Made by a program: the position numbers and the translations under genes. From Torymus aiolomorphi (Eukaryota > Arthropoda > Insecta > Hymenoptera > Torymidae): 64,000 nucleotides of DNA. The notes beneath the pieces are model-generated. The model was not told the DNA's origin and did no database searches. It saw only the letters and a list, made by a program, of their open reading frames with translations. Shown here piece after piece: positions 1 through 64,000 of the stretch (positions are counted from its first letter, which is position 1; each line of letters starts with the position of its first letter). Location: positions 160,333,297 to 160,397,296 of the forward strand of contig CM070874.1 in NCBI GenBank assembly GCA_036365515.1, in the 5' to 3' direction.

Positions 1-840
1 AAGCGAAAATCGACTATTTCAGGTGTATTTAGGCATTAAAAATCGTTTTTATAGGTCTAAGCGGTCAGGAATCCATTTTATATGAAAATGTTAAATGGGA
101 AAAAGTTTTATTTAAATATTATCTAGAACTTTTGTATTGAACATGTTTGTGTAAAATCAAATCCTGTCAAGTTTTAGCCGGAAATCGGCCATTTTATGTA
201 TATTTTGACGTTTAAAATCGGTTTTATAAGTCTAACTCATCAAGAGTTGATTTTACACGAAAATGTTAAATAGAAAAAAGTTTTGTTTAAATATTATCTA
301 CAACTTTTACATTTAACATTTTTGTATAAAATCAAATCTTGTCAAGTTATAGCCGAAAATCGTCAAATTTGGACCTTTTTGTCGTTTTTTGCAGTTATCT
401 TGGCAAATATTGCTCGTAAAAAAAGTATCCAACAGAAAAAAGGTGTATTTTAATTAGTTTTAGCAGATAGATCTGTAGATATAAGCTTAAAATTAATTTT
501 TCTAGTCATTAAGCTTAAAAATCGATTTTTTGAAATGTTTCTTTGTGCTCGCATTTTTTTAATTTTTCATCGATCTATCTCAATTGAGAACCAGCACTTA
601 GGCATAATTAGAGGAGTATTTTCACGCAATCCCGATGGAATCGGTCGAAAATTCATTGAGATAATCGAGAAACTTGCGTACATACAGGCGTACAGACATA
701 CATACATCACAGAAAACGCTTAAAACGTACTCATTTTGACTGGAAAAGACTTTTTTTGTATCAAAATATTAGTTTTTGAAGTCAGACAATTTTCGCTCTG
801 GTGAAATTATAAGGCTCTCCCGAGCAGCGGTCGTGCCTAA
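1..840. repeat. Dispersed repeat, right end, with two ~175-bp internal direct repeats
   Basis: The first 360 bases contain two diverged direct copies of a unit of about 175 bp; each carries gaaaatgttaaatrg, a run like aaaaagttttrtttaaatatt, and ends near caagttwtagccgraaatcg. The rest holds oligopurine and cagacatacatacatcaca-type sequence and ends near cccgagcagcggtcgtgcc (about 817-835). Helitron coding sequence begins immediately after, so I read position ~841 as the edge of an inserted repeat. No coding capacity is visible; the 62-residue frame at 535-723 has no recognisable features. The left edge is outside the window. Confidence 0.5.
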
Positions 841-841
841 T

Positions 842-2209
842 TAAAAATAATGAACATTCATCACAAAAGCATTTACAAATATTGACTAAAGTTTTACACA
901 GTAATCCATACTCCAAACAATATAAATATTTATATCAATTCACTAAATCCAAAACCCTTTCTAATTATAAATTATACTTTATTCGAAAAAATGACAATCA
1001 AAAACACACATACAATAAACCTTTAACTTCTGAATATAGTGCGCTTATTGTTTCAAAATCAGGAATTTCCGACGACTATGATTTATGCGTGTATCCTAAA
1101 AATCTACCGGAAACTGAAAATGAATACACTTATTTGAGTAAATTATCACATCATGTTTATCCAATGGTATTCCCATTAATGTTTCCTTTGGGTGATTTAG
1201 GATGGAGCATCGGTCATAGTAAAAAACCAAATTCTGTAGAGAAATCAAGTATTTTGCAACATTATTCATACCGTTTAGCATACAGACCTTACTCAATAAA
1301 TTTTAGTCCCTTATTATTTGGAGGAAGATTAACTCAACAATTATTTTTGCATCCATATATAATGATAGAAAATAATAGAATGAATTATTTCCGACAACAC
1401 CAAAAAGACTTACGAGTTGAATGTTATCAAGGTTTATTGGATCATGTTATTAATAGTGCATCAAATGTATCACAAAATTATGAAAAAAAAGAAAGATTAG
1501 GAAATTCATTCATATTACCTGCAACTTATATAGGTAGTCCAAGATATATGCAGCAACATTATCAGGATACAATGGCAATAGTAAGAAATATAGGTAGACC
1601 AGATTTATTTATAACAATGACGTGTAATCCTAAATGGAAAGAATTAAAAGATGTTTTAAAAAAATTTCCAATTGGAACGACTCCTAATGATATCCCAAAT
1701 ATTACGGTAAGATTATTTTACACAAAATTTTTCGATTTGTTGGCTGATATAACGGAAAACGAAATTTTTGGACCTGTTTTAGCTCATGTATATACAATTG
1801 AATTCCAAAAAAGAGGTTTACCACATGTTCATTTGCTTGTAACGTTACATCCAAATAATAAATTATTAACACCTGAAGCTATTGACAGACATATATCTGC
1901 TGAAATACAATCCGATAATAATATTTTACAAAAATTAGTTATAAAACATATGTTGCACGGACCACATACTGATACCTCTCCCTGTTATAATAAAAATAAA
2001 GACATATGTAAAAAAAAAATTTTCCAAAACATTTCCAATCATTTACATCATTTAAAAAAAATGGCTATCCTCAATATAAATGAATAGATAATAGTTCTGA
2101 CAATCATATCTATCGAATGAAAACAAGCAAAAAAATTGTTCCAGTAAACAATTCTATGGTAATTCCATATAATAAATTTCTTTTGCAAAAATACAAATGC
2201 CATATAAAT
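842..2209 (+). pseudogene. Helitron Rep/helicase protein, N-terminal half (HUH nuclease)
   Basis: The frame is open from 842, with no obvious start because the 5' end is truncated, to a stop near 2087. It carries the Helitron Rep domain: an IGSPRYMQQHYQD block, an FITMTCNPKW block, and the HUH metal-binding motif in GLPHVHLLVTL at about 1810-1845. HUH endonucleases nick and covalently join the transposon end to a tyrosine. A frameshift in the A-rich stretch near 2010-2060 moves the frame; similarity continues in another frame to 2209, exactly where the gypsy LTR begins. The tyrosine pair lies beyond the insertion at 10721 onward. Identification from family motifs is firm; the copy is clearly dead. 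Confidence 0.85.
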
Positions 2210-2213
2210 GTTG
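2210..2213. repeat. Target-site duplication gttg (left)
   Basis: gttg immediately precedes the LTR starting tgtaacg at 2214 and recurs at 10721-10724 just after the second LTR. Joining the flanks across one copy restores continuous Helitron coding sequence, which confirms this is the insertion site. Confidence 0.85.
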
Positions 2214-3026
2214 TGTAACGTACCGACCTTGGGTAATGACTAGCTGTATCTTTAATCTTTACTTTTTCGCACGTTAAATTAATTTTATAGAGTTCATGTA
2301 CTGGACTCGAGCATACAATCGGGAAGGGAGTAGCTCCGACCTCAGGGTTAGATACCAGCGCGCAATGTGCCGGAGTCCGTGCCGTCGATACAGAGAGGTG
2401 GTAGATGCAGGTAAGTCGTTAACGCTGAGTGGCTACGATCGTGCTGCTTAGATGATACGGGTAAATAGTCGGCGGAGAGAGCCAACTACCGTGCCGTGTG
2501 AGAAGAGAGGAGCCGGGTAAATAATCGGCGCAGAGGGCCGACTATCGTTCCGTGGGAGGTAGGTAAGTTAGGACTCGGTTGTTATCGAGAGAGTTTATTT
2601 AAAGAAAAAAATCATAAATCAAAATCTAAAATTATAGGTATGTTTATTAATATACTAAAAAAATGAATTATATTACATAAGTTTTGCGAGCGCAAAGGAG
2701 TGTCCAGCTTCAGTTACCTAAGCGCAATGCTTATCGGTATTCTGAATAGGCGAGAGCTCGGACACAAGTGCGTGCCGATACCGAGAATCGGAGCCCTTTA
2801 TATACCAGTCGATCGTCTGGTCTTCTCTCTTGCGCATGACAATATTTGTGTTTATACTCTGACGTCAGAGACGCTGTGTGAATGAGTGAGTAAGATTTTC
2901 GCTGGCGCACGCAATCGTATGTTTTTATACATTGATGCATCGTGTTTGTTGATTTTTCGCTCTCGTGTTTATGAATGGGAAATTATGAATCGATGCGTGT
3001 ACTACGAGCTGGTCGTGTACGTCACA
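2214..3026 (-). repeat. 3' LTR of the gypsy element
   Basis: Matches 9909-10720 along its whole length, with scattered differences such as tgccggagtc preceded by caatg versus caata. Since the genes are on the minus strand, this left copy is the 3' LTR. It has the same TATA-like sequence (2796-2804, reverse of TATATAAAG) and the palindrome CTCTGACGTCAGAG (2857-2870) as the other copies. ORFs of ~60-70 residues inside the LTR recur in all LTR copies and are not treated as genes. Confidence 0.92.
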
Positions 3027-3040
3027 TCGCCTCCCAAATT
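3027..3040 (-). promoter_or_regulatory. Polypurine tract of gypsy element
   Basis: On the minus strand tttgggaggcga abuts the LTR start tgtgacg. A purine run at this position primes plus-strand DNA synthesis in LTR retroelements. Confidence 0.65.
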
Positions 3041-3120
3041 AAATGGTTCTATTCGCAAAATTGAATACAATGGAAACATTTAATTTTTACCAAGTTTTTA
3101 TTCGGGCTATTTACAAAAGC

Positions 3121-3624
3121 TTAGAATGTGATCGCAGCTTGATATGCCTCCTCGCTTTGCTGCTTTGCCGGTGATGGCTCTGGTGATAGCGATGACGTGG
3201 TGGCTGGTGGTGGGGTGGTAGGTGGTGCGGGTGGAGACAAGTCTGTCGACATCGGGCTCACTGGGCGCGGCACGTACCTCATGCGGCGTGTGATCTGCCG
3301 CAGCTTTAAAAACTCCTCGATCGGCGGTCGGCGAATCGGCGTTGGCACATACTGCCTCTCCACGCCGTGAGAGATGGATGGAGTTGTTGATGTTGGTGTT
3401 GCCTCGTTTTCTTTGCAGATTTGTACTGATCGGCTGATGGTGTACGGCCTTGCCTGGATGGCTCGCCCGCCCCGGTACGTGCCTGGTGTTGTGGCTCAGG
3501 ATCTCCCCGACGCCGCCTTTATTGCCACACACTTGATGTTAAAATGTGGTCACACCAACCTACCACTTTGGACCGCGGCATCGCGTTTGAAAAAGTTTTC
3601 GCGATTGGTACCTTGCTCAGACAT
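3121..3624 (-). pseudogene. Small proline-rich ORF3 downstream of pol, two internal TGA codons
   Basis: One minus-strand frame runs from an ATG at 3624 to a TAA at 3121 (about 167 codons), interrupted only by two TGA codons. It lies between the pol stop (3751) and the polypurine tract, where env or accessory genes sit in this class of element. The C-terminal third is rich in Pro, Ser and Thr; the preceding part is basic. I see no signal peptide, transmembrane helix or cysteine pattern of an envelope protein, so I do not call it env. An overlapping frame (3107-3532) is open for 141 residues and is an alternative, but its composition looks like a shadow frame. Function unknown. Confidence 0.45.
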
Positions 3625-3750
3625 GGTTGCGAAGCGACTGACATCCTATGGCTCGATTTTAATTTTCCTTAAATTACTATTTACGTCTATTCTGCCAAGA
3701 GTTTCGGTATATGTTTACCTTCACCGAGACCCTTAGTAAACAATAATTAC

Positions 3751-4604
3751 TTAAAAGTAAGGCTTTAAATTTTGTACACGGAACTTTCCGCGTTCCCTAT
3801 TCGCTTCTACATCTAATAATACATACGTATCGGGCCCGATTTTTTGCGTAATCGTGTATGGTCCCTCGTATACCTGAAAAGACTTCGCGATCTTTCTTTC
3901 AGCCGCATCTGATACGTTTAGTGATTTTACTAAAACTCTATCGCCTACCTTAAATTCAAAGTGTCGCGTTCGGACGTTTTCTCGGAACGCTCTCCTTTTT
4001 AAAAATGAATGCGTTCGCGAGCAAGAAATACTTATCGTTCATGCGTGATTTTATCTGAATCGACTACAGGCAACCACTTTTCCCATACCCGCGTAGGCTT
4101 GATATTTAAATGAAGCTCCATCGGTGTAAACCCCGTGGTCTCATGATGCGTTACGTTAATAATGTTTTGTATAATCTCAACGTATCTAGCCCAGCTGGTA
4201 TGTCGGTCCCTTACAAATGTTCGGAAAAAACGCCCCAGTTCTCGGTGTACCCGTTCGACCGGGTTACTTTGTGGTTTGTGGGTGTCTGATGGATGAGAAT
4301 ACCGGTTGTATTCCTTCATCCATGAGTTTTTTCCCCATTTACTTGAGGTAAACTGCGTCATGTGGTCAGAAAGTATTGCTTTCGGTTTACCGTAGTTGCC
4401 AATGTAATCACCGAAAATTTTTCTGATCACGGTCGCGGTGTTCGCTTTTTTTATAGGATACATGACCACGTACTTACTGAACACGTCTACTGTTGTTAAT
4501 AGGTATTTAACGCCCCCCGTTGACGTCGGTAAAGGCCCAAAAAAATCTATTGACAGTGTGTCATTTGGTTTTTCTGTTAATATTGGTTGGACGTGTTCAT
4601 TAAG
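3751..4604 (-). pseudogene. pol: gypsy pol: integrase catalytic core and C-terminal domain
   Basis: The minus-strand product contains the integrase DDE core: the first acidic residue in a SIDFFGPLP-type block just upstream of 4484, the second in AILSDHMTQF, and the Glu in NPVERVHREL. The C-terminal segment includes a GPYTITQKIGPDTYVL block and ends at a TAA at 3751-3753. A stop at 4032 followed by similarity in another frame (about 4020 to 3751) marks a frameshift. The protein would insert the element's cDNA into the host genome; this copy cannot make it intact. Family assignment to Ty3/gypsy integrase is secure. Confidence 0.85.
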
Positions 4605-5290
4605 TTAACATGTTAAATATTTCGTCCATTGACAAGTATCGCAGGTACGAAGTATTGTATAAATTTTTTGTCTTAATTTCGGCGCAAAGAAATGTTCGTT
4701 TATCATTTTATAAATCTTTGATGAACCAGTGTGGCCATGTATCTCATGGGTTTCCCGTATCAAATTATCCAGAAAGCTTTCGGATAACATGAGTCTATTA
4801 TGATTTAATGCAACTTTTTGCATTAAACCATTTTTAAGCACAAACCGCTTTTGCTTTTCTTCGTCATTTGGAATCTCCGTAATTAATTTATTAATATACG
4901 GGTCATTTTCCTGTAATGTCTTCAAATTCTTTAAGTTATTTATCAATTCGCGACTCGGTTTTTGCGTGAGTATCGAAGCGATTATGATTTCATTTTCCCG
5001 ACCCGATTTCTCTGGATAATCGTGTACATGACGGCTTAGGTAATCGGCGACGGCGTTCTTGCGTCCCGGCAAGTATACTGGTCCTAAGCAGAAGTCTTGG
5101 ATCGCGAGACTCCACCTCCGTAGTCTAGCATTATTAAATTTACAATGTTTAAGAAAAGTGAGAGCTTCGTAATCGGTTCGTACGACTATTTTCGGTGCCC
5201 CCCGTAAGTACGTATCTAAACGTGTTAACGCCCAAACTATAGCTAACATCTGTTTCTCAGTCGTAAAGTAAGAGCATTCACTCCCTAGCT
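4605..5290 (-). pseudogene. pol: gypsy pol: RNase H and integrase zinc-binding domain
   Basis: The frame 5249-4605 begins inside RNase H (AIVWALTRLDTYL, then VVRTDYEAL with its catalytic Asp, then the NAVADYLSR block) and continues through a linker into the integrase HHCC zinc finger (HEIHGHTGSS with two His, then TCDTC with two Cys). It ends at a stop at 4605, after which the integrase core continues in another frame. A stop at about 5290 separates it from RT. The order RT-RNaseH-integrase is that of Ty3/gypsy and retroviruses. Confidence 0.85.
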
Positions 5291-5990
5291 AATCTTTAGG
5301 TTGTTTTTTAATAAATTCTCAAATAATGATTTTATATTTTGTAAATGACTATCGAAATCTTCTGGAATACATATTAAGTCGTCTACAAAAGTTATAAGAA
5401 AATCTTCGAGACCCGCGACGGCTAGGTCTAAACCTCTTATTAGCGCGGCGCTACTCGTTTTTATACCGAATACATTAAATTCATAACTTTCTTATCGCAA
5501 ATGAAGGCGGTATATTTCCTACTTTCTTCGGAAAGCTTTATTTGATGAAAACTACTCGTTAAATCAAAGCTGGATAAGAAGTTTACGTTTTTACATCTTA
5601 AAAATATCTCTTCTACACCAGGAGGGGATTCATAATCATTTATCAATTTTTCGTTTAGTTTGCGTGCATCTAAGCATAGGCAGATTGATCCGTCTTTTTT
5701 AATCACAACCACGAGAGGGTTTATATATGGACTCGTCGAACGCCGAATTATTCCAACCTCTTGCCATTTGTCGATTTCGATTTTAACTTTATCTCTATAA
5801 TTTATAGGGATGGGATACGGCTCTGAATAAAAGGGTGCATCATCTTTTATTTTAAAAGTATACTCATAGTTGGATAATAGACCTGGGCGTTTCTGAAATA
5901 CCTCTTTGTATTGTACTATTAAGCACTTAAGTTTATCCCTTTGGGAATTTTTTAGATTTTTGCATGATTTGATCTTTTCTTCGATTTCTT
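5291..5990 (-). pseudogene. pol: gypsy pol: reverse transcriptase
   Basis: RT similarity runs from about 5990 to 5291. The N-terminal part (YPIPINYRDKV, then IIRRSTSPYINP) leads into VVIKKDGS and the catalytic motif A in LSSFDLTSSFHQIKL. The frame breaks near 5461-5480; in the shifted frame the second catalytic motif reads FVDD. Motifs A and C with intact aspartates are therefore present, but separated by a frameshift. This is the enzyme that copies element RNA to DNA. Confidence 0.85.
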
Positions 5991-6630
5991 CTATCGAAAC
6001 TTCGTAAGAAAGATCGTAAGCAATGAGATCATCGTATGAGTCAGCGTTTCCGCATTCGGACTCAACGATCGTTCGATTTTAAGAGACGCATACTCTTCTG
6101 AGTACATTATGGTCTCCTTATAAGAACAATGAACATATTGATCGTTAATGGTTAAGAGGATTTCTTCCTTGCCGGTATCTATTAGCATACTAAGAGCTTT
6201 TTGCGTATCATATCCAATAATGCATGGTTTGACCAGTTTCGGCACTACTATAAATATAATATCTAGTTTTATTTTTGCAATTTCGACATTTAGAAGAACT
6301 TGGAGTTTTATTCGCGACGACTTTGCGCCCGTTGCTCCCTTTATGAATTTTGCACTTATCGGTAGCTTGGTCGCGTCCCGAATATTTTCGCATTGGCGTA
6401 ATAAAATTCCTTGGAGATGCAAGTGATCTCTTTCGTATTTAGACCTTCTGGTTCTACATCATACAAAAGATTTTCTCGCGGGTCCTCCAGTATAGAAGAG
6501 ATATATTTATTACAATTTTTATTCTCCGATCGAGTTGCTTGTTGCGGTTTAGCTTTTGACATGCAGCAAGCAACTGTTATACGTTTCCCGAATTTTCGGT
6601 ATTAGTATCTCCTAAATTTATATTATTGGG
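5991..6630 (-). pseudogene. pol: gypsy protease region at the start of pol
   Basis: The frame 6422-5991 includes PCIIGYDTQKAL followed by an SMLIDTGKEEILL-type stretch, which resembles the part of retroelement pepsin-like proteases after the catalytic triplet (the hydrophobic-Gly-Asp/Tyr block). I cannot point to a clear DTG/DSG active site in the correct place, and the upstream segment (frame 6562-6356) is shifted. The mariner inserted at 6633 separates this region from the end of gag. Assignment rests mainly on position between gag and RT. Confidence 0.55.
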
Positions 6631-6632
6631 TA

Positions 6633-7898
6633 TACAAATAAGTTTCCGCCATTTTCAAGAGATGGCTCCACCGACAAGATTACTTTGAAATCGTCAGATG
6701 TAAAATGTCACATAGAAAGTATGGACACCTGGCAACAACATAAGCTTAAAATACTATTGACTTTGTATTGGCAGTATACATTTTTTTTTGTTCGAAAATG
6801 TCGAGTTTTGTACCGAATAAGCGTCATTTGCGGGAAGTTTTGATTTATTTATTTCATTTAGAAATCTGCTACTGAGGCGCATCGGTCGCTTGTAAAAGTT
6901 TACGGTCATGCTGCTTTAAGTGAGAGAAGTTGTTGTGAGTGGTTTCAAAAGTTTAAAAACGGCGAGTTTGACGTGGAAGATAAAGAACACGAAGGAAGAC
7001 CAGTCAAGTTTGAAGACGCTGAGTTAGAGACATTATTAGACCAGGACTCGTGCCAAACTAAAGAGCAGCTCGCAGAAAGCTTGGGAGTGACTTAACAAGC
7101 GATTTCACACCGTCTCAAGACCACTGGTATGGTACAAAGCAAGGAAATTGGGTTCCGCATGAACTGAAACCCAGAGACGTCGATCGCCGTCTTTTCACGT
7201 GCGAACAACTTCTCCAAAGACAAAGTTGAAAGGGTTTTTTGCATCGAATAGTGACGGGGAATGAAAAGTGGATCTACTACGACAATCCAAAGCGTAGGAA
7301 ATCATGGGGTAAGCCCGGCCATGTACCAACTTCAACGGCCAAACCGAATATTTATGGCAAAAAGTTAATGTTGTGCATTTGGTGGGATCAGCTCGGAGTA
7401 ATCTATTACGAGCTACTCCAGCCTAACGAAACTATCACTGGAGAACGTTATCAACAGCAACTGTTGCAATTGAGCAGAAAATTGAAGCTTAGACGCCCCC
7501 AATATGCCAAAAGACATGACAAAGTGATTTTTCAGCACGACAACGCTCGGCCACATGTTGCAAAAGTCGTCAAGGATACTTTGGAAGCTTTACAATGGGA
7601 TGTCTTACCCCACCCGCCGTATTCACCAGACATTGCTCCTTCGGACTACCACTTCCGATCGATGGCTCACGCCCTAGTCAAACAGCACTTCACTTCTTAC
7701 GAAGAAGCCAAAAATTGGGTCGATTCATGGGTAGCCTCAAAAGATGAAGAGTTTTTTTGACGTGGCATCCGAATGCTGCCAGAAAGATGGCAAAAAGTAG
7801 TAGCCAATGACGGACAATTTGTTGAACGAAATGTAACGTATATTTTTTTTACAATAAATTGATAATTTTTATAAAAAAACGGCGGAAACTTATTTGTA
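6633..7898 (+). mobile_element. mariner (irritans-type), inactive, inserted in the gypsy element
   Basis: Perfect inverted ends (caaataagtttccgcc at 6635-6650 and its reverse complement at 7881-7896) are flanked by TA duplications (6633-6634, 7897-7898), giving an element of about 1.26 kb, the usual mariner size. It lies between gag and protease of the gypsy element, so it is younger than that insertion. Confidence 0.92.
6798..7860 (+). pseudogene. mariner transposase, broken, catalytic Asp lost
   Basis: A start ATG lies at 6798. The helix-turn-helix region follows in several frames, with an in-frame stop near 7093. The longest frame (7239-7760) holds the catalytic domain: TGNEKW where the family has TGDEKW, so the first catalytic Asp is Asn; HDNARPHVA with the second Asp; and PPYSPDIAPSDYH with the third, spaced 34 residues on, giving the DD34D signature of mariners. 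The HDNARPHVA wording fits the irritans subfamily. A TGA at 7758 and earlier frameshifts also disable it. Confidence 0.9.
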
Positions 7899-7899
7899 T

Positions 7900-9280
7900 T
7901 TACAATATTTACGTCAACCTCGTCATAACTTCGGATTAATTCTTTATTCCGTTCGTTTCTCTGCTTCCGAGCTGACTTTTTCTCGTTTGTTTGATCCGTT
8001 TGTGGTGTAGTTTTCTCCTTTATTTCCGGCGGCGTCGCTGTCTGTAACTCGTTTACGTTCACGGTTTTCGACTGCCACTGGTATGGCTTGTTATATGATT
8101 TATTTTACGTGTTAGCCGTATCTGGAGGTGGACTGGGTTTGTTGTGGCCCATTTTGTCGTGTTTTCGATGACGTTGGTCATTTTCATAATCATAATATTT
8201 TATGTCATAATCAGCTAATATTTTTAACAACATATTTTTATCTTTGACGTGCCGTCCTAAAACCGCGTGTCGAATATTTCTTTCGAAATATTCGCTAATG
8301 CGCAGAACAAACTCAGTCTCCGTATAGTCGAGATCTAGCTCTTTGCCTAAACCGAACAAATTCGTTGCGTATTCAACGCGATTAAGACTGCCCCCCGGCT
8401 GGTGCTGACCGAATTCTATCTTCCTCTTCGCGGTTCTTTGTGTGTTCGCGCTCCAGTACCGTTCGAAAAACCGTTCTGTAAATTGGTCGTACGAGTCGAT
8501 CTCCGACTCTTGTAGGTACCACCAATCCCTGGCATCACCCTCGAGTGCTTGAGAGATAAGGCATAAGAGTTAATCGAAATTAGGTTCAACCACGTTTATA
8601 TATTTCTCGAACTCTGACAAGAATTTAACTGGCCTTTCATTCTCAAGTCCTCGATACTTGGTGATGTCTAACTTTATTTTTTGAGACGCTTCACTCCCAG
8701 AGTTGCCTTTCTTCATCGGCGATTTTTTCAAGTCTTTAATCGTATTTTTCAATTCTAGAATTTCTTTCTCAAAGTTTGATTTTATTTGATCAACTTCTCG
8801 TGAAAGGTTTCTTTTCAACTCTGCGAGCCTAGAATCTAGCTCGCGGTTACTTTCCGATTGATCATCGTTTTGTAACAGCGCGGATATTTTGTCTATTAAC
8901 CTGTCGTTCTCGGTTTCTAATAACTAGACCCGATCTCTTAGTTTATTTATTTCCGTAACTAATTCCGCGCGTTCTGCCTTTCTTTCCATACGAGTTTTCT
9001 CGACCGACTGTGTTAACGCGTCATATTTCTCTTTTATCTCATTTCGAATTATCGTGACTAACGTTGCCCTTAATTTCGGTGACTTTGACGTGTCATTTTC
9101 CTCGCCTTGGCCTTCGAGCATATTTTCGAGCTCATTTTGCCGTTCATCCAATAATCGTAATTCATCAGTTACCGCCTGTTCCCATTCGAAACGTTTTCGT
9201 TCCTTCGCGTTCTCTACTCCCTCGTCGAAGGCGTCTTGCATTTCGCGCATAAATGCTCCCGATTTGCGGTCATTTGTCAT
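7900..9280 (-). pseudogene. gag: gypsy gag, coiled-coil N-terminus plus capsid-like region
   Basis: Reading from 9280 on the minus strand: a ~110-residue charged coiled-coil segment with an in-frame stop at 8924; a further coiled coil (8818-8570) ending in a KYINVVEPNFD stretch and stop; a shifted segment with LEGDARDWW, typical of the capsid of Ty3/gypsy gag; then 8359-8105 and a Lys/Arg/Gln-rich tail (8062 to about 7900) cut by the mariner. Gag forms the particle that packages element RNA. Stops at 8924 and 8570 and frame changes make it non-functional. Confidence 0.75.
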
Positions 9281-9455
9281 TTTAACTTTTAATAGAGTAC
9301 GTGCTTCGAAAAAAACGTTAATACGGAAAGTGATGAAAAAGAATTTGATTGAACTTAATTCAATTTACAACGTTGGAAGTTAACTCTAATGTATTTATTT
9401 ATAAAAAACTAATTTATACGAACGTTCTATACTTTAATATAGAATTATCGGCTTT

Positions 9456-9866
9456 TTAATTATCGTTAATCGACAGCCTTTTAAACGATTCGGCTATATC
9501 CCGAAGTCTGTTCTCAATACGATCCATCCTCGAATTTAACATTCTCTCGGTTTTAGAAGTTTTACTCGCGACTACTTTTACCATATATCCCAGTTTCTCG
9601 TTTTCCTCGTCCAGCTCATTTACCCGTTGCCTAGCTTCTGCCAGATCTTTCGACATTGTCAATAACGCGTGGCCTTGCCTACTTACGACAGCGCGTAATT
9701 CTTTTATTTGACCCATTAAATATTGCGTCGCCGCGTGATATTGCTGATCGGCTTCCTCAACTTCGTCGACCCGTGTCGTTAAATCTATTATCCGTGCTTC
9801 TATACGACTCTCTAAAAATATGTTATGTCGATCTGGTATCATGATCCCTTTTTCGAAGATTCCCAC
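9456..9866 (-). CDS. Extra 136-residue coiled-coil ORF upstream of gag
   Basis: A complete open frame starts with ATG at 9866, 23 bp inside the tRNA primer site, and ends at 9456. It encodes an acidic, heptad-rich protein (VDEVEEADQQYHAATQYL region, then RQRVNELDEENEKLGYM, then RMDRIENRLRDIAESF) predicted to be nearly all coiled coil. Gag begins separately at 9280, about 175 bp further on. It has no stop or frameshift, unlike gag and pol. Its heptads resemble those at the gag N-terminus, so it may be a split or duplicated gag segment. Function unknown. Confidence 0.6.
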   Translation of the reverse strand: MGIFEKGIMIPDRHNIFLESRIEARIIDLTTRVDEVEEADQQYHAATQYLMGQIKELRAVVSRQGHALLTMSKDLAEARQRVNELDEENEKLGYMVKVVASKTSKTERMLNSRMDRIENRLRDIAESFKRLSINDN

Positions 9867-9888
9867 TATGCGATTTTAGTTTGCTCGA

Positions 9889-9906
9889 GTGCCTGTTCGG
9901 GCGCTA
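9889..9906 (-). promoter_or_regulatory. tRNA-Lys-type primer-binding site
   Basis: Minus strand reads tagcgcccgaacaggcac, two bases beyond the 5' LTR. This matches the common tRNA-Lys primer site in 16 of 18 positions, with TGG changed to TAG at the start. Confidence 0.7.
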
Positions 9907-9908
9907 GC

Positions 9909-10720
9909 TGTAACGTACCGACCTTGGGTAATGACTAGCTGTATCTTTAATCTTTACTTTTTCGGACGTTAAATTAATTTTATAGAGTTCATGTACTGGA
10001 CTCGAGCATACAATCGGGAAGGGTGAGCTCCGACCTCAGGGTTAGATACCGGCGCGCAATATGCCGGAGTCCGTGCCGTCGATACAGAGTGGTGGTAGAT
10101 GCAGGTAAGTCGTTAGCGCTGAGTGGCTGCGACCGTGCTGCTTAGATGATACGGGTAAGTAGTCGGCGTAGAGGGCCAACTGCCGTGCCGTGTGAGAAGA
10201 GAGGAGCCGGGTAAATAATCGGCGCAGAGGGCCGACTATCGTGCCGTGGGAGGTAAGTAAGTTAGGACTCGGTTGTTATCGAGAGAGTTTATTTAAAGAA
10301 AAAAATCATAAATCTAAATCTAAAATTATATGTATGTTTATTAATATACTAAAAAAATGAATTATATTACATAAGTTTTACGAGCGCAAAGGAGTGGCCA
10401 GCTTCAGTTACCTAAGCGCAATGCTTATCGGTATTCTGAATAGGCGAGAGCTCGGACACAAGTGCGTGCCGATACCGAGAATCGGAGCCCTTTATATACC
10501 AGTCGATCGTCTGGTCTTCTCTCTTGCGCATTACAATATTTGTGTTTATACTCTGACGTCAGAGGCGCTGTGTGAATGAGTGAGTAAGATTTTCGCTGGC
10601 GCACGCAATCGTATGTTTGTATACATTGATGCATCGTGTTTGTTGATTTTTCGCTCTCGTGTTTACGAATGGGAAATTATGAATCGATGCGTATACTACG
10701 AGCTGGTCTTGTACCTCACA
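9909..10720 (-). repeat. 5' LTR of the gypsy element
   Basis: Begins tgtaacg and ends ctcaca on the plus strand; pairs with 2214-3026. Followed directly by gttg (10721-10724), the second target-site duplication. Confidence 0.92.
10490..10564 (-). promoter_or_regulatory. LTR core promoter: CRE palindrome and TATA box
   Basis: In element orientation CTCTGACGTCAGAG (10551-10564), a 14-bp perfect palindrome containing the CREB/ATF site TGACGTCA, lies about 55 bp upstream of TATATAAAG (10490-10498). Both are kept in the 3' LTR (2796-2870) and the solo LTR (CRE 16970-16983, TATA 17036-17044). Conservation in three copies suggests they drive element transcription; that is inference. Confidence 0.6.
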
Positions 10721-11540
10721 GTTGAATATTGTGCTTCTATTCAAAGTATTAAGTATATTTTCGGTTACATTCACAAAGGTAGCGATAGAGCATTTTGTAA
10801 AATCAAAAAAGATTATGATAATAATGATCATTCAGTGTATGATGAAATAATAGATTATATCGACGGCAGATATTTAAGTCCAATGGAGGCAGCATGGTGT
10901 TTACAAGAATTCCCTTTATGTGGGAGAAGTCATACTGTAATACGTCTTGCAGTTCATACAGAAAATCAGCAAAGAATAATTTTCGATGAAAATAAGGAAT
11001 CAAAAGCTCTTAATAAATGTAAAACAACGTTAACAGCATGGTTTGATTTCAATAGAAAAGATAAATTTGCTAATAATATAAAATATGTCAATATTCCACA
11101 ATATTACAAATTTGATTTAACAAAAACGTGGATTAAACGCAAACGAGAAAAAAAAATTACGCTATCGGACGTTTACACATTGTATCTCCTAAGGATTCGA
11201 AAAGATTTTTTTTTAAACTAATTTTAAATCGCGTAAAAGGTGCTACTTCATTTTCTGATTTACGTACACATAAAAATAGAATTTACGAAACATATAAAGA
11301 AACTGCGATTTCTATGGCTTTAATTCAAGATGATTCTGAAATTTTTAATATATTTGAAGAAGCATGTCGTATTATGCTACCTTCCCAACTCCGTAAATTT
11401 TTTGCGTGGTTTATTTTAGCAGAAAACTGTCAAGGACAAAATATATGGTATAAATTAAAAAGTTATTTGTGCGAGGATTTTAAGGTAATAAAGAAAATCA
11501 AGCATTAAATCATATAAATGATATATTATTATTAGAAGAT
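10721..11540 (+). pseudogene. Helitron Rep C-terminal part with the Tyr pair, and linker
   Basis: Coding resumes exactly at the target duplication: VEYCASIQSIKYIFGYIHKG contains two tyrosines four residues apart (Y-I-F-G-Y), the nicking/joining Tyr pair of Helitron Rep. Next come segments typical of Helitron proteins: a YLSPMEAAWCLQEFPL block, a DDSEIFNIFEEACRIMLP block (11314 onward) and CQGQNIWYKLKSYLCED. Breaks occur at 11219 and 11508, where the frame shifts. The tail reaches the helicase frame starting at 11541. Confidence 0.85.
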
Positions 11541-13003
11541 ATGTCTTGTAAAACATTTGGTTTACCAGAGCCTAACGTTCTTAATAACGTAAATATTTTC
11601 TGCAATAATGATGATGTTCTGAACAGTAGTAAAATGTTTAATGATATGTTCAAACAACTAAATAAAGATCAGAAATTAATTTTTGAACAATTATTACACA
11701 ATAAAAATAAAATTTATTTTATCGATGGCCCAGGAGGTGTAGGAAAAACGTTCTTATACAAAACTATAATATACTACTTTATTTCAAAAAATAAAAATAT
11801 TTTATCAATGACATGGACTGATATAGCCTCTATTTTGTTATCAAATGGAATGACGGCTCATAGAACATTTAGATTACCATTAGATCTCAATAATATTGAA
11901 AGTTCGTTTTTAAAATTAGATTCAGATAAAAAAAAATTACGCGAAGTCGAAGTTATTATTTGGGATGAGGCATCCACGATCCATAAAAAAGCTTTAGAAA
12001 TTATTGATAAAACTTTGAAAGATGTATGTTTGAACGAATTACCATTTGCAGGAAAACTTATAATTTTAGGTGGAGATTTTCGGCAAATTTTACCAGTCAT
12101 GAAAAATGGTTTCAGAAGTGCAATTATTGAAGAAACTATAAAGTATTCTGATTTATGGTCTTACTTTAAGATTTTTAAATTATATACAAACGTACGATCA
12201 AAAAATAGTAATTTCGCAAAATTTTTACTACAAATTGGTGAAGGAGAAATAAATCCTTTTTTATAATACCTCCCGATTGGAAAACAAAAGATGTTTGTCT
12301 GAAAATTTATTATTATTATTATTATTATTAAATTAATCAAAATAATAACTACGATCGTGTTATTTTAGCTCCTCATAATGATAACATTATTTATTTGAAT
12401 AACAATATATTAAGATTATTAAATGGTAAAGAAAAAACGTATTACAGTATTGATTATGTAACACATAAAGGAGTAGGTCAAACTGATGATAATATTCACC
12501 TAAATTTCCCAATAGAAACTTTAAATAAAGTAAAGGAAGGTCTTCCTCCTCATGAATTAAAATTAAAAGTAAATGCAATAGTTATGTTAATTAGAAATTT
12601 GAGTATGAATGATGGTTTGTGCAATGGTACTAGGCTTAAAATTACAAAATTATTCGAATATAATATTGAAGCAGAAATTATTACAGGAGAAAACATAGGT
12701 AAAAAAGTTTTCATTCCTAGAATTACATTAAATACAGGTGAATCTTCCTCTTTACCGTTTATCCTTTATAGAAAACAATTCCCCATCACTTTAGCTTTCT
12801 GTATGACTCTTAATAAATCACAAGGACAAAGTTTTGATTATGTAGGATTATATATCAAAAGACCATTATTTTCTCATGGTCGATTATACGTAGCATTGTC
12901 AAAATGTAGAAATCTCAAATATATATATGTTCAAAACGAATTAGAGAATCCATCAGAAATTGAAAATATAGTTTGGAAAGAAGTTCTAGATGACTGTGAA
13001 TGA
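11541..13003 (+). pseudogene. Helitron PIF1-type helicase domain
   Basis: Superfamily 1 helicase motifs appear in order: motif I FIDGPGGVGKTFLYK (Walker A); MTAHRTFRLPLDL; Walker B IIWDEAS; motif III LGGDFRQILPV; then, in a second frame from 12395, a PHELKLKVNAIVMLIRNL block, the ITLAFCMTLNKSQGQ block (motif V) and GRLYVALSKCRN (motif VI). It ends at a TGA at 13001. A frameshift between 12266 and 12395, near a TTA repeat, divides it. PIF1-like helicases unwind DNA during rolling-circle transposition. All catalytic motifs are present, but the gene is broken. Confidence 0.88.
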
Positions 13004-13025
13004 AACCTCTCTTTCTATCTCTCTC

Positions 13026-13037
13026 TTATCAGTGGAT
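13026..13037. repeat. 12-bp target-site duplication, left copy
   Basis: ttatcagtggat here is repeated exactly at 19228-19239. It flanks the poly(T) that is the poly(A) tail of the minus-strand R1-clade element, so it marks that element's insertion. Confidence 0.85.
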
Positions 13038-13301
13038 TTTTTTTTTCCGAGGTACTAGCTGAATCTTCCGAGGCCCCCGTCCTCGCTTACAGCATGGAGA
13101 GGGGCCCACTAAGACCATCACGAAGCGTCGGGCTCCGCGGTGTGAGGGATTTCTACCCCCTAAACACCCAAAACCTTTCCCGCGGCGTTCCGGAATCCGA
13201 CCCTGAACTGTTATACACATTACTTCGGACCGGTCGGCGTTTCTATGCCCTACGGAAATCTTATATATCTTGTCTGGTCTGTCTATTTTTCGTCTTCTGT
13301 A

Positions 13302-16232
13302 TCAGTTTTCAAGGCAACCATCAGTCTTTTTGCCTTGTAGTACGTGAGTCACGTAGCGTGCTATGTCGTCCCAGTTTTGTTTGCTTGATAGCATCAGTGT
13401 CACGACGTTATCCGGTGTGATGTCACCTGTCTTCGTCTGTAGTCTGTGTCTCGCGACTATCCAGCGGGGGCACACGAAAAATGTGTGTTCCGTGTCGTCT
13501 CTATTATGTCCGCAGTACCTGCAGGACGGGGTCGTTACCTTCCCCATCCAATGCAGATACTGGCGGAAGTATCCGTGTCCGGATAGGAACTGGGTCAGGT
13601 AAAAGTTCACCTCCCCAGCTCCTCTCTTATGCCAGAGTTGCACGTCCGTTATGAGGCGTCTCGTCCACTTGGCTTTGTCGCTGTCTTTCCATCGCGTTTG
13701 CCAGGATGTCAGCGTCGTCGTCCGTGCGTCTATGGAGGCCCTCGCTCTTCCCCTTTCTTCGCTGTACTCGTAGATCCTCTTCCGCTCGAGAGCGAGAAGG
13801 TCTACTGGGACAACCCCTGCGATCACTAGTACCGCCACCTCTGAGACGGTGCGGTACGCGCACGCGATTCGCAGCGCTCCCAGTCTTTGTACCGCTGCGA
13901 TCTTTTTGCGGTACTTCTCTATTCGCGTCGCGTCCGCCCATATCTCGGCCCGATAAAGGAGCATCGAGTTGGTCACTGTCATAAGCAGTCGTCGCACACT
14001 CGGTCTCGGTCCCTTCGTATTTGCCATGAGGCGTGCGAGGGCGGCGGTCTTTAACGCCGCTCTCTCAGCGACGCCACGTATGTCCGACCAGAAGGTCATC
14101 CTCGTATCCAGGGTCACCCCCAGATATTTGGCGGACCGTCCAGGATGCACAACGGACGTCCCCACCGTCATGGGTATCGTCGTGTCTATCCGTTTCCTAG
14201 TTAGATATAGTAACTCCGTCTTTTCATGGCCAGCTGTAGTTCCCGACTTTGCATCCATTCGTCCACCCGTCTCGTGGCTTGGGTCAGCCTCATCTGAGCC
14301 AGTCGTGTATCCTTGGTCGTAGCCGATAAGATAGACCCCCGGCGGCATCGGAAGATCCAACACCTCATCGTAACCTACGTTCCAAATATCGGGGCCAAGG
14401 ATCGAGCCCTGCGCTACTCCCGCCGTCATTTTTCTTTTCTTGACTCCAGTCTGCGTCCCGTACGTAATGTAACGGTCTCGTAGATAGTCCTTGAGGATTC
14501 GGAGAAGGTATGGGGGCAGCGGGAAAGCGTTGGAGAATGCACGCACGATGTCCGTCCACCTCACCGAGTTGAAAGCGTTTCGTACGTCGAGTGTTGCCAT
14601 GAGCACTATTGTCCTGTTCTTGTGGGGTCTAGTCTGTGCTCTATCAAAGGAGTCGATCATTTTTTGGATCGCCCCTATCGTCGACCGTCCTTGTCTGAAA
14701 CCGTACTGTCTGTCGTTCAGGCCGCCAGCGTCCCGAACCGCCTGTTGGATTCGCGGTCTCAGGAGCATTTCGAAGAGCTTGCCAAGTGTATTCAGCAAGC
14801 TCAGCGGTCTGTAGGATGACGGCGAGTCCGGGTCCCCAACCTTTCCTTTATCAATGAGGATCAGCCGCGCCGTCTTCCAATCTTTGCTGAACACGCCCTC
14901 CGCCAGGCATGTATTATATAGGTTCAGGAGTATCCCCGGGCGTCGTTTTGCAACAATCCCGAGGATTTCCGCTGGGGTACCGTCCGGACCTGGTGCCTTC
15001 CCCGCCGAGAGCTGTGCGACAGCCAAGCTGAGCTCACCCCGGGTGAACTCCTGCACCTCGTCGTCGCCAGTATCGTCGCCCCCCGACCCTTGTTCAAAGT
15101 GTGTAGGGAAGAGTCCGTCAATGATTCTGTCCATCGTTTCTTCGTCCCTGACTACCGGTGGATTGTTGCCTCCCAGGTTGCGGGTGACGATCTTGTAACC
15201 CGCTCCCCGAGGGTCTGAGTCCACCTCGTTAATCAGTTTGGTCCAACTTTCCTTTTTACTGTCATTGATAGCGTGCCTCAGTTCTTTGCGCGCTACCCGG
15301 TACTCCTCCGAGTGGGCCATCGCGTCCGCTCTGTCGCGGGCGCGCTGGGCCCTCCGTCGGAGCCGTAGGCATTTGCGTCGGAGGCGCGCGATATTTTCGG
15401 TCCACCAGTACACCGGTTCTTTGTCACGTCTCGTCCGTTTTCTTGGCATAGAGGCGTCACAGAGCCTTCTCAAGAGCCCCGACGTTTCCTCTGTTAGCTT
15501 TTCAGCCTTTTCCCTACCACCGATGCTGCGAGCCATTTGTCCGGTCCGGTTCCCTGTCCGCTGTGCCGTCAGTTTGTCAACGTCTGGTTTTTTCATGTTC
15601 CATCCCGCGGGAGTTGGGGCGGTCCCTGTTCTGTTCTGTGCTTTGTCGGTCACTCCGAAGATGATGTACTGGTGGTCGCTGGCCGTGTAGCCCTCGAACA
15701 CCCGCCACCCCTCGACACTTCGGAGAAGTCCAGTCGTCACAAAGGTCACATCTGGGATGGATGCGCCATAGCCGGGTCTCCTGTACGTTGTCGCCTGTCC
15801 CACGTTTGCTACTGTTAGGTCTAGCCTCGCGGCCATTTCCAACGTCGTTATGCCCCACTCAATGGCCCTGGCGTTAACATCCCCCGCGAAGATAACGGGG
15901 CCGGGGATGACCCTAAGCGCGTCCTCGAGGGCCGCCACCTTTCGTCCGAACTCCGCGGCGCTACAGTTCGGAGTGAGATACACGCTGACATACGTCACAT
16001 TAGACACCCGAGCTCAGACGTAGTCCTCGCCCCTCCCTTGGCTTGTGATACGCGACCTGGCCCGCCCCCGGAACCACAGCGCCGCAGAACGGGAGGTATT
16101 AACGAGCCAAGTCGGGCTGTCTCTGTCTCTGTACGGCTCGCTAATCATTATAACGTCCGCGTTCATCTCCTCGGCAAGCTGGGGCAGTAAGGCATGAGCC
16201 AGGCTGCTGCCGTTCAAGTTGCCTTGGAGCAC
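13302..16232 (-). pseudogene. R1-clade ORF2: endonuclease and reverse transcriptase
   Basis: Reading from 16232: an apurinic-type endonuclease (NLNGSS, MISEPYRD, FAGDVNARAIEW, then TASDHQYIIF with catalytic Asp-His), linker, RT fingers (GKAPGPDGTPAEI), motif A (LDVRNAFNSV), a motif-B-like AGVAQGSILGP block, thumb (KYLGVTLDTRMTF) and a C-terminal CCHC (CRYCGHNRDDTEHTFFVC). Two disabling changes are visible. At 16014 a TGG seen in the second copy is TGA. Around 14310-14330 the stretch that should hold the YxDD catalytic motif is deleted and the following ~25 residues are frameshifted. The enzyme would be inactive. Confidence 0.88.
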
Positions 16233-16245
16233 TGTCGTCGTCTTG

Positions 16246-16813
16246 TTAAGTGCGAACGGTCATCTGTCTCGCTCTTGCCTCCGTCAGCGCTGTTTTGAAT
16301 GCGGTGCAGAGCGCCGTGCCCGGAACGTGCGCTGCCCCTCCGCCTTCCTGTGATGGGTACAGGAAACAGAGGGGAGCACCCGTGCAGGCCCCAGCCCTGT
16401 GTCCATTTTTTCCACACTTCCAACAGCAGTCGCTTCTGTCCGGTCCTTTACAGTTTGTACGGTAATGGCCATAGCCGAGACACTTGTAGCATCTCGACAC
16501 CATCAGTCGGATCCTCACTCGGCAGCTGACAAACCCTATCTTTATACGTCCCGTCTCGAGTAGCCGTGTCGCGTCTCGGTCTCCGAGCTCGCAGATAGCC
16601 ATCTTCTGTCCTCGGCTGTTTGGCCCGAGAACCGAGACCCGTCTATCCGCGCCCGGGTTCAGTACTTCGTCTAGTGCGATTCGTACTTCATTAGTATCTG
16701 TAAGGCAGTCCAGGTCCAGTATCTCCAGGGTCACCTTTCGGATCATGTCCTTGATTGTTCCCTGTTCGCCTAGCATCTCCAGGAGGCGTCCACTCATGTT
16801 TCCGTGAGTTCTT
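16246..16813 (-). pseudogene. R1-clade ORF1 (gag), zinc-knuckle half
   Basis: Minus-strand frame with three Cys/His clusters: CYKCLGYGHYRTNC, CCWKCGKNGHRAGAC and a CFL segment, the nucleic-acid-binding knuckles of R1-clade ORF1 proteins. Similarity to the second copy (20282-20838) begins exactly at the solo LTR edge. The first residues of the open frame (from 16836) are LTR-derived and not part of the gene. ORF2 begins about 14 bp downstream of the ORF1 end. Confidence 0.85.
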
Positions 16814-17667
16814 TGTGACGTACACGAACAGCTCATGGTATACGCATCGATTCACATTTCCCCATTCATAAACACGAGAGCGAAAAATCAACAAACACGA
16901 TGCATATTTGTGTACAAACATACGATCGCGTGCGCCAGAGAAAATCTTACTCACTCATTCACACAGCGCCTCTGACGTCAGAGTATAAACAAAAATATTG
17001 TCATGTGCAAGAGAGAAGACCAGACGATCGTCTGGTATATAAAGGGCTCCGATTCTCGGAATCGGCACGCACTTGTGTCCGAGCTCTCGCCTATTCAGGA
17101 TACCGATAAGCATTGCGCTTAGGTAACTGAAGCTGGCCACTCCTTTGCGCTCGTAAAAACTTATGTCAAATAATTCATTTTGAGTATATCAATAAACATA
17201 CCTATAATTCTAGATTTTGATTAATGATTTTTTTTTTCTTCTTCAAATAAACTCTCTCGATAACAACCGAATCCTAACCTACCTACCTCCCACGGCACGA
17301 TAGTCGGCCCTCTGCGCCGATTATTTACCCGGCTCCTCTCTTCTCACACGGCACGGTAGTTGGCCCTCTGCGCCGACTACTTACCCGTATCACCTAAGCA
17401 GCACGGTCGCAGCCACTCAGCGCTAACGACTTACCTTCACCTACCACCTCTCTGTATCGACGGCACGGACTCCGGCACATTGCGCGCCGGTATCTAACCC
17501 TGAGATCGGGGCTACTCCCATCCCGATTGTATGCTCGAGTCCAGTACACGAACTCTTAAAAAATTGTTAATAACTACCAAGTAACGACATCTAGTTTCAT
17601 ACAAGTTAACTCAATTATTAAGGTATAGATTAAAATCTGAGAGCTGTCATTACTTCGGTACGTCACA
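16814..17667 (+). repeat. Solo LTR of the same gypsy family, plus orientation
   Basis: Begins tgtgacg, ends cgtcaca, and aligns in reverse orientation to the LTRs at 2214-3026 and 9909-10720, with divergence concentrated at both ends. It is flanked by tctt (16810-16813) and gctt (17668-17671), a 4-bp duplication with one later change. Comparison with the uninterrupted R1-clade copy at 20270-20290 shows the empty site. A solo LTR arises by recombination between the two LTRs of a former full element. It carries the CRE palindrome at 16970-16983 and TATATAAAG at 17036-17044. Confidence 0.9.
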
Positions 17668-18480
17668 GCTTCCATCTCCTTTGGTGCGTACTAGTGCGGC
17701 GCCGCCCTTCGTCTTTGTGACTCCTTTGATTTGGAGGTTGTTATCAGAGGTGTCAACCGTACGTAGCGTCTGCACTACGCCCGCGAAGGTCTTGCCGTCT
17801 TTGGGCACGATTATCACTACGCCGCCCCGTTGTTTGAAGACCTTGCAGTTTGGACGTAGTGGCGGTCTGGGGCCCTCCATTGCTTTTTTCTTCTTTTTCG
17901 TCTTTTTGTTTTCCATACTTTTCCAGCCTTCTTGGGAATTTTCATCTGTGCCTACTTGGGTTTCAACCAGGTCCCCTCAGTCGTCTGATACCTGGATTTG
18001 GGGGCGATGGATGTTGCTGGCAGTCTTCTTCTTCTTGGTTTTTTGGGTCTTAGGCTGTGATTCTGGACTGTCCCTTGCACCTCTACGCCGTTTGGGAAGC
18101 CTGATTGTACGGGCCGTCCTCTTAGCTTCTTCGCGTGCGGTTTGGAGTACCGCCAGCAGAGCCCTGAGCGTCTTCAGCCCCTCTTTAACATCTTTGGTAA
18201 TGTTCTTCAGCGTCTCCGTTGCTCTCTCCATTATTTTGATCTCAGCCAGCATGCTGCTTACGGTTTTGTCTACCTCGTTCTCCAAGTTGGAGGGCCCTGT
18301 GACGTCGTCAGGCAACGTGCCAGAGGTGCTAGCGTCGCTGATGATGCTATAAAAGCTCGACGTGCTGGCTGTTCTATGTCTGATCTCCTGAGTGTTGCCT
18401 GGTGTCAGGTACTCGGTGTTGGGCGGGACAGTCGATGCAGTTTGCGCTCTAACTGCGTTTTCTGTACTTTTGTCTTGCAT
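17668..18480 (-). pseudogene. R1-clade ORF1 (gag), N-terminal half
   Basis: ORF1 starts with ATG at 18480. The first 167 residues are Ser/Thr-rich, then charged and helical (VDKTVSSMLAEIKIMERATE, KEGLKTLRALL), with a basic tract (RLPKRRRG, then KTQKTKKKK) that could be a nuclear signal. A stop at 17977 is followed by another frame (17916-17650) with a further Lys tract and KVFKQRGGVVIIVPKDGKTF, which aligns with 20090-20275 in the second copy. The solo LTR then interrupts it. A frameshift or stop near 17920-17977 is thus present in addition to the LTR. Confidence 0.75.
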
Positions 18481-19227
18481 CTTGTTTGTTATACTCTCCT
18501 GAAAACTAACTTCGTGTGGGTTGTGTTGTGTTGGTCAGAGTACCTTCGGCCTAGGATCAGGGGCATCCGCCGGCGTACTCCCGGGAAGTTCCGCCACCCC
18601 GGTAGGCCGCAGTGGCTTCGTCGGAGCCCCCCACACCCCGCAGCAGCGTCCCCCCGGGAACCACCCGGTACTGATACGGGAGAGGGATTATACACCATTA
18701 TGCAGGGTAGCCTCCCTGGTGGTTAATGCAGGATTCGGGCCCCTCACTACCGGCGGCCCAGGAGCGCTCCGGCCACTATCCGATGGCGGCCGGCCTGGTT
18801 TTATCCGGTGTACCCTCTGCGGGTCGGGGTTGCGGGACCGCAAGCCAGCACAGCGAAGCCCGTGGCCCGTCGTTCAAAGGTTCTGCTGTGCAAGTGTCGT
18901 GCGTGTTCGTGTCTCAGTGTACTGCATGTTAGAGGTGTTGTGTGTTTATTTCTTTGTGATGAGTGGCTGTAGCAGAGTCAGGTACCACTATTCTTGACTC
19001 TTTTTCCCTTCTCACTTAATGAAGCTCGGAGGTTCCCTTTTTAGGCTATGAGCCCCGCACCGGAAGGGTGTAACCTTTGACCCAGAGTCTCCGTCAGCCT
19101 TTTCTGTTGTAGCGTTACTGTTGGAAGCATTGACGCGACAGAAGACGTTTCCAGCTGTTACGTACGTGGACGTGGACGTTGAGGATTTACCTGTATCGGG
19201 TTACCACTTTACAGACTATGACAGCCT
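18481..19227 (-). other. 5' UTR / promoter region of the R1-clade element
   Basis: GC-rich, non-coding sequence between the ORF1 start and the target duplication. Includes short inverted motifs such as gggtagcctccctggtgg near 18705-18722. ORFs of 60-190 residues here on both strands lack any family signature. The internal promoter of such elements would lie at the far (19227) end, but I cannot identify it. Confidence 0.55.
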
Positions 19228-19239
19228 TTATCAGTGGAT
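19228..19239. repeat. 12-bp target-site duplication, right copy
   Basis: ttatcagtggat, identical to 13026-13037; Helitron tail sequence follows. Confidence 0.85.
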
Positions 19240-19604
19240 TAGGCCTCCTGGGGATACCACTGTTTTGTTTATAATATTCATATGTTGAAAAATATTATTC
19301 AAAAATATTATACTTCTATATATTTTATTATAAAATAATATAAATAATATTTTCAAAATTTATAATAATTATACTTCAATATAACATATGAAATTTGATT
19401 AAAAAAAAAAAAACGCACCTTTCTATTTACCCCATTAGGTGGTGTGGAAAAAATAGAACATAAGATTTAAATTTCAACTGGATAATTTAAATGAATATTA
19501 TCATCTCTACATTTAGGGTAAATTTTAAAAGTAAATGTACAGATAAATATTTCAATTTTATATGGGGGTTGACGAGAGGAGCGAGTAGGGGGTACCCTCC
19601 CTAG
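19240..19604 (+). other. Helitron 3' non-coding tail and CTAG terminus
   Basis: AT-rich tail ending in gacgagaggagcgagtaggg, then ggtaccctcc and CTAG at 19601-19604, followed by T. Helitrons end in a GC-rich hairpin a few bases before CTRR and insert between A and T; the ggggtaccctcc dyad and CTAG|T fit. The rest of the stretch (19260-19560) shows only A/T runs. Confidence 0.75.
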
Positions 19605-19627
19605 TATATATATATATATATATATAC
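19605..19627. repeat. (TA)n microsatellite at the Helitron target
   Basis: About 20 bp of TA dinucleotides directly after CTAG. Confidence 0.8.
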
Positions 19628-20089
<462 letters not shown>

Positions 20090-20838
20090 TCCAAACTGCA
20101 AGGCCTCTAAACAACGGGGCGGCGTAGTGCTAATCGTGCCCAAAGACGGCAAGACCTTCGCGGACGTAGTGCAGACTCTACGTACGGTTGACACCTCTGA
20201 TAACAACCTCCAAATCAAAGGAGTCACAAAGACGAAGGGCGGCGCCGCACTAGTACGCACCAAAGGAGATGGAAGCACTCACGGAAACCTGAGTGGACGT
20301 CTCCTGGAGATGCTAGGCGAACAGGGGACAATCAAGGAAATGACCCGAAAGGTGACCCTGAAGATACTGGACCTGGACTGCCTTACAGACACTGATGAGG
20401 TACGAATCGCACTAGACGGAGTACTGAACCCGGGCGCGGATAGACGGGTCTCGGTCCTCGGGCCAAACAGCCGAGTAGAAGATGGCTATCTGCGAGCTCG
20501 GAGACCGAGACGCGACACGGCTACTCGAGACGGGACGTATAAAGATAGGGTTTGTCAGCTGCCGAGTGAGGACCCGACTGATGGTGCCGAGATGCTACAA
20601 GTGTCTCGGCTATGGCCATTACCGTACAAACTGTAAAGGACCGGACAGACGCGACTGCTGTTGGAAGTGTGGAAAAAATGGACACAGGGCTGGGGCCTGC
20701 ACGGGTGCTCCCCTCTGTTTCCTGTGCTCATCACAGGAAGGCGGAGGGGCAGCGCACGTTCCGAGCACGGCGCTCTGCACTGCATTCAAAACAGCGCTGA
20801 CGGAGGCAAGAGCGAGACAGATGACTGTTCGCACTTAA
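20090..20838 (+). pseudogene. R1-clade ORF1 (gag) fragment, second copy
   Basis: Two overlapping frames: 20127-20636 (GGVVxxVPKDGKTFA-type start, then KTKGGAALVRTKGDG, then GRLLEMLGEQGTIKEM) and 20482-20838 with the zinc knuckles CYKCLGYGHYRTNC and CCWKCGKNGHRAGAC. A frameshift at about 20478 separates them. The N-terminal ~170 residues present in the first copy are absent here. Confidence 0.83.
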
Positions 20839-20851
20839 CAAGACGACGACA

Positions 20852-22637
20852 GTGCTCCAAGGCAACTTGAACGGCAGTAGCCTGGCTCATGCCTTACTGC
20901 CCCAGCTTGCCGAGGAGATGAACGCGGACGTTATAATGATTAGCGAGCCGTACAGAGACAGAGACTGCCCGACTTGGCTCGTTAATACCTCCCGTCCTTC
21001 GGCGCTGTGGTTCCGGGGGCGGGCCAGGTCGCGTATCACAAGCCAAGGGAGGGGCGAGGAATACGTCTGGGCTCGGGTGTCTGATGTGACGTATGTCAGC
21101 GTGTATCTCACTCCGTACTGTAGCGCCGCGGAGTTCGAACGAAAGGTGGCGGCCCTCGTGGACGCGCTTAGGGACATCCCCGGCCCCGTTATCTTCGCGG
21201 GGGATGTTAACGCCAGGGCCATTGAGTGGGACATCACGACGACGAACAAACGTGGACGGCTGCTGTTGGAAATGGCCGCGAGGCTAGACCTAACAGTAGC
21301 AAACGTGGGACAGGCGACAACGTACAGGAGACCCGGCTATGGCGCATCCATCCCAGACGTGACCTTTGTGACGACTGGACTTCTCCGAAGTGTCGAGGGG
21401 TGGCCGGTGTTCGAGGGCTACACGGCCAGCGACCACCAGTACATCATCTTCGGAGTGACCGACAAAACACAGAACAGAACAGGGACCGCCCCAACTCCCG
21501 CGGGATGGAACATGAAAAAACTAGACGTTGACAAACTGACGGCACAGCTGGACAGGGAACCGGACCCGCGGCGATCCCTCGCGGCATCGGTGGTAGGGAA
21601 AAGGCTGAAAAGCTAACAGAGGAAACGTCGGGGCTCTTGAGACGGCTCTGTGACGCCTCTGTGCCAAGAAAACGGACGAGACGTGACAAAGAACCGGTGT
21701 ACTGGTGGACCGAAAATATCGCGCGCCTCCGACGCAAATGCCTACGGCACCGACGGAGGGCCCAGCGCGCCCTGGACAGAGCGGACGCGATGGCCCACTC
21801 GGAGGAGTACCGGGTAGCGCGCAAAGAACTGAGGCACGCTATCAATGACTGTAAAAAGGAAAATTGGACCAAACTGATAAAGGTGGACTCAAACCCTTGG
21901 GGAGCGGGTTACAAGATCGTCACCCGCAACCTGGGAGGCAACAATCCATCGGTAGTCAGGGACGAAGAAACGATGGACAGAATCATTGACGGACTCTTCC
22001 CTACACACTTTGAACAAGGGTCGGGGGGCGACGATACTGGCGACGACGAGGTGCAGGAGTTCACCCGGGGTGAGCTCGGCTTGGCTGTCGCGCAGCTCTC
22101 GGCGGGGAAGGCACCAGGTCCGGACGGTATCCCAGCGGAAATCTTCGGGATTGTTGCAAAACGACGCCCGGGGATACTCCTGAACCTATATAATACATGC
22201 CTGGCGGAGGGCGTGTTCAGCAAAGATTGGAAGACGGCGCGGCTGATCCTCATTGATAAAGGAAAGGTTGGGGACCCGGACTCGCCGTCATCCTACAGAC
22301 CGCTGAGCTTGCTGAATACACTTGGAAAGCTCTTCGAAATGCTCCTGAGACCGCGAATCCAACAGGCGGTTCGGGACGCTGGCGGCCTGAACGACAGACA
22401 GCACGGTTTCAGACAAGGACGGTCGACGATAGGGGCGATCCAAAAAGTGATCGACTCCTTTGATAGAGCACAGACTAGACCCCACAAGAACAGGCCCATA
22501 GTGCTCGTGGCAACACTCGACGTACGAAACGCTTTCAACTCAGTGAGTTGGACGGACATCGTGCGGGCATTCTCCGACGCTTTCCCGCTGCCTCCATACC
22601 TTCTCCGAATCCTCAAGGACTATCTACGAGACCGATT
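20852..22637 (+). pseudogene. R1-clade ORF2 fragment: endonuclease and part of RT, second copy
   Basis: The endonuclease frame 20852-21616 is open and contains NLNGSS, MISEPYRD, FAGDVNARAIEW and TASDHQYIIF, plus an uninterrupted Trp where the first copy has TGA. A frameshift near 21570 closes it; the RT part continues at 21637-22637 with YWWTENIARLRRKCL, GKAPGPDGIPAEI and motif A LDVRNAFNSV. The sequence ends before the YxDD motif. Cannot make a functional enzyme. Confidence 0.87.
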
Positions 22638-22667
22638 ATCATAAAAAAGAATAGTCCGGTAGTAGTC

Positions 22668-22935
22668 TAGAGGAGGAGGGGTTGGCGGAGGGGACGGTAG
22701 GTGCAGGGCGGTGGAGGGGACGGTGGTGGTGGCGGTGGAGCGGACGGTGGAGGGCGGTGGAGGAGATGGTGGTCTGACTGAGATTAAAAAATAACGTGAT
22801 TTTTGAATGAATTTAACGTTAAAAAGTGGAGGGGACGGTGTGGGGCAGCAAACAGGTAAGTGGAGGGGACGGTGGAGGGGATGGTGGAGGGGATGGTGGA
22901 GGGCGGTGGAGGGGACGGTGGAGGGACTGCGTTCA
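22668..22935 (+). repeat. G-rich minisatellite (ggtggaggggacggtggagg-type)
   Basis: Irregular tandem repeats of ggtggaggggac / ggtggagggcggtgg units, split by an AT-rich spacer at 22775-22830. The plus strand has many GG/GGGG runs, so it is purine-rich and could form G-quadruplexes. The 70-83-residue Gly/Trp frames here are repeat artefacts. Confidence 0.9.
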
Positions 22936-22954
22936 GATATAGCAGTAACGCCTT

Positions 22955-22959
<5 letters not shown>

Positions 22960-23007
<48 letters not shown>
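22960..23007. repeat. (TA)n microsatellite
   Basis: About 48 bp of TA dinucleotides. Confidence 0.97.
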
Positions 23008-23011
<4 letters not shown>

Positions 23012-23240
23012 TCACTTAACCCCTTTATGGAGCCCATCCCTGTATATTAGCACCTACGCCCAGAGTTCCCGTATACAAGTGACTAAGGAAATAATCCCTC
23101 TCTGGGTATAGAAACTCTAGATCGGGCTCCATAAACGCCGCATAAGAATATTTTATGGGATCCGGGCTCCATAAAAGAAAACGGGCTCCATAAATATGCT
23201 CATGTGTATAAAAGGGCTCCATAAATCTGGTAAAAGAAAT
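23008..23240 (+). repeat. Module with repeated gggctccataaa words and the shared core
   Basis: gggctccataaa occurs at least four times between 23118 and 23232. The core cagagttcccgtatacaagt and gactaaggaaataatccctc lies at about 23073-23102, with tatagaaactctaga following. Confidence 0.65.
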
Positions 23241-23247
23241 TTATATA

Positions 23248-23475
23248 TATATATTTCGGAAACCGGTACTTTTGAGGATCTATAGTTTTTTTCTCCAGAG
23301 TTTGTATATGTTTGACTAAAGAAATAACTCCCTCTCTACGTTGAAGGTATTAATATAAATCCTCAAAAGTACCGTTTCATATCGAAGGAATTTTGAGGAT
23401 GTCCTCAAAAGTCCGAAAAATCATCAAAGTATCGAATCCGTGCTGCCATAGATCCTCTAAAGCTGCATTTGATAT
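23248..23475 (-). repeat. Right arm of the 3.9-kb inverted-repeat pair
   Basis: Reverse complement of 19628-19848, ending aaagctgcatttgat before a TA run. Confidence 0.75.
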
Positions 23476-24163
23476 ATATATATGGGTCGTTCTTGTAATT
23501 TTTGGTCATAACCGGTCGCAGGGGGTCAACCCTTTTCCTCGCTGATTTTTCCTGTGAAACTACATATAAAAAAAGTGAGAAAGCCCCAATATTAGCTCCC
23601 CATATCCAATATTGAGACAGCTACACCGTGCTGAATTTCGAAAAATTGTCAAAAAATGGCTATTTTCGAAAAATTCTGTACGGCTCGTTTTTTGATCGAT
23701 TTGAATGATTCAAGAAGGAATTTTTTTGCTATTTTCTCAAATTTTAGAAAAAAATTTGTGTAATATAAATAATGCAATGAAATTTTTACACAAAGGAAAA
23801 CATGAATCTAAATATTTTTGTTAAGGTTACCTTTCAACCTTTGTAGTTCCTCGAGTTTTATAGATATTGAGACCGGACACAACCTATTTTCTTCCTCTTA
23901 AAAAGACGTTTCATTTTCACTCGGCCAACGATTGATTTGATTAACTGCAAGCAAACATACAGCTTTTTCAAAATGGTCGATTTTCGAAAATCGCAATGTT
24001 GGCACCCCTGTAACTTTTTTCTATCAAAATCGATTGGGCTCGTATTGGGCGAAAAAAAAGTTTTAACCTTCTAGAAAACGACCCAATTGGTTTCGTTCGG
24101 TGTTTTGGATATTTGCAAAAGTTACGAATTTTTTAAAATGGGGGTTTTTCGTATAAGTATACA

Positions 24164-24530
24164 TTAAGGGCGTATTACCTCTAGTGGCTTCTCATGCCAA
24201 AATCAGCTGTATCGATGGCTTTTCATGGGTCTAAATTACTTGAAATTCATGTATTTGTTGCCCAAAGAGTTGAAAATATTAAAAATATTTAATTAAATAA
24301 TTTAAAAATGCTAACAACGGTAAAAGAAAATTACAAAAACTCTTAAAATTAAGCAATTAAAAGTGGTTTTTCAATTTTTAAAAATACTTAAACAAATAAT
24401 TTTAATATTTCCAACACTTCAAGCCATTACTGCATGAATTTTAAGTAATTTACGACTTGTCCCATGAAAATTCATTGAATACTTTTTTTGAAAAGGCCTC
24501 AGAAGCCACTATGTGTAAGACCCCCTTTAA
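24164..24530 (+). mobile_element. MITE A, left-arm copy, TTAA-flanked
   Basis: TTAA at both ends; inverted termini gggcgtattacctctagtgg and the reverse complement of ccactatgtgtaagaccccc. No coding capacity. A matching inverted copy is at 25953-26321. Confidence 0.75.
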
Positions 24531-25119
24531 TACGTAAAACACAAATCCTCAGTTTCTTGTTTGAGCATCCGCAGCAAAATTTATATTTCGATACATATTT
24601 TTACTATCCCATTTTTTAAAATATTGTAGTGACCGTATTATTGTTTGGATTTGTTCCTCATTGTATCTGTTCCTCAAAGATGTGTAAAAGGCTGATAGAT
24701 CGAACTATATTCATTGCTTAAAGTGTTGTTTCAAATAAACAAAATGAATCTATAGAAAACATAATCTGTGGATATACGATCCCGGATACAAGAATATTTC
24801 ATGGAAAAAAAGACAGAACTATTACAGACGAGCTTTTATAGATATAGAAACAATGTTTTAAAAAGTGGGATAGTAAATTTTTACTTTAATTTAGTAAATT
24901 ATATATTAATATTTAATAATTATAAAAATATACATATAGTGACTTAAAGAAAATCCTTAATAATTTAATTAAATTAAATTATTTATTTTTAAATTTTAAT
25001 AAAAATGTATTTTATGTATATAATTATTTATGTATCGAAATATATTTATGTATCGAAATATAAATTTTGCTGCGTATGCTCAAACAAGAAACTGATGATT
25101 TGTGTATTGTATTTTACGT
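24531..25119. other. Central spacer of the palindromic element
   Basis: AT-rich. Outer parts (24531-24604 and 25036-25119) are inverted copies containing cgcagcaaaatttatatttcg; the middle has a second dyad around ctatcccatttttt. No gene seen. Confidence 0.6.
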
Positions 25120-25578
25120 TTAAGGTGGTTCCCTGAAGATCAGAGTTGATTTAACACATACTTGAAATTACACACGTAGGTCAATAAAGACATAACGAAT
25201 GTCATATCCAAATTTCAGAGCATTTTATCTTTTAGCTCCTGAGTAATTGCTGTGTAAAGTTACACGGATTACATGGGAGATATATCTATATATATAGAAA
25301 CTGTCGCGTTATATGTCTGTTTACAACAATATCTAAGCAACGAGATTCAAGTGAGCCTTGAAATTTCATGTACTCATAGAATATATAATAAGGAATGTTT
25401 TCGCGCAAGAATGAAGTTGATTCATCGTTTCATTATTAAAATAGAGCTTCTTAAATATATTGCTTTCGCAGAAATTGATATGTTTCGAGAGTTATGTACG
25501 CTCAGCGCGCCAGCGTGCACTCTCTATCTCTCTCGCTCAAAGCTGTATGTCTCTCTCTTACCCAGAGAACCACCTTAA
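25120..25578 (+). mobile_element. MITE B, TTAA-flanked, ggtggttc termini
   Basis: TTAA|ggtggttccctgaag at the left and cccagagaaccacc|TTAA at the right (25575-25578), giving inverted ends GGTGGTTCYCTG. The 101-residue frame inside has no family signature. Inserted only in the right arm of the palindrome. TTAA flanks suggest piggyBac-type mobilisation. Confidence 0.7.
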
Positions 25579-25956
25579 GGTGGTTCGATAGCTCACCGCT
25601 CTCGGGGCGTGGGGCTCAATCGTATGTTTACGTTTTACCGCAGTACTCGGAATCGGCGTTGTCAATCGCGATCAGATTGCGTTTAAACATTCTCGTGTAT
25701 ATTTGCTATATTGCCTGTAGTTTTTTGATTCGCTCTAATCTTTTTTAAAGACTCGCGTCCTAAGTGTTTTGTGTTTTACCAAGATACTCCATAAGAGCCC
25801 GTGTATAAGAGTTGAACTTTGAAGTTGAATAATTTCATAACCGAGTTGACAAACGATCTGAAATTTCACACACTAATAGAAAATCAATCGAAGAACAACA
25901 ATATTTAGTTTTTCGAATGACGTAACCTTTTTCATTTCGGTATCGAACCTCCTTAA
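25575..25956 (+). mobile_element. MITE C, TTAA-flanked, abutting B and A
   Basis: TTAA|ggtggttcgatagctc at left and ggtatcgaacctcc|TTAA at right (25953-25956). It shares its left TTAA with MITE B and its right TTAA with the second copy of MITE A, so the three units are packed head to tail. Confidence 0.7.
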
Positions 25957-26321
25957 AGGGGGTCTTACACATAGTGGTTTCTGAGAAATTTTTAAAAAAA
26001 CGTATTCAATGAATTTTTATGGGACAAGTCCTAAATTACTTAAAATTCATGCAGTAATGGCCCGAAGAGTTGGAAATATTAAAATTATTTGTTTAAGTAT
26101 TTTTAAAAATACATAAAAACCACTTTTAATTTCTTAATTTTAAGAGATTTTGTAATTTTCTTTGTCGTTTTTAGCATTTTAAAATTATTTAATAAAATCT
26201 TTTTAATATTTTCAACTCTTGGGGCAATAAATACATGAATTTCAAGTAATTTAGACCCATGAAAAACCATCGATTCAGCTGATTTTGGCCTCAGAAGCCA
26301 CTAGGTGTAATACGCCCTTAA
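25953..26321 (-). mobile_element. MITE A, right-arm copy, TTAA-flanked
   Basis: Inverted copy of 24164-24530, bounded by TTAA at 25953-25956 and 26318-26321. Confidence 0.75.
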
Positions 26322-27027
26322 TGGATACGTATACGAAAAACATCTATTTTGAAAAATTCGTAACTATTGCAAATATCCAAAAAACCGAACGAAACCAATT
26401 GGGTCGTTTTCTAGAAGGTTAAAACTTTTTCTCCGCTGAATACAAGCCCAATCGATTTTTATAGAAAAATGTTACAGGGGTGCCAACATTGCGATTTTCG
26501 AAAATCGACCATTTTGAAAGAGCTGTATGTTTGCTTGCAGTTAATCAAATCAATCGTTGGCCGAGTGGAAATGAAACGTCTTTTTAAGAGGAAGAAAATA
26601 GGTTGTGTCCGATCTTAATATTTATAAAACTCGAGGAACTACAAAGGTTGAAAGGTAACCTTACAAACAAAAATATTTAGATTCACGTTTTCCTTTGTGT
26701 AAAAATTTCATTGCGTTATTTATATTCCACAAATTTTTTTTCTAAAATTTGAGAAAATAGCAAAAAAATTCCTTCTTGAATTATTCAAATCGATCAAAAA
26801 ACGAGCCGTACAGAATTTTTCGAAAATAGCCATTTTTTGACAATTTTTCGAAATTCAGCACGGTGTAGCTGTCTCAATATTAGATATGGGGAGCTAATAT
26901 TGGGGCTTTCTCACTTTTTTTATATGTAGTTTCACAGGAAAAATCAGCGAGGAAAACGGTTGACCCGCTGCGACCGGTTATGACCGAAAAGTACAAGAAC
27001 GACCCATATATATATATACACACAAGG

Positions 27028-27029
<2 letters not shown>

Positions 27030-27112
<83 letters not shown>

Positions 27113-27124
27113 TAAATACATAAA
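27030..27124. repeat. (TA)n followed by (AAAT)n microsatellite
   Basis: About 75 bp of TA followed by aaataaataaataaa. The low-complexity frame here is not a gene. Confidence 0.97.
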
Positions 27125-27239
27125 TAAATAGTTGACGTGAAGTTACCCATGTTGTAACGGCCATAAATGCCTTCCATTAAGTATATATATATATATATTT
27201 ATATCCAGATTGAATTTACAATTACATTATTATATATTT

Positions 27240-27930
27240 ACATAAGTAAGTAAATCCTACCGAGGCAAATAGTATTGTCTGTGTGTAGGTCTGGTACATA
27301 AAAAAGAAAAGAAAAACTTAAAAACTAAATAGTATATTCTCACATACTAGGTTATGGTAGACGCGTAAAATTTAGTCAACAATGCATGAAAATTACTATA
27401 CCATATAACAGATAAATAAATTTTGTTAAAATTTACATTATTATATTTAATTATTATAGTTATTATTTTATTATTATAGTTATTTAATTATTATTATTTA
27501 ATTGTTATAGTTAGTTTTCTTTTGAAATGAAAATTTTTAATTTTTTCTTTATAATTTGTCTACTGAATTTATTTAATTTATATAATTTTGAGTTTTTTCA
27601 TGAGCCTATTAACGATCCTTATAGCTTCATCATAGCTATTTTTATCACTTATTTTTTATCACTTTTTGGTAGTTGAATTGATTTATTTCTGGTCTTGCTC
27701 GTACTGTTTATATAATTCTTTCTTAGTGTTGTGTAGTGGAAAGATATTGATTCTAACTGGAACATTTTTCTTATTTCTAGAGGTGGATTAATTTGGGAGA
27801 ATTTATTTTTATTTATGATTTTCAGTATTTTGTTTTGTGTTGATTGAATTAGTTTCATGTTGTTGTATGCAACATCCCAAGCAATTACCCCATAATTAAC
27901 TAAACTGTGAAAGAAGGCATAATATATTGG
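27240..27930 (-). pseudogene. CR1/jockey-type LINE, 3' fragment
   Basis: The minus strand encodes the extreme C-terminus of a LINE RT protein: an NYGVIAWDVAYNN block (about 27900-27860), then MKLIQSTQNKILKIINKNKF and a final SKTRNKSIQLPK stretch ending near 27649. It is clearly related to the C-terminus of the LINE at 28920-33068 (SVTRSKSIQLPK). The remaining sequence to about 27240 is 3' UTR, with a taccag...ctcggtagga segment similar to the 3' UTR at about 32965-33010. The upstream side is cut by a mariner at 27932. Confidence 0.75.
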
Positions 27931-27931
27931 G

Positions 27932-28690
27932 TACTTGAATTAATTTCCGCCTTTTCTGCTTAGAAAAGGAATATTTATTTTTTGTTAAATAATTAATTAC
28001 ATGTCATTCAAAGTACTGTCCATCGTTAGCTATCACCATTCCCCATCTGTGGGGTAAAGCATGAATGCCATCACGAAAGAAGCCCTCGTCTTTGGATTGA
28101 ATCCATTTGTTAAGCCATTTTTCGATATCTTCGTAAGATTGGAAGTGCTCGTCAGCAAGGCTATGTGCGATCGATCTAAATAAGTGATAATCTGAAGGCG
28201 CAATATTTGGTGAATACGGCGGGTGTGGTAAGATTTAGCAACATGCGGCCGAGCATTGTCATGCAGAAAAATCACTTTATCATGTCTTTAGCTCATTCTG
28301 GTCGTTTTTCTTTCAAAGTTAGGCTCAAACTCATCAATTGTTCTCGATATCGTTCGCCAGTGACTGTTTCATCCGGTTTTAGAAGTTCATAGTAGACGAC
28401 ACCTTTCTGATCCCACCAAATGCAGAGCATAACCTTTGAACTATGGATGTCACGCTTTGGCGTTGATGTTGACGTTGATGGTAATAGTTTGCCTGGTTTA
28501 GCCCACACTTTTTTGCGTTTAGGATTGTTAAAATAAATCCACTTTTCGTCGCCAGTCACCATTCGATGCAAAAATTCTTTTTTTTTGTGTCTTTGAAGAA
28601 GCATTTCGCAGGTCATTAAACGTCTTTCCACGTCTTTTTCTTTCAATAAGTGTGGCATCCAATTTCCTTGCTTATGAATATATCCTATTG
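27932..28690 (-). mobile_element. mariner, truncated, in a LINE fragment
   Basis: A TA at 27932-27933 is followed by the terminal sequence cttgaattaatttccgcc. The transposase gene lies on the minus strand and the other end is missing beyond about 28690. Confidence 0.8.
28033..28690 (-). pseudogene. mariner transposase fragment
   Basis: Minus-strand frame 28658-28293 contains HRMVTGDEKWIYFNNPKR, with the first catalytic Asp intact, and LCIWWDQKGVVYYELLKPDE. Frame 28275-28033 contains FLHDNARPHVAKS with the second Asp, after which the frame is lost; the third Asp region is seen only out of frame near 28195-28215. The N-terminal DNA-binding part is absent. It is a different mariner lineage from the one at 6633-7898, judging by terminal sequence and residue differences. 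Confidence 0.85.
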
Positions 28691-28929
28691 ACTTTATTTC
28701 TAATTTATCTAAAGTTACAAAGTTACAGTGGGTAATGATCGTTAAATGGATTCGTTATTTTAAATGAATTAAGGGGATCAGACACCTTTCCAATTTTCAT
28801 CATAAAATGACCTGAAAAAAATTAATTTTCATAATTAGAAATATTTAGAAGTAATATCCTAAAAATATATTCAATTTGTGGTAAAATGAAATCCAAAAAA
28901 AATTTTTAATCGATTTTGGACAATCCAAG

Positions 28930-30492
28930 ATGGAGGATAGTGGGCTGCCAGGAGGCAGTTCTCCCGATATATACTATCGATGTCACATCACGCAAGTGGT
29001 TAAAACGGTAGTCTGTATATGGTGTTGTAACATTTTTCATAAAAGTGACTTTAATAGGAAAAAAAATGTAAGATACATAAACAGTGTGTTAGTTGTGTGT
29101 GATGAACATGATTTGAGCATAACCTCAAATCAAGATCCCACACGTTCTGTGTTACTAAAACTACAAGAAGAACTGTAAGCCAAAACTAAAGCGATTGAGA
29201 AACTTAGTAAAAACTATAGGAAAATAGAATCAGAGTACAGTAAACTTAAAGTCAACTATGAAGGCCTCCTTCAAGAAAACAGAATGCAAGTTGATGAGCT
29301 GGATGAGACTACACGCGAAGACAAGGGCAGTGATAAAGTAAGTGCACTAACAACAGAAAACCAGCTGCTTAGGGAACTAAATACTGAATTGAAATATAAA
29401 AATTTGCTTTTAAATGAAATTCTAACGAAAGAAAAGGAACGACCGAGTAAATACAAGGAAACATATGCTGATATAATGGCAAAAAAGATACACATACCAC
29501 AATCCAAAAAAGTGCCGAAAATTGTAGTGACAAGAAAAGACAAAGAAGAGAAATCTGTGATAAAGGAAAAAGTATTCCACTATCTACTTAAAGAAAAATC
29601 AATCCAAACGAAAAAAATTGATATGAAAAGTAAAGATGTAATTTCAATAACACGCATGAACGAGGAAAGTGCCAAGACAGCAAAAAGATTATTAGACACC
29701 AAGCTCAACCACCTCTACAAGGTCGAAGAAGAACAGCTTAGTAAGCTCGTCATAAGAATAACTGGCATTGAAAATGTATTCAAGTCTGATCTAAAAGCAA
29801 TCGAAAATGACATAAACCAAAGAAATTTTTATAAAAAGGGTAACATATTACACGTAGCTGGCAATGACAAAAGCAGTAAAGTAACGGTCATCATGGAAAT
29901 AACGGGTGAAATGCACAAACATATTAAAAAAAATATAGACAGATTATTCGTTGGTTATCAGAATTGCAAAGTTTACGATATAATAAATGTGAAACCATGT
30001 TATAAGTGTGGTATATTGGGTCATAATGGCCAAAGGTGTAAGAACAGCCCAACCTGTTTAAAATGTGCGGGAACGCATCTAACAAAAACGTGCACATCAG
30101 AGAAACAGTGCTGCGTCAGCTGTAGCTTCTCAAATAAGACATTTGGCAACGACTATAATACTGATCATGTTACCACTGACAGACAAGAATGTAAAATTTT
30201 GAATGCTAAGGTAAACAAGGCTATGGACACTACTGAATATATAATAAAACCTGACTTACCGAGATACCTCGGTAAGGTAGATAACTTCAAGAAACGGACG
30301 CAAGAGTTAACTAATTCACCAACTACATTACAAACTCAGGTGGGCGAAACCGAATTAATACTGGCAAAATCCAGGCTTGGGAGTTCGTCCTCACTTACAT
30401 CGGTAACAACAAGATCTAGATTCTACTCACAACAAGACCTCACCCTCAGTTCGCCTACCAATAATACGCAAGATGGATCAACACACCTTTAA
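28930..30492 (+). pseudogene. LINE ORF1: PHD-like finger, coiled coil, CCHC knuckles
   Basis: From ATG at 28930 one frame runs to 30492 with a single in-frame TAA at 29176-29178. The N-terminus has a Cys/His cluster (VCIWCCNIFHKSDF, later VVCDEHD) reminiscent of PHD-type fingers in some LINE ORF1 proteins. A coiled coil follows (29180-29500), then a basic central region, then two or three zinc knuckles (CYKCGILGHNGQRC, CLKCAGTHLTKTC, CCVSCSF). ORF1 proteins bind element RNA and chaperone reverse transcription. The stop makes this copy defective, or it may be a recent substitution or sequencing error. Confidence 0.8.
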
Positions 30493-30497
30493 TTTAA

Positions 30498-32828
30498 GTG
30501 ATAAAAAAGTATAAATTTTATACCCTATATGTTAATATAAGAAGTTTAAGCAAAAATCTAGAAAAGCTTGAATTACTAATAATTAGAACTAATACTAAAC
30601 CGAATATAATAATATGCACGGAAACGTGGAAGCTCGAAAATACTGGTCTTTTCAATATTCCAGGTTACAACCTGCATTATAACGAAGGTAATATAAACAG
30701 AGCAGATGGTGTTTCCTTGTATATTAGAGAAAATATCATAGAAAATACCAAAACTATAGTTATTGATAATCTAAATATTATTTGTACGGATATCCTTATA
30801 AACAATAATGAAACCTTTCGAACTTCGACATCTTATAGATCTCATAGCATTAAGAAACTAGAATACATTCAATCAATTAAAAAATATATTGAAAACAACA
30901 AAAATACTAAAAATCATATGATCGTTGGCGATTTTAACATAGACATTATGAAAGACGATAATGCTACCGCGGAATTTTTAAATAATTTCACTGAAAAAGA
31001 ATATATCCCATGCTTTTTAGGTATAACTAGACCGGCAGAAGGCGGCTATGGTGGTACGTGTATTGACAATTTTTTCTTCAAATCAAATTCTATTGCTCCA
31101 AAAGCATATAAGCTCTGCACCAACGAAATTAGTGATCACTACCCTTTAATTGTTGCCTTAGATCTTATACTAAAACAAGAGAATAATAAACAAACTAGGA
31201 TTGTGAACTACAATAAATTAAGAAATAAAGCTACTTTGACAGACTGGAATCCTATTTTGTTAATACAGGATCCAAATGAAGCAGTCAATTTACTAATAAG
31301 TAAGATCTAAAATTGTATAAATTATGCCTCTTCCAATAAAACAACAAAAAAGAGAGATAGGGGCAGTGTCCCAAGGAAAGATTGGATCTCACCAGCATTA
31401 ATTGCATCGTGTAAAAAAAAGAAATGCTTTATAAGTTATATAAAATGAATCAAAATTGTACAGTTCTAAAACAAGACTACAAAAAATATACAAAAGTATT
31501 GGATAGAGTGATAAAAGAAGCTAAACTAAAGTACGAAAGAGATAAGATAGAAAAAAGTAGAAATGACCCAAAACAACGATGGGAAATCATTAATAACAAG
31601 CTAGGAAAAACAAAGAAAGACAATAAGAAAATTCAGCATATTTGTATAAATAAACAAAAAATCTCTGACAAAGAAACCATTGCAAACCACATGAACTCAT
31701 ATTTTTGTGAAGTTGGTGCTACCTTAAGTAAAAACATCATACAACCTGTGAATGGTGGTACAAAAGTAATTGCAAGAAATCCAAAAACGATCTTTACCTT
31801 TTCGGATCTTGCAAAGGCTTTTGACACTGTCAACCATAAAATCCTAATAGAAAAACTTAATCGTCATAAGAGATAAAACTCTAGACTTAATGTATAGCTA
31901 TCTTTCTAATAGAAGTCAAATAGTGAAAATAGACAATAAAAGAAATACTGAACAAATAATAGAAACAGGAGTTCCGCAAGGAACAATACTTGGCCCACTG
32001 TTATTTATACTATACATTAATGACCTGTTGGTAGATATGCCGAGTAATACAGTTCTTTCTTGTGCGGATGACACTGCTGTCATATCGGGTGACAACATGT
32101 GGTCACGGGCACAGGATAAAATGAACAGTTTTTTAGACAAAATAGCGAATTGGCTAGCGGTGAACAGACTGTCTTTAAATACGAGCAAAACTGTCATTAT
32201 GACGTTAGGAAATTATTGTGACAGTGTGCCAAATAGAATTGAAATTGAAATACATAAGCAGGAAATTAAAAGAGTCTCAACGTACAAGTATCTTGGAATA
32301 GTTTTTGATTATAACATGAAATGGAACCAACATATTAAATATATCATAAATAAAACTAAATATCTAATTTTTATCTTTGCCAAAGTAAAAAATTATATGG
32401 ATATAAAATCATTAATGATTATGTATTATGCATTCTTTCATAGTCATATAAATTATGGTATTATTGCATGGGAAGGGGCCTATAAAAATAACATGAATCT
32501 ATTGCAAAATATACAATCAAGAATACTAAAAATTATACAGAAGAACTCCGACGTGAGTAATACACCGTTAAATATAAGACAGGTCTTTACATTAGAGTCT
32601 TTAGTTTACCATTACTCAGACCTCAAAGAAATTTATGAAAAAAGCACATCTGTAACCCGATCTAAAAGTATTCAATTGCCAAAAGTACAAAAGGCTGTTA
32701 GTGATAAAAACAGTTTTAGGGTAGCAATTAAAACCTTTAATTGCTTACCTAATGATCTAAAAAAGCTCTATTGCAAAAGTGTTAATAGGAAACATGTACT
32801 AAAAAATAAACTAAAAAAATATATATAA
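30498..32828 (+). pseudogene. LINE ORF2: endonuclease and RT, internally deleted
   Basis: Endonuclease (30498-31310): LYVNIRSLSKNL, IIICTETWKL, MIVGDFNIDIM and SDHYPLIVAL, containing the catalytic Asn, Glu, Asp and His residues of the AP-type nuclease. A frameshift follows. 31424-31876 holds the linker, but jumps from KTIFTF straight to DLAKAFDTVNHK (RT motif A), so the RT fingers are deleted. After another frameshift at about 31877, 31890-32828 has VPQGTILGPLLFILYINDL (motif B), CADDTAVIS (motif C, Cys in place of the usual Tyr or Phe), KYLGIVFDYNMKW and the thumb. Not functional. Confidence 0.85.
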
Positions 32829-33099
32829 TAAACAAATGTATACATATTGTTTTTCTTGCGTTAAGTTTTGAAAATTCTATTTGACAATATTAAATGTTTA
32901 AGGTTTAAATATTTAATACCTAGTATATAAGCTGTAGTGTATAAGTATAGTCTTAAGTATTCATGTACCAGCCCTTGTACAGGTAGTTTATATCTACCAC
33001 TGAGGACTTTACTCTATGTAATTTTGTTCTGGTTTAATAAATAAAATAAAAATAAAAAATAAATAAATTAACCAAATATATGGCCATTTAAAAATTTTT

Positions 33100-33364
33100 G
33101 CTCTGCCGTCGACTCCAGATTCAGGAACTACATATATTTTAATGGGGGAGGTCCTAAAATTTTGGTATTTTATATGACTATTGACTGAAGAGTTGTACGT
33201 ATTCAATTTATTTGATTAAATAATTTTTTACGGTCAAAAATTATTTAATCAAATAAATTGTATGCATACAACTCTTCAGTCAATAGACATATAAAATACC
33301 AAAATTTTAGAACCTCTCCCATTAAAATATATGCAGTTCCTGAATCTGGAGTCGACGGCAGATC
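33100..33364. mobile_element. Palindromic MITE, ~125-bp arms
   Basis: ctgccgtcgactccagattc near 33104 pairs with gaatctggagtcgacggcag near 33342-33361; arms match almost throughout, with the centre near 33232. No ORF. Confidence 0.8.
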
Positions 33365-34640
33365 TCAAAATTTTACATTATGTAGAAAACAGCTTTAAAG
33401 ATAAAATTACTAAAATACTTCTTTATTTCTTTTTCTTTATTTCTTAACTCCATCTCTGCCCTGAAATACAAAAAAATATTATTTTTAGCTCAAAATATTT
33501 TACATTTAGAACAAATATTCTGGTACTTTAGTATACGATCTATCAGACTTGTAAGCTATGAGCACGCGTAACAGTCATATCTACATCAGTCAGTCAAGTT
33601 TGTTAAGTGGTTTAACATGTAGATCCTTTGGTGCTTTTAAATCCATATGTTTTTAATAATCTTTATCACATATATTAGATTCTTATACATATACTGAGGT
33701 AAATAATGTGTTGAGAAATCCAAAATCCCTCATGCATGTTATGAAGCCAGTATCGCCATAGCCAAATGCTTGAAAAAAATGTTTATAGCAGCAAGATTCC
33801 ATATTGATCTTCTTTTAATGTCTCATAACGTGAATTTCTTTACTTGTCCTTCATTATTCTTTTTCACATATAATATTATTACTTAATAAAGAGAATACGA
33901 CTGATACATATTTATTGCAGTGCATAACTGTTTTTACTTCAGAAAATAAAATATCAATTATATCATAGTGAGATTCAGGCAATGGCTGATAATGGTAGCT
34001 TTCGGACAGAAGCGAAGATTCCATAACATTTTTCTGCACAATAGCATATCTTTCGCTTTCTTTAAAAGTTGATTTAAATCTGTACACTAAATGTTTTTTG
34101 TAATAGTCAATTTAGACTTAATTTTTCTTTAGTATCAATCCCTGTTATTTTGAGTATGAAGTTTCCAACAAAAGTTCAAGTACTAAAAGCTATTTCTAAA
34201 ACTTTAATTCAACTATCACACGTATTATTCAAACACTTTAAAAAACTGATTATAATACCTTTACGTATTATAATACACTAAATGTTTACTCCCAAATCCG
34301 TTGGAAACAATGAAAATTAAGAACAACACTTTGTATAGAAAAGGTGCTGATGCTGATATCACAGAGTTTATATGAAATGACAGCTGTGCATGTTTACATT
34401 GCTTGCGGACTTTTAAATAGGTTAAAATCAGCTCTGTTACAATAAAGAAGTGAGCTGTGAGCCTGTGAGAGGCTGTCGTTGATAAGTCAGGTTGTTACGG
34501 TGCCAACTTAACTGCTATATAAGTTTTAAATTCAAATTTTTATTTTTGTCAAAAATACCGTCCATAAATTATATTATTTATTTTTTATCTTTAGATTAAT
34601 GTTTGAAATATTATTTTTGGATCTTTTAAAGTATATATAG
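33365..34640. other. AT-rich stretch of unknown origin
   Basis: About 1.3 kb without a recognisable repeat or transposon gene, less biased than its surroundings. It contains one 77-residue minus-strand frame (listed separately). This is the best candidate in the window for ordinary single-copy DNA. Confidence 0.4.
33854..34103 (-). CDS. Possible exon or orphan ORF, 77 residues
   Basis: Minus-strand ORF from ATG at 34087 to TAA at 33854, with even amino-acid use (SLLSESYHYQPLPESHYDI, then TVMHCNKYVSVVF). On the minus strand a pyrimidine-poor acatttag precedes the frame by a few bases and could be a weak splice acceptor, which would make this a terminal exon. I recognise no family. It may be chance. 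Confidence 0.2.
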
Positions 34641-34790
34641 ATATTTAATAATTGTTATGACGCTAATGTGCATAAAGGCAAAAAACAATCTCATGTCCTT
34701 TTTATTAAAGGCCCAAATCGACAAAAAGTTGTCAAAAATAAGAGATTATAACAATAAGTCAGACACTTATTGCAGTCTAAAAAAATTCAC

Positions 34791-34857
34791 AGGTATTTCG
34801 TCCAGGCTACTAGATTGGACTCATCAGTGATGATCTAGTAGCCGTCATCAGACACCT
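34791..34857 (-). ncRNA. Type III hammerhead ribozyme, copy 1
   Basis: Minus strand, 5' to 3': stem III strand AGGTGT, cleavage base C (34851), stem I TGATGA with TCATCA (6 perfect pairs) around loop cggctactaga, core CTGATGA (34827-34821), stem II GTCC with GGAC around a 13-nt loop, core GAAA (34799-34796), stem III return TACCT. Every invariant core base is present. One stem III pair is G-U. Predicted cleavage is after GUC at 34851. Confidence 0.9.
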
Positions 34858-35280
34858 AGCGCTCCATCGTAGCGGCCAAAGGTTTATAGACTGAGCCGCT
34901 CTTTTCACTAGTGGAAAAGAGAGGCTCCATCTGTCGGTGCGTTACTAACACAAGCACCGCGTTAAATATAAATTTAAGTGAAGCTAATTGCCTAGTGTAA
35001 TATTTAATAATTGTTATGACGCTAATGTGCATAAAGGCAAAAAACAATCTCATGTCCTTTTTATTAAAGGCCCAAATCGAAAAAAAGTTGTCAAAAATAA
35101 GAGATTATAACAATAAGTCAGACACTTATTGCAGTCTAAAAAAATTCACAGGTGTTTCGTCCATCGTTATATTTAACGCGGTACTTGTGTTAGTAACGCA
35201 CCGACAGATGGGGCCTCTCTTTTCCACTAGTGAAAAGAGCGGCTCAGTCTATAAACCTTTGGCCGCTACGATGGAGCGCT

Positions 35281-35347
35281 AGGTGTCTAATGACGGCTAC
35301 TAGATCATCACTGATGAGTCCAATCTAGTAGCCTGGACGAAACACCT
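35281..35347 (+). ncRNA. Type III hammerhead ribozyme, copy 2
   Basis: Stem III AGGTGT (35281-35286) pairs with ACACCT (35342-35347); cleavage after C35287; stem I TAATGA/TCATCA has one A-C mismatch compared with copy 1; core CTGATGA 35311-35317; stem II GTCC (35318-35321)/GGAC (35335-35338); core GAAA 35339-35342. All conserved core positions are present. Confidence 0.9.
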
Positions 35348-35525
35348 GTGAATTTTTTTAGACTGCAATAAGTGTCTGACTTATTGTTATAATCTCTTAT
35401 TTTTGACAACTTTTTTTCGATTTGGGCCTTTAATAAAAAGGACATGAGATTGTTTTTTGCCTTTATGCACATTAGCGTCATAACAATTATTAAATATTAC
35501 ACTAGGCAATTAGCTTCACTTAAAT

Positions 35526-35796
35526 TTATATATATATATATAGATATGTAGAGTGAGAATTTAAAATATATTAAGAATAGTGAAATGAAAAAAAAAAATT
35601 AGTAGAAATAATATATGATTATATACATATGTATACAAGGGGAAAAATGTAATTTGAACAAAAAACAAATGAAAAGCTTTATCAGTGTTTTGTGTATATT
35701 CTTAAAACAAAAATAGATAATGCATTAAAACTAATTCTGCAAGTGTTTTTTTAGTAAAATATGTAATAAAAAAAATTGATTTTTCGTCATTTTAAA
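35526..35796. other. AT-rich non-coding stretch
   Basis: Short TA run and A/T-rich sequence; no gene or clear repeat apart from the possible element end at 35797-35814. Confidence 0.5.
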
Positions 35797-35865
35797 GGTG
35801 TTCGACCCCCTTAATATTTATACTAGCAAGGTTTACCTCACTCTCTGACGCTCGCTCGCTTAACG

Positions 35866-36230
35866 GGGTTCCATAGTCCTACCATTACCGACCGTGCAAT
35901 TCACACAGTTTCAAGCTGATTAAAAATAAAATACTTCGAATCACATAAAATCAACTTCTCTGTTTTTTAACGTTCTATCACCCAGTCAAAGTTTGGAGTC
36001 GAAATATCAAGTCGTTTTTGTAAAAACTTCGAACAAAGCGAAATTTAATTTCGTTCAATGTTTTTGAAAAAACGATTTGATATTTCGTCTCCAAACTTTG
36101 ACTGGATGGTAGAACGTTAAAAAACACAGACCAGTGTTCTTTTGATTTGTTGTGATTCGATGTATTTTATTTTTAATCAGCTTGAAACTGTGTGCATTGC
36201 TCGGTAGGTAATGGTACGACTATGGTGCCC
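35866..36230. mobile_element. Palindromic MITE, ~170-bp arms
   Basis: ccatagtcctaccattaccg near 35871 pairs with cggtaggtaatggtacgact near 36202. The arms also share cagtttcaagctgattaaaa and gtcaaagtttggag; centre near 36050. No ORF. Confidence 0.8.
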
Positions 36231-36631
36231 TCTTAATATTTTTTTATTTTTCTTAATTAATATTTGTAGAAATTTGTAAGTTTAATGTGTTATAATAATA
36301 ATTAATAATAATAATTAATTAATATAATAACATTTTCTATTTTTAAGCTTTTATAATTCAATCTTCATCATTCAAACCTGATTATTCTACTATGGATGTT
36401 GTTGTTAAGTATTTACTTTTGACTTTAATATTCGACGTCAATAATAAATATTAAATAATAAATTTTTATTTAATACTGTCTACATAATTACTTGAAACTT
36501 AAGATGTCAGACGAGTCTCTTGAGTCTTGATTTTTTCAAAAAATTTACTTAATAACAGTTATATATATATATATATATTATTATTAGTATATATTGATCA
36601 CATTATAAAATATCGATTAGTTTGATCGAAA
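36231..36631. other. AT-rich non-coding stretch
   Basis: Runs of A/T with attaataataat repeats and a short (TA)n at 36561-36578. Nothing recognisable. Confidence 0.5.
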
Positions 36632-37095
36632 ATGATAAAAGCAATTAGACAAAAGATGAAAAGACTGGCACGTAGTGAAGAATACAAAGCTAAGATGAAT
36701 GAAGAAAGGAAACAAAAAGAAACATTAAATAAAGCCAAAATTAATGAAGCTAAAAGGATTAAAAGTATTAAAACAAAAAATTAATAGGCAGAAAAGAAGT
36801 GCGGAAGAAAAAGAAGAATTAAATAAAATAAGAAGAAAAAAAGCAAAAACATTAACTATTGCTGCTACTTTTTATTCTGATTTTGATGAAAATGTCATTA
36901 CTGAAAATTATTTAGGAGAAATCAATGTGATGTGTGTATTTTGTTAAGCAAAACATTTTAATTTGGAAATAACAGATGACAAAAAATTTCAAAATTTTTG
37001 CAAAAGAGGGAAAGTAAATTTATGGGACAATATTTCTTATCCAGAACGTTTAAAACAATTAATTCTTAGAAATACTCCTAAAACCCACTTAAAAA
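36632..37095 (+). pseudogene. Second Helitron family: N-terminal fragment of Rep/helicase
   Basis: From an ATG at 36632 comes a Lys/Arg/Glu-rich segment (MKRLARSEEYKAKMNEERK), in-frame stops and frame changes near 36780, then LGEINVMCVFC, an FQNFCKRGKVNLWDN block and a PERLKQLI stretch. The Cys pair, the C-x-x-GKV block and the following Pro/Leu pattern match the zinc-finger-like N-terminus of Helitron proteins, which precedes the Rep domain. Similarity stops near 37095, where other repeat sequence starts. Heavily degraded. Confidence 0.6.
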
Positions 37096-37099
37096 CATT

Positions 37100-38220
37100 A
37101 TGTTCATATGAACTTAATATAAAGTTTTGGTTCATATGAACTTCATATGTAGTTCATATGTTATCCAATGAGACTGAGCCGAACTTCCAATTTTTATAGT
37201 CTCAACTTTATAAAAAGGTTGTATAAAGTTGAGAAGATGTTTATACCACGTTTATAAAAAGTTGATTTAAAGTTAATATTAACGTGTTGCTATGTCTCAT
37301 TCAACAACTTCGTATGAAGTTCGTACACTCAGAAAAATTTTCATTTGAGATTTTTATGATTTTTTCATTTGAGAAGGATATTCTTCTTGATTTTGGACTC
37401 AAAATTTAGCCTATTTGAACCAAAAGGAAAATCCTTTCTACTCAAGATCCGCTTGTGTGAAAAAGAAACCTTTTGACTCAAAAAGTGTATATTTTAGTGT
37501 TTTTGCGAAAAAAAAATTGTAATTACTGCTGCTAATTATTGTGCAATCACTCATCAAGACTTTTTTTTCCATTTATATAGTATGTACACTTGATAATATG
37601 TTAAACTTGTGAAAAAAAAATCAAAGAAAAAAATGTTGTACGAAGTTGGTTCAGAAGTGCAGTCACCGGGAATCGAACTCTCGACCTTCGGATTGGAAAG
37701 CCGATGCCTTAGCCACATGACTACCCGAGCCTCTGACAGAGAATCGCAAAAAAGAAAGATACGGTACTTCCATTTCCTCTTGCGCCAAAAGGAAAATCAT
37801 TTTGGACCAAAAACTTGATCAATAAGTACCTGAATTAGGCTACTTTCAAAAAGAAAATCCTTTTATAGCAAAATGAAATAATTTTCATCAAAAAGAAGTT
37901 TCATTTTAGTGCAAGATTAGTTAGAAATAAATTTGGAAAGGAAATTGGGATTAACATGAAATTATTACTTTTTGTTCTACTAAAATCATTTACACGCGAA
38001 AGGAGGTTTCTTTTTGCATCTAGAGGATAATCATTTCGAACCGAAAACTTAGATTTTCGATATCAAAATAAAAGGTTTAATTCAATAAGATAATCATTTT
38101 GCATCCAAAGGATTTTTCCAAAAGGAATTTCCTTTTGCCTCAAGTAATCCATTTCTCTCAAGTTAGTATGAACCTTAAGTTCATATTAACTTCACGTGAA
38201 GTTCATATGAAGTTCCTTTA
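37100..38220. repeat. Composite repeat with ttcatatgaa dyads and aaaggaaaatcc words
   Basis: Both edges (37105-37165 and 38165-38215) carry clusters of gttcatatgaact-type palindromes, like the ends of an element. The inside (37380-38160) repeats words such as aaaaggaaaatcctttt, tcattttggacc and caaaaggaatttcc. A tRNA-like sequence sits at 37658-37732. I read it as one non-autonomous element, type unknown. Confidence 0.5.
37658..37732 (-). tRNA. tRNA-like sequence (degenerate tRNA or SINE head)
   Basis: 75-nt minus-strand sequence with an A-box-like stretch (tagtcatgtggctaaggc), an anticodon-arm-like tcgg...ccga stem with loop centre tttccaa (apparent anticodon TCC) and a B box gttcgattccc. 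The T stem and acceptor stem do not pair properly, so a functional tRNA is unlikely. Confidence 0.4.
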
Positions 38221-38398
38221 ACGCGAATACGTAGCAAAATTGGGTGGGGCGAGGGTAGCCTAACTCGGCAACCATCGCCACCGCTGTTTCAAGTCTTGCA
38301 GTCTTGAGTTTTTATTCTGCACCACCATCTGCCATCAACGTCGCAGCGTAGCAGGTAGCGAGTAACAAGAGTCGCAGAGGTTACGCGCTTCTACCTAC

Positions 38399-38401
<3 letters not shown>

Positions 38402-38456
<55 letters not shown>

Positions 38457-38470
38457 GAGTGAGTGAGATT
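38402..38470. repeat. (GA)n microsatellite, then (gatta)n
   Basis: About 55 bp of GA dinucleotides (38402-38455) run via gagtgagtgaga into gattagattagattagatta (38467 onward), which is the terminal repeat of the adjacent LINE. Confidence 0.95.
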
Positions 38471-40375
38471 AGATTAGATTAGATTAGATACATTTATTTC
38501 TGTACATTATGTTGTACAACTTATAATATAAGGAATTATACATATAAATTTTATAAATTTTAAGTCTTTACGCGAGCAAAATACAGAGTAAAATACAGAG
38601 TAGGTAGAGCTAAATACAGTGGAAGAGCAAAAGATAAGGTTAATCGCTTTGAAAAAATATAATTAATTAGTTAATCGCTGCAATTTAATGAAAAGAATAT
38701 TATATACATAATTTATCGCAAGCCAAAATAAAATGTAAGAAGAGATAAATATAGAGTAAGGGAGGCAAAACACAATTAATCGTTCAAGCAGAATGTAAGT
38801 ATATCATACGGATTCAAAGAGATGATGATGAAGTCGTGATTTGAAGTAAGGGATTGAGGTGATATCGCGAAGGTTAAATGGTAATGAGTTCCATAGATAT
38901 GTAGAGCTGATGTGAAATGATTTTTTCACTGTCTCTGTTTCACAACTTGAGATGTCTAAGGCTGCCGCATTAGCCCTAACTGGACGAGTAGTGAAACGGA
39001 AGTTGAAAAATGTTAGCAGATAAGATGGAGTAGCAGTGTTAAATAGCCTGCGCAGTAACTTTGCTGCAAAATATTATCTACGTACAGATGTGGTTAGCCA
39101 GCCCAGTTCAAGTCTGTAAGGTGTGATGTGATCACATCTTCGCACACGATAAATGTAACGAATACCAGTGTTAAGAAGCTTTTGAAGTTTGTCGTCTAGG
39201 TCCGATGTCATGTCACCGTAAGCGAGATAACAGTAGTCTATCATAGGAAAAAGAAGCATTAATATTAAATGCCTTCGTAGCCTAAGATTCGTACTTTTTC
39301 TAAAGTAATATAGCCTGTACATGAGGGAACACACCTGTGCGATATGATCTTACCAAGAGAGCTTGGAATCAAGTATCACTCCCAGGATCCCTAGTGAGGA
39401 TTCAAAAAAGATCCGGTCACCACCTATATCGATGTAGTTTCTAGCTAGTGCCGATAATCTATATAGTATGGCGAGCCAATGACTATTGCTTTTGTTTTGC
39501 CAACGTTTAATCTTAGGCGATTTTGACTAGCCCAGCTCATGATACGGATAGCGTTTGCACTCATTTTAGTGGAACAGCAATCGAGCTCCACTGAGTTTTA
39601 AAATATGCCACTGCGGCTACAACATCAGAAATCTGAAAATCTTCACATGAGAATTGCTCATTGTGAGTAGAGGTGGCAAGAGTATCCAAGAAGTCTGCGA
39701 CAGGTGGAGTGTCTTGATCGAATGAGACAGTCCTGAAATGAGCATTGAGCTCAGTAATGGTGAAAGGCAGGACAGACGACTTCTTTTTGGAGCCAGAAAT
39801 ACCTAGGTGTTCAAGCTCGCACCATATATCCTTGGCGTCTGTAAGCGAGGAGAGCCGAGTGTGATGATAGTTCATTCTTACCTCCTCAATGGTACGATGA
39901 GCTGCATCGCGTGCCTGTATGTAGGCTAACAGGTCCAGTGGTAGTCTAGTCCTACGAAAGCGTCTGTAAAGACGATCGCGCTCTTGAGTCATAGAGTGAT
40001 GTTCGGCGTTAAACCATGGATGGCGTTTTTTACCTGGTGAAATAGTTTTAATAGGAGCGAGATTCTCGATTGCCCCTTTGATGTGCGTTTAAGTAGTTGC
40101 ACAGATGTCCTTGGAATCACGATAACAGAATAATGGTTGAGTAGGCTTGGGCGTGTACAGACCTAGGGTGGCAGTGAGCAAGTCGTGACCATCGGTAAAA
40201 GGTGACTCGGACTTCCAGAAATCGATGACTTTGTCCTGTTTGTCCACATGGCAGAAGTCGAACCAGGTATCGGAGGTATCCCTATGATACGTAGCGCCAT
40301 AAAGAATGTTCTGTAGCCCATTATCATCAATAAATCGGCGAACGAAAATTGCATCTACGGTCGAACAGTATATCC
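38465..40375 (-). mobile_element. CR1-like LINE, 5'-truncated, with pentamer 3' end
   Basis: Minus-strand LINE whose 3' end is a short array of taatc repeats, typical of CR1-like elements that end in microsatellites rather than poly(A). It extends from the end of the endonuclease domain to the RT C-terminus, with an RT deletion, and interrupts Helitron-like sequence (resuming at 40376). Confidence 0.75.
39062..40375 (-). pseudogene. CR1-like ORF2 fragment: endonuclease end, linker, RT thumb
   Basis: Reading from 40375: the last part of the endonuclease domain (SDTWFDFCHVDKQDKVIDFW, SPFTDGHDLLTATL), linker frame 39992-39561 (RDRLYRRFRRTRLPLDLLAY, DAKDIWCELEHLGI), then a jump at about 39600 directly to the post-catalytic RT segment (QNRLRLNVGKTKAIVI, ILGVILDSKLSW) and the C-terminal frame 39334-39074 (LMLLFPMIDYCYLAYGDM, then CDHITPYRLELGWL). 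The RT motifs A to C are deleted. Confidence 0.78.
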
Positions 40376-40677
40376 AAACTGAATTTTCAAATGTCTTGTG
40401 TAATCTGTTTGCTTACATTTTTGTTTTCTATGATCCAGTTAATGCGAAAGATTTATACAATAAATATAAAGATTATTTTTACAATCCACTTTATCCAAAA
40501 GACATTGGTGAAAATATAGCATTACACAAAATTAATGCTATTTTATCTACAAACGGATATTCTTTAAACGATTTTAATTTACCTGAAATTAATGAATATC
40601 AAAACGATGACATAACATATGAAGATGTTAATACATCAGAATATATGAGTGATTCTGCCATAACTTCCCCAGATTAG
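40376..40677 (+). pseudogene. Helitron linker fragment, second family
   Basis: The frame to a stop at 40675 contains YDPVNAKDLYNKYKDYFYNP, then IGENIALHKINAILSTNGYS and NDFNLPEINEY. This is the segment between Rep and helicase in Helitron proteins, where a short-helix block is followed by an ALxxINxILxxxGxSLxDFxLP pattern. The corresponding part of the first Helitron (11400-11575) is clearly different in sequence, so two families are present. The helicase itself is absent downstream. Confidence 0.65.
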
Positions 40678-41009
40678 GTCTAACTTTTTTTTTTCAAAAC
40701 CAAATTTTTATAGGCTTTTTGAGGTTTTATCTATTCATTATAACATTTAAAATAAGTACCCAAAACGAATCCACTACAAAATATTCCGGCTATAGTTTAA
40801 GTAACATTTTATGATCTTGATAGGGGACGGAACTGACTATTATTGTAAAAAATTCTCGAAATTAATTCTAAAATATGTGATACGATAAAAAAATTCGGTA
40901 AAAAAATTTCGAGCAAGAGTTTGAAAAATAATATTTTATATAACCAAATTAATTAATAATATCAAATTCCGTAGTAATATTAAGAGTAACCCTGATGGAA
41001 AAAATTTTT
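40678..41009. other. AT-rich non-coding stretch
   Basis: No gene. Contains one copy of gggacggaactgac (about 40825-40838; see findings). Confidence 0.5.
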
Positions 41010-41300
41010 GTGCCGTAGAGTGCTAAAGTGTGTGAAACTGTGCAAATATGTGCCAAAGTATGTCAAACTATGCGAAACTGTGCAAAAGTGTGCTCAAGCA
41101 GGTAGATTTCGGACATTTACACAGGTTTAGAATAGATTGCATATTTTGGTACACTTTGGCATAGTTTAGCACAAAAAGTTTTTAGCCATTAAAAATAAAT
41201 TTAGCTTCATTATTTGGCACAGTTTTGCACAGTTTAACACACTTTGACATACTTCGGCACAGTTGAGCACAGTTTGGCACAACGTTAGCACGCCTTAACA
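41010..41300. repeat. 10-bp periodic repeat, first block (forward then reverse)
   Basis: From 41010 to 41100 the word tgtgccaaag/ctgtgcaaa recurs about every 10 bp; from about 41135 to 41295 the same word appears reversed (tttggcacag). A short unrelated spacer separates the halves, giving a large imperfect palindrome. Confidence 0.8.
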
Positions 41301-41549
41301 CAAATTATTGTTAAATTCTTAAATCAACAACCATCATTTATTATTAACAATATCAAATCTTTTATTCAACCGCTTATAGTCATTAGACTCAAGAATTATT
41401 AATTTTTGAAAATCAATTGAGTTTAGCTATAGTCAACTGCGTTCATTTTATTTCTAATTGAGATTACCTATACTTAAATATTCAAAATTATTGTTAATAA
41501 TAAATTATTTATATTTTTACTTATATTGTTTTAATAAGTGAACAATATT

Positions 41550-41905
41550 TTGTGTGCTTAACTGTGCCAAGTTTTGCCACAGTGTGTCAAAATGTGCACT
41601 ACTGTGCCTAATAATATACCTAATTTTATTTTTAGTAAATGAAAATTCTTTGTACCAAACTACGTTAAAATGTTCTAAAGTGTGCCAAAGTGTGCTAAAC
41701 TATGCACAACTGTATCAAAAATCAAATTATATTTATTTTCAACAGCTGAAAATGATTTATGCCATGCTGTGCAAAAGTGTGCCACATTGTTCCAAACTGT
41801 GCCAATATGTGATAAATCTGTACAAAATGTCCGAAACATACCTACTTTGGCACAGTTTGGCACAGTTTTGGACAGTTAAGCACACTTATGCACGATTAGG
41901 CACGA
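41550..41905. repeat. 10-bp periodic repeat, second block (forward then reverse)
   Basis: Same word in forward orientation at 41555-41825 and reversed at 41840-41905. The ORFs here are by-products of the periodicity. Confidence 0.8.
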
Positions 41906-42091
41906 AAATTATTTTCACTAGGGAATAAAAATGATAATTTTTGGTAATTTATGCAAATTATTTTTCACACAGTGTTTTGATTTACATCTTTATTTACAAT
42001 ATTAAAATAATATTACAATTAATATTTTCTGTTTACATTTAAAATTAATTTAATAAATTTTTCAAAATTGAATACGCCCGAGGATTAATGT
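41906..42091. other. AT-rich non-coding stretch
   Basis: Nothing recognisable. Confidence 0.5.
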
Positions 42092-42510
42092 TTAATTAAA
42101 AAATGAATTTAGGCGGCAAATAATCGGGTAAGGATAAGGAAAATAACTTATACTTGTTTCAATACTTTTATAGAAAACTTCTTTTTGAAATAGTGTGTGT
42201 AAAGTATTTTTTTAGGAAAATTACATTGAGAAGGGAAGGTAAAGGATGAAAAAACGAGAACGGAAAAATAACTGCCCAGATCGGGTTCGAACCGATAACC
42301 TTCTGCATACCGGCAGCTGTGCTATCACTTGCGCCACCGGGACGCCGATCCTTGCCCAACCCTAACCGCTACTTCTCGTGTAAACACACTGCTTCAAAAA
42401 GAACTTTTCTATAAAAGTATTGAAACAAGTATAAGGTGTTTGATAAGGTAGTTAGTTACCTTCCTTATCCTTGCCCGATTATTTGCTGCCTAAATTCATT
42501 TTTTAATTAA
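42092..42510. mobile_element. Palindromic element with a tRNA-like sequence at its centre
   Basis: Left arm (42092-42205: ttaattaaaaaatgaattta, aataatcgggtaaggataag, acttatacttgtttcaatac) pairs with the right arm (42387-42510), with a short indel. The ~180-bp centre holds a tRNA-like sequence on the minus strand. Confidence 0.75.
42273..42343 (-). tRNA. tRNA-like sequence with perfect T arm
   Basis: 71-nt minus-strand sequence: A-box-like tggcgcaagtgatagca; anticodon-arm-like ctgc...gcag stem with a 6-nt loop (one short of a normal 7); T arm atcgg-ttcgaac-ccgat fully paired; 3' end tgggca can pair partly with the 5' end gtccc. Better preserved than the one at 37658, but the anticodon loop is abnormal, so probably a tRNA-derived pseudogene or SINE. 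Confidence 0.45.
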
Positions 42511-43975
42511 TTTAATAAAATATAATATTTAATAATTTGTTAATGCGGTCTTATACCTATAGGCCTTTCTGGCCAGAATTACCTAAAAAATGATACAAAA
42601 ATTATTACAATAAAATAATGAAAATATATTGGAAATATAACTTATCTTGAATAAAATGAGCCTAGGCAGAGGTCCTTAAACTCATTTTATCCTCAGTTAC
42701 AGCATTTAAAAAAAAAAAGTTTGTTGTAACTTTTCTCTGTGACCGCATGATGGATTTTCATGGGACAAAGTACAAATTCACTGAATTACGAGTCATACAT
42801 CAACGGCTTTCTCAGCATTTTGAAATTTTACTTTTCCTGATTTTCTTTGTTTAACTTGATGCTTTTTCTTCAGAATATTTGCGTTTCTCGTGGTCAGAGC
42901 CATTTTTCAAAATTTATCTTATAAACGCAGATAAATACAAATTTTAAAGATTTCACAATTATGCAAATTATTCATTATTTATATGAAGTTACTCAATCTT
43001 ATATATAATTTATGATTCGAAACCGTATGGAATATTAGTTTTATTATAAGAAATAAAAAAAGTCTGAACACCAAAGATTTCAGTTCAATTAAAAAGTTTT
43101 TCAACATTTAATGATGAATTTTAATCTTTTATGGGACGAGACTGACATTTTTAAGTTTAAAAAGCTCGCACGTCGCGTATACTCAATATTACCTATTCTC
43201 CGCGTAGGTAGTTCTTATATCCACCAAATACTACAAAAAAATGCATTTTACTTGCCATTAAACATAATCTAAACAGCGTATTACACGGGGGACGGAACTG
43301 ACTAAAATATTTGTACGCTGTGAAATTAGAAAAAGAAGCACTTCGCGTTCGCGGATTTTCTAATTTTTAACGGCTTTGCCGCTTCCATCATTGGTCCGTG
43401 TGCTCGCACTGGAGGAATCGACCGCTAGATGGCGTTGTGGAGCCACGTAGCGCTGTTTTCGAAGCAATTAATGATGTTATCAACATTTTCGTGCAAATCG
43501 CTGGATAAAAAGTATCTATCGTGATTTAATAGTAGTTTGTTGAATTTGACCTTGAAAATAATGGAAACATATATTAAAAGCCCTGCAATTCACAATGTGT
43601 ATGTGGGAATTAGGCTTCTTCGTTTGATTTTCACGTGGCACAAGGTTTCATATTGAAAATCTTGTTTAGGACAAGGGACGGAACTGACATTTTACTCTAT
43701 TATAAAAAATGCTTTCTGTAGATCTTTTAAGAAAGTTAACGTCATTATATATACATTGGAGTCTGTGAAACATTTATTTTTATTCCACATCTTTATCTGA
43801 GCTCTGGACGTCATCTGTGGCAGTTATGGCAGAATAACCCATATAATAAGAAGGAATTTATTTAACAAAAAATAGGCATCTAAAGTCGAGTTTTACGCAC
43901 TCAGTTATAACAAAGACTTTCCTATCATCGTATGCAAAGTTCGAGTTTGCGCAAGCAGGTGCGTGTGTGCCAGGT
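42511..43975. other. 1.5-kb stretch without a recognisable gene
   Basis: Mixed AT-rich sequence with a short GC-richer island around 43370-43450. Contains three copies of a gggac(g/gg)a(g/a)ctgac-type word at about 43136, 43290 and 43677. No coding or known repeat identified. Confidence 0.4.
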
Positions 43976-44062
43976 GATTGATACTAGGTGATTCATACTG
44001 GGTGATTGATACTGGCTGACTGATACTGGGTGATTGCTACTGGGTGATTGGTACTGGGCAGG
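43976..44062 (+). repeat. 14-bp minisatellite (tgatactgggtgat)
   Basis: Six to seven imperfect units of tgatactgggtgat, followed by a pyrimidine-rich tract with repeated tctcccctatt words (44070-44162). Confidence 0.9.
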
Positions 44063-44173
44063 AGTCATACTCTCTCCCCTATTTCCCTATTCTCTTCTAT
44101 TTCCAAGCATCTCCCCTATTCTCCCCTATAATCGAGAAATATTCCCTATCTCCCCTATTTTCAATAATTATAT

Positions 44174-45335
<1,162 letters not shown>

Positions 45336-45350
45336 CCCCCCCGCCAGACG
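45336..45350 (-). promoter_or_regulatory. Polypurine tract of the second LTR element
   Basis: Minus strand reads tctggcggggggg directly before tgtaatg, the expected place and composition. Confidence 0.6.
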
Positions 45351-45599
45351 CTGCTTAGGGGACCTGTGAGCAGCTCTGCCGTCCATGGTTGTCGTCGTAC
45401 CTATACGTAGGGTGGTAAGGTTTTAGTAGAAGAAGGTTCGAAAAGGGAATCAGGAAGAATTGGAGTTACTGGATTTTTTTTTTAATTTTTATTAAAAAAA
45501 CATAAAAAAACTCTTCGGGGCTTAACCCTTTTCAGCTGGCCCTGGAGTAAGTTCGGCGCCCCTTGTGGCGAGCTTGGTTGGGACAGTGTTTAGATTTCT

Positions 45600-46370
45600 T
45601 TACCCCCAGCTCGCCACATATGAAGCACCGGGGGAGCGCCGCGCGTCTAATGCCTCCCGGGCAGCCTTCTCCTCCTTGAGCGCCTTCCGGAAGCGCTCCT
45701 CTTCTTCGTGGAGACGGCGCTGGGTCTCTTCTTTAGCCCGGCGCGCCGTCTCCTCCGCCTCTTCCCTGGATCGCCTGGCCTCTTCCATACGCTCCTGCGC
45801 ACGAGCCAGACGAGCCTCCTCCTCCATAAGCAAGGCCGCGCGGCCCTGGCCTCTGCAGCGGCTTCGAGCTCTTCTCGCCGGCCTTGGGCCATTCCCACCC
45901 ATTTGCCGGCTTGCCGCTCGCCGGCCTTACCGTGGCACTGGTGAAAATCCTCCAGTGCGGCCAGGGCAGCACCCTCCGCAGCACGCGAGGACTTGCTGAG
46001 GCGCCCCGCCTCCTCAAGGGCCTGCTCCACCGGGACCCAGGCCGCACCGACTTCATCGGTCGGTGCTCTTTTTGGGGCCTGGGTCGGAGCATCTTTCCCT
46101 TTTCCTTTTGCGGCCCGAGGCGCGCCGGCGTCAACTTCCGGCGCACAATGTTGGGCTCGGGCCGTCTCCTCTTCGGGGACTCGGCCAGCACCAGTCGGTT
46201 CGGCTGGTGCCACTTCTTGAGGCCAGGTCCCGCTCTCCTCCCGCTCCTCCTTCGGGGGATGAGGGCGCCGGAGCGGGGACGGACCGGCGTCTGTGTCGGC
46301 CGGCCTCGAGGGTCCCCTTCTTGGCTCCGGTGTCTCTATCTCCTCAAACACGAGAGTGGATGAGTAGGTA
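45600..46370 (-). pseudogene. gag: Gag-like Ala/Glu/Arg-rich coiled-coil protein fragment, no pol
   Basis: Minus-strand frame open from about 46370 (no ATG; GTG at 46351) with a Pro/Arg/Glu-rich start (ETPEPRRGPSRPADTDAG) and an Ala-rich middle. After a frameshift near 45800 comes a strong Arg/Glu/Ala coiled coil (RMEEARRSREEAEETARRAK) ending at 45600. It lies about 250 bp from the polypurine tract, leaving no room for pol. I infer a gag-derived protein of a non-autonomous or internally deleted element. A cellular coiled-coil protein is an alternative, but the LTR context argues against it. Confidence 0.5.
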
Positions 46371-46427
46371 AGCTATGATTGTTCTGGCGCACTGAGCCAA
46401 AACCTTATGAGGATTCTAGCTCAGTGA

Positions 46428-46640
46428 GCCAGAACCCTCATAGTATTTTCGAGTCAAACATAGAATTCTACGAAGCCCGTTAACCCAACTGCGCCAGAAC
46501 CCTCATAGCATTTTCGAGTCAATCATAGAATTCTAAGAAGCCCGTTAACCCAACTGCGCCAGAACCCTCATAGTATTTTCGAGTCAAACATAGAATTCTA
46601 CGAAGCCCGTTAACCCTACTGAGCCAGAAGCCCTACTAAA
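46428..46640 (+). repeat. 65-bp tandem repeat, three units plus partial
   Basis: Units begin gccagaaccctcatag at 46428, 46493 and 46558, with a shortened start at 46623. Spacing is exactly 65 bp. Each contains ttttcgagtcaa and gaattcta. Confidence 0.95.
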
Positions 46641-46922
46641 CCAGAAGTCTCCATACATTTTCGAGCTCATCTCATCGCGAGCTCTCGATGAGCTAGCGTA
46701 TACATTTATTATTATTAAAAATGACTATTATTAAATATTTATCATTATTATTAAATTTATTTTAATGAAAGTTATTAATGCATACTTATATATTTAATAA
46801 TTGAATATTAATATTAATTACTATATTATTTTGCATATATGAAGTGTATGCAAAGCATGATTAATGACACGCGAGACTGTCAAAGCGAGCGCGTAATCAT
46901 TTTTAATAAGCGCGAGTGTTAG
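46641..46922. other. AT-rich non-coding stretch
   Basis: att/tta-rich sequence; no gene. GC content rises sharply from about 46860. Confidence 0.5.
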
Positions 46923-47030
46923 CGCGCAGTGGTGGGCCGTTCGGTCGGCCACAGGCCGCTACATGAGCCTGGCGCTCTTTCAACTACAATGCGCAGTGGT
47001 GGGGCTGTTGATTGGCCACAGGCTGATACG
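46923..47030 (+). repeat. ~67-bp direct duplication
   Basis: gcgcagtggtggg followed by a ggccacaggc stretch occurs at about 46924 and again at about 46991. Confidence 0.75.
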
Positions 47031-47181
47031 CGTGGGAAGTCTAACCCACGTGCTCGATATCATCATCATGGACGCGCGTTGTGCATACCGGCACATGTCG
47101 TCTGCTCCGCACGTGCTCATATGTACGGATACATATGGATAGGATGGCAGCCAGGATTAGAGCAGCGGCGGCGACAACAAC

Positions 47182-47509
47182 AATGAGAGACCGTTACGCA
47201 CCACACCCTTATTTATAGTGAGAGTGTGCGAGCACGGAAACTTCGAGACGGCTGTAACCATCGCCGAGTTCCGCGAACTGCGTCTCGAACATTCGGCGCT
47301 CACGCACGCGAGCATGGAAATTTCGAGATGTTTTCCGCGGAATCCTACGGCAGTAGCGAACCGTCTCGAATGTTGTTGTTATTGCTATACAACCGAACAT
47401 TCGAGCCGGGCGTTAATCCCTCGAGGAATTCCGCGAACGGCGTCCCGAACATTCGGCGCTCGCGCACGCTTGTTATAAATAAGGGCCCGGCATGTTAACG
47501 GGACTCATT
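47182..47509. promoter_or_regulatory. Symmetric divergent promoter with heat-shock-type dyads
   Basis: Plus side: TATAAATA at 47474-47481 and initiator TCATT at 47505-47509. Minus side: TATAAATA (47217-47210) and TCATT (47186-47182). The TATA-to-initiator offset is 31 bp on both sides, and both TATA boxes read on as TATAAATAAGGG. Between them are five perfect GAAnnTTC dyads (47237, 47287, 47317, 47395, 47447), two followed by a further GA at the right phase, plus a ~44-bp direct duplication (about 47266-47309 and 47426-47469). Heat-shock factor binds arrays of alternating nGAAn pentamers, so a bidirectional stress-responsive promoter is inferred. Confidence 0.65.
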
Positions 47510-47548
47510 AGTCTGTCTCTCTCTCGCATGCGCGCATACACACACACG

Positions 47549-47704
47549 ATGGACGCAGCCTCCGCATCATTTCATCACCTCATCAACGGAGATTTCGATG
47601 AGGATATCCCCCAGGAGTTGATAAATCACACAAATGGGAGCCACAATAGGAGCAGGAAGAGCAGCAGCAGGAGCAGGAACAACAGCAGTCGTTTGCCCTC
47701 GTAG
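47549..47704 (+). CDS. Short ORF downstream of the divergent promoter, 51 residues
   Basis: The first ATG of the predicted plus-strand transcript (47549) lies about 42 nt after the initiator, in good context (cacgATGG). It encodes an acidic N-terminus (LINGDFDEDIPQELI) followed by a Ser/Arg/Asn-rich tail and a stop at 47704. No family recognised. The region beyond is open in another frame with an unusual Ala/Val/Thr-rich hydrophobic translation, so a frameshifted longer gene is possible. It may also be the 5' part of a non-coding stress transcript. Confidence 0.3.
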   Translation: MDAASASFHHLINGDFDEDIPQELINHTNGSHNRSRKSSSRSRNNSSRLPS

Positions 47705-48257
47705 CAGCCATCAGCCTCCTCCTGATCGACGTCGATGCCACCGCTGCCCTCGTCACCACAGCCGCCGTCATACCCGCCGCTGCCGTCCTCCTCGTGGCAG
47801 CAGCCACCGCTGCTATCGTCGCCTTCATCAGAACCGACCTCCTCCTCGACACAACGGCCGTCCTGACAGCCTCCGCTGCTCTCGACGCCGCCGTCGTCCT
47901 TACACCCGCCACAGCCACCACTGCTCTCGACGCTACCACCGTCCATCTTGCCTCAACCATCGGAGAGCTAGTAACTGCTCGAATGCTGGAATGAGAATGA
48001 CTTGCTATGACAAGCGTAGCCGAATATATAAATCGCCGTGATCCTTCTCGATTATTCTAGGAGAATCCGGCTTAAGAACCCGCACCTCGGTCTCTCTTAC
48101 AAGTGCAAAATGTGAAATGATTAAAATGCACAACAAAATGAAGGGAACGGATACCAGCGTATTTAAATAAAAAGAAAACGATGTAATGAGCTAGAGAGCA
48201 GCTGGTGACCGTTTTACAAATACACTTACTATACTGGATGCACTTACAAAGTGTATC
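47705..48257. other. GC-rich, then AT-rich sequence; no supported gene
   Basis: 47640-47990 is rich in gcc/cgc/cag triplets and so open in several frames on both strands; none is convincing. An atatataaatcg TATA-like word lies at about 48023, and a cttctcgattattctaggag stretch at about 48042 has heat-shock-like pentamers with imperfect spacing. An aataaa signal is at about 48167. Confidence 0.35.
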
Positions 48258-48290
48258 GAAGGTTGTAGAAGGTTCTTGAAGCTTCTCGAA
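48258..48290. promoter_or_regulatory. Perfect five-unit heat-shock element
   Basis: GAA (48268), TTC (48273), GAA (48278), TTC (48283), GAA (48288): five alternating pentamers at exact 5-bp spacing, preceded by one more GAA at 48258 and a one-mismatch unit. A CRE site TGACGTCA lies 19 bp beyond (48309-48316), and a tatataaa TATA-like word at about 48385. Confidence 0.75.
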
Positions 48291-48308
48291 TACTCAATGT
48301 TGTGGTAG

Positions 48309-48316
48309 TGACGTCA
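48309..48316. promoter_or_regulatory. CRE-type palindrome TGACGTCA
   Basis: Perfect 8-bp CREB/ATF consensus close to the heat-shock element. Confidence 0.5.
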
Positions 48317-48660
48317 GAGGCTTAGCGTAGTAGAAGTTATGAATGGAAGCCGTATTATACGAGTGTTTATATTTACTCTATTGTATATAAACACACGCAC
48401 GTGCTTTCATATCTATTTATATTTACTATTGATATTTTGCTGCTTCGAATGCAGATTTTATATATGTTACAGTATCTTATTTTGCGCGATGCAAGTACGA
48501 ACGCGTGTACTAGTGCGGGCGTATATGTGTGTTATAATGCATGGTGTAGTATGTGGTGTAAAAGTACAAACGTGTATGTGTGTGAATATACATTATTATA
48601 GCTTAGACTTAGCGAATATTGCCATTATTTAGATAATTTAGTACAATATAACATTTCAAG
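48317..48660. other. Short-repeat-rich stretch, no supported gene
   Basis: Contains cacacgcacgtgc and many gtgtgt/tatat words. The 97-residue frame at 48339-48632 is Cys/Tyr/Ile-rich, of biased composition, and unsupported. Confidence 0.4.
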
Positions 48661-48662
48661 CA

Positions 48663-49677
48663 TTAAATTATGATTCCAGCATTGCGAAGTTCGCTGAGAA
48701 TATAACGGATTTCATCAGAGTTAGTTCTTATTCCCATATTTTGCTCAGCAATGAATACTCGTAAACGATCAACTAATTTGTTAGGATCATCCCAGATGTC
48801 GAGTTCATATGCAGTTGTAGCAGCTGCAACTTCTTCTTCGTCAATAATCCATTTTTCTCGTTGGTATTTCGAACGAATACAGTTATTACCTTCAAAGCGC
48901 TCCCATGCTTCTTGATTATGAATGATTTTGGGTGAATATTCATTAGTTGAGGAATCTCATATATCTTCACTAGAATGATCAGCTTCGTAACAACTATCAG
49001 TCTTGTTAGTAGTTAGAAGGTGGGAGTCAATTCGAGTATCTGGTTTAACAGTTGCAAACTTCTTTAGAGGATTGACTATTGGTTCAAATATCTTTTTGGC
49101 TACCACTGCATTAGTTTGCACAAACCTTTTACATTTCCCTCTTGCATTTTCTGCTTCGTTAAAAATATCTTCTCGAGATAATGTCGAGTCACTTTTTATA
49201 AACGACTTTTCGAACATTGGAGCAATAAAATTATAAAATTTTTTACTGTTTAGTTTTCGAATCGGCTTATTCATGCAATAGTGCTTTTTGTGAGCGCTTG
49301 AAACTTCCATAATCATGCGATAATTATCCAAACCATTTGAATTGATAAGACTTTCATCCGGAAGTTTTTTGAATAGTAATTGTAATAATCCTGCAGACAA
49401 ACGATAGTTCCGATCCTTTACCTGTACAAAGTCCCCTTCAAACTTTATTGGTATTTCCGATCATAAGTGAATTTCCTCGCTTGTAAACACCATAAATATT
49501 ATCTAGATATCTCCTACAATTTCCATTTAATTTCAATACATATTTCTTGACTAGTTTTTCAAATTTATAATTATTAGAACTAGGACTGTTTTTACGGCCA
49601 GGTCTCATATTAGATAGTTCAATTTCAGAAGTTTCCATATCATTAGCTGTATCGAAAAATTCAGCGCTTTTTGTCAT
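48663..49677 (-). pseudogene. Multicopy insect protein family (DUF8207-like), frameshifted
   Basis: Minus strand. N-terminal frame starts at or just inside the satellite and runs to 49438: a Ser/Asn-rich linker, then YKFEKLVKKYVLKLNGNCRR and NIYGVYKRGNSLMIGN. A one-base frameshift near 49440 leads to frame 49400-48957 (SAGLLQLLFKKLPDESLIN, then NYRMIMEVSSAHKKHY). Another near 48960 leads to the C-terminal segment ending at 48663 (WERFEGNNCIRSKYQREKW, then WDDPNKLVDRLRVF and a final SELRNAG block). The pattern of a 'YG..K..GN..MIGN' strand followed by 'L..LL.K..P' and 'Y..I...S.AH' resembles DUF8207 proteins found in many copies in arthropod and cnidarian genomes, probably mobile-element-derived. 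From memory, unverified. Function unknown. Confidence 0.5.
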
Positions 49678-52600
49678 AGAGTGGCATCTTTTAAACAGTA
49701 ACACCTTTTTTATGTCGTAGAGTGGCATCATTTAAACAGTAACACCTTTTTATGTCATAGAGTGACACCTTTTAAACAGTAACACCTTCTTTATATCATA
49801 GAGTGACACCTTTTAAACAGTAATACCTTTTTTCTGTCATAGAGTGACACCTTCTAAACAGTAACACATTTTTTATGTCATAGAGTGACACCTTTTATAC
49901 AGTAACAACTTTTTCATGTCATAGAGTGACACCTTTTATACAGTAACATCTTTTTTATGTCATAGAGGGTTATCTTTTAAACAGTAACACATTTTTTATG
50001 TCATAGAGTGACACCTTTGAAACAGTAACACCTTTTTCATGTCATAGAGTGACACCTTTTATACAGTAACACCTTTTTTATGTCATAGAGTGACATCTTT
50101 TCCATGTCATAGAGTGACAACTTTTAAACAGTAACAGCTTTTTAAGTCATAGAGTGACACCTTTTAAACAGTAACACCTTTTTTATGTCATAGGGTGGCA
50201 CCTTTTAAACAGTAAGACCTTCTTTATGGCATAGAGTGACACCTTTTATGCAGTAACACCTTTTTTATGTCATAGAGTGACACCTTTTTCATGTCATAGA
50301 GTGACAACTTTTAAACAGTAACACCTTCTTTATGGCATAGAGTGACACCTTTTATACAGTAACACCTTTCTTATGTCATAGAGTGACACCTTCTAAACAG
50401 TAACACCTTCTTTATGTCATAGAGTGACACCTTTTATACAGTAACACCATTTTTATGTCATAGAGTGACACCTTTTTCATGTCATAGAGTGACAACTTTT
50501 AAACAGTAACACCTTCTTTATGGCATAGAGTGACACCTTTTATACAGTAACACCTTTCTTATGTCATAGAGTGACACCTTCTAAACAGTAACACCTTCTT
50601 TATGTCATAGAGTGACATCTTTTAAACAGTAACACCTTCTTTATGTCATAGAGTGGAATTTTTTAAACAGTAACACCTTTTTTATGTCATAGAGTGACAC
50701 CTTCTAAACAGTAACACCTTTTTTATGTCATGGTGTGACATCTTTTAAACAGTAACACCTTTTTTATGTCATAAAGTGGCATTTTTAAATAGTAACACCT
50801 TTTTTATGTAATAGAGTGATTCCTTCTAAACAGTAACACCTTCTTTATGTCATAGAGTGACATCTTTTATACAATAACACCATTTTTATGTCATAGAGTG
50901 ACACCTTTTTCATGTCATAGAGTGACACGTTTTTCATGTCATAAAGTGACACCTTTTAAACAGTAACACCATCTTATGTCATAGAGAGACACCTTTTAGA
51001 CAGTATCACCTTTTTTATGTCATAGAGTGACATCTTTTAAACAGTAACTTCTTGTTTATGTCATAGAGTGGCATCTTTTAAACAGTAACACCTTTTCTAT
51101 GTCATATAGTGCACCTTTTAAACAATAACACCTTTTTTATGTCATAGAGTGACATCTTTTAAACAGTAACACCTTTTCATGTCATAGAGTGACACCTTTT
51201 TCATGTCATAGCATGACACCTTTTAAACAGTAACACCTTCTTTATGTCATAGAGTGACACGTTTTTCGTGTCATAGAGTGACAGCTTTTAAACAGTAACA
51301 CCTTTTTTATGCCATAGAGTGACACCTTTTAAACAGTAACACCTTCTTTATGGCATAGAGTGACACCTTTTAGACTGTAACACCTTTTTGATGTCATAGA
51401 GTGACACCTTTTAAACAGTAACACCTTTTTTATTTCATAGAGTGGCATCTTTTAAACAGTAACACCTTTTTTATGTCGTAGAGTGGCATCTTTCAAACAG
51501 TAACACCTTTTTTATGACATAGAGTGACACCTTTTAAACAGTAACACCTTTTTTATGTCATAGAGTGACACCTTTTAAACAGTAACACCTTCTTTATGGC
51601 ATAGAGTGACACCTTTTAGACTGTAACACCTTTTTGATGTCATAGAGTGACACCTTTTAAACAGTAACACCTTTTTTATTTCATAGAGTGTCATCTTTTA
51701 AACAGTAACAGCTTTTTTATTTCATATAGTGACACCTTTGAAACAGTAACACCTTTTTCATGTCATAGAGTGACACCTTTTATACAGTAACACCTTTCTT
51801 ATGTCATAGGGTGACACCTTTATCATGTCATAGAGTGACAACTATTAAACAGTAACACCTTTTTTATGTCATAGAGGTGCATCTTTTAAATAGTAACACC
51901 TTTTATATATCATAGAGTGACACCTTTTTCATGTCATAGAGTGACACCTTTTGGACAGTAGCACCTTTTTTATGTCATAGAGTGGCATCTTTTAAACAGT
52001 AACACCTTTTTTATGTCACAGAGTCACACCTTTTGAACAGTAACACCTTTTTTATGTCATAGAGTGACACCTTTTAAACAGTAACACCTTTTCTATGTCA
52101 TAGAGTGACACCTTTTAAACAGTGAAACCTTTTTTATTTCATAGAGTGTAATCTTTTAAATAGTAACACCTTTTTTATGTCGTAGAGTGGCATCTTTTAA
52201 ACAGTAACAACTTTTTTTAGACATAGAGTGCACCTTTTAAACAGTAACACCTTTTTATGTCGTAGAGTGGCATCTTTTTCATGTCATAGAGTGACAACTT
52301 TTAAACAGTAACACCTTTTTTATGTCATAGAGTGACACCTTTTAAACAGTAACACCTTCTTTATGGCATAGAGTGACACCTTTTATACTGTAACACCTTT
52401 TTTATGTCATAGAGTAACAGTTTTTTCATGTCATAGAGTGACAACTTTTAAACAGTAACACCTTTTTATGTCATAGAGTGACACCTTTTAAACAGTAACA
52501 CCTTCTTTATGGCATAGAGTGACACCTTTTATACTGTAACACCTTTTTTATGTCATAGAGTGACATCTTTTATACAGTAACACCTTTTTTATGTCATAGA

Positions 52601-54039
52601 GTCACACCCTTTTCATGTCATCGAGTGACAACTGTTAACAGTAACACCTTTTTTATGTCATAGAGTGACACCTTTTAAACAGAAACACCTTCTTTATGGC
52701 ATAGAGTGACACCTTTTATACTGTAACACCTTTTTTATGTCATAGAGTGACAGTTTTTTCATGTCATAGAGTGACAACTTTTAAACAGTAACACCTTTTT
52801 ATGTCATAGAGTGACACCTTTTAAACAGTAGCACCTTTTTTATGTCATAGAGTAACACCTTCTAAACAGGACCGCCTTTTTTATGTCATAGAGTGACACC
52901 TTTTATACAGTAACACCTTTTTTATGTCATAGAGTGACACCTGTTATACAGTAACACCTTTTCTATGTCATAGAGTGACACCTTTTTCATGTCATAGAAT
53001 GACACCTTTTAAACAGTAACCCTTTTTTTATGTCATAGAGTGACACGTTTTTCATGTCATAGAGGGACAACTTTTAAACAGTAACACCTTTTTTATGTCA
53101 TAGAGTGACACCTTTTAATCAGTAACACCTTCTTTATGGCATAGAGTGACACCTTCTAGACTGTAACACCTTCTTTATGTCATAGAGTGACACCTTTTAA
53201 ACAGTAACACCTTTTTTATGTCATAGAGTGACACGTTTTTCATGTCATAGAGGGACAACTTTTAAACAGTAACACCTTTTTTATGTCATAGGGTGACACC
53301 TTTATCATGTCATAGAGTGACAACTATTAAACAGTAACACCTTTTTTATGTCATAGAGGTGCATCTTTTAAACAGTAACACCTTTTATATATCATAGAGT
53401 GACAACTTTTTCATGTCATAGAGTGACACCTTTTAGACAGTAGCACCTTTTTTATGTCATAGAGTTTATCTTTTAAACAGTAACACCTTTTTTATGTCAC
53501 AGAGTGACACCTTTTAAACAGTAACACCTTTTTTATGTCATAGAGTGACACCTTTTAAACAGTAACACCTTTTTTATGTCATAGAGTGACACCTTTTAAA
53601 CAGTGAAACCTTTTTTATTTCATAGAGTGTAATCTTTTAAATAGTAACACCTTTTCTATGACGTAGAGTGGCATCTTTTAAACAGTAACAACTTTTTTTA
53701 GACATAGAGTGCACCTTTTAAACAGTAACACCTTCTTATGTCGTAGAGTGGCATCTTTTTCATGTCATAGAGTGACAACTTTTAAACAGTAACACCTTTT
53801 TTATGTCATAGAGTGACACCTTTTAAACAGTAACACCTTCTTTATGACATAGAGTGACACCTTTTATACAGTAACACCTTCTTTATGTCATAGAGTGACA
53901 TCTTTTTCATGTCATAGAGTGGCATCTTTTAAACAGTAACACCTTTTTTATGTCATAGAGTGACACCTTTTAAACAGTAACACCTTTTTTATGTAATAAA
54001 GTGACACCTTTTAAACAGTAACACCTTTTTTATGTCATA

Positions 54040-57000
54040 GAGTGACACCTTTTAAACAGTAAAACCTTTTTTATGTCATATAGTGCACCTTTTAAACAAT
54101 AACACCTTTTTTATGTCATAGAGTGACAACTTTTAAACAGTAACAGCTTTCTAAGTCATAGAGTGACACCTTTTAAACAGTAACACCTTTTTTATGTCAT
54201 GGGGGGGGCACCTTTTAAACAGTAACACCTTCTTTATGGCATAGAGTGACATCTTATATACAGTAACACCTTTTTTATGTCATAGAGTGACACCTGTTTC
54301 ATGTCATAGAGTGACAACTTTTAAACAGTAACACCATCTTATGTCATAGAGAGACACCTTTTAGACAGTATCACCTTTTTTATGTCATAGAGTAACATCT
54401 TTTAAACAGTAACATATTGTTTATGTCATAGAGTGGCATCTTTTAAACAGTAACAGCTTTTCTATGTCATATAGTGCACCTTTTAAATAATAACACCTTT
54501 TTTATGTCATAGAGTGACATCTTTTAAACAGTAACACCTTTTTCATGTCATAGAGTGACACCTTTTTCATGTCATAGAGTGACACCTTTTTCATGTCATA
54601 GAATGACACCTTTTAAACAGTAACACCTTTTTTATGTAATAGAGTGACACGTTTTTCATGTCATAGAGTGACAACTTTTAAACAGTATCACCTTCTTTAT
54701 GTCATAGTGTAACACCTTTTAAACAGTAACACCTTCTTTATTGCATAGAGTGACACCTTTTAGACTGTAACACCTTTTTTATGTCATAGTGTGACACCTT
54801 TTAAACAGTAACACCTTTTTTATTTCATAGAGTGGCATCTTTTAAACAGTAACACCTTTTTTATGTCGGAGAGTGGCATCTTTTAAACAGTAACACCTTT
54901 TTTATGACATAGAGTGACACCTTTTAAACAGTAACACCTTTTTTATGTCATAGAGTGACACCTTTTAAACAGTAACACATTTTTTATGTCATAGAGTGGC
55001 ATCTTTTAAACAGTAACAGCTTTTTTATGTCATAGAGTGTCATCTTTTAAACAGTAACAGCTTTTTTATTTCATATAGTGACATCTTTTATATAGTAACA
55101 CCTTTTTTATGTCATAGAGTGACATCTTTTATACAGTAACACCTTTTTTATGTCATAGAGTGACAGTTTTTTCATGTCATAGAGTGACAACTTTTAAACA
55201 GTACCACCTTTTTATGTCATAGAGTGACACCTTTTAAACAGTAACACCTTTTTTATGTCATAGAGTAACACCTTCTAAACAGGAACGCCTTTTTTATGTC
55301 ATAGAGTGACACCTTTTATACAGTAACACCTTTTTTATGTCATAGAGTGACACCTGTTATACAGTAACACCTTTTTTATGTCATAGAGTGACACCTTTTT
55401 CATGTCATAGAATGACACCTTTTAAACAGTAACACCTTTTTTATGTCATAGAGTGACACCTTTTAAACAGTAACACCTATTTTATGTCATAGAGTGAAAC
55501 CTTTTAAACAGTGAAACCTTTTTTATTTCATAGAGTGTAATCTTTTAAATAGTAACACCTTTTTTATGTCGTAGAGTGGCATCTTTTAAACAGCAACAAC
55601 TTCTTTTAGACACAGAGTGACACCTTTTAAACAGTAACACCTTCTTTATGACATAGAGTGACACCTATTATACAGTAACACCTTCTTTATGTCATAGAGT
55701 GACATCTTTTTCATGTCATAGAGTGGCATCTTTTAAACAGTAACACTTTTTTTATGTCACAGAGTGACACCTTTTAAGCAGTAACACCTTTTTTATGTCA
55801 TAGAGTGACACCTTTTAAACAGTAACACCTATTTTATGTCATAGAGTGAAACCTTTTAAACAGTGAAAGCTTTTTTATTTCATAGAGTGTAATCTTTTAA
55901 ATAGTAACACCTTTTTATGTCGTAGAGTGGCATCTTTTAAACAGTAACAACTTTTTTTAGACATAGAGTGACACCTTTTAAACAGTAACACCTTTTTATG
56001 TCGTAGAGTGGCATCTTTTTCATGTCATAGCGTGACAACTTTTAAACAGTAACACCTTTTTTATGTCATAGAGTGACACCTTTTAAACAGTAACACCTTC
56101 TTTATGACATAGAGTGACACCTTTTATACAGCAACACCTTCTTTATGTCATAGAGTGACATATTTTTCATGTCATAGAGTGGCATCTTTTAAACAGTAAC
56201 ACCTTCTTTATTGCATAGAGTGACACCTTTTAGACTGTAACACCTTTTTTATGTCATAGTGTGACACCTTTTAAACAGTAACACCTTTTTTATTTCATAG
56301 AGTGGCATCTTTTAAACAGTAACACCTTTTTTATGTCGGAGAGTGGCATCTTTTAAACAGTAACACCTTTTTTATGACATAGAGTGTCATCTTTTAAACA
56401 GTAACAGCTTTTTTATGTCATAGAGTGACACCTTTTAAACAGTAACACATTTTTTATGTCATAGAGTGGCATCTTTTAAACAGTAACAGCTTTTTTATGT
56501 CATAGAGTGTCATCTTTTAAACAGTAACAGCTTTTTTATTTCATATAGTGACATCTTTTATATAGTAACACCTTTTTTATGTCATAGAGTGACATCTTTT
56601 ATACAGTAACACCTTTTTTATGTCATAGAGTGACAGTTTTTTTCATGTCATAGAGTGACAACTTTTAAACAGTACCACCTTTTTATGTCATAGAGTGACA
56701 CCTTTTAAACAGTAACACCTTTTTTATGTCATAGAGTAACACCTTCTAAACAGGAACGCCTTTTTTATGTCATAGAGTGACACCTTTTATACAGTAACAC
56801 CTTTTTTATGTCATAGAGTGACACCTGTTATACAGTAACACCTTTTTTATGTCATAGAGTGACACCTTTTTCATGTCATAGAATGACACCTTTTAAACAG
56901 TAACACCTTTTTTATGTCATAGAGTGACACCTTTTAAACAGTAACACCTATTTTATGTCATAGAGTGAAACCTTTTAAACAGTGAAACCTTTTTTATTTC

Positions 57001-59589
57001 ATAGAGTGTAATCTTTTAAATAGTAACACCTTTTTTATGTCGTAGAGTGGCATCTTTTAAACAGCAACAACTTCTTTTAGACACAGAGTGACACCTTTTA
57101 AACAGTAACACCTTCTTTATGACATAGAGTGACACCTATTATACAGTAACACCTTCTTTATGTCATAGAGTGACATCTTTTTCATGTCATAGAGTGGCAT
57201 CTTTTAAACAGTAACACTTTTTTTATGTCACAGAGTGACACCTTTTAAGCAGTAACAACTTTTTTTAGACATAGAGTGACACCTTTTAAACAGTAACACC
57301 TTTTTATGTCGTAGAGTGGCATCTTTTTCATGTCATAGCGTGACAACTTTTAAACAGTAACACCTTTTTTATGTCATAGAGTGACACCTTTTAAACAGTA
57401 ACACCTTCTTTATGACATAGAGTGACACCTTTTATACAGCAACACCTTCTTTATGTCATAGAGTGACATATTTTTCATGTCATAGAGTGGCATCTTTTAA
57501 ACAGTAACACCTTTTAGACAGTTGCACCATTTTTATGACATAGAGTGGCATCTTTTAAACAGTAACACCTTTTTTATGTCACAGAGTGACACCTTTTAAA
57601 CAGTAACACCTTTTGTATGTCATAGAGTGACACCTTTTAAACAGTAACACCTTTTTATGTCGTGGAGTGGCATCTTTTTCATGTCATAGCGTGACAACTT
57701 TTAAACAGTAACACCTTTTTTATGGCATAGAGTGACACCTTTTATACAGTAACACCATCTTATGTCATAGAGAGACACCTTCTCGACAGTATCACCTTTT
57801 TTATGTCATAGAGTGACATCTTTTAAACAGTAACATCTTGTTTATGTCATAGAGTGGCATCTTTTAAACAGTAACACCTTTTCTATGTCATATAGTGCAC
57901 CTTTTAAACAATAACACCTTATTTATGTCATAGAGTGACATCTTTTAAACAGTAACACCTTTTTCATGTCATAGAGTGACACCTTTTTCATGTCATAGAC
58001 TGACCCCTTTTTCATGTCATAGAATGACACCTTTTAAACAGTAACACCTTTTTTATGTAATAGAGTGACACGTTTTTCATGTCATAGAGTGACAACTTTT
58101 AAACAGTATCACCTTTTTTATGTCATAGTGTGACACCTTTTAAACAGTAACACCTTCTTTATTGCATAGAGTGACACCTTTTAGACTGTAACACCTTTTT
58201 TATGTCATAGAGTGACACCTTTTAAACAGTAACACCTTTATTTCATAGAGTGGCATCTTTTAAACAGTAACACATTTTTATGTCGGAGAGTGGCATCTTT
58301 TAAAAAGTAACACCTTTTTATGATATAGAGTGACACCTTTTAAACAGTAACACCTTTTTTATGTCATAGAGTGACACCTTTTAAACAGTAACACATTTTT
58401 TATGTCATAGAGTGGCATCTTTTAAACAGTAACAGCTTGTTTATGTCATAGAGTGTCATCTTTTAAACAGTAACAGCTTTTTTATTTCATATAGTGACAC
58501 CTTTTATACAGTAACACCTTTTTTATGTCATAGAGTGACATCTTTTATACAGTAACACCTTTTTTATGTCATAGAGTCACACCCTTTTCATGTCATCGAG
58601 TGACACCTTTTAAACAGTAACACCTTTTTTATGTCATAGAGTGACACCTTTTAAACAGTAACACCTTCTTCATGGCATAGAGTGACACCATTTATACAGT
58701 AACACCTTCTTTATGTCATAGAGTGACACCTTTTTCATGTCATAGAGTGACAGCTTTTGAACAGTAACCGCTTTTTATGTCATCGAGTGACATCTTCTAA
58801 ACAGTAACACCTTTTTTATGTAATCGAGTGGCATTTTTTAAACAGTAACACCTTTTTTATGTCATAGAGTGACACCTTCTAAATAGTAACACCTTTTTTA
58901 TGTCATAGAGTGACACCTTTTATACAGTAACACCTTTATTATGTCATAGAGTGACACCTTTTTCATGTCATAGAGTGACACCTTTTTCATGTCACAGAGT
59001 GACACCTTTTTCATGTCATAGAGTGACATCATTTTCATGTCATAGAGTGACACCTTTTAAACAGTAACACCTTCTTATGTCATAGAGAGACACCTTTTGG
59101 ACAGTAACACCTTTTTTATGTCATAGAGTGACATCTTTTAAACAGTAACACCATTTTTATGTCATAGCGTGACACCTTTTTCATGTCATAGACTGACAAC
59201 TTTTGAACAGTAACCGCTTTTTATGTCATCGACTGACATCTTCTAAACAGTAACACCTACTTTATGTCATAGAGTGGCATCTTTTAAACTGTAACACCTT
59301 CTTTATGGCATAGAGTGACACCTTTTATACAGTAACACCTTTTTTATGTCATAGAGTGACACCTTTTTCATGTCATAGAGTGACACCTTTTTCATGTCAT
59401 AGAGTGACATCATTTTCATGTCATAGAGTGACACCTTTTAAACAGTAACACCTTCTTATGTCATAGAGAGACACCTTTTGGACAGTAACACCTTTTTTAT
59501 GTCATAGATTGACACCTTTTAAACAGTAACACATTTTTTATGTCATCGGGTGACACCTTTTAAAGAGTAACACCTTCTTTATGGCATAG
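54040..59589 (+). repeat. Higher-order satellite super-repeat, copy 1 (~5.55 kb)
   Basis: The unique mark ggggggggcacc (54201) recurs at 59750, and the variant ttctcgacagtatcacc (57781) recurs at 63330: both offsets are about 5549 bp. cagtaaaaccttttttatg at 54057 likewise recurs at 59606. Before about 54040 the two copies no longer match, which sets the boundary. Confidence 0.85.
54734..57520 (+). repeat. ~1.475-kb tandem duplication inside the super-repeat
   Basis: The variant ttattgcatagagtgacacc at 54733 recurs at 56208, and agcaacaacttcttttagac at about 55592 recurs at about 57062. The same pair is seen in super-repeat copy 2 (60283/61758 and 61140/62613). The duplication therefore predates the 5.55-kb amplification. 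Confidence 0.8.
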
Positions 59590-62500
59590 AGTGACACCTT
59601 TTAAACAGTAAAACCTTTTTTATGTCATATAGTGCACCTTTTAAACAATAACACCTTTTTTATGTCATAGAGTGACAACTTTTAAACAGTAACAGCTTTC
59701 TAAGTCATAGAGTGACACCTTTTAAACAGTAACACCTTTTTTATGTCATGGGGGGGGCACCTTTTAAACAGTAACACCTTCTTTATGGCATAGAGTGACA
59801 TCTTATATACAGTAACACCTTTTTTATGTCATAGAGTGACACCTGTTTCATGTCATAGAGTGACAACTTTTAAACAGTAACACCATCTTATGTCATAGAG
59901 AGACACCTTTTAGACAGTATCACCTTTTTTATGTCATAGAGTGACATCTTTTAAACAGTAACATATTGTTTATGTCATAGAGTGGCATCTTTTAAACAGT
60001 AACAGCTTTTCTATGTCATATAGTGCACCTTTTAAATAATAACACCTTTTTTATGTCATAGAGTGACATCTTTTAAACAGTAACACCTTTTTCATGTCAT
60101 AGAGTGACACCTTTTTCATGTCATAGAGTGACACCTTTTTCATGTCATAGAATGACACCTTTTAAACAGTAACACCTTTTTTATGTAATAGAGTGACACG
60201 TTTTTCATGTCATAGAGTGACAACTTTTAAACAGTATCACCTTCTTTATGTCATAGTGTAACACCTTTTAAACAGTAACACCTTCTTTATTGCATAGAGT
60301 GACACCTTTTAGACTGTAACACCTTTTTTATGTCATAGTGTGACACCTTTTAAACAGTAACACCTTTTTTATTTCATAGAGTGGCATCTTTTAAACAGTA
60401 ACACCTTTTTTATGTCGGAGAGTGGCATCTTTTAAACAGTAACACCTTTTTTATGACATAGAGTGACACCTTTTAAACAGTAACACCTTTTTTATGTCAT
60501 AGAGTGACACCTTTTAAACAGTAACACATTTTTTATGTCATAGAGTGGCATCTTTTAAACAGTAACAGCTTTTTTATGTCATAGAGTGTCATCTTTTAAA
60601 CAGTAACAGCTTTTTTATTTCATATAGTGACATCTTTTATATAGTAACACCTTTTTTATGTCATAGAGTGACATCTTTTATACAGTAACACCTTTTTTAT
60701 GTCATAGAGTGACAGTTTTTTCATGTCATAGAGTGACAACTTTTAAACAGTACCACCTTTTTATGTCATAGAGTGACACCTTTTAAACAGTAACACCTTT
60801 TTATGTGTCATAGAGTAACACCTTCTAAACAGGAACGCCTTTTTTATGTCATAGAGTGACACCTTTTATACAGTAACACTTTTTTTATGTCATAGAGTGA
60901 CACCTGTTATACAGTAACACCTTTTTTATGTCATAGAGTGACACCTTTTTCATGTCATAGAATGACACCTTTTAAACAGTAACACCTTTTTTATGTCATA
61001 GAGTGACACCTTTTAAACAGTAACACCTATTTTATGTCATAGAGTGAAACCTTTTAAACAGTGAAACCTTTTTATTTCATAGAGTGTAATCTTTTAAATA
61101 GTAACACCTTTTTTATGTCGTAGAGTGGCATCTTTTAAACAGCAACAACTTCTTTTAGACACAGAGTGACACCTTTTAAACAGTAACACCTTCTTTATGA
61201 CATAGAGTGACACCTATTATACAGTAACACCTTCTTTATGTCATAGAGTGACATCTTTTTCATGTCATAGAGTGGCATCTTTTAAACAGTAACACTTTTT
61301 TTATGTCACAGAGTGACACCTTTTAAGCAGTAACACCTTTTTTATGTCATAGAGTGACACCTTTTAAACAGTAACACCTATTTTATGTCATAGAGTGAAA
61401 CCTTTTAAACAGTGAAACCTTTTTTATTTCATAGAGTGTAATCTTTTAAATAGTAACACCTTTTTTATGTCGTAGAGTGGCATCTTTTAAACAGTAACAA
61501 CTTTTTTTAGACATAGAGTGACACCTTTTAAACAGTAACACCTTTTTATGTCGTAGAGTGGCATCTTTTTCATGTCATAGCGTGACAACTTTTAAACAGT
61601 AACACCTTTTTTATGTCATAGAGTGACACCTTTTAAACAGTAACACCTTCTTTATGACATAGAGTGACACCTTTTATACAGCAACACCTTCTTTATGTCA
61701 TAGAGTGACATATTTTTCATGTCATAGAGTGGCATCTTTTAAACAGTAACACCTTCTTTATTGCATAGAGTGACACCTTTTAGACTGTAACACCTTTTTT
61801 ATGTCATAGTGTGACACCTTTTAAACAGTAACACCTTTTTTATTTCATAGAGTGGCATCTTTTAAACAGTAACACCTTTTTTATGTCGGAGAGTGGCATC
61901 TTTTAAACAGTAACACCTTTTTTATGACATAGAGTGTCATCTTTTAAACAGTAACAGCTTTTTTATGTCATAGAGTGACACCTTTTAAACAGTAACACAT
62001 TTTTTATGTCATAGAGTGGCATCTTTTAAACAGTAACAGCTTTTTTATGTCATAGAGTGTCATCTTTTAAACAGTAACAGCTTTTTTATTTCATATAGTG
62101 ACATCTTTTATATAGTAACACCTTTTTTATGTCATAGAGTGACATCTTTTATACAGTAACACCTTTTTTATGTCATAGAGTGACAGTTTTTTCATGTCAT
62201 AGAGTGACAACTTTTAAACAGTACCACCTTTTTATGTCATAGAGTGACACCTTTTAAACAGTAACACCTTTTTTATGTCATAGAGTAACACCTTCTAAAC
62301 AGGAACGCCTTTTTTATGTCATAGAGTGACACCTTTTATACAGTAACACCTTTTTTATGTCATAGAGTGACACCTGTTATACAGTAACACCTTTTTTATG
62401 TCATAGAGTGACACCTTTTTCATGTCATAGAATGACACCTTTTAAACAGTAACACCTTTTTTATGTCATAGAGTGACACCTTTTAAACAGTAACACCTAT

Positions 62501-64000
62501 TTTATGTCATAGAGTGAAACCTTTTAAACAGTGAAACCTTTTTTATTTCATAGAGTGTAATCTTTTAAATAGTAACACCTTTTTTATGTCGTAGAGTGGC
62601 ATCTTTTAAACAGCAACAACTTCTTTTAGACACAGAGTGACACCTTTTAAACAGTAACACCTTCTTTATGACATAGAGTGACACCTATTATACAGTAACA
62701 CCTTCTTTATGTCATCGAGTGACATCTTTTTCATGTCATAGAGTGGCATCTTTTAAACAGTAACACTTTTTTTATGTCACAGAGTGACACCTTTTAAGCA
62801 GTAACAACTTTTTTTAGACATAGAGTGACACCTTTTAAACAGTAACACCTTTTTATGTCGTAGAGTGGCATCTTTTTCATGTCATAGCGTGACAACTTTT
62901 AAACAGTAACACCTTTTTTATGTCATAGAGTGACACCTTTTAAACAGTAACACCTTCTTTATGACATAGAGTGACACCTTTTATACAGCAACACCTTCTT
63001 TATGTCATAGAGTGACATATTTTTCATGTCATAGAGTGGCATCTTTTAAACAGTAACACCTTTTAGACAGTTGCACCTTTTTTATGACATAGAGTGGCAT
63101 CTTTTAAACAGTAACACCTTTTTTATGTCACAGAGTGACACCTTTTAAACAGTAACACCTTTTGTATGTCATAGAGTGACACCTTTTAAACAGTAACACC
63201 TTTTTATGTCGTGGAGTGGCATCTTTTTCATGTCATAGCGTGACAACTTTTAAACAGTAACACCTTTTTTATGGCATAGAGTGACACCTTTTATACAGTA
63301 ACACCATCTTATGTCATAGAGAGACACCTTCTCGACAGTATCACCTTTTTATGTCATAGAGTGACATCTTTTAAACAGTAACATCTTGTTTATGTCATAG
63401 AGTGGCATCTTTTAAACAGTAACACCTTTTCTATGTCATATAGTGCACCTTTTAAACAATAACACCTTATTTATGTCATAGAGTGACATCTTTTAAACAG
63501 TAACACCTTTTTCATGTCATAGAGTGACACCTTTTTCATGTCATAGACTGACCCCTTTTTCATGTCATAGAATGACACCTTTTAAACAGTAACACCTTTT
63601 TTATGTAATAGAGTGACACGTTTTTCATGTCATAGAGTGACAACTTTTAAACAGTATCACCTTTTTTATGTCATAGTGTGACACCTTTTAAACAGTAACA
63701 CCTTCTTTATTGCATAGAGTGACACCTTTTAGACTGTAACACCTTTTTTATGTCATAGAGTGACACCTTTTAAACAGTAACACCTTTATTTCATAGAGTG
63801 GCATCTTTTAAACAGTAACACATTTTTTATGTCGGAGAGTGGCATCTTTTAAAAAGTAACACCTTTTTTATGACATAGAGTGACACCTTTTAAACAGTAA
63901 CACCTTTTTTATGTCATAGAGTGACACCTTTTAAACAGTAACACATTTTTTATGTCATAGAGTGGCATCTTTTAAACAGTAACAGCTTGTTTATGTCATA
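59590..64000 (+). repeat. Higher-order satellite super-repeat, copy 2 (partial)
   Basis: About 4.4 kb matching 54040-58450 unit by unit; truncated by the window end. Differences are mostly single-base T-run changes, so the amplification is recent. Confidence 0.85.

Follow-up and report, generated by a model that had tools for sequence, protein, structure and literature searches.

We find that a 359-nt repeat unit with a type III hammerhead ribozyme motif was inserted, in tandem and inverted copies, into an insect genome, and that it is probably a non-autonomous, non-LTR retrozyme-like element that moves by the cycle proposed below. The insertion lies in a 64-kb window, by which we mean the whole stretch of DNA analysed. 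With its target-site duplications it covers positions 34632-35547, a larger feature than the one delimited in the first-pass annotation of this DNA. That annotation had suggested a non-autonomous ribozyme retroelement, which is still the best reading, and the target-site duplication supports its insertion as a unit.

A tandem and inverted array between 13-bp duplications

Performing repeat analysis, we recovered both the 359-bp direct spacing and the inverted copies that had been noticed at first sight. The array consists of 1.46 minus-strand units joined head-to-head to about one plus-strand unit (Table 1). Copy 2 is broken inside the hammerhead at 35163, in the 3′ strand of stem II. The unit match of copy 3 stops at 35531, and its final three bases are part of the TA run. 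Both edges of the insertion overlap an ATAT of the target DNA and are thus ambiguous by a few bases. Copies 1 and 3 form inverted arms of 331 bp that are 98% alike (5 differences over 331 aligned bases), and copies 1 and 2 differ at 2 of 164 bases. Of the five differences that separate copies 1 and 3, three are A/G on the ribozyme strand (34641-35534); editing of double-stranded RNA is one possible source of such differences, besides mutation.

The same 13-mer, TATATATAGATAT, stands on either side of the array, and we take it to be a target-site duplication. On the plus strand of the window it occurs at these two places only, and on the minus strand once, at 25282. AT-matched pairs drawn outside the minisatellite shared a 13-mer by chance in 25 of 20000 draws, and a second AT-matched draw, in which only 13-mers with a G or C were counted, gave 33 of 20000. 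Random 40-bp pairs lying 800-1000 bp apart shared a 13-mer in 2274 of 20000 cases over the whole window, where the large minisatellite raises the count; with the minisatellite excluded, the figure was 4 of 20000. Since the 13-bp duplication brackets the entire array, the tandem and the inverted copies came in together.

The unit has a GC content of 38.2%. Its longest stop-free run, read around the circle, is 82 codons, and there is no long ORF. Simple patterns found no RNA polymerase III A or B box in the unit. Outside the array the window showed no copy of the unit; the remaining visible BLAST matches are short and mostly AT-rich. Exact pieces of the unit gave no match in viral contigs or in prokaryotic genome contigs, and a distant blastn search of phage records with the unit gave none either.

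As a circle, the ribozyme strand is predicted to fold at -97.8 kcal/mol, compared with -73.5 ± 5.3 kcal/mol for its shuffles (none of 200 as low). The opposite strand also beats its shuffles (-92.2 versus -66.7 ± 4.9 kcal/mol; again none of 200 as low), and strong folding is thus a property of both strands. The predicted circle of the ribozyme strand pairs 62% of its bases, which is under the value of "above 70%" quoted for retrozyme RNAs in a passage of PMC4918200.

Table 1. Positions of the insertion, its parts and the neighbouring features in the window.
Feature	Positions	Strand	Basis or remark
Left target-site duplication, TATATATAGATAT	34632-34644	+	identical 13-mer at 35535
Right target-site duplication, TATATATAGATAT	35535-35547	+	identical 13-mer at 34632
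Whole insertion	34645-35534	.	repeat structure and junctions
Copy 1, complete 359-nt unit	34641-34999	-	last four bases overlap the left duplication
Copy 2, partial unit	35000-35163	-	5′-truncated at the 3′ strand of hammerhead stem II
Copy 3, about one unit	35167-35534	+	repeat structure and junctions
Head-to-head junction	35160-35169	.	TCCA of stem II, then TCGT; plus-orientation unit from 35167
Type III hammerhead, copy 1	34791-34857	-	RF00008, 34.2 bits; own descriptor
Type III hammerhead, copy 3	35281-35347	+	RF00008, 34.6 bits; own descriptor
Loop I, CGGCUACUAGA	35294-35304	+	copy 3; identical in copy 1; complementary to loop II
Loop II, AUCUAGUAGCC	35323-35333	+	copy 3; identical in copy 1
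LINE in several frames	29179-32828		zinc-knuckle-like cysteines (by eye; no Pfam match), endonuclease, RVT_1
Endonuclease-RT LINE, two copies in opposite orientation (alike by eye)	13302-16851, 20046-22644
Near-perfect palindrome, two 146-nt arms	33086-33378		91% complementary, one base apart
Nested inverted repeats, one long palindrome	35860-36236		95-nt and 81-nt arms, 88%
Helitron pieces	813-2087, 11484-13003		Helitron_like_N and PIF1-like helicase domains
Transposase fragments (n = 2)	7230-7760, 28293-28754		Pfam Transposase_1
Minisatellite, >14 kb, to the window end	49668-64000		41-bp unit AGTAACACCTTTT...

Two type III hammerhead motifs with complementary loops

The hammerhead motifs are real, and the core is complete in both copies. 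Both run in the order GUC, stem I, CUGAUGA, stem II, GAAA, which makes them type III. Each has the GUH triplet, the CUGAnGA and GAAA boxes and three helices, with helix III open. Helix III and stem I are 6 bp each; stem II is 4 bp and can be extended to 5. Cleavage is predicted after 34851 on the minus strand for copy 1 and after 35287 on the plus strand for copy 3.

Rfam Hammerhead_3 (RF00008) was the best model for both motifs. In a 1.2-kb stretch the E values were 2.2e-5 for copy 3 and 2.7e-5 for copy 1; across the 64-kb window they were 0.0012 and 0.0014, respectively. In the covariance check proposed in the first-pass annotation, the type III model matches both copies, but at 34.6 and 34.2 bits it stays below its gathering score of 48.5 bits, so that a default Rfam scan lists neither. 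Our own descriptor found two type III motifs in the 64 kb, at these two sites only, and no further hammerhead of type I or type III. As a control, we searched 20 first-order Markov windows of the same composition as the 64-kb window. They contained a single motif of each type when all strengths were counted, and none of type III that equalled those of copies 1 and 3 in strength.

Three proper helices had been described for both copies. The complete core stands, but neither copy is flawless: the defect lies in one helix in copy 1 and in another in copy 3, and the helices quoted were a mix of these two copies. In copy 1 (minus strand) stem I, UGAUGA/UCAUCA, is perfect and stem III has one G.U pair, as this copy reads GAAAU. 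In copy 3 (plus strand) stem III is perfect and stem I has one A.C mismatch, as this copy reads UAAUGA where UCAUCA would pair. There is one complete hammerhead on each strand of the locus, and the opposite polarity of the 359-nt unit is without a hammerhead by our descriptor. A transcript of the tandem, which was expected to be cut to unit-length RNA, would therefore give no unit-length fragment between two cuts at this locus, and that expectation is false here.

With a 5-bp stem II, the motif has two 11-nt loops, CGGCUACUAGA and AUCUAGUAGCC, that can form 10 contiguous Watson-Crick pairs. Only 2 of 200000 composition-shuffled loop pairs reached 10 pairs. The loops could kiss, ordering the active fold, or they could form a hairpin that masks the ribozyme. 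The two complete copies give no covariation for testing the loop pseudoknot.

We computed the energies of the competing folds. The lowest-energy form of the 67-mers is a plain hairpin, at -23.2 kcal/mol for copy 1 and -25.1 kcal/mol for copy 3. In comparison, the nested hammerhead reaches -12.2 and -7.7 kcal/mol with a 5-bp stem II, and -10.9 and -6.4 with a 4-bp stem II. A kissing contact is worth about -9.8 kcal/mol for 7 bp and -15.6 for 10 bp, before penalties. The 7-bp contact brings copy 1 near parity with the hairpin, while copy 3 still falls short. Growing transcripts were folded at 16 lengths, at equilibrium and without pseudoknots. At a transcript length of 70 the hairpin probability was 0.85 and 0.87, and it was 1.00 at all ten longer lengths; its dominance arises before GAAA is made. 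At all 16 lengths stem I had a probability of at most 0.10 and stem II of 0.00. The masking hairpin is thus predicted to win at equilibrium. As folding favours the competing hairpin, cleavage may be slow or absent, and we do not claim efficient cleavage for either hammerhead. A switch has reportedly been described for the hammerhead of a plant satellite RNA; the open-access literature searched yielded no paper on it, and our reading does not depend on it.

Ends, central junction and proposed route of integration

At either outer end of the insertion stands a 3′ end of the ribozyme strand. The one on the left falls at unit position 355-359, and the one on the right at 28-34, having crossed the unit boundary. 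ATAT occurs in the 359-nt unit at two places only, starting at 31 and 356; each end sits on one of them, and both ends overlap an ATAT of the target DNA. The right end reaches 28-38 nt past the unit position where the left end stops. The only two ATAT sites are spaced by this same distance, so the offset cannot by itself prove that a Penelope enzyme was at work; microhomology with the target would be enough to account for it, without the enzymology of Penelope-like elements (PLEs). The simplest reading of the ends suggests that both 3′ ends of an opened target paired with the RNA and that both were extended.

The central junction may also bear a trace of copying. Read on the plus strand, copy 2 ends with TCCA (35160-35163) and runs into TCGT, and TCCATCGT sits 62 nt further on in this template, past the 5′ half of the hammerhead. 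It looks as if the reverse transcriptase jumped a structured stretch by means of a 4-nt microhomology and the cDNAs were then joined. Copy 1 runs on into copy 2 at 34999/35000 without any break, which calls for a circular or multimeric template.

The inverted arms could also belong to a DNA element, a foldback element or MITE moved by a transposase, in which the hammerhead-like hairpin would be inherited and non-catalytic. The 331-bp arms at 98% identity, the two long palindromes close by (33086-33378 and 35860-36236) and a motif whose lowest-energy form is a plain hairpin would all suit such an element. We give this explanation a slim chance, since its outer ends should mirror each other and do not, the right end lying 28-38 nt beyond the counterpart of the left. 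A direct 359-nt tandem, an AT-rich 13-bp duplication and microhomology at both ends misfit cut-and-paste transposition, as does a complete hammerhead core.

For the retrozyme-like element, the following cycle may be proposed. A multimeric transcript of a source locus would self-cleave at GUC, and the monomers would be ligated to a circle. A trans-acting reverse transcriptase, of a PLE or a LINE, would open a (TA)n-GATAT target with a cut staggered by 13 bp. The two target 3′ ends would anneal to the two AUAU sites of the RNA, and both would be extended by target-primed reverse transcription. One cDNA would run for 1.46 laps, through the unit boundary unbroken, which needs a circular or multimeric template, and it would jump 62 nt over the structured hammerhead at the TCCA microhomology. 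Its joining to the second cDNA would leave a head-to-head insertion between 13-bp duplications. Pairing of the loops may serve as a switch in this cycle, such that the nascent RNA cuts and the circle is then protected. We infer the order of these steps from the anatomy observed at the locus.

A reverse transcriptase is present in the neighbourhood, contrary to what the first-pass annotation had reported: endonuclease and RVT_1 domains of a LINE lie at 30498-32828, about 1.8 kb from the array. Nothing ties this LINE to the hammerhead element; a LINE may have supplied the reverse transcriptase. Among the best 120 of 1269 matches, its named relatives are in Bracon brevicornis (54% identity), Cotesia typhae (43%) and Callosobruchus chinensis (32%), that is, two braconid wasps and a beetle; closer matches exist here too. 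The two LINE copies in opposite orientation are presumably R1-like. The left one keeps a 903-codon open frame, whose closest relative among the best 120 of 583 matches is 81% identical; named relatives in that set are in Molorchus minor (48%) and Bactrocera tryoni (47%), and closer matches exist. The Transposase_1 fragments we take to be of the mariner type. The palindrome at 33086-33378 looks like a foldback element or MITE. Within the palindrome on the other side, 35986-36103 matches the microRNA precursor models MIR9481 and MIR7504 below their gathering scores, probably owing to the long hairpin. The minisatellite also shows longer periods, e.g. 65, 81, 105 and 123 bp, and the window contains no tRNA.

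Relation to known hammerhead elements

We compared the element with the published systems as passages of the cited papers describe them. Animal retrozymes carry type I hammerheads and give circles of about 170-400 nt with low GC and target-site duplications of >4 bp; their circular RNA is proposed to be primed and copied by the reverse transcriptases of LINEs or PLEs (PMC7229834). The same paper (Cervera and de la Pena 2020) also places similar type I repeats in insects. The element falls within the range that defines metazoan retrozymes in its tandem unit (about 150-450 bp), GC below 50% and lack of coding, and its 13-bp duplication is longer than 4 bp, as theirs are. Like the metazoan non-LTR retrozymes it has a short low-GC unit, no LTR, unbroken tandem copies, a stable predicted circle and one ribozyme polarity, the last being common to all retrozymes described so far according to PMC11721086. 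It departs from them in carrying a type III hammerhead where theirs is type I, in the inverted head-to-head insertion and in a loop complementarity able, as predicted, to mask the ribozyme. In animal circular RNAs the hammerhead is probably blocked by some means other than self-pairing, as a passage of PMC7229834 has it. The likeness to animal retrozymes, hammerhead satellites and Penelope pseudo-LTRs drawn in the first-pass annotation thus applies to lifestyle but not to ribozyme type, as those are type I (PMC7229834, PMC7761336, in the parts cited). The element would work like an animal non-LTR retrozyme but stands outside that family as defined.

The ribozyme itself is closer to that of plant LTR retrozymes (Cervera et al. 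2016, PMC4918200, in the passages cited): both are type III with a 6-bp stem I and a stem II of about 4 bp, dimensions that PMC7936874 gives for type III in general, and in both the predicted fold holds the ribozyme in a blocked conformation. In the plant elements the LTRs carry two type III hammerheads at a distance of about 600-1000 bp, and the duplication is 4 bp long. In contrast, the present element has no LTR arrangement, a unit of 359 nt and a 13-bp duplication.

With PLEs the element shares partial tandem copies and an AT-rich target; extension on both strands and two offset start sites may be common to both. A purified PLE cuts and extends the two strands of its target, with a preference for AT-rich DNA, and genomic PLEs have an optional 30-40 bp tail between two reverse transcription start sites (PMC11167929, in part), beside which the 28-38 nt offset may be set. 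Tandem and inverted copies with a short tail are a PLE's own insertion signature. The insertion could then be a solo pseudo-LTR, the truncated remnant of an autonomous Penelope-like element with a type III ribozyme, and no circular RNA would be involved. We consider this unlikely. The hammerheads of PLEs are minimal type I, without helix III or loop-loop contacts, in the passages of PMC7761336, and ours is type III and has a helix III of 6 bp. At 359 nt the unit comes back to its own start and leaves no space for a long ORF, and a Pfam scan of 19 of the 56 listed ORFs found no GIY-YIG domain at E up to 0.001. The start sites differ too: the studied PLE starts at sites non-homologous to its target (PMC11167929, in part), whereas here they share ATAT with it.

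Type III hammerheads of animals have been described in delta-like RNAs of a toad and termites, in two termite genomes, in Drosophila pseudoobscura and in other dipterans, the dipteran cases being announced as work in preparation (de la Pena et al. 2021, PMC7936874, in part). A passage of PMC6155905 gives a discontinuous type III hammerhead for mammalian Clec2. The termite, toad and Drosophila pseudoobscura motifs share type III with the element, and in them a Watson-Crick pseudoknot links the loop of helix I to that of helix II. The delta-like hammerheads combine a 6-bp stem II with a first stem I of 5 bp; they also show an internal loop, an additional hairpin and a GCCR/YGGC contact of 4 nt. 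In comparison, stem I of the element is 6 bp long and stem II 4-5 bp, and its loops can pair over a run of 10 bases. In the termite genomes the motifs are isolated, while this one sits in a defined insertion. In PMC7936874, as cited, hymenopterans gave no match to the atypical delta-like architecture. The search covered that architecture only; as it was aimed at another form, it does not exclude the one seen here.

A resident LINE or PLE might once have captured, as cDNA, an infectious viroid-like RNA belonging to the insect or to something inside it. A small self-paired ribozyme unit of type III, as in viroid-like RNAs and the termite and toad delta-like agents (PMC7936874, in part), and the lack of a second copy in the 64-kb window would agree with such a capture. 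We hold it to be highly improbable, since zeta-type agents have hammerheads in both polarities and the element in one, its length of 359 is not a multiple of 3 and it has no endless ORF. Zeta-type agents have lengths that are mostly multiples of 3 and ORFs in both senses. The delta-like type III motifs, with their longer helix I and 6-bp helix II, are also unlike the element in the passages of PMC7936874.

A general type III pattern matched 21 viral contigs; our own descriptor found type III in 2 of the 21, with a loop complementarity of 2 bases. We rejected a relation to those hammerheads, as their loops are complementary over only 2 bases. The non-circular hammerhead permutations of PMC10085705, in the part cited, have no bearing on the motif.

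For the retrozyme reading we count the complete core, a window E of about 0.001 and the lack of equal motifs in the Markov windows, together with the 13-bp duplication, ends at the only two ATAT sites, the seamless passage and a 359-nt unit of low GC that has no ORF, a stable circle and a hammerhead in one polarity. Against it we count type III in place of type I, Rfam scores below gathering, one imperfect helix per copy, a folding that favours the hairpin, 62% pairing, no other copy in the 64 kb, an end offset that the ATAT spacing alone would explain and the non-homologous start sites of the studied PLE.

In the open-access literature searched (subscription papers and preprints lie outside that scope) we found no comparable element. 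What is new is in the detail: a type III hammerhead in an animal-type repeat, with 11-nt loops complementary over 10 contiguous bases. A ribozyme type better known from plants and viroid-like RNAs is thereby placed inside a defined insertion in an insect genome. Two questions are touched: the route by which animal retrozymes integrate, and the way in which their circular RNA escapes the ribozyme that it carries. To the first, the locus offers an insertion with intact duplications and two ends that suggest two-sided priming; to the second, a ribozyme whose own loops are predicted to be able to block cutting. Tentatively, and with more doubt than confidence, we raise a further reading, an insect retrozyme lineage with type III hammerheads that would use complementary 11-nt loops as an on/off switch and whose circular RNA would be copied from both target strands at once. 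Kissing loops would be the cutting form, and the collapsed hairpin would protect the ligated circle. If this is true, head-to-head insertions would directly record, in the genome, that circular RNA was reverse-transcribed from two sides by target priming.
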